This document shows, piece by piece, positions 1-64,000 of a stretch of 64,000 bases of DNA. Position 1 is the first letter of the stretch. Every line of letters begins with the position of its first letter. The notes under the pieces are model-generated. The model was given only the letters and a program-made list of their open reading frames with translations. It made no database searches and was not told the DNA's origin. The translations under genes were made by a program, and so were the position numbers. The stretch is taken from positions 496,001 through 560,000 of the forward strand of contig JAFCMP010000543.1 of the NCBI GenBank assembly GCA_017506865.1. The letters are read 5' to 3'. The DNA is from Tribonema minus. Lineage: Eukaryota; Sar; Xanthophyceae; Tribonematales; Tribonemataceae.

Positions 1-1860
1 AATTACGCAACAATGGCACACTGCTGCAACCTCACCATCCTGTCAACACCTGAGTAGATCATTGTGTCATTGCTACCCTCACCTGCAATCATGAGTCGAC
101 ACTCCAGCATTGCAGGTGACCGGACTCTGTGAATGCAGTCAATTCCGTCCATACAAGGTGCTTTTATCACATGACTGCTGCCAACTAATGCCAAGTGGAA
201 ACAAGGCATCTGTGAATTGATGCTTAGCGAGCATTTTTTGTCGGTTTGAGTGGTGAGTGGAGCACAACAGCTGGTATACCGCTCACACAACAATTAGAAC
301 CATCTTGTTTCGTCAGATGCTGTTAGGCTCTATCTCCGCTGTTACAGTGTGACGGACGTCGTGTCACGTCAGCAGTATCATGAGACTACCATAGAAAAAC
401 GTTTTTTTACAAAGAAAAAAATCATGATGCAGCACCGTTACGCTTATTTTTTGTTGCAAGAGCCGAGTCTTGCGTATGTCTTTACCATGTTGCTTGCTTC
501 ACACTTCGAAGTAGACCTTCCCGCGGTAACGCAAGAGTGCATCCTCGCTGCACTGCTGGCGGGGCATGATTGCTGACTCCGCGGTGGGCATTTACGGCTG
601 CAACGGCTGACTGAAAGGAGCGCGCTGAGCAGTGCTGCAGCATGTGAAGTGACAATATGGGCTCCATACTGCATTGTGTACTTGGTACTACACTTCAAAT
701 TGTGATCTGCCTACTTGCGGCGGTCTAGCACTGCCTGCTCAGCAAAGGGACGAAGTGCTGGCTGAGTGCTGACGTTCTGCAGTTACGACTGACCGCGAGT
801 GCATGATGTGGCATGGATTCATACGCAAGCATCTGAATTGGAAGTACTTGTTGCCATTTGACGATGTCGTTTGAAGTGGACGTCAGCAAGCATTGGGACA
901 CTTTTGCTGCAAGGTAATAACATACTGCGCCCACATGTTGCAGTTTACAGGCTCACATTGAACACCAGCTTTATTCAGCATTGTGTACGAGCTACTTTAA
1001 AGTACAATATGTTGCCTGCAGTAGACGGGGGCTTTGTAGTAAGCAAACAATGTACAACGGATGCCTTGAGTAACCTGACTGAAATACAAATCCCAAACCA
1101 AATCTTTCAAGTGGATGGCGAGGCAAGGCGTATGCAGGCACTTTGATGGCTGATAGTCTATTGCAGGCCTGACATGCGAAACTGCCACAACACAGAACGC
1201 GGCAAACCTATGAAAGCAAGCGATGTTGCAGAATTGTGCTCACATGCCACATCGCAAAAAACGACAAGGCAATTGGAAAAGCCAGAACGACATGTCATAG
1301 GTTACAGTGGCTTCATTCTCCTTCTGCTCGCCCACCACCGGTTGATCGCCGTCGATCACGCAGTGTGAATGCTTACCACAATTAGTTCTAGCAGTGCGAT
1401 AACTCCGATTGGTCAGGCATCGCTAATGTGCTGTGCTGTCCACAGTGCTCAGGGGCAAGACCTGTACACAAGCACCAGGCGAGCGCCAATGCATCTCGCA
1501 ATTACTGGCCTAGCCAAAAAATATGTCCATCGTGCTCATAGTCTGTTGCTGCAAGTCAAACAGTCACTGCGTTTGCTGCGAGCAAGACCACCGCCCACCA
1601 GCGCAAAATGAGTTTGCGGTGCGGCAGAGAGAGGTGGGGGGTGGGGGGCGCGGGCAGGATGCACACAGTGCAGACCCCATTATCAGATTGACTCTACAGC
1701 TGGCATAGGCGCATACTCTGTGAAGTACTCGGCAACAGCTGCCTTGACACTGCGGCGCACCGCGCGCTCAGCAGCAGCACACGCCGGTGGCGCAGCGCGC
1801 CGCCCCTGCCCCTGCGCGCGAACGGCCCGCCGCGAGCGACCACGCACGCGCAGCCGACGC
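1..1860. other. No recognisable gene (left edge)
   Basis: I see no convincing coding exon, RNA gene or repeat array here. The open frames are short, lack recognisable motifs and are not bounded by good splice sites. The last part, about 1720-1860, is antisense to the low-complexity gene that ends at 1861 and probably includes its 3' untranslated region. Confidence 0.4.
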
Positions 1861-3625
1861 TCAGGGGTAGCCGCCCATGCCGTAGCCGCCCGTCATGCTG
1901 GCGCCGTAGCCGCCGGTCATGCCGCCGCCGTAGCCGCCAGTCGTCCCGCCGCCGTAGCCACCGGTCATGCCGGTGCCGTAGCCGCCGTGGCCGCCGGTCA
2001 CGGTGTTGCCGTAGCCGCCCGTCATGCCGCCGCCATAGCCGCCAGTGACCCCGGCGCCGTAGCCACCGCCGACGCCGCCAGTGGGGCCGGCGCTAGACAC
2101 GCCGCCCGCGGGGATTGCGCTCGACACGCCACCAGGGGGAAGGGCGCTGGAAACAGAGGGTCCGCCAATGCTAGGGGGGCCTCCGAAGCCCCCCGGACCC
2201 CAGGGGCCGGGGCCCCCAAAGCCGGGGCCGTAGGGGAAGCCGCCGTACAGGCCGCCGAAGCCGCCCCAGGGGAAACCGCCGACACCGCCCCACGGGAAGC
2301 CTGAGCGGGGTGGCAGAAAAATAGCAAGAGATGGTGGTGAGTGCTGGTGGTGGTTGACTTCAAGTTGTTGCGAGTGTCGGTGAGAGTCGTGGTGAGGGCA
2401 GCATATTGTGTCGGGGGGTGGAGATGTGGTGCGGCACGCGAGTGGAGTACGGTGGAGCTCTGTGCGAGAGTTGCGCAAGCGCTGCGCGGCATGTGGCGGC
2501 GGTGACGCTGCAGCAGATAGGACCGTGGATGACGCGATGTCAACGGAGTGTTGCACATGTCAAGAGCGCTAGAGGGTACGCGTGCACGACAACCTGTCAC
2601 GAACATGCGTACATCGCAGCCAGACATTGACTTGAGGTAGGCAGGAGGAGATGTCATACCGGTAGTGCTCTACGAATGGTCTGGCATTACTTGTGCTTCA
2701 CCATTACGTTGTCAATGAGTGAGCTGGCATGAGATCATAGCACATGCATGCTGAGGTTGTGACTGATGAGGCCACTCCTGAGTGATCGTTCATACATACA
2801 TACAGGGTACTTCAGGCATTTGAAATGATGATGAAACACTTCGACACTGCTTTAACATCAACGCGGTACCAGATCACTGACCTCCAAAGCCGAAGAAAGG
2901 GAAGTAGTGGCCTGCGAAGAAAACGTAACGGCAACAACGCGTTGAAGCACGGTGCGGGTCAGCGGTGATGGAGAATGACAAAACTTGATTACGATCATCA
3001 ATTTACTGCAGCTGTGCTATGCGTGAGATAACGACGCTCTGCACAGGACACGGCACAGACTTGCCGCAGAAGCAGTGTTGCAATAGAAACTCAAACATCA
3101 AGTTTGAAGATGTGTTTAATTTGAAAACTAGCAGCCTGCCTGTGTACAAACACCACATTCCGACTGAGCATTGCAATACATTACACCTTGCACATGGATG
3201 CTTGATGACTATCACAGTGCATCACGAGCGCAAAACAGCATGAATATGCCCTATAGGGCTGTGATCTACTCACCGCTGCTGGAGCTGCTGGAGCCGATGG
3301 AGCTGGAGCTCGAGCTGCTGGACGAGCCGCTGCTAGACGACGAGGAGCTGTGGCGAGGGCGGTGGTGCTTCTTGTGGTGGGGGTGGTGCTTCTTGTTGTG
3401 GTGAGGGTGGTGGTTGCTGCTGCTGCTGGGGCTGCTGGAGCTGCTGGAGCTGCTGGAGCTAGGGTGGTGGTTGCTGCTGCTGCTCGGGTGGTGGCTGCTG
3501 CTGTGGGGGCTGGGCGATGGGTGGCTGCCATCCGTGAGCTCGCGCTTGCGCTTCTTCTCGGGCGCCGAGGTGCCAAGGGCCCCAGCAAGACACAACGCCA
3601 GCAGAACAAAGGCACCGAGCTTCAT
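1861..3625 (-). CDS. Secreted Ser/His-rich and Gly/Tyr-rich protein (member A)
   Basis: Three exons on the minus strand, 3625-3274, 2911-2882 and 2300-1861, join in phase (both introns phase 1) to give 273 aa. Exon 1 begins with a clear signal peptide (MKLGAFVLLALCLAGALGTS), then a short charged stretch, then a Ser-rich block with clustered His/Lys (motifs like HHPHHKKHH). Exon 2 is 30 nt and adds only Phe, Tyr, Gly and His (HYFPFFGFG). Exon 3 is Gly/Pro/Trp-rich (GFPWGG) and ends in about eight TGGYG-type repeats before the stop. Donors are GTGAGT and GTCAGT; acceptors follow pyrimidine-rich DNA. The architecture matches member B at 27.3-28.9 kb. I do not recognise the family. A secreted wall, adhesive or metal-binding matrix role is inferred from composition alone. 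The antisense frames over this gene are shadows. Confidence 0.75.
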
Positions 3626-6480
3626 GGTTGCTCAAGTCTGGTGAGCTTGCCACAGGGCCAGAGAAGTGATCGGTGCCCATGGCTAAGAGCGCAACGCAAA
3701 AGGCAGGTTACAAACAGTGCCATCGCATTCTTCTCTGGCTTGACTCGCCTCATGCGTGCATGCAGTGCTCTCGCTCGTGAGAGCACGCGGCGTGTTCTCA
3801 AGGCGCGCTGGCGCCGTTCTCAACACAAAGTGCGAATGCACGTGCCCTGCCAGAATCGATGAGATATGCTTCGCATGAATTTACGTTGAGGCAGCTCATC
3901 AAGCAGCTGGCCGGCCGCCTCGCTGCTGTGGCTTGTCTCCTTCGTGGGGAACAAACCAAGCAATTGGCGCGCTGTGAGGTTGAAGTTGAAGAGTCGCGAA
4001 GGGCAAAACGAAAATGTGTGCGAGATGTTTGCTGCTTCATGTACCTTCAGTACTCCAAAATCACCTTGTCGAGCTTGGCAGTATCGTGCGGAACACAATT
4101 ACCGAGCACAACCAGGCTGTACGCAAGGCAAGCAGGCCCAGAACTTAGGTGATTTTGACCTCAGTTGACAACCAGCAGGCAGGCAAGAAAACTTGCTGGC
4201 CGTACATGAAATGCTAAAAGAAGACAATATCATTGTTTGCAAGGCAAGGCAGAGAGTTGGTGTGCAAGTTGAGCGGCCCGCAAGTGCTGGAGGTTGGCGC
4301 CCTCGAAGATCAGCCTGAGAGGTGGACTAGCAGGTCAATCAATTGGGTGGCGCCAATTGATTGCTCAACGTTGAACAAGAACAATAGAACACCCCACACG
4401 AGAGAAGGGGCTCGGTAAGCAGTGCATACATGAGTGTCAATGACCTAATAGGTGGGCAGACCGTCAGAGTTGTTGTGTAAACCTTAACCATTTGCAATGC
4501 CAGGAATGTCAAACTCGCGCACGCAGCATGGGCGTTGTTTGTGCGCACAACACCTGCAGTGTGCATGAAACTTGACTAATACTACTTCAATGTGTATACT
4601 TCAGTATTAATGAGTTACTGCTTAAGACACAGAAAGCCCAGGTGATTCGGCGCAGCAGCAGCCTTGTTGAGTGCAGACGTCGCCTGTCGACTCGAGCTGC
4701 CTGTGCATGCAACGAACTTCGGAATCCTGATTGACAAATTGCCACTGGGGTGACCAAACACGTGGCACTTGACACGTGGCACTCTCGCTTTCTTCTCTCT
4801 CTGCAACCTTTGGCTGGTTCCCTGAAATATTTGAAATATGCATACTTCAAAGTAGACATGTCTACATGTACCTTGTGACAAAGTATATCAACACGCGTTG
4901 ACAATCACTTCTATGCACTAGTTCATGTGTGCCAGTGCTGCAAGCATGTCATGCACGTTCTTCGGCCACTATGCAGTGCAGGCACTGTGCGGCATGTATA
5001 GACATTTAGCATCCTGCGACTGCTGAAGCAGAAGCCAGCGAGCTTGCATTCATGACCGTCAATTGCTCTTCAGGGCTGCCGAGATCTCGCGGTGCATGAG
5101 TGTATGAGTCTGCACATGCTGTCAACTTGAGACGGTCTGCTTCCCTTGTTTGTGGAGGTTGGCCAGCCGTGAACACTCCATGTGAGCCCGGTCAGAAGCT
5201 ATGACCCCTGTATCCGCCCTTGTCTGCAGGTACCTGCAAGCACTCTTCTACTGTGAGCATGCAATCAACATGACGTGGAGAGGCGTTGCTGGCAAGCAGC
5301 AGAACAGCAGGAAGACCGAGTCGTGTGTCTGGCGGGTGTGGTGGTGCCGTCACAGCTTTCTTGCTGTGTGGAGCGGAGACAAGGGTGATTTCTACATTTG
5401 CAATTGAGGTTGAGGGTGTGACGCTCCCTTAGGATTTGAACTTGAAGTAACGTACGTAGGGCTTGAGCCCGACGCCCCCCAATTACGTCAGTCAAGACAA
5501 CGGCGCTGGTGGCCTCCGCACGTTTCATCTTGCCATACGTGCCGAAATTTGCAGTTTCAAAGCTGCAGTGTTTATCATACCCTTGACTTCAATTGCGAGC
5601 TCTAAGGTGTGTAGCCTGCTGGTCTAGGTGCGTGGCATTGTCAATGCAAGCTGTTGAGATATGGCACAGCTAGCGTTTCTACGCAATAGCTGGCTAATTT
5701 TCCTTGCCACACAGGTGCCTCCCCTGCACGGTCGTTTGTCACCACAAATACATGAACGCACCGAGGTGTCTACATGTTTGTCTCATTTGCCATGAGGTGC
5801 TTGCTATGAGGGGCACTTGCACAAGGTCGTTAGAGCAACAGCTGAACGCGGGGCGATGAAATGGTTGTGTCGCTGCTAACTTGAACTGGAGCTCATCAAC
5901 ATCAGAGCATGCGGCCGGATACATTGGGGAGATAGTGCGGCAGCTGCAGGCACAAGCTTGGATGGCATGAAACACCGAGTTTGTATGTCGAAGCTCAATG
6001 TCATTGCATATCTTGAACTTCCAGAGAAGTGTGGCTTGGAATCCACCTGCGCAATACCTTCAAATGAACAACTGTGAGTATTGCTTGCCAGTACTTCGTA
6101 AAGTAATTTTTATACCAAACCTCTGTGCAAACCGACAAGTATGACCGCTCAGGCCTGACGTGACATTCAACGTTCATAGAAAGCACTCTGGATAGAATGC
6201 ACATGGCAGCAAGAATGACCCCCGCCCCTTGTGATACAGTGCAAACACCTCGATGCACAAAACATCAGCTCAAGGTATGCCACAAAAAAGCAGAACTCAA
6301 TATGGGGCCTTTTATAATGGACTTGCTGATAATCACGGTCGGCTTATGGTACATCGGCAAGCCATGGGGAACAAAGCAAGCGCTTCGCCATGGATGAATG
6401 GTATGGTCAAGAAGTGACAAGTGTATGTTGAGACAGGCGCACCGGGCACAAACGAGGCAGAAAAGAGACAAGTCAAGCAG
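3626..6480. other. Intergenic region, nothing recognised
   Basis: No recognisable gene. The stretch contains a near-palindrome TACTTCAAAGTA at 4843-4854 and scattered CTTCAA/TTGAAG words that recur across the window. The 150 bases just above 3625 should contain the promoter of gene A, but no defined element stands out. Confidence 0.4.
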
Positions 6481-6489
6481 GGATGTGGT

Positions 6490-7650
6490 AGAATGTTGAT
6501 GCTGCATTAGGTCGTCCGTTGGCACCGGTGGCACTACTGCAGAAGCAGCAGTGCACACCTGCGCAGACACTGTGAAACGTTGCAAATTCCCTCTGAAGAA
6601 GGGCGATGTGACTCGGCGTACTCAGCTGATCACATCTGTGACATGCTGTACTGCCGCCTCCTGCATGTGACTTGACAACTCCTGTGCTCAGGTGCACAGC
6701 AACCGTCGACGCCCACTTCACCACAAAGCTCTCTTATACAGAGAAATCGGGTGCCGCGATGCGGCAGAAGTACTAAAATGGGGGGCATGTCCAACCGCAG
6801 TGGCTCGCATCTGTTTACAGACTGTATTGTGTTGGGCCTAGCAGAGCACAGCTATCATCTCGTGCTCTGTCAGCATCTGCTACGTAGGGCTGCTGAACCC
6901 ACTGCAAAGTTCGTGAACTGGGGCCTCTGTGGCAGCCGCCAGGGTCACCGCGGTTGATGAACAAGGGGCGCCCTCCTCAGCCTGTAGTGAGGAGTTGGGG
7001 AATCATTGCAAGCAAGCAACAAGCAAGCGGCGGATCAGGCGTCAATAGTAGTTTAATCCACACAATAAGCGTAGATGATAATATGATACCAGGGCCGCAA
7101 CTTCAGGTATGGATGGGCACGTATCTCATAGCATCAGCAGAGACTGTTACCTAGTGGCACATCGGCAGGCACACAGCATTATCAGACATTGTAATACTTC
7201 CTGGGCAATGTTGCAGTATAGGCCTCCACATGGCTGTGTTACGCCATGTCAATTCGGCTCTTACGTAGAGATGCACACAAAAGTCAAATTGCGCTATGAC
7301 ACAATGCAGCATGCCCCAGCCAGCTAGCAAGCCTCCGCTGGAGCTTTTGAGAAAGCAAGTATAGATTCAACCATTCCCCATGTATAGCCCCCCCCCCCCC
7401 CCCCCCCCCCGATCTTCTGTGTACTGGCAAATCTAGTTTTTGGCGTGTCCTGCCTCAAATTACTTCAATCACGTACACTATACACGTGTAGGTACGTGTC
7501 GGTTCTGACGTCACGCGTGCACGCCGTGAAGACCACGCAGCGGCTAGCGAACACAGCAGAGCAGCTGTCAACTAACAGAGGATTTATAGCCCTGCAGAAC
7601 AAGATGGCAACGAAAGCAAATGGCAGCGCTCACAGACTCTGCTAGATTCC
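6490..7650. other. Diverged duplicate of the 26.8-27.4 kb region
   Basis: Several blocks here match, in the same order, DNA downstream of and within the end of gene B. They include the block around 6500-6570 (shared CGTCCGTTGGCACCGG and GCGCAGACACTGTGAA), the block around 6770-6835 (shared ACAGACTGTATTGTG), and 7527-7590 (shared GAAGACCACGC, then a GGATTTAT word). In gene B the GAAGACCACGC block sits directly beside the Gly/Tyr-rich last exon; here that exon is no longer readable. This supports a segmental duplication covering genes B and C, with loss of the 3' end of C. Alignment was by eye. Confidence 0.5.
7388..7410. repeat. Poly-C tract (23 nt)
   Basis: An uninterrupted run of 23 C. Most other long runs in the window lie with C on the coding strand in introns; this one is outside any gene I can define. 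Such runs are error-prone in sequencing, so its length may be inexact. Confidence 0.9.
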
Positions 7651-7896
7651 GACCCAGCTGCAAGCGCTTACCTCCCTGCCAGCTCGATTGAGTGCAGCCA
7701 TGTCGACGGAGGGCGCTTATGACGGAATGATGGCGCCCAGGGCAGCATTTCTGCATGTACCATAATACAGCAGTCACGATGCTCAGACAATAGTATGGCT
7801 TGTGTTTTGGGTGGGGTCCGAACGAACTTGGTGCCCAAAATTGCATACCTGCAAACAAAGAAGGACCATCAATTGCTTGACCAAGTACATAGACAG

Positions 7897-8009
7897 TTTG
7901 AGTGGTTGTCGTTGCGACACTTTCAGACTGTCATACGACATGTAGATTCCTTACAGCTAGATGCCAATCATCTGGGCTTTTTCGCGCCCTGAGCGAGAAT
8001 CAATAAAAA
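7897..8009 (+). mobile_element. 5'-truncated copy of the non-LTR retrotransposon
   Basis: This segment is identical, apart from one mismatch, to the reverse complement of the 3' untranslated end of the full-length element (the matching arm is 8662-8780). It ends in the same A-rich tail (AATCAATAAAAA). It is flanked by a perfect 12-bp direct repeat GTACATAGACAG at 7885-7896 and 8010-8021, read as a target-site duplication. Only the last ~111-113 bp of the element were inserted, as expected of incomplete target-primed reverse transcription. It lies in the first intron, or just downstream, of gene C. Because the full-length copy has the opposite orientation, the two form a 119-bp inverted repeat about 650 bp apart. 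Confidence 0.9.
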
Positions 8010-8106
8010 GTACATAGACAGCTTCAAAAAGTACCGACAAAGTTTTTCTCAACACTGCCGATGCAGGTGATGCAACATGTGCTTCTGCATGTATCGATAT
8101 CCTGTC

Positions 8107-8388
8107 TCACTCACAATCGCGGCGGCCACTGCTGCTGCTGCTGGAGGAGCTGCCGCTGGAGCTGCTGTGGTGCTTCTTGTGGTGGGGGTGGTGCTTGTGG
8201 TGGTGGCTGCTGCTGCTGCTGCTGCCGCTGCTGCTGCTGCTGCTGCTGCTGCTGCCGCTGCTGCTGCTGCCGCTGCTCAGCTCCCTGTTCTCAACTTCGC
8301 CCCTGAGGTTGCCGTGAGCCTCGGAAGCGCCGCTCAGCAGGGCGAGGCACGCGGCCACGAGCAGGACGAGGAGGGCGCTGGCGTTCAT
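8107..8388 (-). CDS. Secreted Ser/His-rich protein, member C, probably decaying
   Basis: The first exon encodes a signal peptide (MNASALLVLLVAACLALLSG), then NLRGEVENREL, then poly-Ser/Gly around a His/Lys cluster (HHHKHHPHHKKHH). The start and pro-region closely match member B. A GTGAGT donor at 8114 would end exon 1 at 8115 in phase 1, as in A and B; without splicing the frame stops at 8107. A possible exon 2 begins at 7848 after a good acceptor and reads MQFWAPSSFGPHPKHKPYY in phase. It then runs on without a Gly/Tyr-rich tail to a stop at 7568. The retrotransposon fragment 7897-8009 lies between these two exons. The first exon is sound; whether the locus still makes a full family member is doubtful. 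Confidence 0.65.
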   Translation of the reverse strand: MNASALLVLLVAACLALLSGASEAHGNLRGEVENRELSSGSSSSGSSSSSSSSSGSSSSSSHHHKHHPHHKKHHSSSSGSSSSSSSSGRRDCE

Positions 8389-8560
8389 GTTTTTCGAGGT
8401 TGGGGCCGACTGCTGCAGAGTGTGAAACTCCTGTGCAGCGATGGCCTCAGGTCATCCATTACCAGCTGCCGCCATGACTTGCTTGGCCCTGCGGCGACGC
8501 TGCGGTCATGCGCTGCTGCCCTGACGCCATTTGGTGGGTGCCGGTCATGTTCTCGCGCTC
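8389..8560 (-). promoter_or_regulatory. Upstream block shared with gene B
   Basis: The sequence directly upstream of the gene C start resembles that upstream of gene B (28880-29040). Shared words in the same order include GTGCAGCGA, CATGACTTGCTT, TGACGCC and GTTCTCGC. This may be a retained promoter and 5' leader, or simply the extent of the duplication. No TATA or initiator element can be assigned by eye. Confidence 0.35.
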
Positions 8561-8667
8561 TTGGGTCTCAGCCGTTTCCTGAAGTAGTTGTTGAACTTGT
8601 GGTGGACTTCTCTTTCGTGTTCAGGCTCAGTATTTTTTGTTGTGCTGCAAAAATCATCAGGATGTAC

Positions 8668-11600
8668 TTTTTATTAATTCTCGCTCAGGGCGCGAAAAAG
8701 CCCAGATGATTGGCATCTAGCTGTAAGGAATCTACATGTCGTATGACAGTCTGAAAGTGTCGCAACGACAACCACTCAAACGCCGCCGCCGCCAAATGGC
8801 ATCTCGGGGTCCTCCCCTACGTCCTCCTCCATGTGCCCCCCCCCCTGGATTCTGCCATGTGTGTCATGACACGGCCAGAGTACGCCATGTGGAGCGCTGC
8901 CGACAGTGCCGAGCGTAAGCGCGCCAGGGCGATGCCCTTGAGAGCTTTAGGGCGCGCTCCTCCGGGCACTGACATCCTGCTGGCATACTCCGTCGCCACA
9001 GCCTCCAGCAGCTTCCGCCCCTGCTCCCCGATGCTGCCAAATGACCCTATTGCCAATGTGGCAAGTTTGTAGCAATTCTGATCATAATGACCAGAATAGT
9101 GGGTAGTTTTGGCGGCCTCTTGGTCGCGGCAGCATCGCTCGGGGTCTGCTGCAGTCTTCGCCGCCCGCGACGCCACCTGTGCCTCGAAGCAGGTAACGTC
9201 CACCATGAGCGGTAGGTGGCGTGTCGGGTCGTCGTAGCCGGTCACCGGGAAGGCGTCGGCAGGCAGCACGATGTCCATCCTGCGACTCCCCGGCGGCCCG
9301 GCGGACCCCAGAAACGGCGTGTAGTCCTCGTCCACCAGTCCCGTTTTGAGGTATTGCCGCAGGAGGCGCTGCGTGGCCCTCTTGACGCTATTGTGGACAA
9401 TGGTGTCGTGCGCCTTGACGCGTGGCGCTTGACACAGCCGTGCATGCAGGGTGCCGCCCGGCGACTTCCCGCACAGCTTGCAGCCTGCCGTCTGCTCCTC
9501 TACTCCGATGGCGCGTTTGACGGCCAGCTGCCAGGATAGGCCATCGAACGAAGCCGTTGTGGAGTACATGGGCTCGTTGAGGAATGCCATGCCGATCGAG
9601 TGCATGTGGCGCTGCGACCGGAATCGAGCAAGTGCTTGCGTGCGTTGCGTGCCCTGCGGCAGCTGTTGCAGGTCCGCCTCCACCTTATCTGCAAGCTCGG
9701 TAGCGACGGCATCTGCAAGCGCACTCTGATTGGGGCGCTTCAGGCTACACTGCAACTGCAGAGCACTGGCGTCAAGTACGCAAGCAGCATCCGCACCAGT
9801 GCCACCACCTGCTGTCGGCCGCAGCGGCGGCTGCTGCGTAGGTGGTTGCTGCTGCAGTGGCGTTAGCGCTGGTGGCAGTATATGTTCCAGCTTGTCACCT
9901 GTTGCTGCACGTAGAGATGTGGCAGCTGTGGCGATCGTCTGCATGAGGGGCAGGCGCGCCACCTCTGCTGCTGCTGCGCCTTGTAGCATTGCTGGTGTGG
10001 AACGCGCAGCGCCTGAATTGACGGCTGCCGCTGCTGCGTGCGCTGGTGCTGCAGCTGTGCCGCCTGCCGTTGCTGCTGCTGCCAGTGGTGTTGCTGCTGC
10101 CGCAGGTGTTGGTGCAGCACCTGCCGCATTGGCCGCTGCCACCGCCATTGCCGCTGTCGCAGCCGGCACGGTTGCGGCGCCGCCTGCCGACGCTGCTCCT
10201 GTTGCAGGTGCTGCAGCAGCCCTTAGGCTAGTAGGGCCTGTAGCAGCTGTATTGCCTATGCCCGCAGCCGCTGCTGTTGATGCTGCAGTTAGTGATGCCG
10301 CCGAGGCCACTTGAGGTGCAACATGTGCTGCCGCTGCTGCAGCAGCCTCTGATGCTGGAGCAGCTGCTGCTGCCGCCGCTGCTGCTGCCGCCGGAGTAGT
10401 TGCGCCGTGCGCCGCCGCTGCTGCTGCTGCCGCTGGTGCCGCCTGTGCTGCCGCCGCGGCCCCTGATCCAGCGGCAGCTGCGTCGTGTGTTGCCGGAATG
10501 GCTGCGCCATAAGCGCGGCCAGCCGCTGATGCAGTTGCCGCTGCCGGGGCGGTCGCGCCTCCACTGGCAACCGCCGCTGCCGCTGTAACAGTTGCCGCTG
10601 CTGATGCTGCTGGTGCTGGTGCTGCTGCCGCTGCTGCCGGTGCCGCTTGTGTTGCCGCATCCTCAGCAGCGTTGTCTGCAGCCGCTTGAGGAGCCGCCTG
10701 CTGCAGCACCCCCGCCCATCCAGAGAGTGCTGGTTGCAGCGCTTGCAACGTGCCCGCCACATACGCAGCATCAGCGATGTCGCAGGCGCTGGTAATGCCA
10801 AGGCCGCCATGCCGTGTTGGGAGTCGCGCTTGCTGTAAGGCTGGGCCGTGCGCTGCCAGATGGAAGTGGGCCCCACTTTGCTCAAACTGGCGCCAGGTCT
10901 GGCCTGGTGGCTGCAGGCCCATTGAGTGCTCAAGCACCCACTGCGTGACCCGATCCCACTCCTTGGCGGCTGGCGCTGTCTGCGTAGTGGGAATGGTGCG
11001 CAGGCAGTACGTCATGCGAGGCACCACGCAGTAGCGCAGTAACCTGAACATAGCCCTCGGAGATGTCAGGCGCGCGCATCGCTCTGCAAATCGAGCCCCT
11101 GCCCCGCCTGCACCCGCTTCCCTGCGCAGCCATGCGTCCACAAAGCTGCTGTGGCCCACCGGCACCCCCAGCAACACAGCTCCACGGTTCTGATTTTCAT
11201 CCGTATCCCCCACTAGCTGAACGCCCAGCTGCTGCAGCAGTTGCCGCTCGTGGTCTGTCACCACATGCCCCCTGCCAGGCAGCGCGCGTGACTTGGTGAG
11301 GTTTAGCTCCAGCCCCACCTCCGCAAAGTGTTGTTTGAGCTGCGCCACCGCCTGTATGTCATCCTGAGTCAGCGTGCAAGCGCCTGTTCGGACGTTGGCA
11401 TCGTCCATGTAGGCGCCCATCCGCCTCCGCGCGCGCTGCGCAGCCGCCGCCTCATTGAACCGTTTCAAGCACTGAGCAATGGCGCCGCAGAAGAGCATCG
11501 GTGCCGCGGGGTCCCCCTGCTTAAACCCGCGCTGAGACATGATGATGCGCGTGGAGCCGTCAACGTGCTGGAACAGCAGGCGTGGCCGAGTGCGAACGTA

Positions 11601-14178
11601 TGTGCCGATGAAGTAGTCGAGGAAGTCCGGCAGCTGTGCTGCTACCCATTCCGCTGCCGCCAGGACGAACACCATGTTGAAGGCATTCTTGAGGTCCAGC
11701 ATGAACTGCCAGTGACCGAGCTCATACGCGAGTTTGCCGGCCATGGCCGCTTTCTCCGCTCCTGCTGAGACGGCTACCCCATACTGCCCGTCTGGCTCAA
11801 GGAGCTCCGCCAGGAAGTCTTTGCGGTCTGCCACGTACACCGAAGTGCATAGTCGCTGCAGCACCTCGCCGCAAACGATGGGCCGCTGCTTAGCTGTACC
11901 ATCTTCCTGTTGTTCTGCAAGTGGCGTCAGGCGCCCCGCGCCATGCAACTGCCAGAAGGCATCCGGCAGCCGCGCAGCCTCCCGCATAACGGTCTGAAGC
12001 CACCGTGTGAGGACAGCAGCAAACTCATGCCGTCCCCAGCTTGTGCGTAGCGCATCCTGCAGGTGGCTGTAGCGCAGCCCCGATGGGCCTGCTCCACTGT
12101 AAGGGCTTGCTCGCTGGATGAGCTTGGCAACCGTCTCTGGCTCAATTCCCTCCCCCTGTAACAGGCTGAGTTCTGCTGGCATGTCGGCTGCTTTCGCCAC
12201 AAGCTGATCAACCATGCCGGATAGCTCATGGAGTTGTTCCCCTGGCGCAGCGGGGGGGTGTTTGGACTGCATGGCGGCAAAGCAGTCATCATCAGGTATC
12301 GCCACCGTTTTGGGCTGAAGGAAACGCGCTGCCTGCTGTAGCCCCCCCCGTGTGCCCATGCACTGTAGGACGTAGGCGTTGATCGCTGCCTCCGTTTGCT
12401 GGCGCGCGCGCCAGCGCCGGTGCGCACGCGCGTGTGCGAGGAGCGCTGGCACCAACCGGTCAAGCTCACCGCGTGCCAACATTCTGATTCTGTCGGAGCG
12501 AGTGATGCCAGGTGCGCCATCGGTGGAGGTGATGAGTGATGGCATGAGGTGGTGTAGAATCGTGGATCTTTGCAGTCGCTGCACCCGCCCTGCGGAATCT
12601 GGCTCCCGCGCCGCATTGACGAACATCGTCATTGTGTGTGCCAACAGATGTGTTGCTGCGTTCTCCAGTGCAGCTCCCACATAGCGACGATTGCGTGGTC
12701 TAGCAAGGCTTCTAGTTGTCGCGAACTGCAGCTTGCACAGCTCATCGAGGCTGATGCTGTCAAGCACTGCTGCGACTGCGGGGGTTGAGATGGTCCACGT
12801 GAAAAGCCCACCTGCCCCACCTGCTGCGCCTGCAGGGCCTGGCGCTGCCGCTGCTGTCGCCGCACCTGCCGCTCTGGGGCCCCCTCCGCCGCCGCCGCGG
12901 CCGCCACGACCACAGCCTCGTCCGCCGCTGTCGCTGCTGCGACCGCTGCCACGGCCACCGCGGCCGTTTTGAGTTCGCGCGCCACTGCCGCTGTTGCTAG
13001 CACCGCCGCTGCGGCTGCTGGCATCACTGCTGCGGCCGTTGCCAGCGCCGCTGTCCTTAGTACCGGCTGCACTGCCGCCGCCGGCACCGCTGCTGCTGCC
13101 GCCTCCGGTTCTGCTGCCGCTAGTCGCTCTGCTACTGCTGATGTCTGCATCATTGCTGCCGCTGCGAACGCGTCCTCCATTGCCACGTCCGCGCCCTCCA
13201 CTGCGACCCCGACCCCCTCGTGTAGCACTGCTGCCCCCACGTTCCGGCCTCTTCGAGCTGCCGGAGGAGCTGCTGCCACCAGCCTGAGCAGCAGGTGCCT
13301 GCTGCGCGTGCGCTGGTCCCTTTGCGTAGGGGTTGCCGATGGGTGTGCACGCCGGTTGCTGCTGTGGCAGCGACGTGGTAGCTGTTGCCGTCGATGCATC
13401 AGGTGCTAGCGGTGCTGCTGATGCTGTTGTTGACAATGTTGCCGCCACTGCAGCGGGTGAAGTGATAGGCCTGCATTTGCGGCAGTGCTTGCCCGCGCTG
13501 GCATCGCTGCTGTCCACTCTGAATGTCTTGTTGGCATGAAACAGGTTTTTGCACAAGGCACACTCGGTGTAGATGGTTTGCAAGTGCGACGTGCTGAGGT
13601 CGGAGCGCTCCAGGAACGTTGTTGCTGTCCCACTGTGGTGTTTGCGCTGGTGCTTCGCCGCGATGTGGGCGTTTAACCTCTGCTGTAACGAGAGCAGCGA
13701 CATGCCCTTCTTCACCACGAGGTCGCATAAGTTGCACTTGTACTCCGGGTCCGCACTGCCTCCACCTCCAGCTTCGTCGTCTAGCATCAGAGGTTGCTGT
13801 TCCAGACTGTTATGACCTGTTCTAGAGCGCTTGACTGCACTTTGCCCGCCCGTGTGCTCCCCTTCGCCTGTTTGATCGGAAATTGACCAACCGTCATTCT
13901 GTACCCTCTTGCGTTTGTGCGCTGCGCGTCCGTCTCCAGTTGCTCTGCTGCTGCCACTCGTGCCATCGTCCTGTTGACAAGCGCCATTGCCATCTGCAGC
14001 ACTGGTGCTAATATCCTGCGCTTGTGCGCACGCTAGATCGGATTCCTTGCATTTCTGCGCTGATTCAGAGTTGGCAATACGGGCCTCCCGCCGCCGCCAT
14101 GATATTCTTTTCATGATCTCTGCTACGCCATGGTGCTACATGCTACAGCTACATACCTATCCGCAAGTACTTGTCAAT
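8668..14178 (-). mobile_element. Full-length non-LTR retrotransposon with restriction-like endonuclease
   Basis: The element reads on the minus strand: a short 5' leader of about 60 nt, one long ORF (14114-8817), and a ~150-nt 3' end finishing AATTAATAAAAA. On the plus strand the 9-bp word AGGATGTAC occurs at both edges (8659-8667 and 14179-14187), taken as the target-site duplication; neighbouring bases match only partly, so the exact length is uncertain. The minus-strand target thus starts GTACATCCT, the same GTACAT start as the two truncated copies. Gene content (single ORF, N-terminal zinc fingers, RT, CCHC plus restriction-like nuclease) fits the early-branching R2/NeSL/CRE-type non-LTR elements. 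No LTRs are present. An intact ORF suggests a recent insertion. Confidence 0.85.
8817..14114 (-). CDS. Retrotransposon protein: zinc fingers, reverse transcriptase, endonuclease
   Basis: A single 1765-aa ORF. A C2H2 finger lies near residues 127-155 (CNLC...HIAAKH) and a second CxxC...CxxC cluster near 185-214; both probably bind DNA or RNA. Residues ~220-430 are Gly/Ser/Arg-rich. The reverse transcriptase occupies roughly 680-1000, with LDLKNAFN (motif A, ~805), QGDPAAP (motif B, ~867) and the catalytic YMDD (~902). A very Ala-rich segment (~1150-1450) follows. The C-terminus has a CCHC motif (CKLCGKSPGGTLHARLC, ~1548) and a likely PD-(D/E)XK-type nuclease (RRMDIVLP, ~1611, then PLMVDVTCFE, ~1636), the arrangement known from R2-like elements. 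The start is the first ATG after the element's 5' edge. All visible catalytic residues are present. Long antisense frames over the Ala-rich part are shadows. Confidence 0.9.
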   Translation of the reverse strand: MKRISWRRREARIANSESAQKCKESDLACAQAQDISTSAADGNGACQQDDGTSGSSRATGDGRAAHKRKRVQNDGWSISDQTGEGEHTGGQSAVKRSRTGHNSLEQQPLMLDDEAGGGGSADPEYKCNLCDLVVKKGMSLLSLQQRLNAHIAAKHQRKHHSGTATTFLERSDLSTSHLQTIYTECALCKNLFHANKTFRVDSSDASAGKHCRKCRPITSPAAVAATLSTTASAAPLAPDASTATATTSLPQQQPACTPIGNPYAKGPAHAQQAPAAQAGGSSSSGSSKRPERGGSSATRGGRGRSGGRGRGNGGRVRSGSNDADISSSRATSGSRTGGGSSSGAGGGSAAGTKDSGAGNGRSSDASSRSGGASNSGSGARTQNGRGGRGSGRSSDSGGRGCGRGGRGGGGGGPRAAGAATAAAAPGPAGAAGGAGGLFTWTISTPAVAAVLDSISLDELCKLQFATTRSLARPRNRRYVGAALENAATHLLAHTMTMFVNAAREPDSAGRVQRLQRSTILHHLMPSLITSTDGAPGITRSDRIRMLARGELDRLVPALLAHARAHRRWRARQQTEAAINAYVLQCMGTRGGLQQAARFLQPKTVAIPDDDCFAAMQSKHPPAAPGEQLHELSGMVDQLVAKAADMPAELSLLQGEGIEPETVAKLIQRASPYSGAGPSGLRYSHLQDALRTSWGRHEFAAVLTRWLQTVMREAARLPDAFWQLHGAGRLTPLAEQQEDGTAKQRPIVCGEVLQRLCTSVYVADRKDFLAELLEPDGQYGVAVSAGAEKAAMAGKLAYELGHWQFMLDLKNAFNMVFVLAAAEWVAAQLPDFLDYFIGTYVRTRPRLLFQHVDGSTRIIMSQRGFKQGDPAAPMLFCGAIAQCLKRFNEAAAAQRARRRMGAYMDDANVRTGACTLTQDDIQAVAQLKQHFAEVGLELNLTKSRALPGRGHVVTDHERQLLQQLGVQLVGDTDENQNRGAVLLGVPVGHSSFVDAWLRREAGAGGAGARFAERCARLTSPRAMFRLLRYCVVPRMTYCLRTIPTTQTAPAAKEWDRVTQWVLEHSMGLQPPGQTWRQFEQSGAHFHLAAHGPALQQARLPTRHGGLGITSACDIADAAYVAGTLQALQPALSGWAGVLQQAAPQAAADNAAEDAATQAAPAAAAAAPAPAASAAATVTAAAAVASGGATAPAAATASAAGRAYGAAIPATHDAAAAGSGAAAAAQAAPAAAAAAAAHGATTPAAAAAAAAAAAPASEAAAAAAAHVAPQVASAASLTAASTAAAAGIGNTAATGPTSLRAAAAPATGAASAGGAATVPAATAAMAVAAANAAGAAPTPAAAATPLAAAATAGGTAAAPAHAAAAAVNSGAARSTPAMLQGAAAAEVARLPLMQTIATAATSLRAATGDKLEHILPPALTPLQQQPPTQQPPLRPTAGGGTGADAACVLDASALQLQCSLKRPNQSALADAVATELADKVEADLQQLPQGTQRTQALARFRSQRHMHSIGMAFLNEPMYSTTASFDGLSWQLAVKRAIGVEEQTAGCKLCGKSPGGTLHARLCQAPRVKAHDTIVHNSVKRATQRLLRQYLKTGLVDEDYTPFLGSAGPPGSRRMDIVLPADAFPVTGYDDPTRHLPLMVDVTCFEAQVASRAAKTAADPERCCRDQEAAKTTHYSGHYDQNCYKLATLAIGSFGSIGEQGRKLLEAVATEYASRMSVPGGARPKALKGIALARLRSALSAALHMAYSGRVMTHMAESRGGGTWRRT

Positions 14179-14188
14179 AGGATGTACT

Positions 14189-15600
14189 GGTCATCAAGCA
14201 CTCACTGTCAGATTTGCGCTTTAAGATCTGACATGCGTCAAACCGAGGATATCTGCACTGCACAGGGCGCAGCAGCTTGTCGTGCAGGATTCTGTCAACG
14301 TCTGCAGATGATGAGATGATTACAGCGCTTTCATGGCGCGTCCTTTAATGTTGTTGCTCTACCCTCCTCACCTGGATTCAATGATGCACTCATGGGGTTT
14401 GTCAAGCACTCTGAGACGCTCTTGGTGAACCCACACATAGTCTAGAAGTATGCAGTACCATACAGGTCAAAGGTTGCCTTGCCCAAGGCTGCCGAGGTCC
14501 AGTGCAGGAATGTATGACCAGGTTGGGCAACGAGTCACCCCCTCCCCCCCCCCTTCTCTTCCTCGGATGTGACGCGCTGATTCCAATTCTCGAGACGTCA
14601 TTCTATGACCTGCCATGGCCTTTTATTTTGTAAACCGGAGTACTACTCATCACCTCGCCACGGATCACCTCGCCACGGAAGTACCACAACCACATAGGCA
14701 ACCCGGCCTCCCTTGGGCCTTTATAAGTATAAGTCCATACGTACCACAACCGCTGATGGCCCGCTGGGGTGGCATCACTTGATGCGGCAAACGCATTGGC
14801 CGATCGGTCAGGATGGAGGCCAATCACTATGCACTCCGGCACGCCGGCGCCAAGCGCCTTCATCTCCGTGATGTTGTGACCACCGAAGCAAAAAAATCTG
14901 GAAGTTGGGGAATGTTGCGCACACGAAAGCACCCCATTTGAATTGGGGCAAGTGACCCGGAGCTGAGCAATGTGGCATGCACTAGGCTTTCAATGCTATG
15001 GCGTTTTGAACGTGCATGCATGCAGTAGCTGAGCTCGTACAAGATGCATTGGAAGTTGCAGTTGCAGTGATGTCATGCAGCCTGTCTGAATGTGGCTGGC
15101 TGTTACCACTCGTAGATGCGCTGCGCCGCATGCGTTCCGATGCAGGCAGCCATTGAGCCCCACCGATGTGCATATGAATCACTCGAACCAGCACTTGAGC
15201 CCATTGTCTTGAGCACGATGCCGATGCAGTCAGCAGTGATTCTCGAGCCCCACGCAACAAGTGAATGCGGTCAGCACTTGAGCCACTCACGATAGACATG
15301 CAGTCAGCAAGTGAGCGCTTGGTGCGCCGCGGCCTCTGAGCTCAAGGTGACAAGCATGAAGGCGTGCAGCATGCCGTCTCGGAAAGGGCGGCGCACGGAG
15401 GCAGCAATACGTCAGCTATGAAATCGGCGCGTCTCGAATATGCAAAGGCCTGTCAAAAACAAGATGTCAATGCAGGCAGCAGCTCAGCAGAACATGTCGC
15501 ACCGTGTTTCTATGCATGGAGGCAAAGGCAGGCATCACGACAGCGTGAATTCAGGGAAAAGAACTGAATGGTTGCCTGTATTTGTTTGCCAACCACCTGT
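14189..15600. other. Intergenic region, nothing recognised
   Basis: No gene could be supported between the retrotransposon and the echo region at the 3' end of the GMC gene. A C-rich run near 14528-14550 and a local direct repeat (GATCACCTCGCCACGGA, near 14650-14680) are the only visible structures. Around 15120-15310 there are several loosely repeated words with TGCAGTCAGCA and TTGAGCC. Confidence 0.4.
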
Positions 15601-15785
15601 TGGCGGCGGGCCTACGTGCTGCTGCCACAGTTACTGCACGCCCTCGCCGAGCTCACATGAGCTACAAGGCCGGATTTGCGAATTTGCTGCAACGGAACGA
15701 ACCATCACGCTACAAAGCCCTCTCTGTGCAGGGTATTTTGAAGCCTCGGAAATCTACGCCGACACTCGTGTTCGACACAAAAAGA
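15600..15785 (-). repeat. Degenerate copy of the GMC last exon and 3' flank
   Basis: This stretch resembles 15860-16030. Both carry GCTGCTGCCAC followed by AGTTACTGC and a C-rich CCCTC word; later blocks match the part of the last exon around GCATCACGCTCG. It lies downstream of the GMC stop codon at 15905 and no longer encodes the same peptide. It shows that echo-type duplication also occurred at the gene's 3' end, not only in introns. Confidence 0.45.
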
Positions 15786-15904
15786 CAAATACCACTCAAG
15801 AAAAAAATCAATGCAAAAACAACAGGTTTGCGCCACGCATGCAAAACTCACGCCCAGTCGTCGGCTGGCCTGCTCGCTGCTGCCACGGCAGTTACTGCGC
15901 ACCC

Positions 15905-18900
15905 TCATCGCGCTCGCGCGTCTTGCAGTGCCAGGTCGGCCGCGACGGAGCCTACGAGCATCACGCTCGCCTGCGGGCGCACGGAGATCTGCGGCATGAC
16001 GGATGCATCCGCCACTCTCACGTTGGCCTGCTCACGCAACAGTGATGCGCACACACATATAACACAAGCACGCACACGTCAAGTGTGAGGACACGTCAAG
16101 TGTGAGGACGCGTCGAGTGTGAGGGCGGCAGACTGGCAAGCAGAGGCGCAGGGGCGGAAAACGCACCTGCCACTCTGACGTTCGCCTGCAAACGCGTCGA
16201 TGGTGGCGCATATGCATACACAAAAGCACAGCAACAATCAAGTGTGAGGGTGGCAACTTGAAGTGCCAAACCTGCGTTCAGACTGCAGGGGGGGCGTCAC
16301 TCTGACGTTGGCCTGCAAGCATGGCTGGCGCATCCAATTTCTTTATGTCACATTACCAGAAGCGCAATCACATCAAGTGTAAGTCAGGGTGGCATCTTGG
16401 AGCGCCAAACTGGCAAGCACAGTGCAGGGGCCGGCAACGCGCATGCGACACTGACGACCGCCTGCCAACAGCACATCGGTGGTGCATACACAACAGCAAA
16501 AGCACACAGGAAGGATGGGTGTGGCAATTTGAAGCGCCAAACTTGCAGTCAGAGTGCAGGGGCCAGCATCACGCTTGTAACTGTGACGTTAGCCTGCAAA
16601 CATGAGTGGCGCATTCACATCAACAACATCACACACTGAGGATAAGGCTGGCAATTTGAAGCGCCAAACTGGCAAGCAGGGTGGGAACGCGGGCAATGCG
16701 CGCGCCACTGTGAAGACGGGCATGCGAACATTAGTGGCGCATACACGGCGAGCGAAGAGAACACAACGACCACGTGGGTGGAAGTTCAAGGTGCCAACCT
16801 GATAAGCACAGTGAAGGGCCGACAACAATGACGGCCAGGTTTGTCAACAAACAGAGTTTGCATATGATATCACGTCAACTCCAAGCTGTCATGGCACCAC
16901 TCAATGCCGCATTGGCTGTGCTGCTGGGATTTAGAAATGCAATCTGACGGAAGCGCGGAAAAGCTCGATGCTTGGCTGACTGTGCTGCTGCTGTTGAGAA
17001 ATGCAATTCAACGGACGTGCACAACAGTTCAAGAAGCACAAATCACTACATGTATTGCTGATGTGTGATGCCTCCTTTGGCGGCAAGAAACAGGCGCACC
17101 TGCCGTCCATTGAAGCCCTTTGGATTCTCTTTCCAGTTGCGAGATGCATGTAGGTGTGCAGTCCGCACAAGTGTTCAAACAGCTCACGTGTTTGAACTGT
17201 CGAGCAACATTACTTCTTGTACGGCCGACACATATTCAGAGTGTTTGCCGTTTGAAAACATGCTGCGCCTTTGACAGAGTGACACACTGCTGCTGGAAGC
17301 GCTGCATTTACAAATTAACGTACCACGCCCTTGACTAAAGTACATAGCGGTGACTGAAACAGTGCATGTGCACGTTTGGCATGCCACGTACTTGACACAC
17401 GGACACGTTGATGCTTCTACACTGCGGTAACAATCTCCAACTCACAACGCCCTTAACATGAACACGCGGCGCTCTCAACCGCGCAATTACACGTCCTTGA
17501 GGGGTGAAAACCAATGCTGCTTTCAGCACCGCATTTGCAAATCCAACACAACGCGCTGGACAAGATTACAAAATGTTGCCAGAAACACCGCAGTTGCAAG
17601 TTTGACGTACCAGTCCCTTGACGCGGAGCCGCGCATCAAGCGCCGTGCCCAGAGCGCAGCTGCCGAAAGCGTGCGACCCTCCGCCCGTGACCTTCTTCTT
17701 CGCAAACTGCTCATAGCTCGTGATGGGGGGGCCGGGCGTGATGTCTACGGTGCGTGACGCGAGCGCCTGCTGCTGCATCACCTGCCGTATCCTGACGTAC
17801 GCCTGCACACGGAGTGCATTAGGGACACATGTACAACTCAGCATCTGACATCAAACTTGCACACGTGTACAAATCAGCATCTGACGCCGAACAGTGTTCA
17901 AAACGAGACTGCTGCGTACAACTTACGCGCTGCTTGTGCGTGACAGAGCTCAGGTACTTGGGTAGGCATCATGCAGTCATCGCGTGGGAGGTGGCGCAAG
18001 TCTTCTTGACACGCAGCCGCTCGTGCTACTTGGGTGCAAATCCATGAGCACAGTGCCGACATATGGCAGCGAACACAGCACATGTAGATACAGACCATGG
18101 TGGTCGCCATCTGCAGTCCGTGGGCGGATAGGTTGCAACCACAGATTCACAATCACAACAGTGAGGTTAGGGTTGGGCTAATTCTAACCCTACAGTAAGG
18201 CGCTGGCACATCGGACTGCCAGCCATGTTTTTGGCACCCTCAGTCATCAAGTGGAAGGTGGCATGGGGCCTGTAACCAAAAATACAGAAGGGCCGAGACA
18301 GCTCTGCTGGAGTTAAGCAGCTGCATCAACGATACGCAGTTGCTGTAGCCTTCTACTCCACATCCGCAGCTGATCGATACCTGCTACTGCACGTGTTTGA
18401 CGGTGTCCGCGGTCAGCGCGCTGAAGGCACTCTCGGGCTCTTGTCAGCCATGTCACGAAAGCGCTGCTAGAGTTGCGCCGCCGCATCACGACAGGCAGCA
18501 TGGTCGTTCCGCTGTGCACGTCCGCAGGCCGGACCAACACCCAACATCAAAACCTACTGTACCTGCAGAATCTTTGTTTTGTGCACGGCGCCTGATACAG
18601 CACACATCTGTCGGCCTCTGCTGTCAGCGAACTGAAGGCAATCCTGGGCTTGGCAGCCGCGTCGCTCGACACGCTGCTAATGTTCGGCTGCTACATCGAA
18701 ATACACAGCTCAGTTGCTCCGCCGCAAACGCTCGTTGGTGCACGAAAAAGTGCAACGTCAGAACCTGCCTGCAATATCTTTTTGTTGTACATGGCACCTG
18801 GTACAGCACACGTTTGTCGGCCTCCGCCGTCTGCGAAATGAAGGCGATCCTGGGCTTGTCGGCCACGTCACGGGAAGCCCTGCTAATGTTCAGCTGCCAC

Positions 18901-21900
18901 ATCATCAAAATACAGGCTCATTTGTTGTGCAGCGTAAGTTCGGTGATCCACAAAAAGGCGGAACATCAGATACTACTTAGTGTACTTCAAAGTATGTACT
19001 TCGAAGTATATTGCGTGTATCACCTGATACAGCACTCGTTTGTCGGCCTCAGCCGTCAGCGAGCTGAAGGCGATCCTGGGCTTGGCAGCCGCGCCGCGGG
19101 ATGCCAGCTGCACGCTGCCCCCGGCCCCCTCAAGCTGCGTGAGCGAGATGGTCACGTCGAAGCCCGTGCAGGGGTACACGCACTTGGCCTTGGCGCCGTC
19201 CTCCGGCCTGCGCCAGGGCCTGAAGGTGATGTCTATGTTGGGGCCGTCGGGCTGCAAAGGGTGTGCACGTTTCCAATGCGTGCACGCATGGGGGAAGGGG
19301 GGGGGTGAGAGGCATGATTGGAATGGGTCATGAGAGGTTGTACATGGGTATATGCAGCACGTGGCCTTGGCGCCGACCTCTGGCCTGCGCCAGGGCCTGA
19401 AGGTGATGTCTATGTTGGGGCCGTCAGGCTGCGGCGCAGCACGGGGTGAGCATGTTCTGTATAATGCACAAAGGCGTGGGGGGGGGGGGAATAAGAGCAT
19501 GAGTGGAATATGGCTGTTGAGGCAGTGTGCACTGGGCATATACACTTGGCTTTTGCGCCATCCTGCGCCGTCTGCCGGGGCCTGAAGGTTAGGGTTAGGG
19601 TTAGGGTTAGACTATGTTGTAGCCGTTAGGCCGAGGTGTGGCACAGGCAAGCGATGATGTGGAAGTAGAAGTAAACGTTTGTTGAGTGCAAACACCGCGG
19701 GGGGGGGGGGGGGGTGTAGATGAGGGTCAAGGTGGAATTTGAGCATTTGCACAGGTGCAGTTCTGCACACCCTACATGCACAGGGCTTGTGGGGATTGTC
19801 TGGCAGTTTGTGTATGATTCGTGTACATGCATAGGATGGGCATTTTGCAATAATGACGAGCAGCACAGCGCATTTGAAAGTTGCATTTTTGGCCGCAGTG
19901 GGCGTCCGGTGCTGTTCCGTGCTCTCATCCACGATGTCAACAAAATTGTTTAGGCGATGCTTGTCACTGCAACACGCTTTGCCGTCAATCAAGTGCCATC
20001 GGGATGCAAGAGAGCACAACCCACGCACATGAGATGGGAAGTACCACATGCACACATCAACACTCTCACATATAGTACGCCAAGTAGAGCAATGAAGACT
20101 CCGTCGCCATGTTCATCATTATCAAAGAACTTACAATGAAGCCGCCCTTCCCGCCACTCATGTACCCGGGATAGCGCATGTGCACGGTGTATGGCAAGCC
20201 GGTCGTCGTGAGAGGGCCTTTTGCCTGCGCGCAGCACGGTTCAGAGCGCAGCATCAGCTGCTTGATAAATGAGGTCAATTGAAACAGTGCACCTGGACAG
20301 GCCGTGTACTTCAAAGTACGCCGCATCGCACGGCTACGGCACACATTTTCATATTTGCCCAGAACGGACACGCATGCACGCATGCATATGTACCAATGAT
20401 ACGCTGAAGTATATAAGGAAAAGCCGCAGTCACTGGAATATACCAAACACCATCTTTTGGTGTGCAGATGTACGCGTCCCGTCCGAAGTTCAGAAGCAGT
20501 TCCGCAGGGCTCAAGCATGGCAAGGAAGCAAGCGGCGCCTCACAAAACTGCACATCGCGCTCACGCCGTAGGCGCCGTGGACGATCGACACGCAAGGAGT
20601 CAGGGAGCAGTGCTCATGCCACAGCGCGCAGGGAAGAACAGAACGTACTCCCAGGACATGCGATGTGCAAGGCCAGATCCGGTTGTGCAATGTGAAAACT
20701 GGCAGGTGGCCGGCCCGTGTATGAGCGCTGACACGTCCTGGCACATAAACAATTATGCTCATATATGCCTCACAACCCGTCAAATTCCTGGTTCACACAC
20801 ATCTACTCCAAAGCCAGGTGCATTGATTTACAGCTGATGCAAAGGTACTCCAGTATGTACACCTCTGTACAATCACCTTTTTGTAAAGCTCCTGGTTGAG
20901 TTTGGCCCTTGTGGGGTCCAAGACGGCGTCCAGGTATGTTTCGTTGCCGTGCTTGAACTTGAAGTTCAGACCCACGGACAGGTGGTCTCGCAAGTTGCTG
21001 CCAACATGAGCGTTGTCAGCCACAACGGGCACGCCAATGTCTTGTAGGTGGGCCGGGGGGCCAACGCCGCTCTGCATGCGCACGCGCGGCAGTGCAGGGC
21101 AAGAGAGCACATGCGTCACAGATGTCGAGATGCAATGCAGTCTTTGCAAACTACACAGCAGGCCTGTCAAGTGGTTACGCACTGCGTAACCGTTGGTGTC
21201 ATGGGGTACAGCATGGGGGTTGACGACTGCATGCTTCTATGTTCCCGCGTGAAACAGTCAGCATACATACCTACCACATTCATTAAAAAGATGATAAAAC
21301 AGGGAGATTGTCTGTAGAATTCATTAAATACATGTGGCAAGCGACCAAGCTTGTACAGATGTGCGCTGAAGATCACGATGCCAATCATCAGGGATACTTG
21401 ACCAAATGCTTGTGAAAACAGGCACTGGTGCACCTTTACATGAAGAGCGTGAAGCCGATCCCAACTTAGCTCCAGGTACCATTCAATTCTTTACGTTTTC
21501 AGTGACTACCAGGGGTAATCTCAACCGCATCACACAACAAACCTCATGGAAGACGTCAATCGAGGGGATGCATGCAACACACAATGAAGAGTTCTTCAGC
21601 ACTGCAGCGCTCTACGGCAGCGCCTGTCACACGATGCATAACGTCACATAGTGCATGATCCATGTTCTGCCTGTCACACGATGCATAACGTCACATAGTG
21701 CATGATCCATGTTCTGCCCGGTCACACGCACCTTAAGCAGTATAGTGGGGCTCATGATGGCGCCAGCGGCGAGTATCACTTCCTTGCGCACGTTGACAGT
21801 CACCTCTTTGCCGGAGCTGTTCAGGTACCGCACGGCCGTCGCGCGCGGCTTGGCCTGGCCCTTCTGCTCGAAGTCAATCTTTGTGACGTATGCACTGCGC

Positions 21901-24900
21901 ATTGCATTAAGGGGTGGGCGCGCACAGCAACCCAAAAATGGAAATCTTCTCGAGTTTTGCCAATAGTTGATCAGTAACGGTAGTCTATGATAATAGCTCA
22001 TCAATAATAATAGCTCGTGTGCGCGGAAGGTCAGCTGCGACTTGGGAAAGAAAGGCCAATCTCTAGCATTGCATCACAGGGCAGGCGCACACAGCGACAG
22101 GAAAGTGAAGGTCCATCTCCAGCTTTGGCAGCAGCTCATCACGGCATGTGTGCGGGGGGCAGGCGCGTACAGCAATGACGAAAGTCAATTCGAGTTTTGG
22201 CGACAGCTCATCACAGGCTGTGTGTGCGGAAGATGAGCAGCTTGCGAACGCGCGCAGGAAAGCTGCTGTGCACAGACTAGTACAGTATTGCACTGTTGTG
22301 TGGTAATGATTACATGCCCCAATAGAGTCTAGCACTTGATACTGTAGTCGAAGTGCAGTTCTGTTTGCGAGCTGGTTGAGATCAGCTCCAGATGATTGTT
22401 GATGTAGGTGTCTCGGCAATCCTGAGCTGGCACACACAGGTTTGCTGTTGCTAGTAATAAAAGCTGCTGTGTGCAGACAAACAGTGCTCCGCGCACGAGC
22501 GCAGTAGTAGCCCGTGCACACTGCATGCCGTACATGCCACAACAAACTACGCACAGGGAGCGGGCGCCACACCGTCAGCTGAGTACTGGCATTTTATCTC
22601 GCAACATGACACCATAAACATCATCACCACAGTCATCTGCATCATAATTTGAGCCATACCCACAGTTTGATTGCAGACATCATGGATGCCATTCACACGT
22701 GTGACGCAGCACGCACTTTGTGATGAGCTTGAAGTTGCTCGCTTTCTTTGCCAGCAGCGGCACGACGCACTCCGCGTACGTCGTGGCGCGCCGCGCGCGC
22801 GGGCTGATGTTGAACGTGTTGGGCGCCATGCCAAAGCCGCCGCCGAGCTCACCGTCCGGCCCCTCGTTGGACGCTATGAAGGGCAGGTCCGCGCTGATCC
22901 ATGCCTGGGAGCGTCACAATGTGAATATTGAGAGTACAGGCTTTTGATTAAAAGTACAGGCGCACATGCAATGTGATGTACACATATGCGATGCGGATTT
23001 ATTTCTTGTGTTTGTTTCTCACGATTTGCGCAAACATGTATACAGCCTGCCACATTGTGTGCTTTTGTGGCAATCAGCGCAAATATGTTTTGGGCATCGT
23101 GCCAAAGCGGCTGCTCATCTGGCCTGTCGCTGCATGCCAGATGGGCCTGAACGGCGCCTGGGAGCGGCGTGATAAGCAGCGTGGAGCAGGAATTGCACGT
23201 GCATGTGCGCCGTGAAGTGCAGGTGTGAAGCAGCGGTTGTTGGCGAGAGCGATTGTGTCGGGCGCCATCCAAAATAAACTGCCAAGCTGCTCATCTGGCC
23301 TGTCTTTGGTGTGGCCGTAGTAGGGCTGGTCGGCGCTTTGCCACGCATAGCAACGGCATGGGCAGCAGTGCAGCGTCGCGCGAGAGTAAGCCGTGTGAAT
23401 CACGCGCTTGTCGACGACCGCGTTAATTGTTACAGCATGTCAGACGAACCAAGCAGTCGTTAGAAAATGAACAGGTACAGAGTGTGCACAAGGCGTACCG
23501 CGTACGTTGCCAACATGGATGTTTGTCCGGCAACGAGCGCGTCCGCAGCGCTGTGGCAGCGCGCACACGAGCAGACACGGTGCACGCATTGCACGCAAGT
23601 GGTTAGAGGTTACGCCCCATACGCAAGCAGACGTGGAGAAAGGACAAGTTCAATGGCCGCGGCGCACCTGCTGGAGCCAATCTTTCCAGCCAGGCTGACT
23701 GTACATGGGCGTCGATATTGGAATCGGGCCGTCCGTACCCCACGCATCATGCGCTGCGGACCTCAGAGATGGTATAGCGGTCTCCATGGCTTTGAACGCC
23801 TTCCACACGTGCTCTGGGCTCCATATGGCGGCATATGCCGGGCCGAATGAGGCCCACTTCCTGTAGTCCGCTTTCGCGCCCTGCACACGACATGTCATTG
23901 ACAGGCGAAATCATTTTTTCATGCCAGCTGAGGCGCTGCAATGCAGGTCGTTATGTACACTATAGTGGTATGAACGCGTATACGTGCGCGTACATACTTA
24001 CAACTGCAGTGCGCGCCTCGCTACAAACAACTCATCACACCATGTACAGCACTTGGTTGAAGCACATGCTTCAGCATGAGTACGCGTGCGCACGTACGGC
24101 TGCAGGTGCAGTCTGACCGCGCGCCATCACTCTATACTGCAGGTGCGCCGCGCGCACGTTTTCAATGAATGGTCAATAGTGCGCCACGTACACGGTGGTG
24201 CTGGGCGCCGTTGATGGCGCCGTTTCCGCCCGTGTGCCTGTCGAAGCGCAGCGGCGCGCCCCTGGTGTTGGTGAAACTTGCGACGGCAGATGCAGACTGC
24301 CCATGCGCCGTCGCTACATCACTACCCATGCATCATGATCATTCATCACTATAACCAATAGCGCGCAGACACCACACTGCAAACCACGTACCCGGTGGTA
24401 CTGCGCGCCGTTGATAGCGCCGTTTCCGCCCGTGTGCTTGGCGAAGCGCAGCGGCGCGCCCCTGACGTTGGTGAAGCCCCAGTCCAGCGCGCAGCCGGCG
24501 GCGCCCGTGGGGCAGACGTTGCGCACCAGACCGGGAGTGTTGATGGCCTGTATGATCCGCTGCGGCACGGCGGCGCTGGCGACGTCTGTGCGCGGCCCGC
24601 CCTCTAGCAGCAGCACGGAGTACTTTTGCGGCGCAGTGGCCAGTTTTTGGGCCAGGATAGAGCCCGCCGTGCCGGCGCCAACGACGACGAAGTCATATGC
24701 TGCCGGAGCTGCACGGGGCATGGGAGGGCGCCACAGAAATTAACAACTGTGAGGTACGAGGTGGAAGCTCGCATGCTGTCGAAGGGCACAATGCAGAGAC
24801 GGCATCAGAAATGTTAAGTCATGTGAGGAGGTCGCATGCTGTAAAGGGCAGAAATGTTAAGTCATGTGAGGAGGTCGCGTGCTGTAAAGGGGCACAATGC

Positions 24901-25285
24901 AGAGACAACATCAGCAATGTCAACTTGTGTGAGGTACGAGTTGGCAGCTTGCATGCTGCAAAGGGGTACAATGCAGAGACAACCTTTCAGTTTTGAACCA
25001 TTGACGCCAGGAAACGAACACTGCTGCAACTGCAAACTACGCCTGCACGAATAGCATCTGTGTGCAAACCTTGTTTTACCGCTTTTGTGCATTTAAAGCA
25101 TTGCATACTGCGTAAAGTATGTTCACATGGGCGAGACGGAAATGTAGTACAGAGGATTCCTCACCTAGTTGACGTTCCTGCTGGGCCTGCACAGAGAGCT
25201 CTGCCGCATCTGTCACGCGTGGAAGCAGCGTGGTGACTGCCGCTGCTGTGACAGCTGCGATGAAGCATTTGCAACACTTCAGCAT
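15905..25285 (-). CDS. GMC-family FAD-dependent oxidoreductase, secreted or organellar
   Basis: Ten minus-strand exons close in phase to 609 aa: 25285-25165, 24708-24392, 23880-23668, 22904-22717, 21894-21732, 21071-20877, 20224-20135, 19251-19024, 17802-17611, 16027-15905. GMC enzymes (choline dehydrogenase/glucose oxidase family) oxidise alcohols with FAD. Exon 1 encodes an apparent signal peptide (MLKCCKCFIAAVTAAAVTTL). Next come the FAD dinucleotide fold (YDFVVVGAGTAG, residues 45-56), GMC signature 1 (GGNGAINGAQYHR) and signature 2 (AGAIMSP...LLKSGVGP, split across an intron). At the C-terminus SHAFGSCALG supplies the usual first catalytic His (H549). The second catalytic position (normally Asn or His after DASVMP) aligns by eye with Arg586, so activity may be altered. 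The substrate is unknown. Introns are full of degenerate exon copies. Confidence 0.85.
16040..16800 (-). repeat. Tandem array of exon-10 acceptor copies in the GMC intron
   Basis: About five degenerate units of ~130 bp fill the last GMC intron next to exon 10 (16027-15905). Each holds a version of the exon start (plus-strand CACTCTGACGTTGGCCTGC; copies near 16175, 16295, 16450, 16580 and 16712), followed by GCCAAACTGGCAAGCA and GTGCAGGGGC-type words. Divergence is high, and no unit keeps the whole exon frame. The array appears to have grown by duplicating the 3' splice-site region. Confidence 0.75.
18390..19590 (-). repeat. Exon-8 echoes on both sides of the exon (GMC gene)
   Basis: Exon 8 (19251-19024) is flanked on both sides by decayed copies of its own ends. 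Copies of its 3' half plus donor lie near 18800-18870, 18600-18670 and 18395-18450; in the minus frame these read KPRIAF and EADKRVLYQ variants. Copies of its 5' half lie near 19355-19435 (reads PDGPNIDITFRPWRRPE, almost unchanged) and 19540-19585. Periods are roughly 170-210 bp. The copies carry stops or frame breaks outside the conserved core. Confidence 0.75.
19588..19610 (+). repeat. Interstitial telomere-type repeat (TTAGGG)
   Basis: Four consecutive TTAGGG units lie within the GMC intron, directly after a degenerate copy of exon 8. TTAGGG is a common eukaryotic telomere unit. Weaker isolated matches occur near 18165-18190, 30195-30215, 34950 and 46285-46330. A healed double-strand break or telomerase capture is a possible source; chance growth of a short repeat is another. 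Confidence 0.8.
21624..21717. repeat. Near-perfect 47-bp tandem duplication at a GMC donor site
   Basis: Two adjacent 47-bp units begin CTGTCACACGATGC and end CATGATCCATGTTCTGC. The next bases (CGGTCACACGCAC) resemble the unit start and contain the exon-5 5' splice site. The high identity means this is one of the youngest of the intron duplications. Confidence 0.9.
21905..22245. repeat. Degenerate ~85-bp tandem repeat in the GMC intron
   Basis: Three or more diverged units share GGGCAGGCGC(A/G)CACAGC, GGAAAGT and CAGCTCATCAC words (near 21910, 22078 and 22157, with a last partial unit near 22200). They sit next to the exon-5 acceptor (21894) and include flanking sequence of that splice site. 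Confidence 0.55.
23080..23345 (-). repeat. Two degenerate copies of GMC exon 4 start
   Basis: Near 23085-23165 and 23255-23345 the minus strand reads weak versions of exon 4 (22904-22717). In the second copy, SADQPYYG, PDEQLG and FWMAPDTI correspond to SADLPFI, PDGELG and FGMAPNTF of the real exon. Both copies lie in the intron upstream of exon 4, so they are acceptor-side echoes. Confidence 0.65.
24170..24300 (-). repeat. Copy of the GMC exon-2 3' end with its splice region
   Basis: The minus strand reads FTNTRGAPLRFDRHTGGNGA followed by INGAQHHR, close to the end of exon 2 (24392 side). It is followed by a similar donor region (GTGTACGTGG). The copy lies downstream of exon 2 in the intron. 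It could be used as an alternative partial exon, but upstream of the match the frame degrades. Confidence 0.75.
24749..24990. repeat. Degenerate tandem repeat in GMC intron 1
   Basis: About four units of 50-75 bp share GTGAGGTACGAG, GCATGCTG(T/C)AAAGGG and ACAATGCAGAGAC words. The array sits just upstream of the exon-2 acceptor (24709) within the intron between the signal-peptide exon and the FAD-fold exon. Confidence 0.7.
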
Positions 25286-26780
25286 GGCGTATGGCTGGAT
25301 TGCGCCCTCCAGCGCAAATCTTCCCCAGTTGAAGTTTGTTTCGCCGAACCGGAAAAAGGTCTCACACAGCTGTACAGTTGAAGTTTTTGCGTGCACTGTG
25401 CCTGTGCCACGAAGCAGGTGAGGTCCATCATGGGCTAAATGTATGTTTGTACTTTTCACCGTGTTTGTCTACAAAGGGGCGCATAAACGCCCATGATGAT
25501 CCAACTCTTACGCCACAGATCTTGAGGTCTGTACCTCAGCATTTTTGCACCCCCTCACGTGTACATCATCGCGAGAATTAATAAAAAGTACATCATCGCC
25601 GTAGCTGTGATCTCTGCAGCAACTGCTATTCTCTTAATCTGTGCAAACGCACATGGCGTTGCGTCCAAGGTCTTGGCAAGGTTACTGATCACCACAATCA
25701 TGATGAGGCGCCTTTACTGTGTACGTTTGGTACTGAAGTGCGACACAATACTTTCAATTCGTTCAAGTACACTGCGGCCTGTGGTGCTGCCAGTCGGCTG
25801 GCTTGCGCGTTTTCAGCAGCGAGGACAGAGAAAGTTGGCGATTGCGCGTGCAGCGGCACTGCTTGTGCTGCACACTCAGCGCCGATCATGATGGCAGCCA
25901 CCGCTTGTGAGCAGGACGTAGCATGTGCGCACAGCACCATTGTTCGCGACGATAGGGGCGCCGCCTGCGCTACTGCATGTTCAGCGATGGTAGCTGTTGC
26001 TCATGCAGTACGCCGCTCACGTAGCGGCAGCGCGCGGGACGGCAAAATCTCAGCGCCGTTTACGGCGCTTGTACCTGCTCACGGTGGCAGCGGCTGCGAG
26101 CGGTGCAACGGCGCGTGTAGGCAGGAAGTGGACATGCATCGGCTATACCTGTACCTCTTGGCGCAAACGTCAAGCACATGCTCCAATTACAAAGGCTGAA
26201 TTGCACTCAGCATTCACCTGATGCAGTCATGCTTACGCAAGTCTCACGACCCTGTTGTAGCACCACACACACTCAGGAACAGTTGACGCATCTGACTGCG
26301 CTTGGCAATGCATGTTGCCGTACAGATGCCTAAGACGACAAGGCTGAAATCTCCTCAAGCAGGCAACAGACATTTGCTGCTGCTACGCACATCCAGATTG
26401 CTACTTAGCGCATAGTCTTAAGTCCTTGGAGAGATGAGGCTTCACTCCATGATGGAATTTCAGGCCCGCATCGTACTGAACCTGTGCTACGTGGCGACGT
26501 TGCATACCATTCGACCTAATTAGATGCACGCAATGAACGTCCAAACAATGAACAATGGAGAGCAATCATCAACGTGTTTCTAAAAGATGCTGCAAATACT
26601 GATCGCCCATGTCAAAAGCACAACATGTAGGTGCATACATAGGCTGCGCAGGCGACTGGTGCTCTTCGACAGGGGGGCGCACGCACATGCAGCAGGAAGC
26701 AACAATTGCACAGCAATGCAGTACACACAAAGTGCAGCAGCTGAAACAAAACTGGGCCAGGGATGGTGTGAGAAGCGTGG
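25286..26780. other. Region upstream of the GMC gene, no gene recognised
   Basis: The first few hundred bases should include the promoter of the GMC gene. Open frames such as 25738-26199 (plus) lack recognisable domains and have Cys/Ala-rich composition typical of chance frames in GC-rich DNA. The 15-bp retrotransposon footprint at 25573 is the only clear feature. Confidence 0.4.
25573..25587 (+). mobile_element. 15-bp footprint of the retrotransposon 3' tail
   Basis: The insert GAGAATTAATAAAAA equals the last 15 bases of the full-length element's 3' end. It is flanked by a perfect 12-bp direct repeat, GTACATCATCGC, at 25561-25572 and 25588-25599. This is what a target-primed reverse transcription that stopped after 15 bases would leave. 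Confidence 0.75.
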
Positions 26781-27108
26781 CGTGTATTGCGTTTGTCCGT
26801 TGGCACCGGCGGGCGCTGCTGCTGCGACAGCAGCGCGCGCCAGCGCAGACACTGTGAACCATCGCGGACACCGTGAAAGGTGGTGACTCTGCTGCGCATT
26901 TGCAGCGCACATACACGGACCTCTAACCTACATACTCGTCCTTGCGCTACGCGCTGCATTGCCGCCTCCCGCGTGCGGGCACGGACCCCGTGCCGCAGGC
27001 GCACATGCAGCGCGCGTCAACTTCAACTTCAACACAGAGCTCTCCGGAGAGGACGGGTAACGCGGGGGGTAGAATGACTAAAAGGGGCGGGGGCGGGGCG
27101 GGGGGGCA

Positions 27109-27124
27109 GGGGGGGGGGGGGGGG
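27109..27124. repeat. Poly-G tract
   Basis: A run of 16 G within a wider G-rich stretch (27056-27130), just downstream of the stop codon of gene B. On the coding (minus) strand it is a C run. Confidence 0.85.
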
Positions 27125-27252
27125 CGCGGGCATCCGCAGCGGATCGCATTTGATCACAGACTGTATTGTGGTAGTGAGCCGGACAGAGCGGCACCGTCGC
27201 CTCGTTGTGCCGCTAGGTGACCGCTCTTGTTGCTGCGAAGACCACGCGGTGC

Positions 27253-28879
27253 TTAGTAGCCGCTGCTGAAGGAGCTGCCGCCGACGCCGCTGAAGCTGCC
27301 GAATCCGCCCCAGGGGTAGCCGCCGTAGCCGCCGTAGCCGCCGAAGCCGCCGTACCAGGGGAACCCGCCGAAGCCTGCAGCACGCAAACCATGCAAACAG
27401 AGAGGATTTATCATTTCGTTTTTGATGCGCCTGCATCGTGATGGAGACTGAGGCACGCGATGAGGGAGTGCGGACCACGCGAGCAGAAAAGGTTTATCAA
27501 TTCGCTGTTGGTGCACGCGCATCGTGATGGGGACTGAGGCATGCAATGAGTGAGTGCGGTGAGTGAGTGCGGACCATGCAAGCAGTAAGGGTTTATCATC
27601 ACGCTGTTGATGCACCTGGTGGAGACTTGAGGCATACGACCAACGAATAAGCGCGCTAGTTCGAACTACTTCGTGCTTGCGCAAGTGAAGCCCGTCTCAA
27701 GAGCGGTAAACACAAAGCGCAGCAACAGTTTGAGCGCTGAGCACTGCAGCACCGGATCGCTGCTGCATGGCGGGACGCCAGCAGCAGCGGCGCCGCCGGG
27801 CCGCGATCGGTGCAACACTGTATGCAAGTCAGCGTCATGAATGCAAGAAGGTACTGTCGTGTGACAGTGGCTCATGATTGAGGACTGAGCCAGGATCAGT
27901 ATCACATGCCTGACCAGTATTGCCGCCCAAAATGCCTGTTGCTCTTGAAACCATACATCAACATTCAGGTATGAACACACCTCAAAGCCAAATATGATCT
28001 TACTGACAGAAATCAAGCAAGGGCTTAAATCCTACTTGCCTTCACAATGTCTAAGCAGGCTCGATTGCCAGTGCTCTGCATCTCTCAACCCGAATACCTC
28101 TGAACTTCAATTACATGCCGCAGGCGTCAAGGGCGAACAGCTGCATGCTTGAGCTCAGAGCGTGCATGAAGCAGACAGTATAGCACGGCGTGACAAGTTT
28201 CAGCAGTATATGAGCAAACTCGGGGAGCCAGGCGCAGCTGTGGACGCTCACCTCCGTAGAAGGGGAACCCGAAGCCGGCTGCGGCGCAGATGGCAACAGC
28301 ATGCGAAAGGAGGGGGGCAGATGGAAACAGCATGCGACAGGGGGGGTCAGACACGATTACAAGCAAAGCGTAGCGGACAAGTGAGACGCTTTCACGCTTA
28401 CAGTTCTCTCGTTTCAATGCTTCACCGCGTGTACTCTTGTGAAAACGTGCCATGGCAGTGCAGTGTACAAGCACACAGCCCAATTGATTCCAGCCACCTA
28501 CGTGTCAAACCAAGCCTCAGCAAGCAAACTATCGCGTGTGAATTCCAAGTAGCAATTGAGTGCATACAGCGCCAGATGCGTTGCGCCTGAAGATTAAAAG
28601 CTACTATATACCACACTGACCAAAGCAAAAATACTTACAGCTGAAGGAGCTGCCGCTGCTGCTGCTGCTGCTGCCGCTGGAGGAGCTGCTGCCGTGGTGC
28701 TTCCTGTGGTGGGGGCGGTGGTGCTTGTGGTGGTGGCCGCTGCTGCTGCTGCTGCTGCTGCCGCTGTTCAGCTCCCTCTTCTCAACATCGCCCCTGAGGT
28801 TGGCGTGGGTCTCGGAGGCGCTGCCCAGGAGGGCGAGACACGCAGCCACGATCAGAGCGAGGACGGCCGAGATCTTCAT
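27253..28879 (-). CDS. Secreted Ser/His-rich and Gly/Tyr-rich protein (member B)
   Basis: Exons 28879-28639, 28278-28252 and 27374-27253 join in phase (both introns phase 1) to 129 aa. Exon 1 encodes a signal peptide (MKISAVLALIVAACLALLGS), a short charged pro-region containing NLRGDVEKREL, and a Ser/Gly block around His/Lys clusters (HHHKHHRPHHRKHH). Exon 2 is only 27 nt and yields a Gly/Phe/Tyr peptide (GFGFPFYG). Exon 3 is Gly/Tyr/Phe/Trp-rich (GFPWYGG, then repeated GGYGGYGG) and ends SFSSGY. The gene has the same three-part layout as member A and near-identical leader and pro-region to member C. Small tandem repeats abut the acceptors of exons 2 and 3. The role is unknown; composition suggests an extracellular structural, adhesive or metal-binding protein. 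Confidence 0.75.
27385..27640. repeat. ~95-bp tandem repeat beside gene B exon 3
   Basis: Three units share GACCA(C/T)GC(G/A)AGCAG, GGTTTATCA and GCATCGTGATGG(A/G)GACTGAGGCA. They lie in intron 2 of gene B immediately upstream of the exon-3 acceptor. A second, 32-bp duplication (GATGGCAACAGCATGCGA-type) at about 28285-28345 abuts the exon-2 acceptor. Confidence 0.8.
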
Positions 28880-29040
28880 GCTTGCAGGTTGGTGCTGAGC
28901 TGCACGTTGTGAGACTTCCGTGCAGCGACGGCTTGCGGCCCTACATGGCTGGCCAACTCCATGACTTGCTTAGCGCTATGGCGACACCGCTGCCATGACG
29001 CCTTCAGGGTGTCCAGTGGACGTTCTCGCACCATGAGTCG
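28880..29040 (-). promoter_or_regulatory. Upstream block of gene B shared with gene C
   Basis: Counterpart of 8389-8560, with shared ordered words such as CATGACTTGCTT and TGACGCC. It probably holds the promoter and leader of gene B. No specific binding site can be named. Confidence 0.35.
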
Positions 29041-30369
29041 GCGCAGACTTGCAGCATTCCTCAGGCCAGCTCGCCAGCCGGGATTTTTCTGGCAATGCTA
29101 TATGTCCTGGATCTGGGATGGCGTCGGCGCTTCTCATCGATCGATCGATCGAGATTGAGGTTCCTTTTGAGAATTGCCGATGCGTCATCGACAGCGCATC
29201 ATGCGTTCCTCAACTGATGCGTGCGTTAACGAGGACGGCAGGCCGTTGCGCAATGCGACGTGTCACGTACATACTAGCTTGTGCTGTACTGGATGGTACT
29301 GGATGCCGATCTACGTAATTACGTAACCCTCTCACTTTCAACTTCAATACAACTTCAACTGTTCCGAACTTTGAAGCTTGCTGGCAGTTTAGCAGCAGCA
29401 ACAGGCAGGCGGAAACCAGCGCCAGTGAGGCCTCAGCCAACTGCGCAGCGCGAGCAACTGAGGCGGAGGACGGCAACTGGAGCAGGGCAGGGAGCGCTGA
29501 AGTCGCTCGTCAGTCACCGAGCCCGAGTGTCAGAGCAGAACCCAAGTTTAGGCCTGCTGGGTCTAGGCGTGGGGCAGCGACTGGTTGCGTGGAAGTAGGG
29601 GGCGCCATGCCTATCAATATGAGCAGCAAGACGGTGGCATTTTGCGTCGGGTGAGTGGCGCGAGGTTCGATGCAATATTCAACCAAAAAGCTGTGCTTGC
29701 TGTGTTGAGAGCAGAAGTTGGCGTATGGTATGGTGAGTTATGCGTGTATTGATTTGATGAGCTCAGCGCCAAGGAATGAAGATCAATTGCGAAAGTTGCG
29801 CGACAGCCGCCGTGCATATTCAGAACATGCCTCAAACACTCGAGAATGTTGACCGTGCTTTTGGTCGGCAACTGCCTCCATCACTACATCGGCTATGACT
29901 ATGTAGCTTCATCCCCGTTGGCATCGCACGTCGATGTTCTGCTGCACCTATGCGCTTGTGTGTTGTGCCTTCAGCACTGGCACAGTAAAGCTGACCGCGC
30001 TGCATGGAGTGCGATGCACCCACTGAGGGTCATGGATCTCTGTGCGTGCACACCGCAGATTCGCTCAGCTTCACCACGATTGTAATCTCTTGCCATACCT
30101 TGAGAGGGGTAAGCACACTCATGCGGTACGGGCACAGTCATCTGCACGCACGCATTTCAACACCTCCGCAGCAGCGTCCTGCAGCGCACGACACTACACC
30201 TAACCCAAACCCTAATCGCGGCGGTCGCACCAGTCACACCTTCCATCTGAAACTCACCTTCCTATCAATGCTGCCCTGTCCACTGCACCTGTTGACACCG
30301 CATCCTTCGCAACAATCTGCCCGCATCCCCACGCCAACTTCAACTTCAACCGGCAGTTACGGCGTGACC
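29041..30369. other. Intergenic region before PFK-2, nothing recognised
   Basis: No supported gene. A GATC-rich CGATCGATCGATCGA run is at about 29136-29152, and CTTCAACTTCAAC words occur near 29338-29360 and 30334-30350. The last few hundred bases presumably contain the PFK-2/FBPase-2 promoter; the frame open from 30004 extends upstream of the chosen start but shows no conserved sequence. Confidence 0.4.
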
Positions 30370-33300
30370 ATGGCCATCACGCTGCTGTTCGTGCGGCTGC
30401 GCTCCGCGACGCTGGGGCGGCGGAAGCGGAGGGGGTCGGGGGCGGGGGCGGGGGCGGGGGCGGGGCGCGTGGGGGGGATGCGGCGCTCGCTGTCGTACCT
30501 GCGCTCGCGCAACAACTCCGCGAACCAGCTGGCGCGGAGCGCGCCCGGCAGCCCGGGCCTGCCGCGCGTGCCATCGCAGGTGAGTGGGGACTGTTGAGCG
30601 CTGCGCAGTGTGCAGTGGTAGGTAGGGTAGGAGGCCCGTGGAGAGTCACCTGGCCTGCCACGCGTGCCATCGCAGGTGGGTGGGGACCGCTGTGCGCTGC
30701 GTAGTGTGTGCAGTGATAGGTAGGTAAAGGGGTCCGTGGAGAGTCACCTGGCTTGCCGCGCGTGCCATCTCAGGTGAGCGGGGACCGTTCAGCGCTGCGC
30801 TGTGTGCCCGGCCCGATTTTGACGAGCCAGGCGCTACTAGTAGTGTTGATGCTGTTGGCGCCTTGCTGTGTGCGCGCGTGTGTGTATGTGTGTGTGTTGA
30901 ATGTGGTCGAGCGAGTGAGTGAGTGAGTGAGTGAGCACGGCCCAGCCTCACCGCTCAGTGCTGCGGATGTGCAACACCTTGGCAGCGCATGGGAGGACAT
31001 TTCAAATTTGGTACAGAGTGTGACTCGTACGTTCATGCTGCCCACACTATGTGTCAACGACATAGCATGTATGTAGCTATCGGGCTGCTGAATGCGTCCG
31101 TGGGCATCACTGATCAAATGCAATAGTTCAGGGCCGTCAGGCGCTGCCGCCCCCCCCCTCTCCCCAGTGTCAATGTGGACAGATGACTCTTGCATCGCTG
31201 AATGTTGACGCTGATGCATGTACTTCCCCCCCTTCCGCACGCACGTACACACATAATGAAAACAGGGGAGCCAGCTCGGAACTCTTGCCGGCAAGCCTCT
31301 GGCAAAGCAGAGCCGGCGATTGGGGCACTGGACGATGAACAGGAAGCTGGTGCTGGTGATGGTGGGGCTGCCGGCGCGTGGCAAGAGCTACATTGTCAAG
31401 ATGCTCATACGCTACCTGAGCTGGATAGGTAAGCGCTGCTGTCACCTTGCAGTTGACGCACCTACTGCAACATGAACTACTGTGAGGCCGCCGGCCGGGT
31501 GTAAGAGCTGCATTGTCAAGATGCTCATACGCTACCTGAGCTGGACAGGTGAGCGCTGCTGACGCTATGCGCATGGGCGGACGATGCACCTACTTCAGCA
31601 TGAGGTACTGCACTGGCGCTAGATGGACACATTGACAACTTTCCAAGAATAACACCGTTGACACGTGCGCGTTTGAACACCAATCTGTTGCAGTACGGGT
31701 AGTCACGAAGCACGTGGTGACTGCTGAAGGGAGCGAGCGCAGCGGTTGCCACGCTGCACGCAGTGACGCACCCGCTTCAAGTTGAAGAAGTGCATGGTCA
31801 GCACACATTGCTGTTTGACTGCCGTCTCCTAGAGTGCATGTGCCTATCTGATGCAACGTGCTTCGGCGTTACGGTAGTGGCAGTGACTGCCAGGGCATGC
31901 ACGATGCAGGTACGTTCAGTCAAAGTTTTCAGCGCAGCACCTTCAGGCGGATGGATAGGTTGGCGCAAAGGCACAGCCAGCAAGTACCCTTTACTGCTGA
32001 GTCCATGAGTTTGCAGCATCACATACGCCATACAACGTCAGCAGTGAGCTCTTTGAAGTTGACTAAACAGGTTGAAAACTCCGCAAGCGCTGTATGTAGA
32101 GTTCTGCAGAAGATCGTCTTCTCGTGGCGGCACCAACTACTTTGTACAGCATAGTTAAGAAAGTGAATGCTGACTTGCTCATCTCAGCCAGTGAAAGCCA
32201 GCTGCTGACCGTAAACTTCAGCTGCTTCTCCTATCTCTCTGGTCTATTTGAAACGCACTTTCTCAGCAGTAGCGGCGCGGTGCATGTGACGATATGGTGA
32301 TGCTCAGGCGGATACCTGTGTCATTGCGTGGGCATGGGATGTACATCATGACGGGATGACGTCTCAGCCGACGCACAAGTCATTGTTCAAGCAATGCGTA
32401 ATGCAGATGGTGAGTGGCGGCGATACTTGTGTGTGTCATTGCTCAGGCAATGCGTCAGTGTGCGAGATGCACAAGCAGTCCTCACAGTACCACAGAAGCT
32501 GAAAATGGCATGAACGTACATGAATGTTCACATTACCTGTGGCATCGTACTCCACTGTACCGGGAAGCGGCTTCGCCAACAGACGAAATCGCCGATCTGT
32601 GCTCATTTACGCACCAAGCTGTTGCAGCGCCAGTCGCTGTGCAGCTTTTGCATGGTGACAGCTGACAGCCGATGGCACAATTGTGATGATATGTACAGCA
32701 GTACAGTAGCCATCCACTCGCTCCGCTGTTCGCATCATCGTGAGCCACTGCCCTACGCTCGACTCTTGTGCTCGCCGCAACGCGCTGTGCGTAGGCTCCA
32801 CGCTGTGGGCTATGGGTGTCGTCTTGTGACTACAAGCATAGGTTAACCGTATAGAAGTATAGCATAGAAACCAAGGGTGCGCACACTGAGACTGGCATTC
32901 TATGTGGCCATCAGCAACGTCAAACCATCGCAAAAAGCATGATGCTTAGGCTGAAACCATGACATTGAGACAGCATCCTCTGTGTCAGGTCTGAGCCACA
33001 TACCTGCAGGCATCGGCGCTTCACCATCAGACAAACCTTTCCCTGTTGAATTGCACGGAGCGGCATGGCCCACTTGAGGCATGCTGAACACTTATCAACC
33101 GTTTATCATGGCTACGGCTAGTTCTGCGCCATCCCCTGCTCACCATCCATGAGCCTGGTTAACTTCAACTGCAAACTGCAATCTACCGCGATGAACCACC
33201 GCAGGGTTCCCGACCAAAGTGTTCAACATCGGCGACTACCGGCGGAAGCTGGGGTTCGCCGGCGTCGACAAGTCCTTCTTCGAGCCCTGCAACAAGGAGG

Positions 33301-36300
33301 GCATGCGCATACGCGAGAACATGGTCGAGGTCGTGCAGGACGAGATGTACACGTGGCTGCAGGCGGACGACGAGGCCAAGGTGAAAGCTGAATTTGAAGT
33401 TGAAGTTGACAATTGCATTTGATTTGAAGTTGAAGTTGTCAGGTACTAGATGTACACATGGCTGCAGGCGGATGACGAGGCGAAGGTGAAGTTGAAGTTG
33501 CCAGGTACCAGATGACACATGGCAGGCGGATGATGGGGCCAAGGTGAAGTTTAAGTTTACAGTTACTTCAAAGTTGAAGTTGCCAGCGATGTGCCTGACG
33601 GGTGCGCTGGAGTGGCGCAGGGAGTATCTGGCAGTCGTGTGTGTGCTTGGCTTCTGCTGCACATACTCAGGCAGGAAGCGGGAGCGTAGTTGCGCCACCG
33701 CTACGCCGCGGTCGCTACATCGTGGACCACGGTTCGGAAACTGACTGCACTTTGCACCGCAACGCACTTGCACCTGCGAGCGCTGTGACATAATCTGTCG
33801 ATACTCGGCGCGATCAATACCACAAAGGCGCGACTATGCGGCAGCGTCTCGCGGCAACGCTCAAACTGCTTTCTGCCTGCAGGTGCTGGTGACACCTAGG
33901 TGGCGATATCCCCCTCGCTCAGTGCTCCACCACTGTCACTCCGGGTGCTGTCGCGCGCAGGTGGCGATATTCGACGCGTACAACACCACCAAGGCGCGGC
34001 GCCACCAAGGCGCGGCGCCGCGTGCTGACGCAGCGCGCCGCAGTGCTCAAACATGCTTGCAGTCCAGGTGGTGATGTCCCCACGTGCTCAGTGCTCCGCT
34101 GAACTGTAAACACCTCCGGGTGCTGTCGCACGCAGGTGGCGATATTCGACGCGACCAACACCACCAAAGCTGCCAACTTGTACTCACATGGAGGGTTGCC
34201 ACAGGCGTCGAGTGATGTGAGGGTTTTGCCTCTTGTGTGCCTTTGAGAACCCAACAACGTCCCTAAATTCCATCTCCGGGTGCATCTGAATGCAGGTGGC
34301 GATATTTGACGCGACCAATACCACCAAGGCGCGGCGCCGCCTGCTGACGCAGCGCGCCGCGGAGGAGAAGAACACGCTCCTCGTCTTCATAGAGTCCATC
34401 TGCGACGACCCGGAGATCCTGGCGCAGAACTACAAGTTGAAGTTGCAGAACGACGACTACCGCAACCAGGACCCGGCGCAGGCGCTGGCGGTGAGGCTTC
34501 TTTCTCATCGTTGCAACTACGTTGGAAACAGTGCTTGAAAACAAGCGAGTTGGCAGGGCACTGAGGCTTCTTTCTCATCTTGCAACTACTTGAAAACAGT
34601 GCTTGGAAGCAAGAGTGTTATTCAGCGCACTGTGGCAAGAGCGTCACCGGGGATGCTACAATGGAGTCATACATGCATACATACCCTATCAGCCGGCACA
34701 GGCGCTCGGCCACCGGCGGTGATGGGGCACCGGCTCGCGCTAGCCCGCAACGATGAGCTCACTTTGTTGTTATCACAGACGCATCTGATAATCCTGCTGC
34801 GAGAAGCGGTAGCTGGGCTTGCAGAATGAAGACCGCCTACCAGCATGCGATAATTGTGCTAGAAACGTAGATGTGGCCCGCCACCGTTCTGTGTGCTTGG
34901 GGCGTGCGCCCCCCGCTCTGATGATCTGCACGCGATGCTCTCTTATCAAGGTTAGGGCTAGATTAGGGCTAGCCCTGCCCGCACGCGCTGTCGAGGAGCC
35001 GCGCACACGCCTTGCACATCCAATATTTTCTGGCCGTGCCAGACGGTCACGTGCCAGACGGTCAGAGCTGTTGTGCGCGGCGACGACCGCGCGTGCCAGC
35101 ATCGCAGACTGCGCCGTCAGGATTGCCGTGCTGACGACTGGAGTCGCGCGCCGCGCTTGGTGGCCACCGCGTGTAGCTCCGATCAGCTGCGCCGCACGCA
35201 CGCGCTCGCCGTGCGGGCAGTGCGCTCATCATGTTTGCTTCGCTGAGTCTCAGTCAGAGTCCGAGGCGTGCGCGACAGCGTCGCCGGCAGCCGCAACCGT
35301 AACACACGCAGAACTCTAGATTACGTTCCATGATCCTTACCGCATGATTGCGTCATGTTTCGGGGTTGGCCGTTGCAGGACTTCAAGGACCGCGTGCACG
35401 CGTACGAGCTCGTGTATGAGACGATCGAGGACAACGAGGACTCAAACAACATCCAGTACATCAAGCTGTACAACGTCGGGCAGAAGGTGGTCACGCGCAA
35501 CTGCAAGGGCTACCTGCCCAGCCAGGTGGCCTTCTACCTGCAGAACATACACATCGGGCCGCGAAAGGTGAGGGCGACGCACCGCGCGCTTATTAACGAC
35601 GATTGATTCATGTTAGCCTAGCATTGTTGCTTTTGCAGCACACATTTGGCAGAGCTGTTGTGCCAAGGTATACGTAGGTGTGTTTTCGCCTTAAAGTTGA
35701 TACGTTCATGCACGTGATATTTTAACTTACATTCCCATGCAGACGGCAAGGGGGTGCCTGCTGTGACAGGCCAGATGCAGCCTGATCTGGCTCACGCAGT
35801 CCACTGTGCCATCTGGCTCGCGCAGTATCCACTGCGCCGTAGCCACATCATCACGCACTTCTTTGGTCGGGATCAGCGGCACGGTACGGCACTTGCTGCC
35901 CTGTAACCGTTGACGGAGCCCGCCATGTGACGCTCCGCCAGCGCATTGATACATACCCATTGTGACTGCCGGTAACCGCCCCCTTGTGTCCCCCCCCCCC
36001 CCCACGTCCCCCCCCGTGCACAGATCTGGCTCACGCGTCATGCAGAGAGCGTGAGCCACGTGATTGGCGAAATCGGCGAGGACACCGGTGAACTCACCGA
36101 GGGCGGGCGGCTGTACTCCATGACGCTCGCCAAGTTCATCAAGATGGAGCAGGAGGTGTGCGACAAAGATGATGCCCTCGTGATGCGCAATTAGAAGCGT
36201 GGAACACTTGAAGTTCGGTTTAGTGCAGACAGCACTGGCGACAAAACGAATGCTCCTTGAGCGTCAAATCTCTCAACGAGTGCTTATTTGGAGTACACCG

Positions 36301-39300
36301 CTTGACTTTTCATTCAGTGCTGGTTGGTGAATTGAAGCATGCCCCTCGAGGAGCAGTCTTCAGGTCATTATCCCCTTCCCTAGTGCTGGCTTGCGTCGAT
36401 ACGTCAGGATGGCTGCGGAGCAGAGCAGTGGCGCTCGCTGGGCAAGGCCAGCGCTGGCTTCAAGCAAATCGCGGCGCCCCTGTTGTCATCTTGATGACAC
36501 GGGCTCGGCATTCCCGCATGGTCTGCTCGACGGCGCACACGCGTTCTTGTGGTGAAGCCCCCGCGCGTTTTCAACTTGAAGAAATGGTCGCTACATGCGG
36601 GCCGCCTCGCGTCTACGTCGCGCCGCGTGTCGCGCCCACGCCGGTGCGCGTGTTGCGCTGAAGGGCGCCGAGGCGTCGCGCTCCCACTGGCGGCGCGAGC
36701 GCAGTCTGCGCTATTCCCTACGCCGCGCCGGGACATGGGTGCAGGTGCCGCATTGCCGCCTTTGTGTGACGACAGAGTGACGCATTGCCGCTTGTGTGTG
36801 GTGACAGGGCGACCTGGACGTTCCGTTGACATTGCGTTCACGTCAGATGTTCTCATGTACGTCACATGGCATGATACCATATGTCTTATGTCATCACATG
36901 TTTTGCGTGCTCCCGCGCAGAACATACACATCACCGGGCCGGGGCGCGAGATACTGGTGCTGGCGGGCACGCAGACGGTGGACAGGTGATTGATCCTTCA
37001 TTTTCATGAACACGTCTTCATGCATGAATTTCAACCATATGTGGCCAGGAGTTCACGGGGAGGTCTGGCCTTGGGTAGAGGTGATGGTGCAGCTGGATTT
37101 AAGCCTGCGTGTCTGCTGTGGTCGTCCGCATGCAATGGCTGTCCTAGTGGATGGACAGATTGCGCGCGGTTGCCAGCTGCGTCCACTCACTATCTGAAGC
37201 CAATTTTGAATTCAACGCTGGTGTTTCCGTCATGTATGGACTGAGTCATTAATCGTACCTCGAGTCACCTGAGTACAAAGGCTTTTTAGATGGGCCAGTT
37301 TGACTTGAAGTAGTCCTACTTCAGAACCGCAATTTGCTCAGATTGTGCCTTTGTTGTGAAAAGCGCTGCGTCGCTGCTGCGTCGCCACTGCCACTTCCAC
37401 AACTCAAGCCAATTTCACAATCGACCTTTACATTGTATTTGTTTACATGAACATGAAGTACCTTGACGCAAGCACTATCGCGCCCGTTCAGTTCTACGTA
37501 CTTGAGAATTGCCAGTTGGCAATCGTTGTGTACATGTAGTGAACACCTCTGAGCTGCTCCCATACGATGCGGCAAGAGCGCCGCGCACCTGCAGGAGCTG
37601 TTCGAAAAGCGGGATTTTTCAACGACACTAGCAATGTGACAATGCAGAAGTGCGCTTCCACCCGCCGGCCTCCACCTCGTACAGCGCACCTACAGATAGC
37701 TGTACAGCTTGAATTCTTCAACCGCGCTCGAAGCCCCTCCCCCCCCCCTCTTCGCTTGACGCAGCGAGAGCATAGCACACCTGCAGATGCTGTACCGCTG
37801 CAATCTGGACTTTGATTGCACTTGGAGGCGCACCTAAAGCCCCCCCCCCCCCCCCCCCCCCCTTGATGCAGCGAGAGCATAGCGCACCTGCAGATGCTGT
37901 ACCCCGTGGCCACCACGCCGCTGCTCAACGAGCTGCGCGGCGGCAGCTTCACCGGCATGACGCGCGCCGACTTCAAGGAGCGGTACCCAGATATTCACGC
38001 CCAGGTGCGCAAGTGTGGTAATCTACGCATGTGTGAGGCGTGCTTGTGAAGCATCAAAACGATTGGTGTTTTGTCTCGTTTACTTCAAGAAGAGAAAGTA
38101 CGCGTTGTCACATTGAGAGGCAGCTTCACCGGCATGACGCGCGCCGACTTCAAGGAGCGGCACCCAGACATCCACGCGCAGGTACGCACACAAGTCATCT
38201 GAAGTCAAATGGAGAACCCGGTATTGGCAGAAGTTTTCGGAATTTGCCGTGTCTTCCATCGGCGAGCACTGGCGCAGCGGCGGCTTCGCCGTCATGACAC
38301 GGGTCGACTTCCATGAGCACTACCCTGGTATTACCCCCAGGTGCACATAGGCCTGACAGTAGTGCTGTGTAGCACCAAGATGTGCAACGTGCCCAAAGCA
38401 ATATCTTCATTCGAGAAGGCTGCTGTGTGTGTTGAGCGCTGTCACGGCGGCAGCTGCACCGGCAGGGCGCGTACGCACTTCCAGCACCGACGCCCCGGCA
38501 TTGGCGCCCACGTATGATAGACACGCACGCTCTCTGTACCCCAGGTGCGCACACACACTCTTTGGAGTAGTGGAGTAGTATTTGCTGTGACAGCGAGCGC
38601 CGTCACAGGCGCAGCTTCGCTGGCACGATGCGGCCGATTGCTGTGTACTACACTTCAACTTTGACTTCAACACTCAACGGAGCGCATCTGAGAGATGCTC
38701 GCTGCTGCCCGCGCGCAGTACACTCTCCCGCAACGATGCCCTCCCCTCCCCCCCTCCCCCCATCCCCACCGCTTTCCTGCCCACATGTGTCCGCATACTG
38801 AGGGAAGGGCGCGCGCATGACGTACTTCAAGGAAGTGAGCTGCTGCTTGCTGCTTACTGTTGCCCGCTTTGCTCACACCCGTTCTGGACGCCATGAAAGG
38901 CAGCCTGAGCAAAGAGTGTGCGCATAACGTACTTGACGTAAGTGACTGTTACTTGCTGCTCGCTGCTGCGCGCACACGCAGCGCGAAGCCGACAAGCTGG
39001 ACTTCCGCTTTCCGGGAGAGGGCGGCGAGAGCTACATGGACGTCATCCAGCGCGTGCGGCCCATCATCGTCGAGCTGGAGCGGCAACCGCGGAGGTACAA
39101 TGAACATACATTTTGTATACATCATTTTTTATGTGAATGAGTTGTTGCTATAATATCATTACACGCACCTACATGGACGTCATCCAGCGCGTGCGGCCGA
39201 TCATCGTTGAGCTGGAACGCCATCCACGCACGTGAAGTGAACATACATGCGTACGAGGTATACGTCCATGAACTGTTGCTATAGCTGGTGAATACGTACT

Positions 39301-42151
39301 TACATGGACATCATCCATTGCGTGCGGCCAATCATCGTCGAGCTGGAACGCCAGCTGAGAAGGTGACCTGAACATGTTTAGTGTATACTTTGCAGTATAG
39401 CAGTATGTACATGAACTGTTGCTGTAGTTGTTTATACATACCTACATGGACATCATCCATCGCGTGCGGCCTATCATCGTCGTGCTAAAACGGCTGTCAC
39501 AAAGGAAAGATGACTTTACATATGGTTTTTGAAGTGTATCTTTTGGCGTAGTTCATAGTATACACCCATAATCACCCAGTTCATTGCTTCACTCAGATAT
39601 GACGAGTCTCCATGAACATCATTCAACGCATGCGGCCGCTTGTCGTTCAGCCGGAGCGTTAGCCACGAAGACAAAAATGAATGCTTTCTCACTTTCAAGT
39701 ACTGCGAAGTACTGAATAGTATATGGTCGGTGTCCCCTGGGCACTGGACTTGCCTGTTTTGAAGCTCTGGCAGCGCTTGCGCGGTTCTGCACAGATGAAT
39801 CGCGCGGCTGTAGAGCGACAGCCGCACACAGTAATCAATTCATGAATCCGTGTGCCTTTATGACATGCGCGCGCGTGAATGTGTGCCCCACCATCGCGTA
39901 AACTTTGGAATGCCACAAACCCCGTGCGGCCAGTCATCGTCGTGCTGGTGCGACTGCCGCGCTGCTTGAACTCCTGCCTGCTCCGCGGCAGAGTCACAGC
40001 ATATGTGGCCATTTATACATAGTGACGGTCGCTGGCACGACGTCTGCGCTGCTCAAACTCTGGCTCGCATCACAGCAGGGCTGCAACCCTCTTCCTGTCT
40101 TTTGTTTGTTTCTGAGTCCAGCACAGAGAGGCCCTTGCGCAGTCTCACACGCGACCGCTGTTATTGCTGTCCCTATGCAGTCTGGTCGTGGTGTGCCACT
40201 TGGCTGTGCAGCGCTGCCTATACGCCTACTTCATGGGCATTCCCATCAAGGTATGTACTGCGCATTTCTCTTGTTTTGAAGTTTATGTTGAAGCTTTTCA
40301 TAGGCCATGCCAAGAGGTGTGTGCTCTGAACCTCAGTCAGGACTCTGGCTCTGACTTGTTCAACAAGAGAGGCTGCTGTAGAACTCATATGCGACAAGTG
40401 TTGCGGGTGATTGATAGTGCAAGTACTGCCATTGGGCACATGCAGCGCAGTTAGCATGCAGCACTGGTATGCAGCAGGGGAAGGCACGGTTCACGTCCAG
40501 GACGGATCAAGAACGGTTCACGGTTCAGAATCAGAACCGAACCGAACTGATCCGTTGTCTGCGTGATCCGATCTGAACCGAACCGTCGTCGAACACTGTG
40601 TGAGTTGATCTGATCCGTGTTTCGTCTCGCTGCTCCGTCAAGCGGAGCCAAGTTGAGTTGATCTTGTGAGGGGCGGGGAACCGCTAGTTTTCAGGGTTGT
40701 ATGTGTGTATTTGATTGCGCACAAAGCCAGTGAATCACTACACTGTCCGGAGATGGCTGACACAGAGGCTGGTGCTGTAGGTCCCGCGGCGACAGGGCTC
40801 TTTAAGTGTCCAACGATGAGTCAGCTCCTATGATCAATAGTGGCGGCTCAGACACGCAACGCGCTGGCACGCTGCAATTACGGGAGGCAGTGCCTGCTCG
40901 AAAAGGCAAGACGCAGGAGCGGCCGCACCAGCCTGCGCGGTTTCTCATTCCACCAAAAAAAAAAGTACTCATGTCTCAACTTCGACTTTGATGTTGCAAC
41001 CAACTTTAAAAATACATGCACAAATATGCACTTCCTGAAGACTTGGTACAAAGGTGCATGCGCTGGCGGAACTATTGCTAAAGTAGTTAAGAAACACACT
41101 TGAGTTGAACCGTACTTGAACCGAACCGTGAACCATCGGGGTAAGTTGATTTGAACCGTGATGCCGCCTGAGTTGCATTAGAACCGAACCGTGAATCTGG
41201 GGGCTGAGCTGTGAACCGAACCGATCCGAAAGGCGGTCTTGGCCCCATGAACCGATTTGATCCACATCCAAAATCATGAACTGTGCTGTCCCCTGGCATG
41301 CAGTCACGTCACCTCATAGTTGCCTTGTCGTTCGCACAGCTGTAGAATAGAGTTCGGTGCAAGTACAACACAGGCGGACATCCGTAACTGGGGTTCGGTG
41401 CCGGCACCAAGTAGCACATACGGTTTGGCGGTAACTGTATTGCGTCACACACTTAATAAAACAGCGCCACTGCTGACTTGTCAGGCAGTGCGTGCAACAC
41501 ATGAGCATTGCGTCAGTCGAGCGATGGGCTTGTTCGCTCTTGCGCTCGGCACAGCTGGGCGCCTATCAGAGCGGTAGCAGAAATGGGCATCTGTGCTGCG
41601 CTGTCCCTGCGGCACACTTCCAGTTCTTCGTTGTAACGTGCGTTGACTGCGTGTGCTAGGCAGCCAAGGCTCGCTTGCGCCTGCTCTCCTGCTGGATCGC
41701 CCTTTTCTTTGAGTGATACTTCTAGAAGTATGCCGCATGAGCTGTCAGAGCGAAGAGCTGCTGAAGTTGCCCATGCCTGTGGCGCTCCCTCTACTCAGAA
41801 AAGCAGCACTTCCTAGACTTCCAAGTGCTGTACTTGCATTTCATCCGCTTCGTGTTCCAGAAGCAGCAGATATGCTGTGCACCGCGTTTTTATTATGCGT
41901 CACCCGGCGTACTCGTTCCACAACAGAAACCAACTTGTTGATGTGACGGACATGGCTCGACTGAGCACAGATGCCAGCAGACGATTCAACGCCAAACTCT
42001 CTGTGACCATATTTGGCGCCGCTGCCTCCCGGTTGCGCAGGAAGTACCCTACATCGACCTGCCGCAGCACACGGTCACGGAACTGGTGCCCACGCCCTTC
42101 GGCACGAACGCACGACACATATCGGAGGCGGAAATGCAGGACTGCTTCTGA
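30370..42151 (+). CDS. 6-phosphofructo-2-kinase / fructose-2,6-bisphosphatase
   Basis: Eleven exons close in phase to 503 aa: 30370-30579, 31311-31428, 33205-33380, 34296-34490, 35379-35567, 36024-36155, 36921-36985, 37872-38004, 38982-39094, 40181-40250, 42041-42151. The cytosolic enzyme makes and breaks fructose-2,6-bisphosphate, the signal balancing glycolysis and gluconeogenesis. The kinase half has the P-loop GLPARGKS (residues 89-96), PTKVFNIGDYRR and VAIFDATNTT (169-178). The phosphatase half has LTRHAES (His302; the usual RHG is RHA here), LLNEL (Glu382) and VVVCHLAVQRC (His450), so both catalytic His and the acid are present. The Ser/Arg-rich N-terminus (RRSLSYLRSR) could be a phosphorylation site. 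The start could also be the Met at 30478. Introns hold many degenerate exon copies and one inverted-repeat element. Confidence 0.9.
30558..30795 (+). repeat. Three tandem copies of the exon-1 donor junction (PFK-2)
   Basis: The end of exon 1 (CTGCCGCGCGTGCCATCGCAG) followed by a 5' splice site occurs three times at about 97-bp spacing. The junctions fall at 30579/30580 (GTGAGT), 30675/30676 (GTGGGT) and 30773/30774 (GTGAGC). All three could act as donors if the upstream copies were read through. The spacers between them are also similar (GGTAGGTA..., GTGGAGAGTCACCTGGC). Confidence 0.9.
31495..31560 (+). repeat. Copy of the PFK-2 exon-2 3' end
   Basis: About 115 bp after exon 2, a near-exact copy of its last ~45 nt (AAGAGCT(G/A)CATTGTCAAG to CTGAGCTGGA) recurs. 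It is followed by AGGTGAGCGCTGCT, again a plausible donor. The P-loop is not included. Confidence 0.9.
33440..33560 (+). repeat. Two copies of the PFK-2 exon-3 3' end
   Basis: The exon-3 end (TGTACACGTGGCTGCAGGCG, GACGAGGCCAAGGTGAA) recurs at about 33449-33492 and, more decayed, at 33513-33550. TTGAAGTTGAAGTTG stretches separate the copies. Each copy still ends in (C/G)AAGGTGAA, a donor-like junction. Confidence 0.85.
33890..34330 (+). repeat. Three copies of the PFK-2 exon-4 acceptor junction
   Basis: The start of exon 4 with its acceptor (GCAG then GTGGCGATATT(C/T)GACGCG) occurs near 33958, 34134 and 34293; only the last continues into the full exon. The upstream intron sequence (CTCCGGGTGCTGTCGC(G/A)CGCAG) is duplicated too. 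The first copy has an internal 16-bp duplication and ends in a stop after ~38 codons; the second loses similarity after about 13 codons. Confidence 0.9.
35740..35835 (+). repeat. Degenerate copies of the PFK-2 exon-6 start
   Basis: GATCTGGCTCACGCAG and CATCTGGCTCGCGCAG near 35777 and 35808 echo the start of exon 6 (CAG|ATCTGGCTCACGCGTCATGC at 36024). The matches are short but occur twice at 31-bp spacing in the intron just upstream. Confidence 0.55.
37565..38640 (+). repeat. Echo copies around PFK-2 exon 8
   Basis: Upstream of exon 8 (37872-38004) the acceptor and first codons (GCAGCGAGAGCATAGC(G/A)CACCTGCAGATGCTGTA in two parts) recur at 37756-37800, with weaker copies near 37670 and 37570, each preceded by a C run. 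Downstream, the exon end (GGCAGCTTCACCGGCATGAC, GACTTCAAGGAGCGG) recurs at 38118-38185 almost unchanged, then more decayed near 38270-38342, 38440-38515 and 38600-38640, with a period of about 150-170 bp. The copies closest to the exon are the best preserved. Confidence 0.85.
37840..37862 (+). repeat. Poly-C polypyrimidine tract (23 nt)
   Basis: A run of 23 C followed by TTGATGCAG, the acceptor of PFK-2 exon 8. It occupies the position of the polypyrimidine tract and is unusually pure C. Confidence 0.9.
39095..39945 (+). repeat. Five decaying copies of the PFK-2 exon-9 end
   Basis: The exon-9 end (CTACATGGACGTCATCCAGC, GTGCGGCC, ATCATCGT, GAGCTGGA) recurs at about 39172-39232, 39302-39366, 39443-39495, 39611-39660 and 39920-39945. 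Spacing is roughly 135 bp at first. Similarity falls with distance from the exon. The intervening AACATACAT...GTATAC...TGAACTGTTGCTATAG is duplicated as well. The first copies keep most of the peptide (YMDVIQRVRPIIVELER), which might be included by missplicing. Confidence 0.9.
40474..41297. mobile_element. Non-autonomous inverted-repeat element with GAACCG motifs
   Basis: Located in the last PFK-2 intron. The ends form an imperfect terminal inverted repeat of about 40-45 bp. The left end reads CAGGGGAAGGCACGGTTCAC...GGATCAAGAACGGTTCACGG; the right end, reverse complemented, reads CAGGGGACAGCACAGTTCAT...GGATCAAATCGGTTCATGG (two motifs in each). Many GAACCGAACCG and GATCCG words cluster near both ends and are absent from the AT-richer centre. 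No coding capacity is visible. It resembles a MITE of a cut-and-paste DNA transposon; superfamily and target duplication could not be assigned. Confidence 0.7.
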
Positions 42152-43970
42152 TTCAAGGCCGCATGCGACTGCTGTGCCGCTGACCGCGTTGATTTGCCGC
42201 CAAGCCTAGCGCCGTCTCACGGCGAGCCAGCAAGAACGACCACTGCATGTCGCGGGGGGGTTCCACTGCCGCTGCTGAAGCTGCCACACAGCGCAGGCAG
42301 GCGCGCATGGGGGGGTGACTCAGGACGTCTCCCCCGCAGTGACACCACATGAAGGCTTTTGCTGCGCGCCCATCGGAGCAGCGCCCGCAGCCAGCGCTGG
42401 CGCAGCCTGCTGCTGACCGCGACGGCGCACCGCCGCCGCCGCCGCCAGGGATTCGCCGCGTCATTGACGCGCTGCCCCCCCCCCCCCCCTTTTCCAGCGC
42501 GCTTCCGCACGGCGCTGACTAGAGGCCACGGCCGCCGCCGCTGCTGCGCGTCGCACGAGCGCCAAGTTCAGGCAACCGCACCAGTATTACTGTGTGTACA
42601 CTAGCACGGCGCGCACGCGCGCGCATGGGCACGCAAGCGTGCAGACACGAGACAAGTCGGCCGAGCGCTGCAGCCTACTGCTTCTTCGCTGCTGCCACTG
42701 CCGTGGTGAATGCGGGCGGGGTCGCGTGTGGTTGTGCGGGCGGGGTGGCTGCCCGTAGCTTCAACTTGAAGTGACGTGCCACACACAAGAGAATTCTGCC
42801 GCGCGCCATGTACAGAGCGCTCTCTGTGCCCTAGCCCCGCGCTGCATTCATGTCGTGACGTTGGCGTACCTGCAAATCAGATGGGCCGAGGCCCGCCCTC
42901 CCGTCCCAAAGTGCATGAATCCTCGCCAGGGACTCCGAAATGCCACCATATGCGTTGTATGTAAACCATGTACGCGCACCTCTCTTGCGCTGTCTGCAGT
43001 CTGCACTGGTGGCTCTGTACATGAGGTGGCAAGTGATTGTTTTCTTTTTAACAGAAGCTTTGTCGATCTTGGTCGAGTGAAATGCGCCGGTGCCCATCAG
43101 AGAGCATCGGTGTCGCAAGTGCAGGTGTGCTATTTTCTATTCAACTAGCCACTGTTGTGACAAGCCGTGTTTCATTGCATAAGACGTTCCTGTTGTTGAG
43201 ATCAAGGCATCAGAGCACTGCACATGCACGTCATATACTTCAGAAGAACACCTGTTTGAAAAGCAGAATGGCCAACACAAGGAATGAGATTGTGCATGCA
43301 GCTGCTGTCGCGCAGCCAGCCTCGCCATGCTTTCTCTTGCTGATTTGCGGCAACGCACCAGCGCACACAAGATCGAGCTTGGAGGCAGTTTTGCCCCTGC
43401 TGCCACTGTCCAGTAAAAAGAAACCATGAAATCAGGTAAAATACCAAGACATGTTCAACACGACCGCAGGCTAATGCAAGGCCTTGCACACAGGTTCCTG
43501 GTCAGGGCCCCACGCTTGTATAGAAAGTGAATTGGAAAAGTACATGCTTTTTTAGCAAGTCTGATTCGACGATGCTTCAAAGCTTGAGGCAAAGCTGACA
43601 CATTGCCAACATCGGTTCTTCTAGCGCCTATGCAGATGCCGAAGCTACATGCACACAAACACGGACATTCAACAAATGTTTCGCGTCATGCAACACAGCT
43701 TGTTGCTAACAGTGCTGACAGAGCTTGACGCAACGCTTAGCTCATTAAACGATGCAGCAGCGCATGCACGTACTCCAAGTAATTTTGACAGCGACCATGA
43801 CCAAGAGCTGTGATCATGCAAACGCATTTTCCGAAAGCAAAGAGCACAGGCGCGCAGCGAGTCGACCCCAGAAACGACGAAGAGCGCGTCAAGTGCACGA
43901 TGTGTATATTTGAGCACGCGCGGCATAGTGCATGCTGCGATGCATTTAGCATCAGTGCTCGGCAGAGGCT
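42152..43970. other. Region after PFK-2, no gene recognised
   Basis: No recognisable gene. A GC-rich stretch at 42230-42600 gives long but unconvincing frames on both strands (Arg/Ala-rich) and has a C run near 42476-42489. No good exon with conserved sequence was found. Confidence 0.4.
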
Positions 43971-44026
43971 TCATGCCGCGTCTTCGTCGTCGCTGTCCGA
44001 CTCTGCGTCCTTGGGCAGCTTCTTGC
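43971..44026 (-). CDS. Possible last exon of an unidentified gene (acidic tail)
   Basis: After a good acceptor (CTGCTGCCGCAG) the minus strand reads KKLPKDAESDSDDEDAA and a stop, 56 nt in phase after a phase-1 intron. A Lys-rich start running into a Ser/Asp/Glu tail is typical of nuclear chaperones and chromatin or ribosome-assembly factors. I could not find the upstream exons in 44027-45365, so the identity is unknown and the exon itself is tentative. Confidence 0.3.
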
Positions 44027-45365
44027 CTGCGGCAGCAGCAGCGCAGCAGCGTGATGAGCCCATGTTGAAGTGAATCCAGAACCTAATAGTAATCAAGTGA
44101 TTAAAAATGGAACACCCCATGGATTTATAGCTTCAATACCTACAGGCGGCCAAACTCCTCCAATTGAAAAAACAGGAGAAAGACTTGAATGAAAAAACGC
44201 CCAGAAAAAGCAAAATCAAAGGAGAGGGTCATCAGTGCTCTGCCAGAATGCGAGTCGCCAGCGCGACGAGGTCAGATTGTAGCAGTCAGAACCTGAAAGG
44301 AAGCCCTCAGGGCGGGGATTGAAGCATGTGTGCAACATAAGCAATTCCATTGCCTTGAAGAAGAGTACGCTACCTCTAGCACTTCACGTGCGAAAAAATG
44401 CGGGACGCGCTCTGAACACGCCGCCAGCTGCCAAAGACAGCGTGCTCTCCAACGAGATTGTGTCATTGCGCACTTGGCAGTGCCCTCCTTGTACCTGCCA
44501 AGGTACACATGCTTGATGCCACTCAGGTGGATATTGAGTATTCCGTGTTGAGCTGCATCAGAAATGACTGTGCAAACCGACCCCCGAGCATCATGAGGTT
44601 GGGTAAGTGTGGGTTGAAAGTGCCTAGCGCAAATCTTGCTGCTAACATCACGGGCTGAGAGTTTGGTGTATTTGCTGCTCGGGTAAAATCAAGGGTATAC
44701 ACACAAGTACTTCTTGTTGATTTCATCGACGGCGAGAGAGCGCGTATGAGCTGCACAGCCAAGCTGAGCACACAAGTACTTGTTGTTCATTAAATCAAGG
44801 GTGCAAGAGAGCTAAGATCATCTGCGCAAAAACTGCTGCAGAGTGTCAATGTCTTGCTGCGAAGGTGCACAATGCTCAAGCACGAGTAAATTGCCATAAG
44901 TCTAGTACGTCTCATGCTGCTCTACATCATAATTGACTGCACATAAGACTGAACCCCAAGCGTTTCCATACAGCCGAGCAGGCATGGGGGGGGGGGGGGG
45001 GGGGGGGTATCGGGTATATCTGGCTCAAGTGCCCAGTGCAGCCTTTTCGATAACTCTCCCTGGCACCATGGGCCAGGCTTAGTGTGTATTTGCTGCTTGA
45101 ATTAATACTGGGGTACGCGCACAAGACTTCTTGTTGATATTTGTCAAGGGGCGCACGAGAGCCCATATGATCTGAGCAACACCTGCTGCAGGTATCCATG
45201 TCTTGTCGCTAAGGTTCATGGTGCTCACACGCGCTGAGTGAGTTTGCCATGGTGGAGAGCGTCTCGAGTGCTTCATCCGTTGACTCTTTCTGACAACAGT
45301 ATCGACGTACTTCGCAGTATCTGATGCATTAGAAAGGCATGTGAGTTCACATGCCCTTCTTTGGT
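44027..45365. other. Region between the acidic exon and bL25, nothing recognised
   Basis: If 43971-44026 is a real exon, its upstream exons should lie here on the minus strand, but no recognisable one was found. Loosely repeated words (CACACAAGTACTTSTTGTTGAT, GGTATACACACAAG-type) occur near 44690-44800 and 45065-45140. A run of 22 G is at 44986-45007. Confidence 0.35.
44986..45007. repeat. Poly-G tract (22 nt)
   Basis: A run of 22 G, that is C on the minus strand, downstream of the bL25 stop codon (45366). Confidence 0.9.
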
Positions 45366-48300
45366 TTATTCTGATTCTGCGCTGGAGAGTAATTGACTCT
45401 TCTCAGTACGGTCTGCAGTGAGCAGGGCCTCACCTCTGACTGTCCCCATGCTCCAGCCGATCTTGAACGGCTGTTCGGGCCTGAAAAGTTGCACGCCCGG
45501 CGGCAGCACGAGGTATTTGGCGTCAATCTTGTCGCCGGCCTTGACGCCCGTCAGATCCACCTATAAACGAAGCAAAAAATATATACTATTATAAGTATAC
45601 GAGACCCAAAATATATTACTGGTGGAAGGCACTTGCGGCTGATCATCCCTTGTCACCTAGAGCTCTACAATCTTTTGATTCGTTTTCATATATGATGCTT
45701 CAAAGTACTTGCACGGAAAGTGCAAGAAATACTTCTACACAGACATGTACACGAAAGTCCAAAATATGAATGACACTTCAAAGTACGTGCTTGTAAAAAC
45801 GTTTGTGGCGGCCGCATCAGTCAAGGCCCACATGGGCAATTGAATATTCCCATCTACAAACTGAAAAGTATGAATGAGTCTGATGCAACTGTCCTCCGCC
45901 GTGCTGAACATTGAAAAGCTTCCAACACAGCCCCTCGCGAACCATCAGGATCTCTCTGAGCGACTCGCATCGACTGCCTGTCTTGTATAGGCCCTTTGAA
46001 CATGCTGTGAAATTCAAGGCGCGCTTCACATTATTGTGGCCTGTGTACCAGCAGTGTAACTGCCGTAACCGCCAGGCGCGCAACCGGCAACGAGCATGCA
46101 ACTGCCATGTTCTCCAACAGAAGTCAAGGCGCGCTTCACAGCGCGAGCGCACGCAGACCGCGCACGCGCATCCAGCGCACATGACGACGCTGTCATTCAT
46201 CAATCACACCTGAGAGGGACTTGAAGGTGTGCCCTGTGCGCTGGTCGGACGCACAGCACCCTGTGCGGTCAGTGCCGCTTAGGATTAAGATTCAGGGTTG
46301 GCTGAGGAGCGTTGGCAATGCTAACCCTAATCAAAGACGCATGCGACATCTTCAACTCGGCCTACTTGCCGAGTGCTCGTTGTGATCAGATAATCCACAC
46401 AAGCCGCAACCGCGTCACCTCCGCTGCGTTTTTGTTCGTTTAATGAAATACCTAACTTATCAAAGGTACGTTGTAATTCGGGAACCGCGTCACCTCCGCT
46501 GCGTGACAAACTAATTTCTCAGCATGTGTGATGCGCTGCCCTCATCAGCAGCATCAACATGACATTGCTGTGCCAGCTGATACAAAGGACTTCACAGCGT
46601 TCACTGCAGTACGATGCTGTACTCCCACATTTGAATCCTGTACAAAACCTGCACTCACGTCGATGTATTTTGGTATGGATGCTGGGTCCATGGATGAAAT
46701 CTGCGGCACACAGGGAGCGAAAGGGCACGCAGCATCGCAACGAACATGCAGGTCAGTCAGAATCAGAGTCTTGGTACGACAGAAAGAAATAACGGGACAT
46801 GTGGCACTGCCTTGGCGTCGAAAGGACAGCACGACCGACTGTCGCGAGCAGGTACCACTTTGTCAATGCTGATTTGCCATGGTGTTGCAGTATACAGGCA
46901 GCATGTCATGACGAAGCGCTGCGGACCGCGGCGCGGCTGCTGCTGCGCCGAAGCGACAGCAGCGTGTGCGCTCTCACCAAGATGTGGACGCTTCGGCATC
47001 GAAAGAACGGCGGGTCGATCGGCGCATGACGCGTGTGTACCGCGCGCAGTTTCTCAATGCTGATTTGTCATGGTGTTGCAATGCACGGGCAGCAAGCCAC
47101 GACGGAAGCAGCGCGCCGCCGCGGCGCTGCACTGCTGCGGCGTCGCACGGCCGCGCGCGCGCACTCACATGCTCATGCTGATTTGTCGAACAGTGTTGCA
47201 ACATACAGGCAGTCGTAGATGAAGAGCTGCGAACCGGAGCACTGCTGCTTTTGCGCCGCAACGACGGCAGTGCTCACCAGGATGTCGACGCGCCGCTCGA
47301 CCTTCTGAACCCACGCGCCACGCCGCATTGATAGCGACAGCTCCTCGTTGACTGCGCACGCAGTACACGGCGGCGCAGCGGAGTGCAGCGAGTTCAGCGA
47401 CGCAGTACACGGCAAGTACAGCAGCGCAGCGAGTACAGCGAGGCATGGACAGCGACAGCTCCTCATTACGTGCGCGGCGCGGCACGCGGCTGCGGCGGAG
47501 TACGGTGAGTTCAGCGACGCAGTACACGGCAAGTACAGCTGCGCAGCGAGTACAGCGGTCAGTCATTCACTGCACGGCGCGGCACGACGCAGCGGCGGCG
47601 GCAGATAACAGCAAGTTCAGTACATACTGCAGTACGGTTGAGTGCAGCACCCACTGCGGCACACTACAGAGCGCGCACAGCCGTGCAGCAAGACCAGCCG
47701 CGAGGCAGCGCACGAGCTGCGCCGCAATGCAGATCTGCAGCGCACGAGATGCGCCGCAATGCGGGTCTGCAGCGCCGCTGCCGTATCAGCTTCTGGCGCA
47801 ACAGCGGTGCTGGCGCAGGCTTTTGCAGCGCGTGTGCGCGTGAAAAACGCATGACACGCCACAACCTCTCAAGCGCGCAGTGAGCGCAGTGGCAGAAAGT
47901 CCCGGCTTGCAAGAGAGCAACGGCAAGAGGTCACGTATTTGTGGCAGCAGCTGGCAATGAGCCTCAGGATGCAACAGGGTCACCCCCATGAGAACAAAGC
48001 CTGGAGAAATGTTGAGCAACACACACTGCGGGCGGTGCGGGGTCTGAGCGCAGGTGGCAGCAAGTCTCTGGCAAATCGTATCAGCGAGCTCTTCCCTTCT
48101 CACCGTATCAAGTGCGCAATGCTGCGGGATTTGTTCTTGTACGTAGCGGCATGTAGTTGAAGTTGTATTTTAACGGTTTGAACTTGTGTCCGTCCTACAT
48201 ACCTAGGCGCATTGGCACGCTGAGTGGCCGCCCCACGCGGTAGCGTAGCCAGTTCACCGTCTGAAACCTGGCAGTGGACAGCGGCGCATGCGGGTGAGTC

Positions 48301-51300
48301 AGTGCTGGGGGTTATAAGAACTGCCTGATGTGCGTTGGAAAATCAGGTACACTTTGTTGCCAACGCGGGGCGGGCACCTGAGGGTGGGATGCACAATTTT
48401 ACTTCAAGGTACACAACATACGCACACCAAGAGGCTTCACAGGTTCAGAATTCCTGGACCAAACCCCCTCAAGGCAATTCAACAACAACGGTGGCTGGGT
48501 ACTTGCATGGTCATGTTCGTTGCCTACATACGCGAATGAACGACACTCACGCCGCTGCAATGTTGCGGTGCATCTCTCCATGCACATGTAGTTCACACGT
48601 CCAGCATCACTGTCGGTCTAATCAGTGTCACCACCTGCTTGGGTGGTGAGCTGCAGCCTGTGGCTTGTGCGAGCCGCTCTTGTAGCTGTACTCGTGCCGC
48701 ACACTTGAACAAGCACCGCAGCAAGGCTCTGATTTGGCATCTGCAAGACGTGATCGTGTCACTGATTTTGTTTATAACATCAGCTCAACAGCTTGCCATT
48801 TTGCATGGATTTTGTGATGAGGAAGACATAAATGTGTGATCACAAGGCCGACTCGAACCATGGACCAGAAATTCTCAGAGGTTGGCTCTTCTCTAAGAAC
48901 CTGCTGTTAACGCGCTGCCTGAGCGATGCCACACTCATTTACTCACTCACTTGTGACCCGTGCAAACACTCAGAGTCTTCCTACCCGTCAAATGAGCTTT
49001 GTTCATCTCCATACAGGCCACGATCGGCGGTTCGCTCACGTCAAGGCTTGCGCCGTGATGCGCCACGTACATTCATACTTCAACAAGCGACACTTCAACC
49101 TCCAGGGATATCCGCAAAACGGCCGGGCTTCCGTCACGACGCGGCGCATACGCACTGAAGAACATGCACCTGGCGTTTGAGCTTGTCGCAGAGTGGGGGA
49201 AACCACCCCCGCGCCTGCTACTGTCTAACTGCAACCCGAGCAAGGCCATCCTAGCCATGCGTTACATTACAAGCGTGCAAGAGCAGTGCTCGCCCAGCCC
49301 CCACCTGTCGTTGAGCTTATTGATCTCGACGTAGGCAGGGAAGACCAGCTCTGCGTCTGCGGGGTCGGCGCCGTCGACCGACACCAGGTAGGGAACGTTC
49401 TGGAAACTGCGAGAAAGCGCGCAGGGGCACGGCCAGCATGCAATCGGCGGTGAGCGCGCCACGTTCATACAGGGCTGACGGGTGCGTTCATACAGGGCTG
49501 ACCGGGGCGCGCAGAAAAGACAAGAGGAGGGAGGAGGGGAAGGCAACCGGATTGTGATTGTAGCGCATACATAGCCCGCATAAAATTTCTGGCGTTTTAC
49601 GCTGGCTGGTACCAGCTAGGATGAGACGCCGCCTCATCTCGCCAGAGAACACGCAGTCGAGAGTCTAGCAGTGCGCAGAAGCCAAAGCCGTCGCGACACC
49701 GCCGCCTTCGACGCACGGCGCGTAACGGCCGCGCTTGGCCAGAGCAGCTTGCGACCTGCCCCTTGCAGCGCTGCAGAGCAGGCTGGTATCACACAGAGCG
49801 CAACTGCGCGCCCCGGCGCTGTGTCTGCAGCCACATATTGTTTTGTTGTTGTTTGGAGGGGTACCGGCCGACAGGTGCTTGGTGACTGGTCTGTAGTCGG
49901 CTTCGGCGGTGCTTGTGCCACGGCAGATGCGCGCTGTCCGCGTTGCGTGTATCACTGGAGTAGCTTTTGTAGCCCGTCGACCGCGAGTGCTTCAAGTGAA
50001 TGGACGAGGGAGCAGTTAAAGTTGTAACGGATGGCAAGCCACGTAAAGCTGTCGCCGGCCAGCATTGCAGCACTTCGTGACAAAATCTGCATTCAGGTGG
50101 CATGCGTCATGTTGCTTGAGCTTGCCTTCTTGCTGCGCGACGGGAGAGTCGTTGAAACTACTTCAAGAAATACTTCAAGTGAGTGACTTGCCTTTCTTGC
50201 ATTTGCCGCATCTCCTTCTGCAAAGAGCGCTCCGGCACGCACATCATGATCTTGGAGTCAGTGCCGTCCAGCCCCTTCCCGTATATTACCCCAGGGATCA
50301 AGCCGGCTGCGGTAGCGTGCGCGCCACATGAGGCAAATGAGGCAACGCATGACAAAGCGCGTGGGTGAGAGGGGACCATGAAGATAAGAGCAAGGCATCC
50401 CGAATATCGAGAAAAAACGTGAGCAGGCCTTTCATAAAGCCGGATCGACGTGCTGAATGCGTGATGATCAGGCCATAGTGGCAAGCGGACTTCAGATTCA
50501 CAGCATGAGGGAGTGAAAAAGTTTAACATATGGCACGTCGCGGCTGCCTGCTGAGTCAACTGGCAGAACGACCCCAACTGAATGTATGCGCATGGCGGCA
50601 CTGCCAATTTGCCGCTGCCGTTCATCCGCATACACAGTGACCGACTGTATGAAATGGCTGCCAACAGATCAGTCGCCCGCTGCGCAGGTACTTGAGGAAT
50701 AGTTCGTACTTCACGACCCAAATGCTGCGAAGCACACACACTTTGCGAGCTCAGTCACCCTCTGCGCATGTACATTAGGAAAGGTCCGTAATTGATTTGT
50801 GGCACGACCCAGATGCTGCTAAGCACACACGCCTTCTGCGAGCTAATGCGGAAACCGCGGGCGCTGCGTTGCAATCTGGTCCCCCACCATGAACGTGATT
50901 GATGATGCTACGGCCGCCATCTGGCCGCTGCGGATGGAGCACGGTGAGCATGCACGATCCAGTGCAAGGAGGCGGCAATGGCGACGAGTTTTGTGGGCAT
51001 AGCACCGGCGATGTGTGCTGATGCCATGCCGAGCGCGGACAATGGGCGACGCCTTTTAAGCCCTGTTAGCATGTTTGAAAGCGTTGAAAACCCATGAGCA
51101 CATGATAATCGACACATTGCGGCACAGTGCTCTTGCAGTGTAGTAACGAGTCGCAACGCCGCCACCTCCAACCCTTGCCTGAAACATTCATACCTGCACT
51201 AGATCTGATAATCTTTTGTAGGCGAGGGACCCTTCAGGGCGCGAGCCTTCTTAGGTATTTCGGCGCGCGCGCGATTCTCCACACTACCAATGCATCTGGG

Positions 51301-52459
51301 CTTGCTAATTTTAGCGGTGGGTACGTACACATTTGCGTACCGCTACAACCGTTCACCAATCACCGCGCTGGGGTCGAGTTGCCGCTCCCAGCGGGAACAC
51401 CCTGGAAGCCGCGAGCTTATTCTGGCGCTGGCTCTCCAGCGCGTGGGATGTTGCTGCACAGGCGGCGCTGAGCGCGTGCAGCGTATTGACGCTTGGCACG
51501 TATCGTACTGCAGGCACAAGCCTGCGGCCACGCTTCACGTCCTGCAGGGCGCTCATGGTCTCCACTTTTCGCTCCTCAGGAAGTGAAGTTGTGCGTAACG
51601 GCTTTGAAGTTGCGGGAAGTACACTTTTTGCAGAAGGCGCTGTTGAAAGTGCTTGACGTAGAGATAACACGGTCTCACAGCAAGGCAGAACCCGTGCTCG
51701 CAAGGTGTACGTAGTTTAATGCTCACATGTCCAACGCAAAAAAAAAACCAGCATTTGACGCACGTTCAAAACCCTTTGCTGAGGTGGGAGCGATGGTGTC
51801 TGACCCGCTTTGAGCGCAGCTTACCCCTTGCTAGCCTCCTCTACACTATAAAATGGGTCCCTCGCCCCCTACCTCTGGGGGATTAAGGGAGGGCCTTCCT
51901 TGTGTGATGGGTAAATGCAGAGCATTGACAGTATGCAGCCAGTACGCTCAGAGTTCTGAGCAGCGTGTGAGGTGCACAAACCACCGGCCGCAGTCAGCAC
52001 AGCCGTTGGCAGATGCAGACATACTCGTACATACCTTTTTCTGTTATGGTTGACACATAAAAGGTGATGGTTTGAGCGCATAGCTCCTCTAGCAGGGTAT
52101 GCAGCAGCTTCATGATCCATGACAGCAATGTTGAAACATGAAACCACAGCATTTTGAGTGCATGTCCACAACCGCCTTTGTATGCAAAAGGAGTACACTT
52201 CACTCTGCAAATTGACACATTGCTTGAGGACTCGCTTACCTTCTCTGAGCTCCGCAGATCGCTTTGATCCTCCCAATGGGTCCCTGGTGACGGCGTGCAA
52301 CACCCTGCTGTGCTCTCCAATGCGCGACTCGTCCGGAAAGTGCGAGCTCATGCACCTTACTTGCGCTGCTGCACCTGCTGATGGCGGGACATTCTGCTGC
52401 AGAGCCAACGCCGCTGTTCGCCGCCGCAGGCTCCCGCAGCACACCCGATGTACAAACAT
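45366..52459 (-). CDS. Ribosomal protein bL25, organellar (probably mitochondrial)
   Basis: Seven exons, 52459-52240, 50306-50192, 49406-49305, 48267-48203, 47351-47278, 46700-46659 and 45560-45366, close in phase to 270 aa. bL25 binds 5S rRNA in the bacterial-type large subunit. The first ~45 residues are Arg/Ala/Ser-rich with no long hydrophobic core (MFVHRVCCGSLRRRTAALAL), suggesting a mitochondrial presequence. Then come the family's AELREAGLIPGVIYGKG, PERSLQKEM and VPYLVSVDG, followed by NWLRYRVGRPLSVPMRL, a segment split over two exons (NEELSLSMRRGAWVQKVERR), and the CTC-like tail IPKYIDVDLTGVKAGDKI. Intron 2 uses a GC donor (AAAG|GCAAGT); a GT alternative breaks the frame. Exon 6 is only 42 nt. 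Exon 5 is flanked by echo copies on both sides. The assignment is firm; the organelle is inferred. Confidence 0.87.
46859..47300 (-). repeat. Donor-side echoes of bL25 exon 5
   Basis: Three units (starting near 46859, 47050 and 47170) share AATGCTGATTTGYCATGGTG, GTTGCA, CAGGCAG and CTGCTGC. The unit at the exon ends in the exon-5 donor (plus strand GCTCACCAGGATGTCGACGC). The farthest unit ends in a decayed version (CTCTCACCAAGATGTGGACG). The spacing is ~120-190 bp. Confidence 0.75.
47330..47570 (-). repeat. Acceptor-side echoes of bL25 exon 5
   Basis: The start of exon 5 with its upstream intron (plus strand GACAGCTCCTCGTTGACTGC, then GAGTTCAGCGACGCAGTAC and ACGGCAAGTACAGC) recurs around 47445-47565 with GACAGCTCCTCATTACGTGC. 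A shorter AGTACAGCG(A/G) repeat is interspersed. Together with the donor-side array this leaves exon 5 in the middle of its own decayed copies. Confidence 0.8.
50680..50830. repeat. ~85-bp tandem duplication in a bL25 intron
   Basis: Two diverged units share CTGCGCA(G/T)GTAC, TTAGGAA or TGAGGAA, CACGACCCA(A/G)ATGCTGC and AAGCACACAC. The unit is not obviously derived from an exon and lies within the first bL25 intron. Confidence 0.7.
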
Positions 52460-52655
52460 GTTGCGAGCAGATAATCTCCTCTTATCGACGCCAGGGGGCT
52501 CAGAGGTTATCGGAACCGCATGAGACTAGCGTGCAATTGGATTTCTTAGCTGCTGTTGCTGCAAAGCACCGCACCGCACGTAAGCTCTCTCTCAAGCTTT
52601 GGGCAAGTATCGTCCAGAAACACTTTATTAGGGGGGCGATCTTCTTGCCAAAAAC
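52460..52655. promoter_or_regulatory. Divergent promoter between bL25 and DUF1995 genes
   Basis: Only 196 bp separate the first ATG of bL25 (minus) from the first in-frame ATG of the DUF1995 gene (plus). The spacer must contain both 5' leaders and probably a shared promoter. Both products act in organelles, so co-expression is plausible. No TATA box is obvious; a short AT-rich stretch lies near 52620-52632. Confidence 0.55.
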
Positions 52656-55600
52656 ATGATCCTCGCAGGCCGGCAAACCATGAGGCTTGGCTGCGGGCCG
52701 GCAGCGGCAGCTCTATCGGCATTGATCGCCGCCATAGGCTACTGCGGGAGCTGCACTGCTTTTCTGACGCCTGCAGCCCAATGTAGCACTGTGACGAGGG
52801 CTCGTCATGTGAACTCTCGCCCTGTCCTCTTCAGCACCAGCACTAGCGAGGCAAGCAGCAGCGGAGTGGGCGAGGGCTACACGCATGAGGGCATGCCAGC
52901 TGGAATAGACGATGTGGCTTCACAGGCGCTGGAGGGACTGGCAGCTGCGGTGTCGTCAGGGCAGAAGAGGCTCAAGGTTGACATATTTGTGCCAGGTTAG
53001 TGAGGTCATGTCGGCAGATTAGTACACGATGACGCTGACCAGCTCTTGGAAAACGATTTCAAGTGAGTTTGTCGTGTTACATCTCAATGTCACGTTCCTG
53101 CAAGACGTATTTGCACGAACTGTTTCGATGCCTCGAATTGGCTCGGGGAGCAGCATCATCGCTATCGCTACATTTACAGTATGAACCCAGTGTCATGTGC
53201 GGTATACACACTTACGGTCTTACTGATCGAACGTCCGATCAAAGAGAACGCAGCTTCACCGATGGCTACGAGGACTTCCCCAAAAGCAGCCCCATGTTGC
53301 AGCATCTCGGAATTCCCCTGCTGGTCAGCCGGCGTGTTTGCTGGCATGATGAGGCCTTCATTTCAAGTCCCACGCCATTCACCAGTTATTGGCCAGCGCC
53401 ACTGCAGTTACATCTAACTCAGGCGGAGTCGGATTGATCAGCTCAGACAGGCAGAGAAGTGCGTACTGTAGCTTTGTCTAAAATCCACAAGCTGCCCTCA
53501 AATCGACCAAGTACGGTAATGTAGCATTATGTAGTCTCGCTGCTCCCCACCCCCTGATCACGCCTGAGGTTGCAGCCTCTGCACCCAGAGTGATGTGGTC
53601 ACAGCGCAGGGGTGCCTTGCAGCGGCCTGGTTTGGCACGTTCTCAGTCAATTGCTGGGTGCGCAGCAGCCTTTCGTAAAGCCCAGACTTGTGTGCCAATG
53701 ACCCATCAGATGCCATGATTGCCATGATTGCGGTTTGCAGGCTCTGTTCTGTCACTGGGCCCATGCACCAAGCCGTTACCAGCGGATACGCTATTGTTTT
53801 TCTACAAGAAGTATTTCTTTTACATCAACTTGTGTTTCTTTGCTGCTTGAGCAATTCATTTGGTAGGCTTCAGATGCCCAACCTATATGTGCTATGGACG
53901 TCTCTCACTCCACTAGCTGCTGTCACGGCCCAGCATCCCAGTGACGCCGCAGCCGCACACCCAGCGTGCCTGTAAAAGTGTATTGGCATTCGCCCGCATC
54001 AGGTCACGATGCGGCCATGGTGCAGACCGCCAAGAGGCCCCGTTGCGGAGCTGCACATGTCTCATGTCTGCTCCCCAAAGGGGGGACGTCAGCTTGTGTA
54101 TAATGCTTGTGCTCAGGGTAATTGCCAAGTGAGCTGCGGTGCTCGGGCACATCTCAAGTGCTGCTACCAAGTCGCCGCCGACTGCATCGTCATTGCACAA
54201 TCGTGGTGCCCCCGTCATGCTACTGCATTTGACTCAATCGCACTGGAAGAGCGCGTGCCATGCAACGGCGCCCGGCTCCGTGCATGCGGCGGCACCTGAT
54301 TTTGTGCGTTCTTGCCACACCATGCAATGTGATGGCCGCACACCAACCTGGTGTGGGACTGAACTTTGATGTGAAATGCGCGCCTGTGCCGCTGCCCCTC
54401 CGCACTGCCACGCCACTATGAGTTCACTGCGAGTACACAATCAGTACACGCGCCCCTCACGAGTACAGCGGGCACCTGCAGTCGTCTGCTGTGGCGCTGT
54501 GGCGTCGCGGCGCGTTGCGCGCATGGTGCGCAACGCCGCGCGCGCAGTAAATGCTGGGCGCTGCATGCGGCGCCTCCCCCCGGCGCGCTGCCATCGCGCG
54601 CGCAGCGCAACCGCTGAGCAGCACGTCCGGTCGTGGTGCGGCTGCGCGCTCTGGCACCGCGTGCACCCGGGGTCATTACGCAGAAAGCTGGGCATGCGCG
54701 GACTGTTGAAGTGATGCATGCCATCGCAGCGCTCAGCCCCCCCTTGTCCCTGCTCATCCGCATCACCACCCAGGCCTCAACCCCAAGCTCGAGGGCTCCG
54801 CGCCGTACAACGCCGGCCTGCTGCTGGCCTTCGTCAAGTCGCTGCTGCCGGCGCTCGACGCGTGCGCCAACATCAAGGTGCGGTGTCACACAGCGGCCCG
54901 CGCACTGAGCATGCACAGCTGTGCTGCTGCATTCGATGGCTGCCGCATTGACCGCTGTTGACAGCTCGTGACAGTGCGCCTCGCCCGACTGTGTCGGGTC
55001 TGGGCTATTCTTGTCTTTGTGTGGGTTTTCGGTGTGACGAAACCCTGCCCGTTGCGTACAGACTCAGTAAATTTAGAGGGTATTGAAGCGGGAACCAGCT
55101 CTGATTCTTTTGGTGGCGAGACATCAAAGCTTACACCTGCTCTGGTTCTGTTGGTTCCCCATCTTGACTCGTGCGGACGCCACCGCTGACTGTGGCACAA
55201 CAGCACCAGTGCCATGCATGTTGTCAAAATCACTCATTTCATGGCGCTGATCAATTCATACTGCATGGCTCGTCATGCATCTGGCAGGGAGGCCGGCAGC
55301 AGCGCCATTATCCCAACGCGTCACCTGTTGAATTTCTACTTACTTTTGTCAGTGCGTCAGCTTGCTACACATGCTGCATCAGCAGAGTCGAAGGCACCAG
55401 CATTTATCTTGCCCCCCCCCCCCCCATCCCCCGCCCCCTCCCCAGCTGCTATTCAGCAGCGCGGGCGACGCAGCCATGGCGCAGAAGACGTTTGGCGACA
55501 TGGGCTGGCGCCTACCGGAGGGCACGCGGTTCGCGTCGCTGTCGCCGGGGAGCGTCACAGCCGAAGACGGCGCCATCGTCATCGTCAACCCGCGCAACAG

Positions 55601-58600
55601 CGTCGGCGACCCCGTCATACTGGACGTGAGTAGCGTGCGCACGTGCTGCTGATCCACGATTGTTTTCACCAGTTCTGCCGGCAAGAGGAGTTTGCCGACC
55701 TCTGATTCATTGCTTTGGCGGGTTCTAAGAGCAGCCATCGTCTAGAACCAAAGTACAAGTATGCGATGCAAATCCTTCAGGGGATGCCAAGACTTCCGTG
55801 CTTGAATCGAGAGAGAAGCAGCGCTGATTGCGGGAGCTGAAAACTGCTGCACTGCCGCGCTGCGCGGGTTGAAAATATTGTTGTAAAGGCAGCGCTCACA
55901 CGTGGCTGAGAACTGACGCCCCGGTGCGCTCCACAGGTTGAAACGGTGGTATGCTAGGACGTTCATCTTACCCCGCTGCTTGAACCCTGCGGCGGGTACT
56001 GATGTGTGCGCTGAGGCGTGTCGCCCTGCCGCGCCGTGCAGGTGGAGAAGGTGGCGCTCAAGGCGCCCCAGGCCACCATCGTGCTCGTGAACCCCGACCT
56101 CGGAGAGAAGGTGAGCCCCGCTTTCAACAGAACTGCGCCCAGGGTCCTCGCCAAAGGTCCTTGCGGGGGCTTTTGGGACTGCCTGTAAGGTCCGTGCCAG
56201 CCGCTGCAGTCGCGGCTCCCGGCCTGTGCTCACAACCTTGACTGAGTAGCACGTGCATGCGACAGAGTTGTGGTTGAATGCCTCATGTGCGGCGCTGCCT
56301 GCGGCATCAGCACGCACGCAGCGAAAGCGCTGTGTTCCTCCTGCTCAACAGTGAACGCAGACATATTCACTTGGATACTGCCTTCGCGCGCGGCGCTCGG
56401 CGTTGTTCAGCGCTGCTGTGCCGGCGCGCAGTCAGTGCTCATCATGCCTGCGGCCCCTGTATTCAATAGATGTGATTCACTGTTGCCCACTATTTCGAAG
56501 TTTTGTACACGTGCAAGCGTGTTGTCGTATTCTGTGGCCTCCAGTACGCACGTTTCTGTCAGATTCCACCAACCCCTCAAATAAAACAATCTCGCCGTTT
56601 GAAATTATCCTCCCCCCCTGCAGGTGGCCCTCGGCATCATTGAGCGCGACCGGCGCAGCGCCCTGCTGGCCAGCTTCAAGCAGGCGTACTACTTCCGAAA
56701 TCTCTTCTACATGCGGCGCCCGGACATGGTGCGTGCAATTCATTTGATGAAAGCAACCATGCGTGAACTTATCGATGAGTGCGCCCACTCGTGAAGTCTG
56801 ACTGTTATGCGCCTACCCTGTCGCTCATGCGGTTGTCTCTGTCAACTGAAACAATGTTTATGAGCACCTCATCTTTTCAGTTACTCATTCTCTGTTCTGG
56901 CTTCAGCCAGCGTAAATTGCGCGGGGGGGTCCATGAAGCGGGTCTTAGCACACAAATGCCATGCTATTGCTGCCACGTTTTTCTGTCTGGGTGCTTATTT
57001 TTTCATATAGCACACTGGCTCTCTGCGGTGCTAATCTGTTGCATGCTGCAGCACCGCTTCCGCTTCGCAATTCTCACTCCTCAAGTCCTCGCATGTGTCA
57101 GAACGCTATCCTAGTTACTCTGCACGCATGTATTGGGGTATTGCAGTCGCAGTCACGCTCAAAACATTCAGTCTGATTTCTACTGTAGCGGATGCCTGTT
57201 CACTCAATTACCTCACCATGCTGAGGACCTGCAAATTTCAGCATAGTTATGATAGGCTTCACGACATCCTGTCAGTTCACACAGCACAGGCGGCTTTCTC
57301 GTTTTTTTTCTCACATCCGGGAACTAAAGCGTGAGGAGTCAATATTTGATTAAAACACAATGGACAATGACAATGCAAACTATTCATCATCGGTGTTCAC
57401 GCTAGTAATCTAACACAAACAATAAAAAGTGATACGCGGTACTTAATCAAGTTGTGATTTCTGCTCATGCTTTTTGATAGAAGTATATACTTTTAATAGT
57501 GATACCCATTTAGTTGGTGGTTTTGGTTATTATTTTAATTGGTGCTTTTAATTTGGTTTGTACCTTTAGTAACTGGTGCACCTCCTGGCTTCGCGCGCCG
57601 CACCTAACAAGTGCACAAAGTGCTGGTGCCTTCATCGTTAGATAATGTCTCGTTCACTCTGGCGCCTGCTTTTGAGTAACTCGTGTTCTGTTTTGTGGGC
57701 CGCCTACGCGTTGCCTGATCCTTTGTCGATATAACTGTCATGAGTAAGGTAGTATTATTTTTACGTTAGATTAACGCGCCATTTCTAAGCGCTGCACGGC
57801 AGCAGCACACCATGCAGATACTGTAGTAAAATTGAAACTGTCAGCCCCAACTCAATTCCTGGCCAAGGGTTATAAGGGTCAAATCCCTTTAGCGCAACCT
57901 ACAATGTGCAGCAGGATGTTGGGCCTGTAATGATGTCGTCAAGCGCTAGTGCACAAGAGTGCGATGCAACACCATATCAGACCTCTTGCGGTAATATTCA
58001 TAGTGCTAATGGCGGTATGCTCAGAGCATCATCGACAACAGTTTATATTCATCAAAGCATCATTGATAATACTAGTGCTGAGAATGATTACTGCTGTAAA
58101 ACAGTTTTGACAATCTCAAGCTCACGCTGCTCACCTTAGGCCTATGCGCTGATTGGTACATCAGGTGCCCGTGGAAAGAGGGGGCCTTGTGTGCCAGTGG
58201 GGACGCGGTTGGGGTGTCTACGTCACAGATCCGAGCGCAGAAAACATGGGCCCTGGAAGGTGCGCGCGAGGTGCTGTGTGGTGATAGCGTACACTGTGCT
58301 CATGAAGACGAAGTTGTGAAATGTGATGCGCTGTCTTGTTCCTCCGCAGTAGAGTTTTGAGATTTACGCAAGCGGGGCTTGTGTGGAGACAAAAGGCTTT
58401 TGATAGGTGTTGACAGTCCAGCAGTGAGGCCCTGATACCTGTTAACTACACCACTGTACAGGAATAACCCACGGACATCGCTTGCGCTATGTTGCGTTGC
58501 CTCAAGAGGCAAATGCAGCCAGACCTGCACAGCATTGCTCAGCAATTTGATTAATCACCCAGTTTAAAGACATCATGGCGCTGCTGGTGTTTTTGGTGTG

Positions 58601-61576
58601 ATCCGGCGATCTCCTTGTGCAAGGAAGCCTGCAGGATGCACGGCGATGCTTGGCACATAAGTGGACGTCACGATCAGTCAGAACCGATGGCCTCTCCTGC
58701 TCCACAGGTCTCCTTGCTAGGCGATGGCCTCTCCTGCTCCACAGGTTTCCTTGCTAGGCTGCCTGATCTGAACCATACTTCCTCCAACCTATGAGTGATT
58801 TTTAGTGGTTACTTGCCAGATGCAGTCAAGCATAAGATTCTTGAAGTTTTTCCTTTGTTGCAAGGTGTTCCAATGTGAATGCAGTTGAGTGCATGCAAGT
58901 GTCAACACTCTGTGAGAATTGATGGGCCGCCCCCGCTCAGCAGCCCCCCCCCCCCTCCCCCCCCCCCCCCCCCCCCTCTCTAGTCTGAACCGGTTTATGA
59001 CAGTTCCCGTATACCGGCGGAGGGGTGAAGACCCCACCGCCAAGAACCCGCCCACGTTCTTCTTGGCGGAACGGTTTCAGGACGAGCCCACGCGGGATCA
59101 GATCAGCGCGTGCGTCGACAACTCGGGCAGCGTCGCTGACAAGGTAGGTGTCACATGCGTGCGCCTCAGCCCGTTGAAGCTGCCTTAAGATTTCATGACC
59201 TGATGAGCACGCTTTCGAGCCCTCATATCATATATTGCAGTGACCTCAATTTCATTATTGTGGAAAAGGCTCACCATCGCTCTGCACCAGCATCACATAC
59301 CGGCAACCGATTCGAGCACTCAGAATATGCAATGACATGCTCGGCGCGCGCGTGCAAGCTGTGATGGGCTCAATGCTATCACGAGGCTTGATTCATTGTA
59401 CTTGAAGTACATGCACACAAAGCATCGATGTTGCTAACCCTCCACTTGTGTTCTGTTACCTGGGTACAGATTCTCTATCTCAAAAGTGCGCGCGTCAGAG
59501 TCGAGTGTGCAACCTGCTCATTAAAAAATTACGGCTGCCGTCTACTGTCGGAATAAACGGCACTGTGGCGGGGGCATATACATGCAATTGAGATGCTGGT
59601 GCTGAGGCGTGCACTGACTGCGTCTGAGTCTTGCCGCAGTAGGCACTGTCAGACTGTCTGCTGTAGTTCGTGCCGCAAGCCACCCGCTTCCGCATGCGCC
59701 ACGCCGCGTGCCTACACAATGTGGGCTGAGACAATCGCACCAGCTCATTACTGCCCATGGGGTCAAGATTCAAGATTAGCGTTGGGGCTCACAGTAGGCC
59801 ACAACGCCGTTGATGTGATGTTCGAATCGGCAGTGCTAGCCAATTACCGCCGTCCAAAGCGCGACCCCATTTCCTCCTCACTGCTGGCCACATCCATGAA
59901 GTGCTCCGCTGAAAACAGTCTTGCTCATGCGCGGCCTCTGACTGCTAACCACCAATAAAATACATATATGCTCATGTGCAAAATCTGGTACTTCAGGCGT
60001 ACTTTCTTTAATTTTGATTTTTGTTCTTTTGAATGTAGTTTTTTTTCTTTCTACCAGTCACTGACTGCAGAAGGGTGTCATTTTCCATGTTTTCTTTTAT
60101 TCTAAATGTTGGTGCAATCGCAGCTTTATGTCAACTTCCGTCTGCTGTTATAAACCCTGACAGAATCCAGATAGCACAAAAGGCCAATGATTTGGAGCGC
60201 TGATGAACCTGCTAAGGGACGATCGAGCACTTGCGCGCCCGGCTGTATGTATGTAAACTATCACCATAGCACACGCTGGTCTGGGAGTTTGCCAGGGGCA
60301 AGCTGTGCTGCTTCAGCGCTCGCAGCAAGCACTCTGGCTAAACTCGCCACAGTGGCGCGCACATGTGAACACAATTTTGTGTCGTACACCTGTACTTGAA
60401 GAGTCACACCGCAGCAGCTGCGTTGATGCACTGAATTTGCGGATCGTACTGTGGCACTGCACCCCTGCTGACCACATGTTCGTTCGTGCGTCGCTGGCGC
60501 TTGGTGCAGGCGCGCGAGGCGGAGGAAGCACGGTTAGCTGCGCTGGTGGAGTCGCCCGCACAGGCAAGAGAGCGCACGCGCGTCAAGTGCGACCGCAAGG
60601 CTGCATGCACGCTGCCATTGGATATCCGTGAATTTTTCATTCATCAGGAGTGCTGATGCCGACCGTGTCGACGCCTGGCGGCATGTGATTTGTGCTGAAC
60701 CGTGAAGGGCACTCTGTCGCCGCATGGCGTACGCACGCCTCTTGGCATTTTGTGGGTCGCACTGCTGATTTGCACGTGCATGACCGGCGCAGCGTCACAA
60801 ATTCTCGCGTTGATGGAGCTGACCGTTTTTGTCGCGCAGTTTGCCCAGAGCCGATCACTGTGTCCGCATTCCCGGACCCTTTAGGAACCGCATACTGCAG
60901 TTCGGCTGGACGAAACACAGATGTGACTCAGCCAGTCAGCTTGTTGTCATGTGCAACGGATCCATGCACTTCAAGCTGAACTGCAAGCCCAAGCCCACTT
61001 GGGTGCGCGACGGCCCGTGTCAGCAGTCTCAGCTGCTTCAGATGGTATCACACCACAATGTCATGCTGGAGCTGGCGACCCTGAACGCTGGCGACCATGT
61101 CGAACATCACATTGCAAAGCGCGATGGCCTCTATTGTGTACTTTGAGAAGTACTTTTGGAGAGCAGTATGAGCATCGAGCGCTGCTCTGGGCGTGTGCTG
61201 GACCCGGCAGCTGCGGCAGATGCTAGCGTCGCACACCCACTCCTGGTGCGCACACATCGCCGCCGCAGAAGGTGCTCAACACTGTTGCTGCACCTGCTCT
61301 TTTGAGTCTATAGGCACAACTCGCAGCGACTGTGCAAGCACTTTCACGCTGGCCTGCAGGCGTGCTTCTTCTTTCCAAATTTTCAAGCCGGATTTTACTT
61401 TTGAAACATTTTGTGTCTTGCAGGCGCGCGAGATTGCGTCCTACGCCGCCTTTGACGGGCGCGTGACGCCGACGCAGAAGCTGCTCAACGCCGTGGCCGT
61501 GCTGGAGGCAGACGACAGGCGCACGCGGAAAGCGCGCCGCACGGCGCTGGACGAGGGGGGCAGGTATGCAGCATGA
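52656..61576 (+). CDS. Plastid-targeted DUF1995 protein
   Basis: Exons: 52656-52995, 54774-54877, 55446-55625, 56042-56110, 56624-56728, a tentative 19-nt microexon 58241-58259, 59004-59143, 61424-61576 (about 369 aa). DUF1995 proteins occur in cyanobacteria and plastids; one plant member (LPA3) helps photosystem II assembly. The N-terminus is bipartite: a signal peptide from the second Met (52680; AAAALSALIAAIGYCGSCTA) followed by FLTP and a Ser/Thr/Arg-rich transit-like stretch. The domain shows KRLKVDIFVPGLNPKLEG, LLFSSAGDAAMA, a predicted nucleotide-fold-like AIVIVNPRNSVGDPVILD and TIVLVNPDLGEK, then RSALLASFKQAYYFRNLFY and FFLAERFQDEPTRDQI. The microexon rests only on phase closure. The end is a stop four codons after a possible donor, so a further exon is possible. 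Confidence 0.75.
58941..58976 (+). repeat. Poly-C polypyrimidine tract
   Basis: Two C runs (12 and 20 nt) separated by one T, followed by TCTCTCTAG and, 20 nt on, the CAG acceptor of the DUF1995 exon at 59004. It is a C-pure version of a polypyrimidine tract. Confidence 0.85.
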
Positions 61577-62280
61577 ATGCTCATGGGCCATCATACATAC
61601 CCATGCTTTGGCTTTCAGGATGCTATCGCAACAGCAGGGTGCCATCTGATGCATGGTCAAGTGCCCAAAAACAACAGCCTAAGGTCAACCCTGGTTTGAG
61701 GTCTGGCAGCAGCGTGACTGGCCATGCCGACGCACTGATTCAATGTACCATGACACAGGGCATCTTGTACCATAATATTTGGTGAGTAGCATCTTGATTT
61801 CTGCAATACATTAGTAGCAGGTACTTCTATGTGACTCTGTGCACTCGGTCAAAAATCAAGCAAATCAACACCGTACTTTAGTGCCACAGAAGGTGCAAGA
61901 CTGCAACTGTGTTAGCTTACAGGTGATATGGCAATTTTGCTTCACCCGTTATGCTGGGTCAACTGGAGCCTAAGGATTAATCACGTTGTCCGGAGGCCGT
62001 AGCGTGTACCTCATGGAACGCTCACTATCTGGGGGGGTGGAGGCAGTTCTGGACCCTCACACTGTAAGTGTAGTTTGGTCTAAAATTGACTTTTTACCCC
62101 TGCCGGCTGATCAGCAAGGCATGGCATTTCAAAATGAAATGGCTCGTTGTCCCTAACCATGGACAAATGATAAATTGTAAGCTTGGTAGAAAATGATGCA
62201 ATTTGGTCAAGAGGAAGAGTTCTTGCTGTAATTGGGCTAATTGTAGCGGGTGTTGGTTTTACAAGTTGGCAGACAGTTTT
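61577..62280. other. 3' flank of the DUF1995 gene, nothing recognised
   Basis: Likely 3' untranslated region and spacer. The stretch is AT-richer than the surrounding genes; no motif, repeat or further exon was recognised. Confidence 0.4.
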
Positions 62281-62284
62281 GTAG

Positions 62285-62425
62285 AGTTATGAGCCGGTCC
62301 CCCAAACCGTCTGAATTGCAGCCGGGGTAGCTCACCGACCGTCTAAGCCGTCTAAGACGGAACTTGGTGACTGCTACCGTCTTTGACCGTCGTTTTCCGT
62401 CTTAGCCGGTTGAGCCGGTCAGTCA
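62285..62425. repeat. Cluster of CCGTCT / AGACGG and GAGCCGGT words
   Basis: CCGTCT or its complement occurs about seven times in 140 bp, and TGAGCCGGT at both ends (near 62289 and 62411). Such short-word clusters are common in the subterminal parts of DNA transposons. It lies just left of the hAT-like remnant, but no clean terminal inverted repeat was found. Confidence 0.5.
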
Positions 62426-62759
62426 GCTCATCAATCAGAATCAAGGTCACCCCTTTCGCCTACCCCGATCAGCGAAGCACGCTACCTATCCCCCATGCTG
62501 CATGCATTCTGCTCACAGAGCATCAAAAAACCAAAGTTCAACTTCCAGACTTCAACTTCCAGTTGAAGTGAACCAAAAAAAGTTGTGCGATGGTGGCTTG
62601 AGTGAGCTTCTGCTTGCTTCTACCAGCGGCGGCGGCATCAGCATTCGTGTCTTGACATCGTACGTGAGCCACATGCTGCTGCATGATTAAAGCCGTGCGA
62701 GCCATTTCTGAAAAAGCCGGAAACGACGGTCCCTCGAGATTCCGTCTTTTCGGCTGCGC

Positions 62760-62945
62760 CCAGACATTGTCGAATAATTCGGGACACCGAGTGCAGCACT
62801 CGAGTATGACCGAGTATTACTCGGCACTCGGTGCCGCACAGGCACCGATTATACTCGGTCAATATTCACTCGGCCTGCAGAAGCAGCTGTGGATAATCAC
62901 TCGGTTTGACGGCTACAACCGAGTATGCGACCGAGTACAGTGGCG
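62760..62945. repeat. Cluster of ACCGAGT / ACTCGGT motifs with a hairpin
   Basis: About ten ACCGAGT or ACTCGGT-type words in both orientations lie within 185 bp. The cluster includes a 7-bp stem with a 5-nt loop (CGGTGCC GCACA GGCACCG, 62829-62847). This looks like a transposase-binding subterminal region or a small nested foldback element; the open frame that runs through it is probably incidental. Confidence 0.65.
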
Positions 62946-63063
62946 CGGTTGCAAACAGGCTTGGCCTGCGGGCTCGCTTGCCCGGACCGTTTCGCGACCA
63001 TTCTCGGTCCTCCGACGCGGGCTTTTCAAACTTTTTGAACCAGTGACTCCTGCTCCTGCTGTC

Positions 63064-64000
63064 ATGGAGGCGGCAGCTGCTGCGGTCGATTCTGCTGCTG
63101 ATGCTGCTGCAGATTTAATTGTCATCGACGAGACAGAAGCTTCGCTGCCTGCAGTAGCAGCAGCAGCAGCTGGCCCTGAAGCTGCGCTGCCTGCAGCAGC
63201 AGCTGGCTCTGACCCACCGATTCTTTGGGAGGACGATGATCGCCTGGCCCCGTACACTGTCGTCGAGCGCGAGGGTGCCATCTACAAGTATTATGTCATC
63301 GTGGAGCACCCCACGGACAATACGAAGCTGCTGGCATTTTGCAAGCTGCTGCCTATCAAGCTTGACAGCAGGAAGCGCGACATTGTCCACCACCGGAAGT
63401 TTGACAAGGCAAGCAACAGCAATCTGTGGGGACACCTGCAGGCGACGTTTCCTGACCTATGCGCACGCCTGAAGCAGGAGAAGAAGGAGGCTGAAAGCGG
63501 AGGCATCAAGAAAGCTGAGCAGCAGCAGCAGTCAGTTGCACGTGGGAGAGGCACTTTGGACAGTTGGATGCAGCTGGCGCAGAAGCAGGTACGTTTTATT
63601 ATAAGCCAAGAGGTTCAGGGACTGGGGGGTGCTGGCGCAAGTCGTAGCCATCCTGGAGCCTGTGCACACTTACACTAAAGAGCTCCAACGCCAGGATCTT
63701 TGTATGGCAGAAGCATGGAATGGGCTGCTTAGGGTATACCTGCCTTTGCTCAGCGATGAGACTGTGTATCAGGTGTGCGATGTGTCGCCAAACGCACGCC
63801 CTGATGCTACAGTTGACATCAGAGCTAAGGACCTTTGCGCTGAGGCCGGCAGTATTCTGGAGCGCCTCAAAAGCGAACTTGACGAACGCTTCATCATGCC
63901 TGAGCTGCCAAACACAACATTGGCAGCTATATTCTTTGATCCTGTTGCTGGTGCGTCGGTACTGCAGTTCTACAGCTACGTCAAAGCACGCCTATCTGAT
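63064..64000 (+). pseudogene. hAT-like transposase remnant, internally deleted, cut by window edge
   Basis: A frame open from 62683 becomes protein-like at the Met at 63064: an Ala/Asp-rich leader, then a degenerate BED-type zinc-finger region (FCKLLPIKLDSRKRD, KASNSNLWGHLQATFP) and a Gln-rich linker. The frame stops at 63678. From about 63622 another frame is open to the window edge and reads DWGVLAQVVAILEPVHTYTK, then WNGLLRVYLPLLSDE and LAAIFFDPVAG, typical of the C-terminal half of hAT transposases. The frames differ by one base; an extra G near 63620 or a very short intron are both possible. The central catalytic DDE region seems missing between the two parts, so this is likely a deletion derivative. 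The family is recognised by pattern, not by search. Confidence 0.5.

Follow-up and report, generated by a model that had tools for sequence, protein, structure and literature searches.

Across the 15 genes of Tribonema minus that we examined, 42 of 128 splice junctions carry copies of the adjacent exon edge in the neighbouring intron, amounting to 87 copies over 64 introns. These copies, hereafter echoes, occur at both types of junction (24 of 64 donors and 18 of 64 acceptors), are usually taken from the working exon edge, and point to serial local duplication from functional exon edges as a probable route of intron growth. The pattern appears to be a property of the genome, a view that rests on 15 genes from four protein families on many contigs. 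An earlier note on this DNA had described such repeats in a single gene and proposed looking for exon-derived repeats in the rest of the genome, where they are indeed present.

The genes were drawn from a 158.18 Mb assembly and comprise two PFK-2, four complete CCT, two pieced-together CCT, three ATP-synthase-type and four kinesin genes. The ATP-synthase-type and kinesin genes were picked by family-match tiling before any repeat search, and the selection of the CCT genes followed an initial inspection for repeats, in which 30 loci, some of them overlapping in part, had given 122 direct local pairs and no inverted ones. In the full set of 15 genes, local repeat pairs numbered 159 direct and one inverted. 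Six genes form set 1, in which three introns were completed by hand, and nine further genes form set 2, in which 10 of 33 exon-to-exon steps were dropped (six for a gap or overlap in the family match, two with no solution and two for a poor score); one step with a missing exon was dropped in gene C5. Splice sites are predicted throughout, from homology and consensus. The main counts were redone with the final splice positions, which left the family counts unchanged, and the contiguity of close pairs, the identities of exon and intron parts, the coverage profile and the 100-nt windows described below used earlier positions for the acceptor of PFK-2 intron 7 and its counterpart on contig C115.

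The gene that gave rise to the earlier note lies at 30370..42151 on the forward strand of the window (the 64,000-nucleotide stretch of DNA analysed as a whole) and encodes a bifunctional PFK-2/FBPase-2, according to domain matches to 6PF2K (E = 5.6e-72) and His_Phos_1 (E = 1e-19). Eleven exons were mapped with the aid of a paralog on C115, and the reading frame is open through all of them: exon 1 (30370..30579, with an open frame continuing in frame into exon 2, the ATG assumed and a donor GT at 30580), exon 2 (31266..31428), exon 3 (33205..33380), exon 4 (34296..34490), exon 5 (35379..35567), exon 6 (36024..36155), exon 7 (36921..36985), exon 8 (37872..38004, its acceptor position chosen to keep the frame open), exon 9 (38982..39094), exon 10 (40181..40250) and exon 11 (42041..42151, including the stop codon). 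These exons and all repeats listed for this gene are on the plus strand.

Self-comparison and a junction-by-junction search confirmed that extra copies of exon ends, together with their splice sites, lie in the PFK-2 introns. The 22 echo blocks include 19 strong, two borderline and one weak; rough E values, computed with assumed rather than fitted constants, are below 1e-4 for 19 blocks, between 1e-4 and 1e-3 for those starting at 37575 and 38611, and 1.2e-3 for the block of exon 6. The inventory of the earlier note largely held. Two extra copies follow the exon 1 donor, for which three copies had been claimed (30649..30675, 25 of 27 positions identical; 30747..30773, 24/27), and the expected donor echoes were found once for exon 2 (31482..31548, 60/66) and twice for exon 3 (33429..33485, 49/56; 33502..33543, 36/41). 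At the exon 4 acceptor, where three copies had been listed, we detected four blocks, two of which are neighbouring pieces of one copy (33796..33832, 31/37; adjoining pieces in 33961..34041, 37/41 and 39/40; 34136..34170, 32/35). Exon 8 has echoes on both sides, as described, one on each side being borderline: three at the acceptor (37575..37601, borderline, 22/27; 37683..37705, short, 21/22; 37765..37796, 31/32, part of a full repeat at 37734-37796) and four at the donor (38119..38181, 59/63; 38272..38340, 55/69; 38438..38510, 53/72; 38611..38637, 23/27, borderline and stopping 34 nt before the junction). The exon 9 donor, credited with six copies including the real one, is followed by five extra ones (39169..39228, 54/60; 39301..39353, 47/53; 39442..39494, 46/53; 39608..39658, 38/51; 39923..39961, 32/39). 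The weakest entry is the acceptor echo of exon 6, which is present as a match of only 13/13 nt (35785..35797). Self-comparison also recovered two intron-only repeats, a tandem pair with a 70 bp unit abutting the exon 4 donor (34492..34636) and a 107 bp pair just 5' of the exon 9 acceptor (38798..38973). Over the whole window, local repeats (≤1 kb) form 39 direct pairs and one inverted pair, and none occurred in one order-2 Markov resample.

Several other features of the window and of related loci were observed. A further multi-exon gene on the minus strand of the window (18379-19589 and 24184-24980) seems to carry exon-edge arrays, which lie to either side of a coding-like segment (19042-19248) and at one edge of 24398-24694. 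Local direct repeats with no clear coding segment lie at 15596-16746, 27388-27618, 44666-45227, 46856-47557 and 50666-50844; these may mark weak exons or true intergenic duplications, and the latter would count against exon specificity. A 1772-codon open frame on the minus strand (8817-14135; RVT_1, E = 2e-10) is likely a retrotransposon. Many local direct repeats are found in other PFK-2 loci, namely L017 (C24, 616001-626000), L015 (C79) and L016 (C190); L017 contains a pair of 1.6 kb repeats, one portion of which is matched in the opposite orientation too, and a few inverted matches occur in L016 and L017. A TTGAAG/CTTCAA-like motif recurs in introns of several genes (window 33385-33560, L062 introns, L073), sometimes as runs near splice sites. 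Light-harvesting gene pieces gave 92 matches in the assembly, which also has split genes with GT-AG introns, and a fragment of plastid psaA is present in the nuclear assembly (L072, 1501-1668, contig C168), where 11 psaA/psaB matches were counted genome-wide; together these features indicate a photosynthetic eukaryotic alga. For psaA the top matches were PDB 9ygv and 9m4f, and for the light-harvesting genes 9vfj, an entry mentioned in a Euglena paper (PMC12577709) whose score adds up several matches along a long chain.

Repeats in these genes are anchored on splice junctions. Among 49 placeable repeat families, 40 span a junction, against about eight expected when the same repeat envelopes are placed at random, and three are interior to an intron, against about 35 expected. 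The 33 families of set 1 include 20 that span a junction, six that abut one, one interior and six outside mapped introns; the null for the 27 placed families is 4.9 spanning, 3.0 abutting and 19.1 interior, and the largest spanning count in 2,000 nulls was 14. The 39 families of set 2 include 20 spanning, none abutting, two interior and 17 unplaced, 13 of which overlap a family-matched exon; the null for the 22 placed families is 3.6, 2.5 and 15.9, respectively, with a largest spanning count of 12. In a pairwise classification, an exon copy is part of 90 pairs and an echo is involved in 19; 16 pairs are intron-only and 34 unmapped. For pairs of at least 85% identity the corresponding numbers are 35, 3, 2 and 18. 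Family and pair classifications were made because cruder tests mixed arrays with intron interiors: a plain profile of coverage against distance failed to tell junctions and introns apart (p = 0.056), and interior 100-nt windows matched about as often as exon edges (41/136 versus 41/128 at score 30, and 23 versus 29 at score 54), since arrays reach deep into introns and were not removed. Gene ends were compared at five stop codons: the best score was between 14 and 18 at four of them, and the fifth, in C279a, reached an echo-like 35 with no splice site, which counts against the main reading, although five ends are too small a sample for judging plain coding ends.

Ordinary tandem duplication, striking anywhere at an equal rate, might leave a similar picture if junction echoes simply stay recognisable longer because their exon copy is conserved. 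This reading is consistent with the match rate of interior windows, with the 16 of 40 close pairs that are contiguous tandem units, and with the higher identity of exon parts than of intron parts (92.0% versus 85.7% in 34 echoes), which is expected if one copy is constrained. Intron copies of the same age should, however, be about 86% identical and thus visible, yet 38 of the 40 mapped pairs of at least 85% identity are exon-linked (a count that omits 18 unmapped pairs), so that easier detection of exon copies does not explain the anchoring. Echoes, which are nearly the same DNA, are moreover rarely duplicated themselves. The family, pair and star tests (the last described below) thus already disfavour random tandem duplication, and we consider it an unlikely explanation.

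The copied exon edge, as detected, is mostly 35-80 nt long, and the distance from one copy to the next is 82 to about 265 bp for 90% of steps (median 154). Repeated duplication across junctions, as the earlier note had proposed, is supported, whereas its description as tandem is only partly right. In the 40 close pairs of set 1, 16 are contiguous, eight intermediate, and 16 share less than half of the unit; some arrays consist of full tandem units, and others share the exon side plus only a few splice-site letters. The intron flank could be matched in 50 of 87 echoes and shows no detectable match in 37, which argues against pure tandem duplication; exact extension past the junction, made with a strict cut-off and earlier splice positions, exaggerates how frequently homology ends at that point. 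Among echoes of at least 94% identity that reach the junction, 16 of 21 have a matching flank and five do not, so that the mismatch is partly a matter of age and partly real.

One pair of paralogs illustrates how a flank may be replaced. Exon 2 is 97% identical between C146 and C101, yet C146 has three donor echoes and C101 none. Two of the C146 echoes carry the intron start of C101, whereas the C146 exon itself is followed by 94 bp of other DNA, a new flank that begins with GT, ends with AG and is bordered on either side by the exon edge. The same picture could arise if C101 were a collapsed array instead of the ancestral state. A flank of this form would also be expected from introner-like mobile elements, inserted with their splice sites beside exons and generating long target duplications. 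Introners are sequence families spread over many genes, and whole-assembly searches with two arrays and two spacers returned, outside their own loci, only a piece of the homologous C115 gene. The 94 bp C146 flank and the spacer after exon 8 of the window PFK-2 gene each occur once in the assembly; one array matches only itself, the other itself, its own exon and the C115 piece, and neither matches an unrelated gene. These searches largely refute the introner reading, and although remote families are possible, we regard such insertions as very improbable here.

The earlier note missed that copies usually originate at the exon edge. In the 19 arrays with at least two echoes, only four of 82 testable pairs consist of copies that have more in common with one another than with the exon, a star-like pattern indicating that the working edge, and not old copies, is usually duplicated. 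Simulations in which any unit could serve as source gave about 23% such pairs, and none of 200 runs was as low as observed; with approximate array sizes (62 simulated echoes versus 64 real ones), an exon-as-source probability of 0.7 to 0.9 fits, and a probability of 1.0 fits less well, so that some copies come from copies. The arrays are therefore not simple minisatellites, in which any unit is a template, the uniform-source simulation being rejected. Decay with distance from the exon, another claim of the earlier note, stood as a trend and not as a rule: of 18 untied arrays, 17 have a nearest copy that resembles the exon more than the farthest one does and one shows the opposite, with one further array tied (13 of 13 with earlier splice positions), but the nearest copy ranks first, alone or jointly, in no more than 12 of 19 arrays, so that strict ordering is absent.

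Gene conversion from exon to echo could mimic part of this star. In its full form, duplications would arise everywhere and those linked to exons would be refreshed by conversion from the selected exon, a process expected to yield both the star and an identity limited to the exon side, and one with which the 37 of 87 echoes lacking a matching intron flank are compatible. Conversion between echoes would, on the other hand, leave shared changes, and in multi-copy arrays only 14 of 141 changes outside codon position 3 are shared; echo lifetimes also look short, two of six comparable PFK-2 arrays having a counterpart in C115. Concerted evolution is accordingly an improbable account, and copying from the working edge remains our preferred reading. 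Because echoes differ little from the edge in their letters and splice sites, sequence alone fails to explain why they are rarely recopied. That a nearby echo with an intact site is seldom a source leads to a more tentative proposal, which we hold to be possible and rather doubtful: duplication may recognise a working splice junction and not a DNA sequence, mutation coupled to transcription or splicing (for example, through breaks at exon edges during splicing) building introns in this lineage.

Judged by their substitutions, echoes change as unconstrained DNA would, and the exon remains under constraint. Differences between the 87 echoes and their exons number 117/1524, 90/1518 and 215/1502 at codon positions 1, 2 and 3 (position-3 share 0.51), a pattern to be expected because a drifting copy is compared with an exon that changes mainly at silent sites. 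In the 19 multi-copy arrays, private changes are spread 65/62/83 over the codon positions and shared changes 10/4/26, the latter probably being mostly changes of the exon itself. Frameshifting gaps occur in 26 of 87 echoes and an in-frame stop in three. The copies are thus not mutually exclusive duplicated exons, as they are partial, often frameshifted and nearly even in their private changes.

Selection could instead keep junction duplications if spare splice sites aided splicing or gave useful isoforms, and GT or AG is indeed kept in 60 of the 73 echoes that reach the junction. This retention is, however, roughly the neutral expectation, and nothing in the sequences suggests selection of the sites for use; nor do the frameshifting gaps and the private changes fit such maintenance. 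Two candidate signals were rejected. Functional constraint on echoes, read from a first subset (25/486, 20/488 and 63/483; splice dinucleotide mismatches 2/89), was dropped when more genes and corrected frames fitted neutral copies, and an excess of in-frame spacing over all echoes (35, 20, 18) left no significant preference for multiples of three when only the nearest echo (p = 0.12) or the spacing from one echo to the next (p = 0.51) was considered. Maintenance by selection hence seems highly unlikely.

Intron growth is usually attributed to transposons and random insertions. In the 15 genes, exon-anchored repeats account for 11,848 of the 53,062 intron bases (11,892 of 53,106 with earlier positions) and further intron-only repeats cover 1,607, supporting the earlier suggestion that duplication across junctions lengthens introns. 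Median intron length is 915 with echoes (n = 31) and 569 without (n = 33; p = 0.0015), a difference to be read with the greater room that long introns offer. In several comparisons between paralogs, the intron that bears an array is the longer one. Four acceptor copies covering about 0.7 kb occur in the C516 CCT gene where no copies were found in its C511 paralog, and the same family-matched exon pair is about 2.4 kb apart in C516 and about 0.34 kb in C511. Of the six PFK-2 arrays comparable between the window and C115, only those of the exon 2 donor and exon 8 acceptor have a C115 counterpart; the arrays of the exon 3 donor and exon 4 acceptor (which share one intron), exon 8 donor and exon 9 donor are absent there, and the three introns concerned measure 915, 977 and 1086 in the window versus 643, 486 and 436 in C115. 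This link is tempered by array-free PFK-2 introns, which are mostly longer in the window gene too, and by a counterexample, the C115 exon 2 array being bigger, yet its intron shorter (1249 vs 1776).

Serial duplication from the exon edge would proceed as follows. An exon edge, its splice signal and a variable intron stretch would be copied repeatedly into the adjacent intron, mostly at a distance of 100-265 bp; the outermost copy would stay joined to the exon and functional, while the inner copy would become intron and decay neutrally. The next event would usually recopy the working edge, producing star-like copies that tend to be older with distance and an intron that lengthens. At the DNA level, the event would most likely be staggered-break repair in or at the exon edge with fill-in, sometimes with filler DNA, or copy-jumping at exon edges with fill-in. 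Survivors would be only those products that keep the outer splice site and frame, and copies wholly inside the exon would be purged by selection because they break the frame. Junction anchoring, the star pattern, neutral decay, the distance trend and the arrays of one paralog that are missing from another are direct observations, and the inner copies would presumably be spliced out. The preference for working edges may stem from exon-specific breakage or from coupling to splicing or transcription. Serial edge copying would leave in introns a roughly ordered, readable and datable record of their growth and would be a source of decoy splice sites, and it raises the question of whether mutation may be directed by splicing or by the chromatin of exons.

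The literature searched contained no account of a junction-anchored, exon-sourced series extending over many genes, which does not prove that none exists, and related processes are known. Introners and introner-like elements add introns on a genome scale, also in algae, including Aureococcus (PMC4457414; PMC9481584); the present arrays resemble them in adding intron sequence at scale and differ in that each of those searched is tied to its own exon. Rogers and Bendich (2025, PMC11782384) described direct repeats at intron borders and interpreted them as marks left by DNA breaks; their repeats are 4-30 bp long and shared between the two ends of one intron, whereas in T. minus a single exon edge, mostly of 35-80 nt, recurs once or several times on one side. 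Small tandem duplications can also be made by CST-guided Pol alpha-primase at broken ends (PMC8355091), a possible molecular cause of the events described here, with no tie to exon edges in the start of that abstract. Such a duplication, as a single event across a splice junction, is already known from the potato RdRp gene, in which one duplication across an intron-exon boundary created a new intron with a new mRNA junction and a second, 83 bp tandem duplication lies inside the first intron (PMC4974935). As in potato, the duplications in T. minus cross the junction and pass on real splice signals; unlike in potato, the copies lie inside existing introns, arise serially and are found at roughly one in three of the junctions studied.
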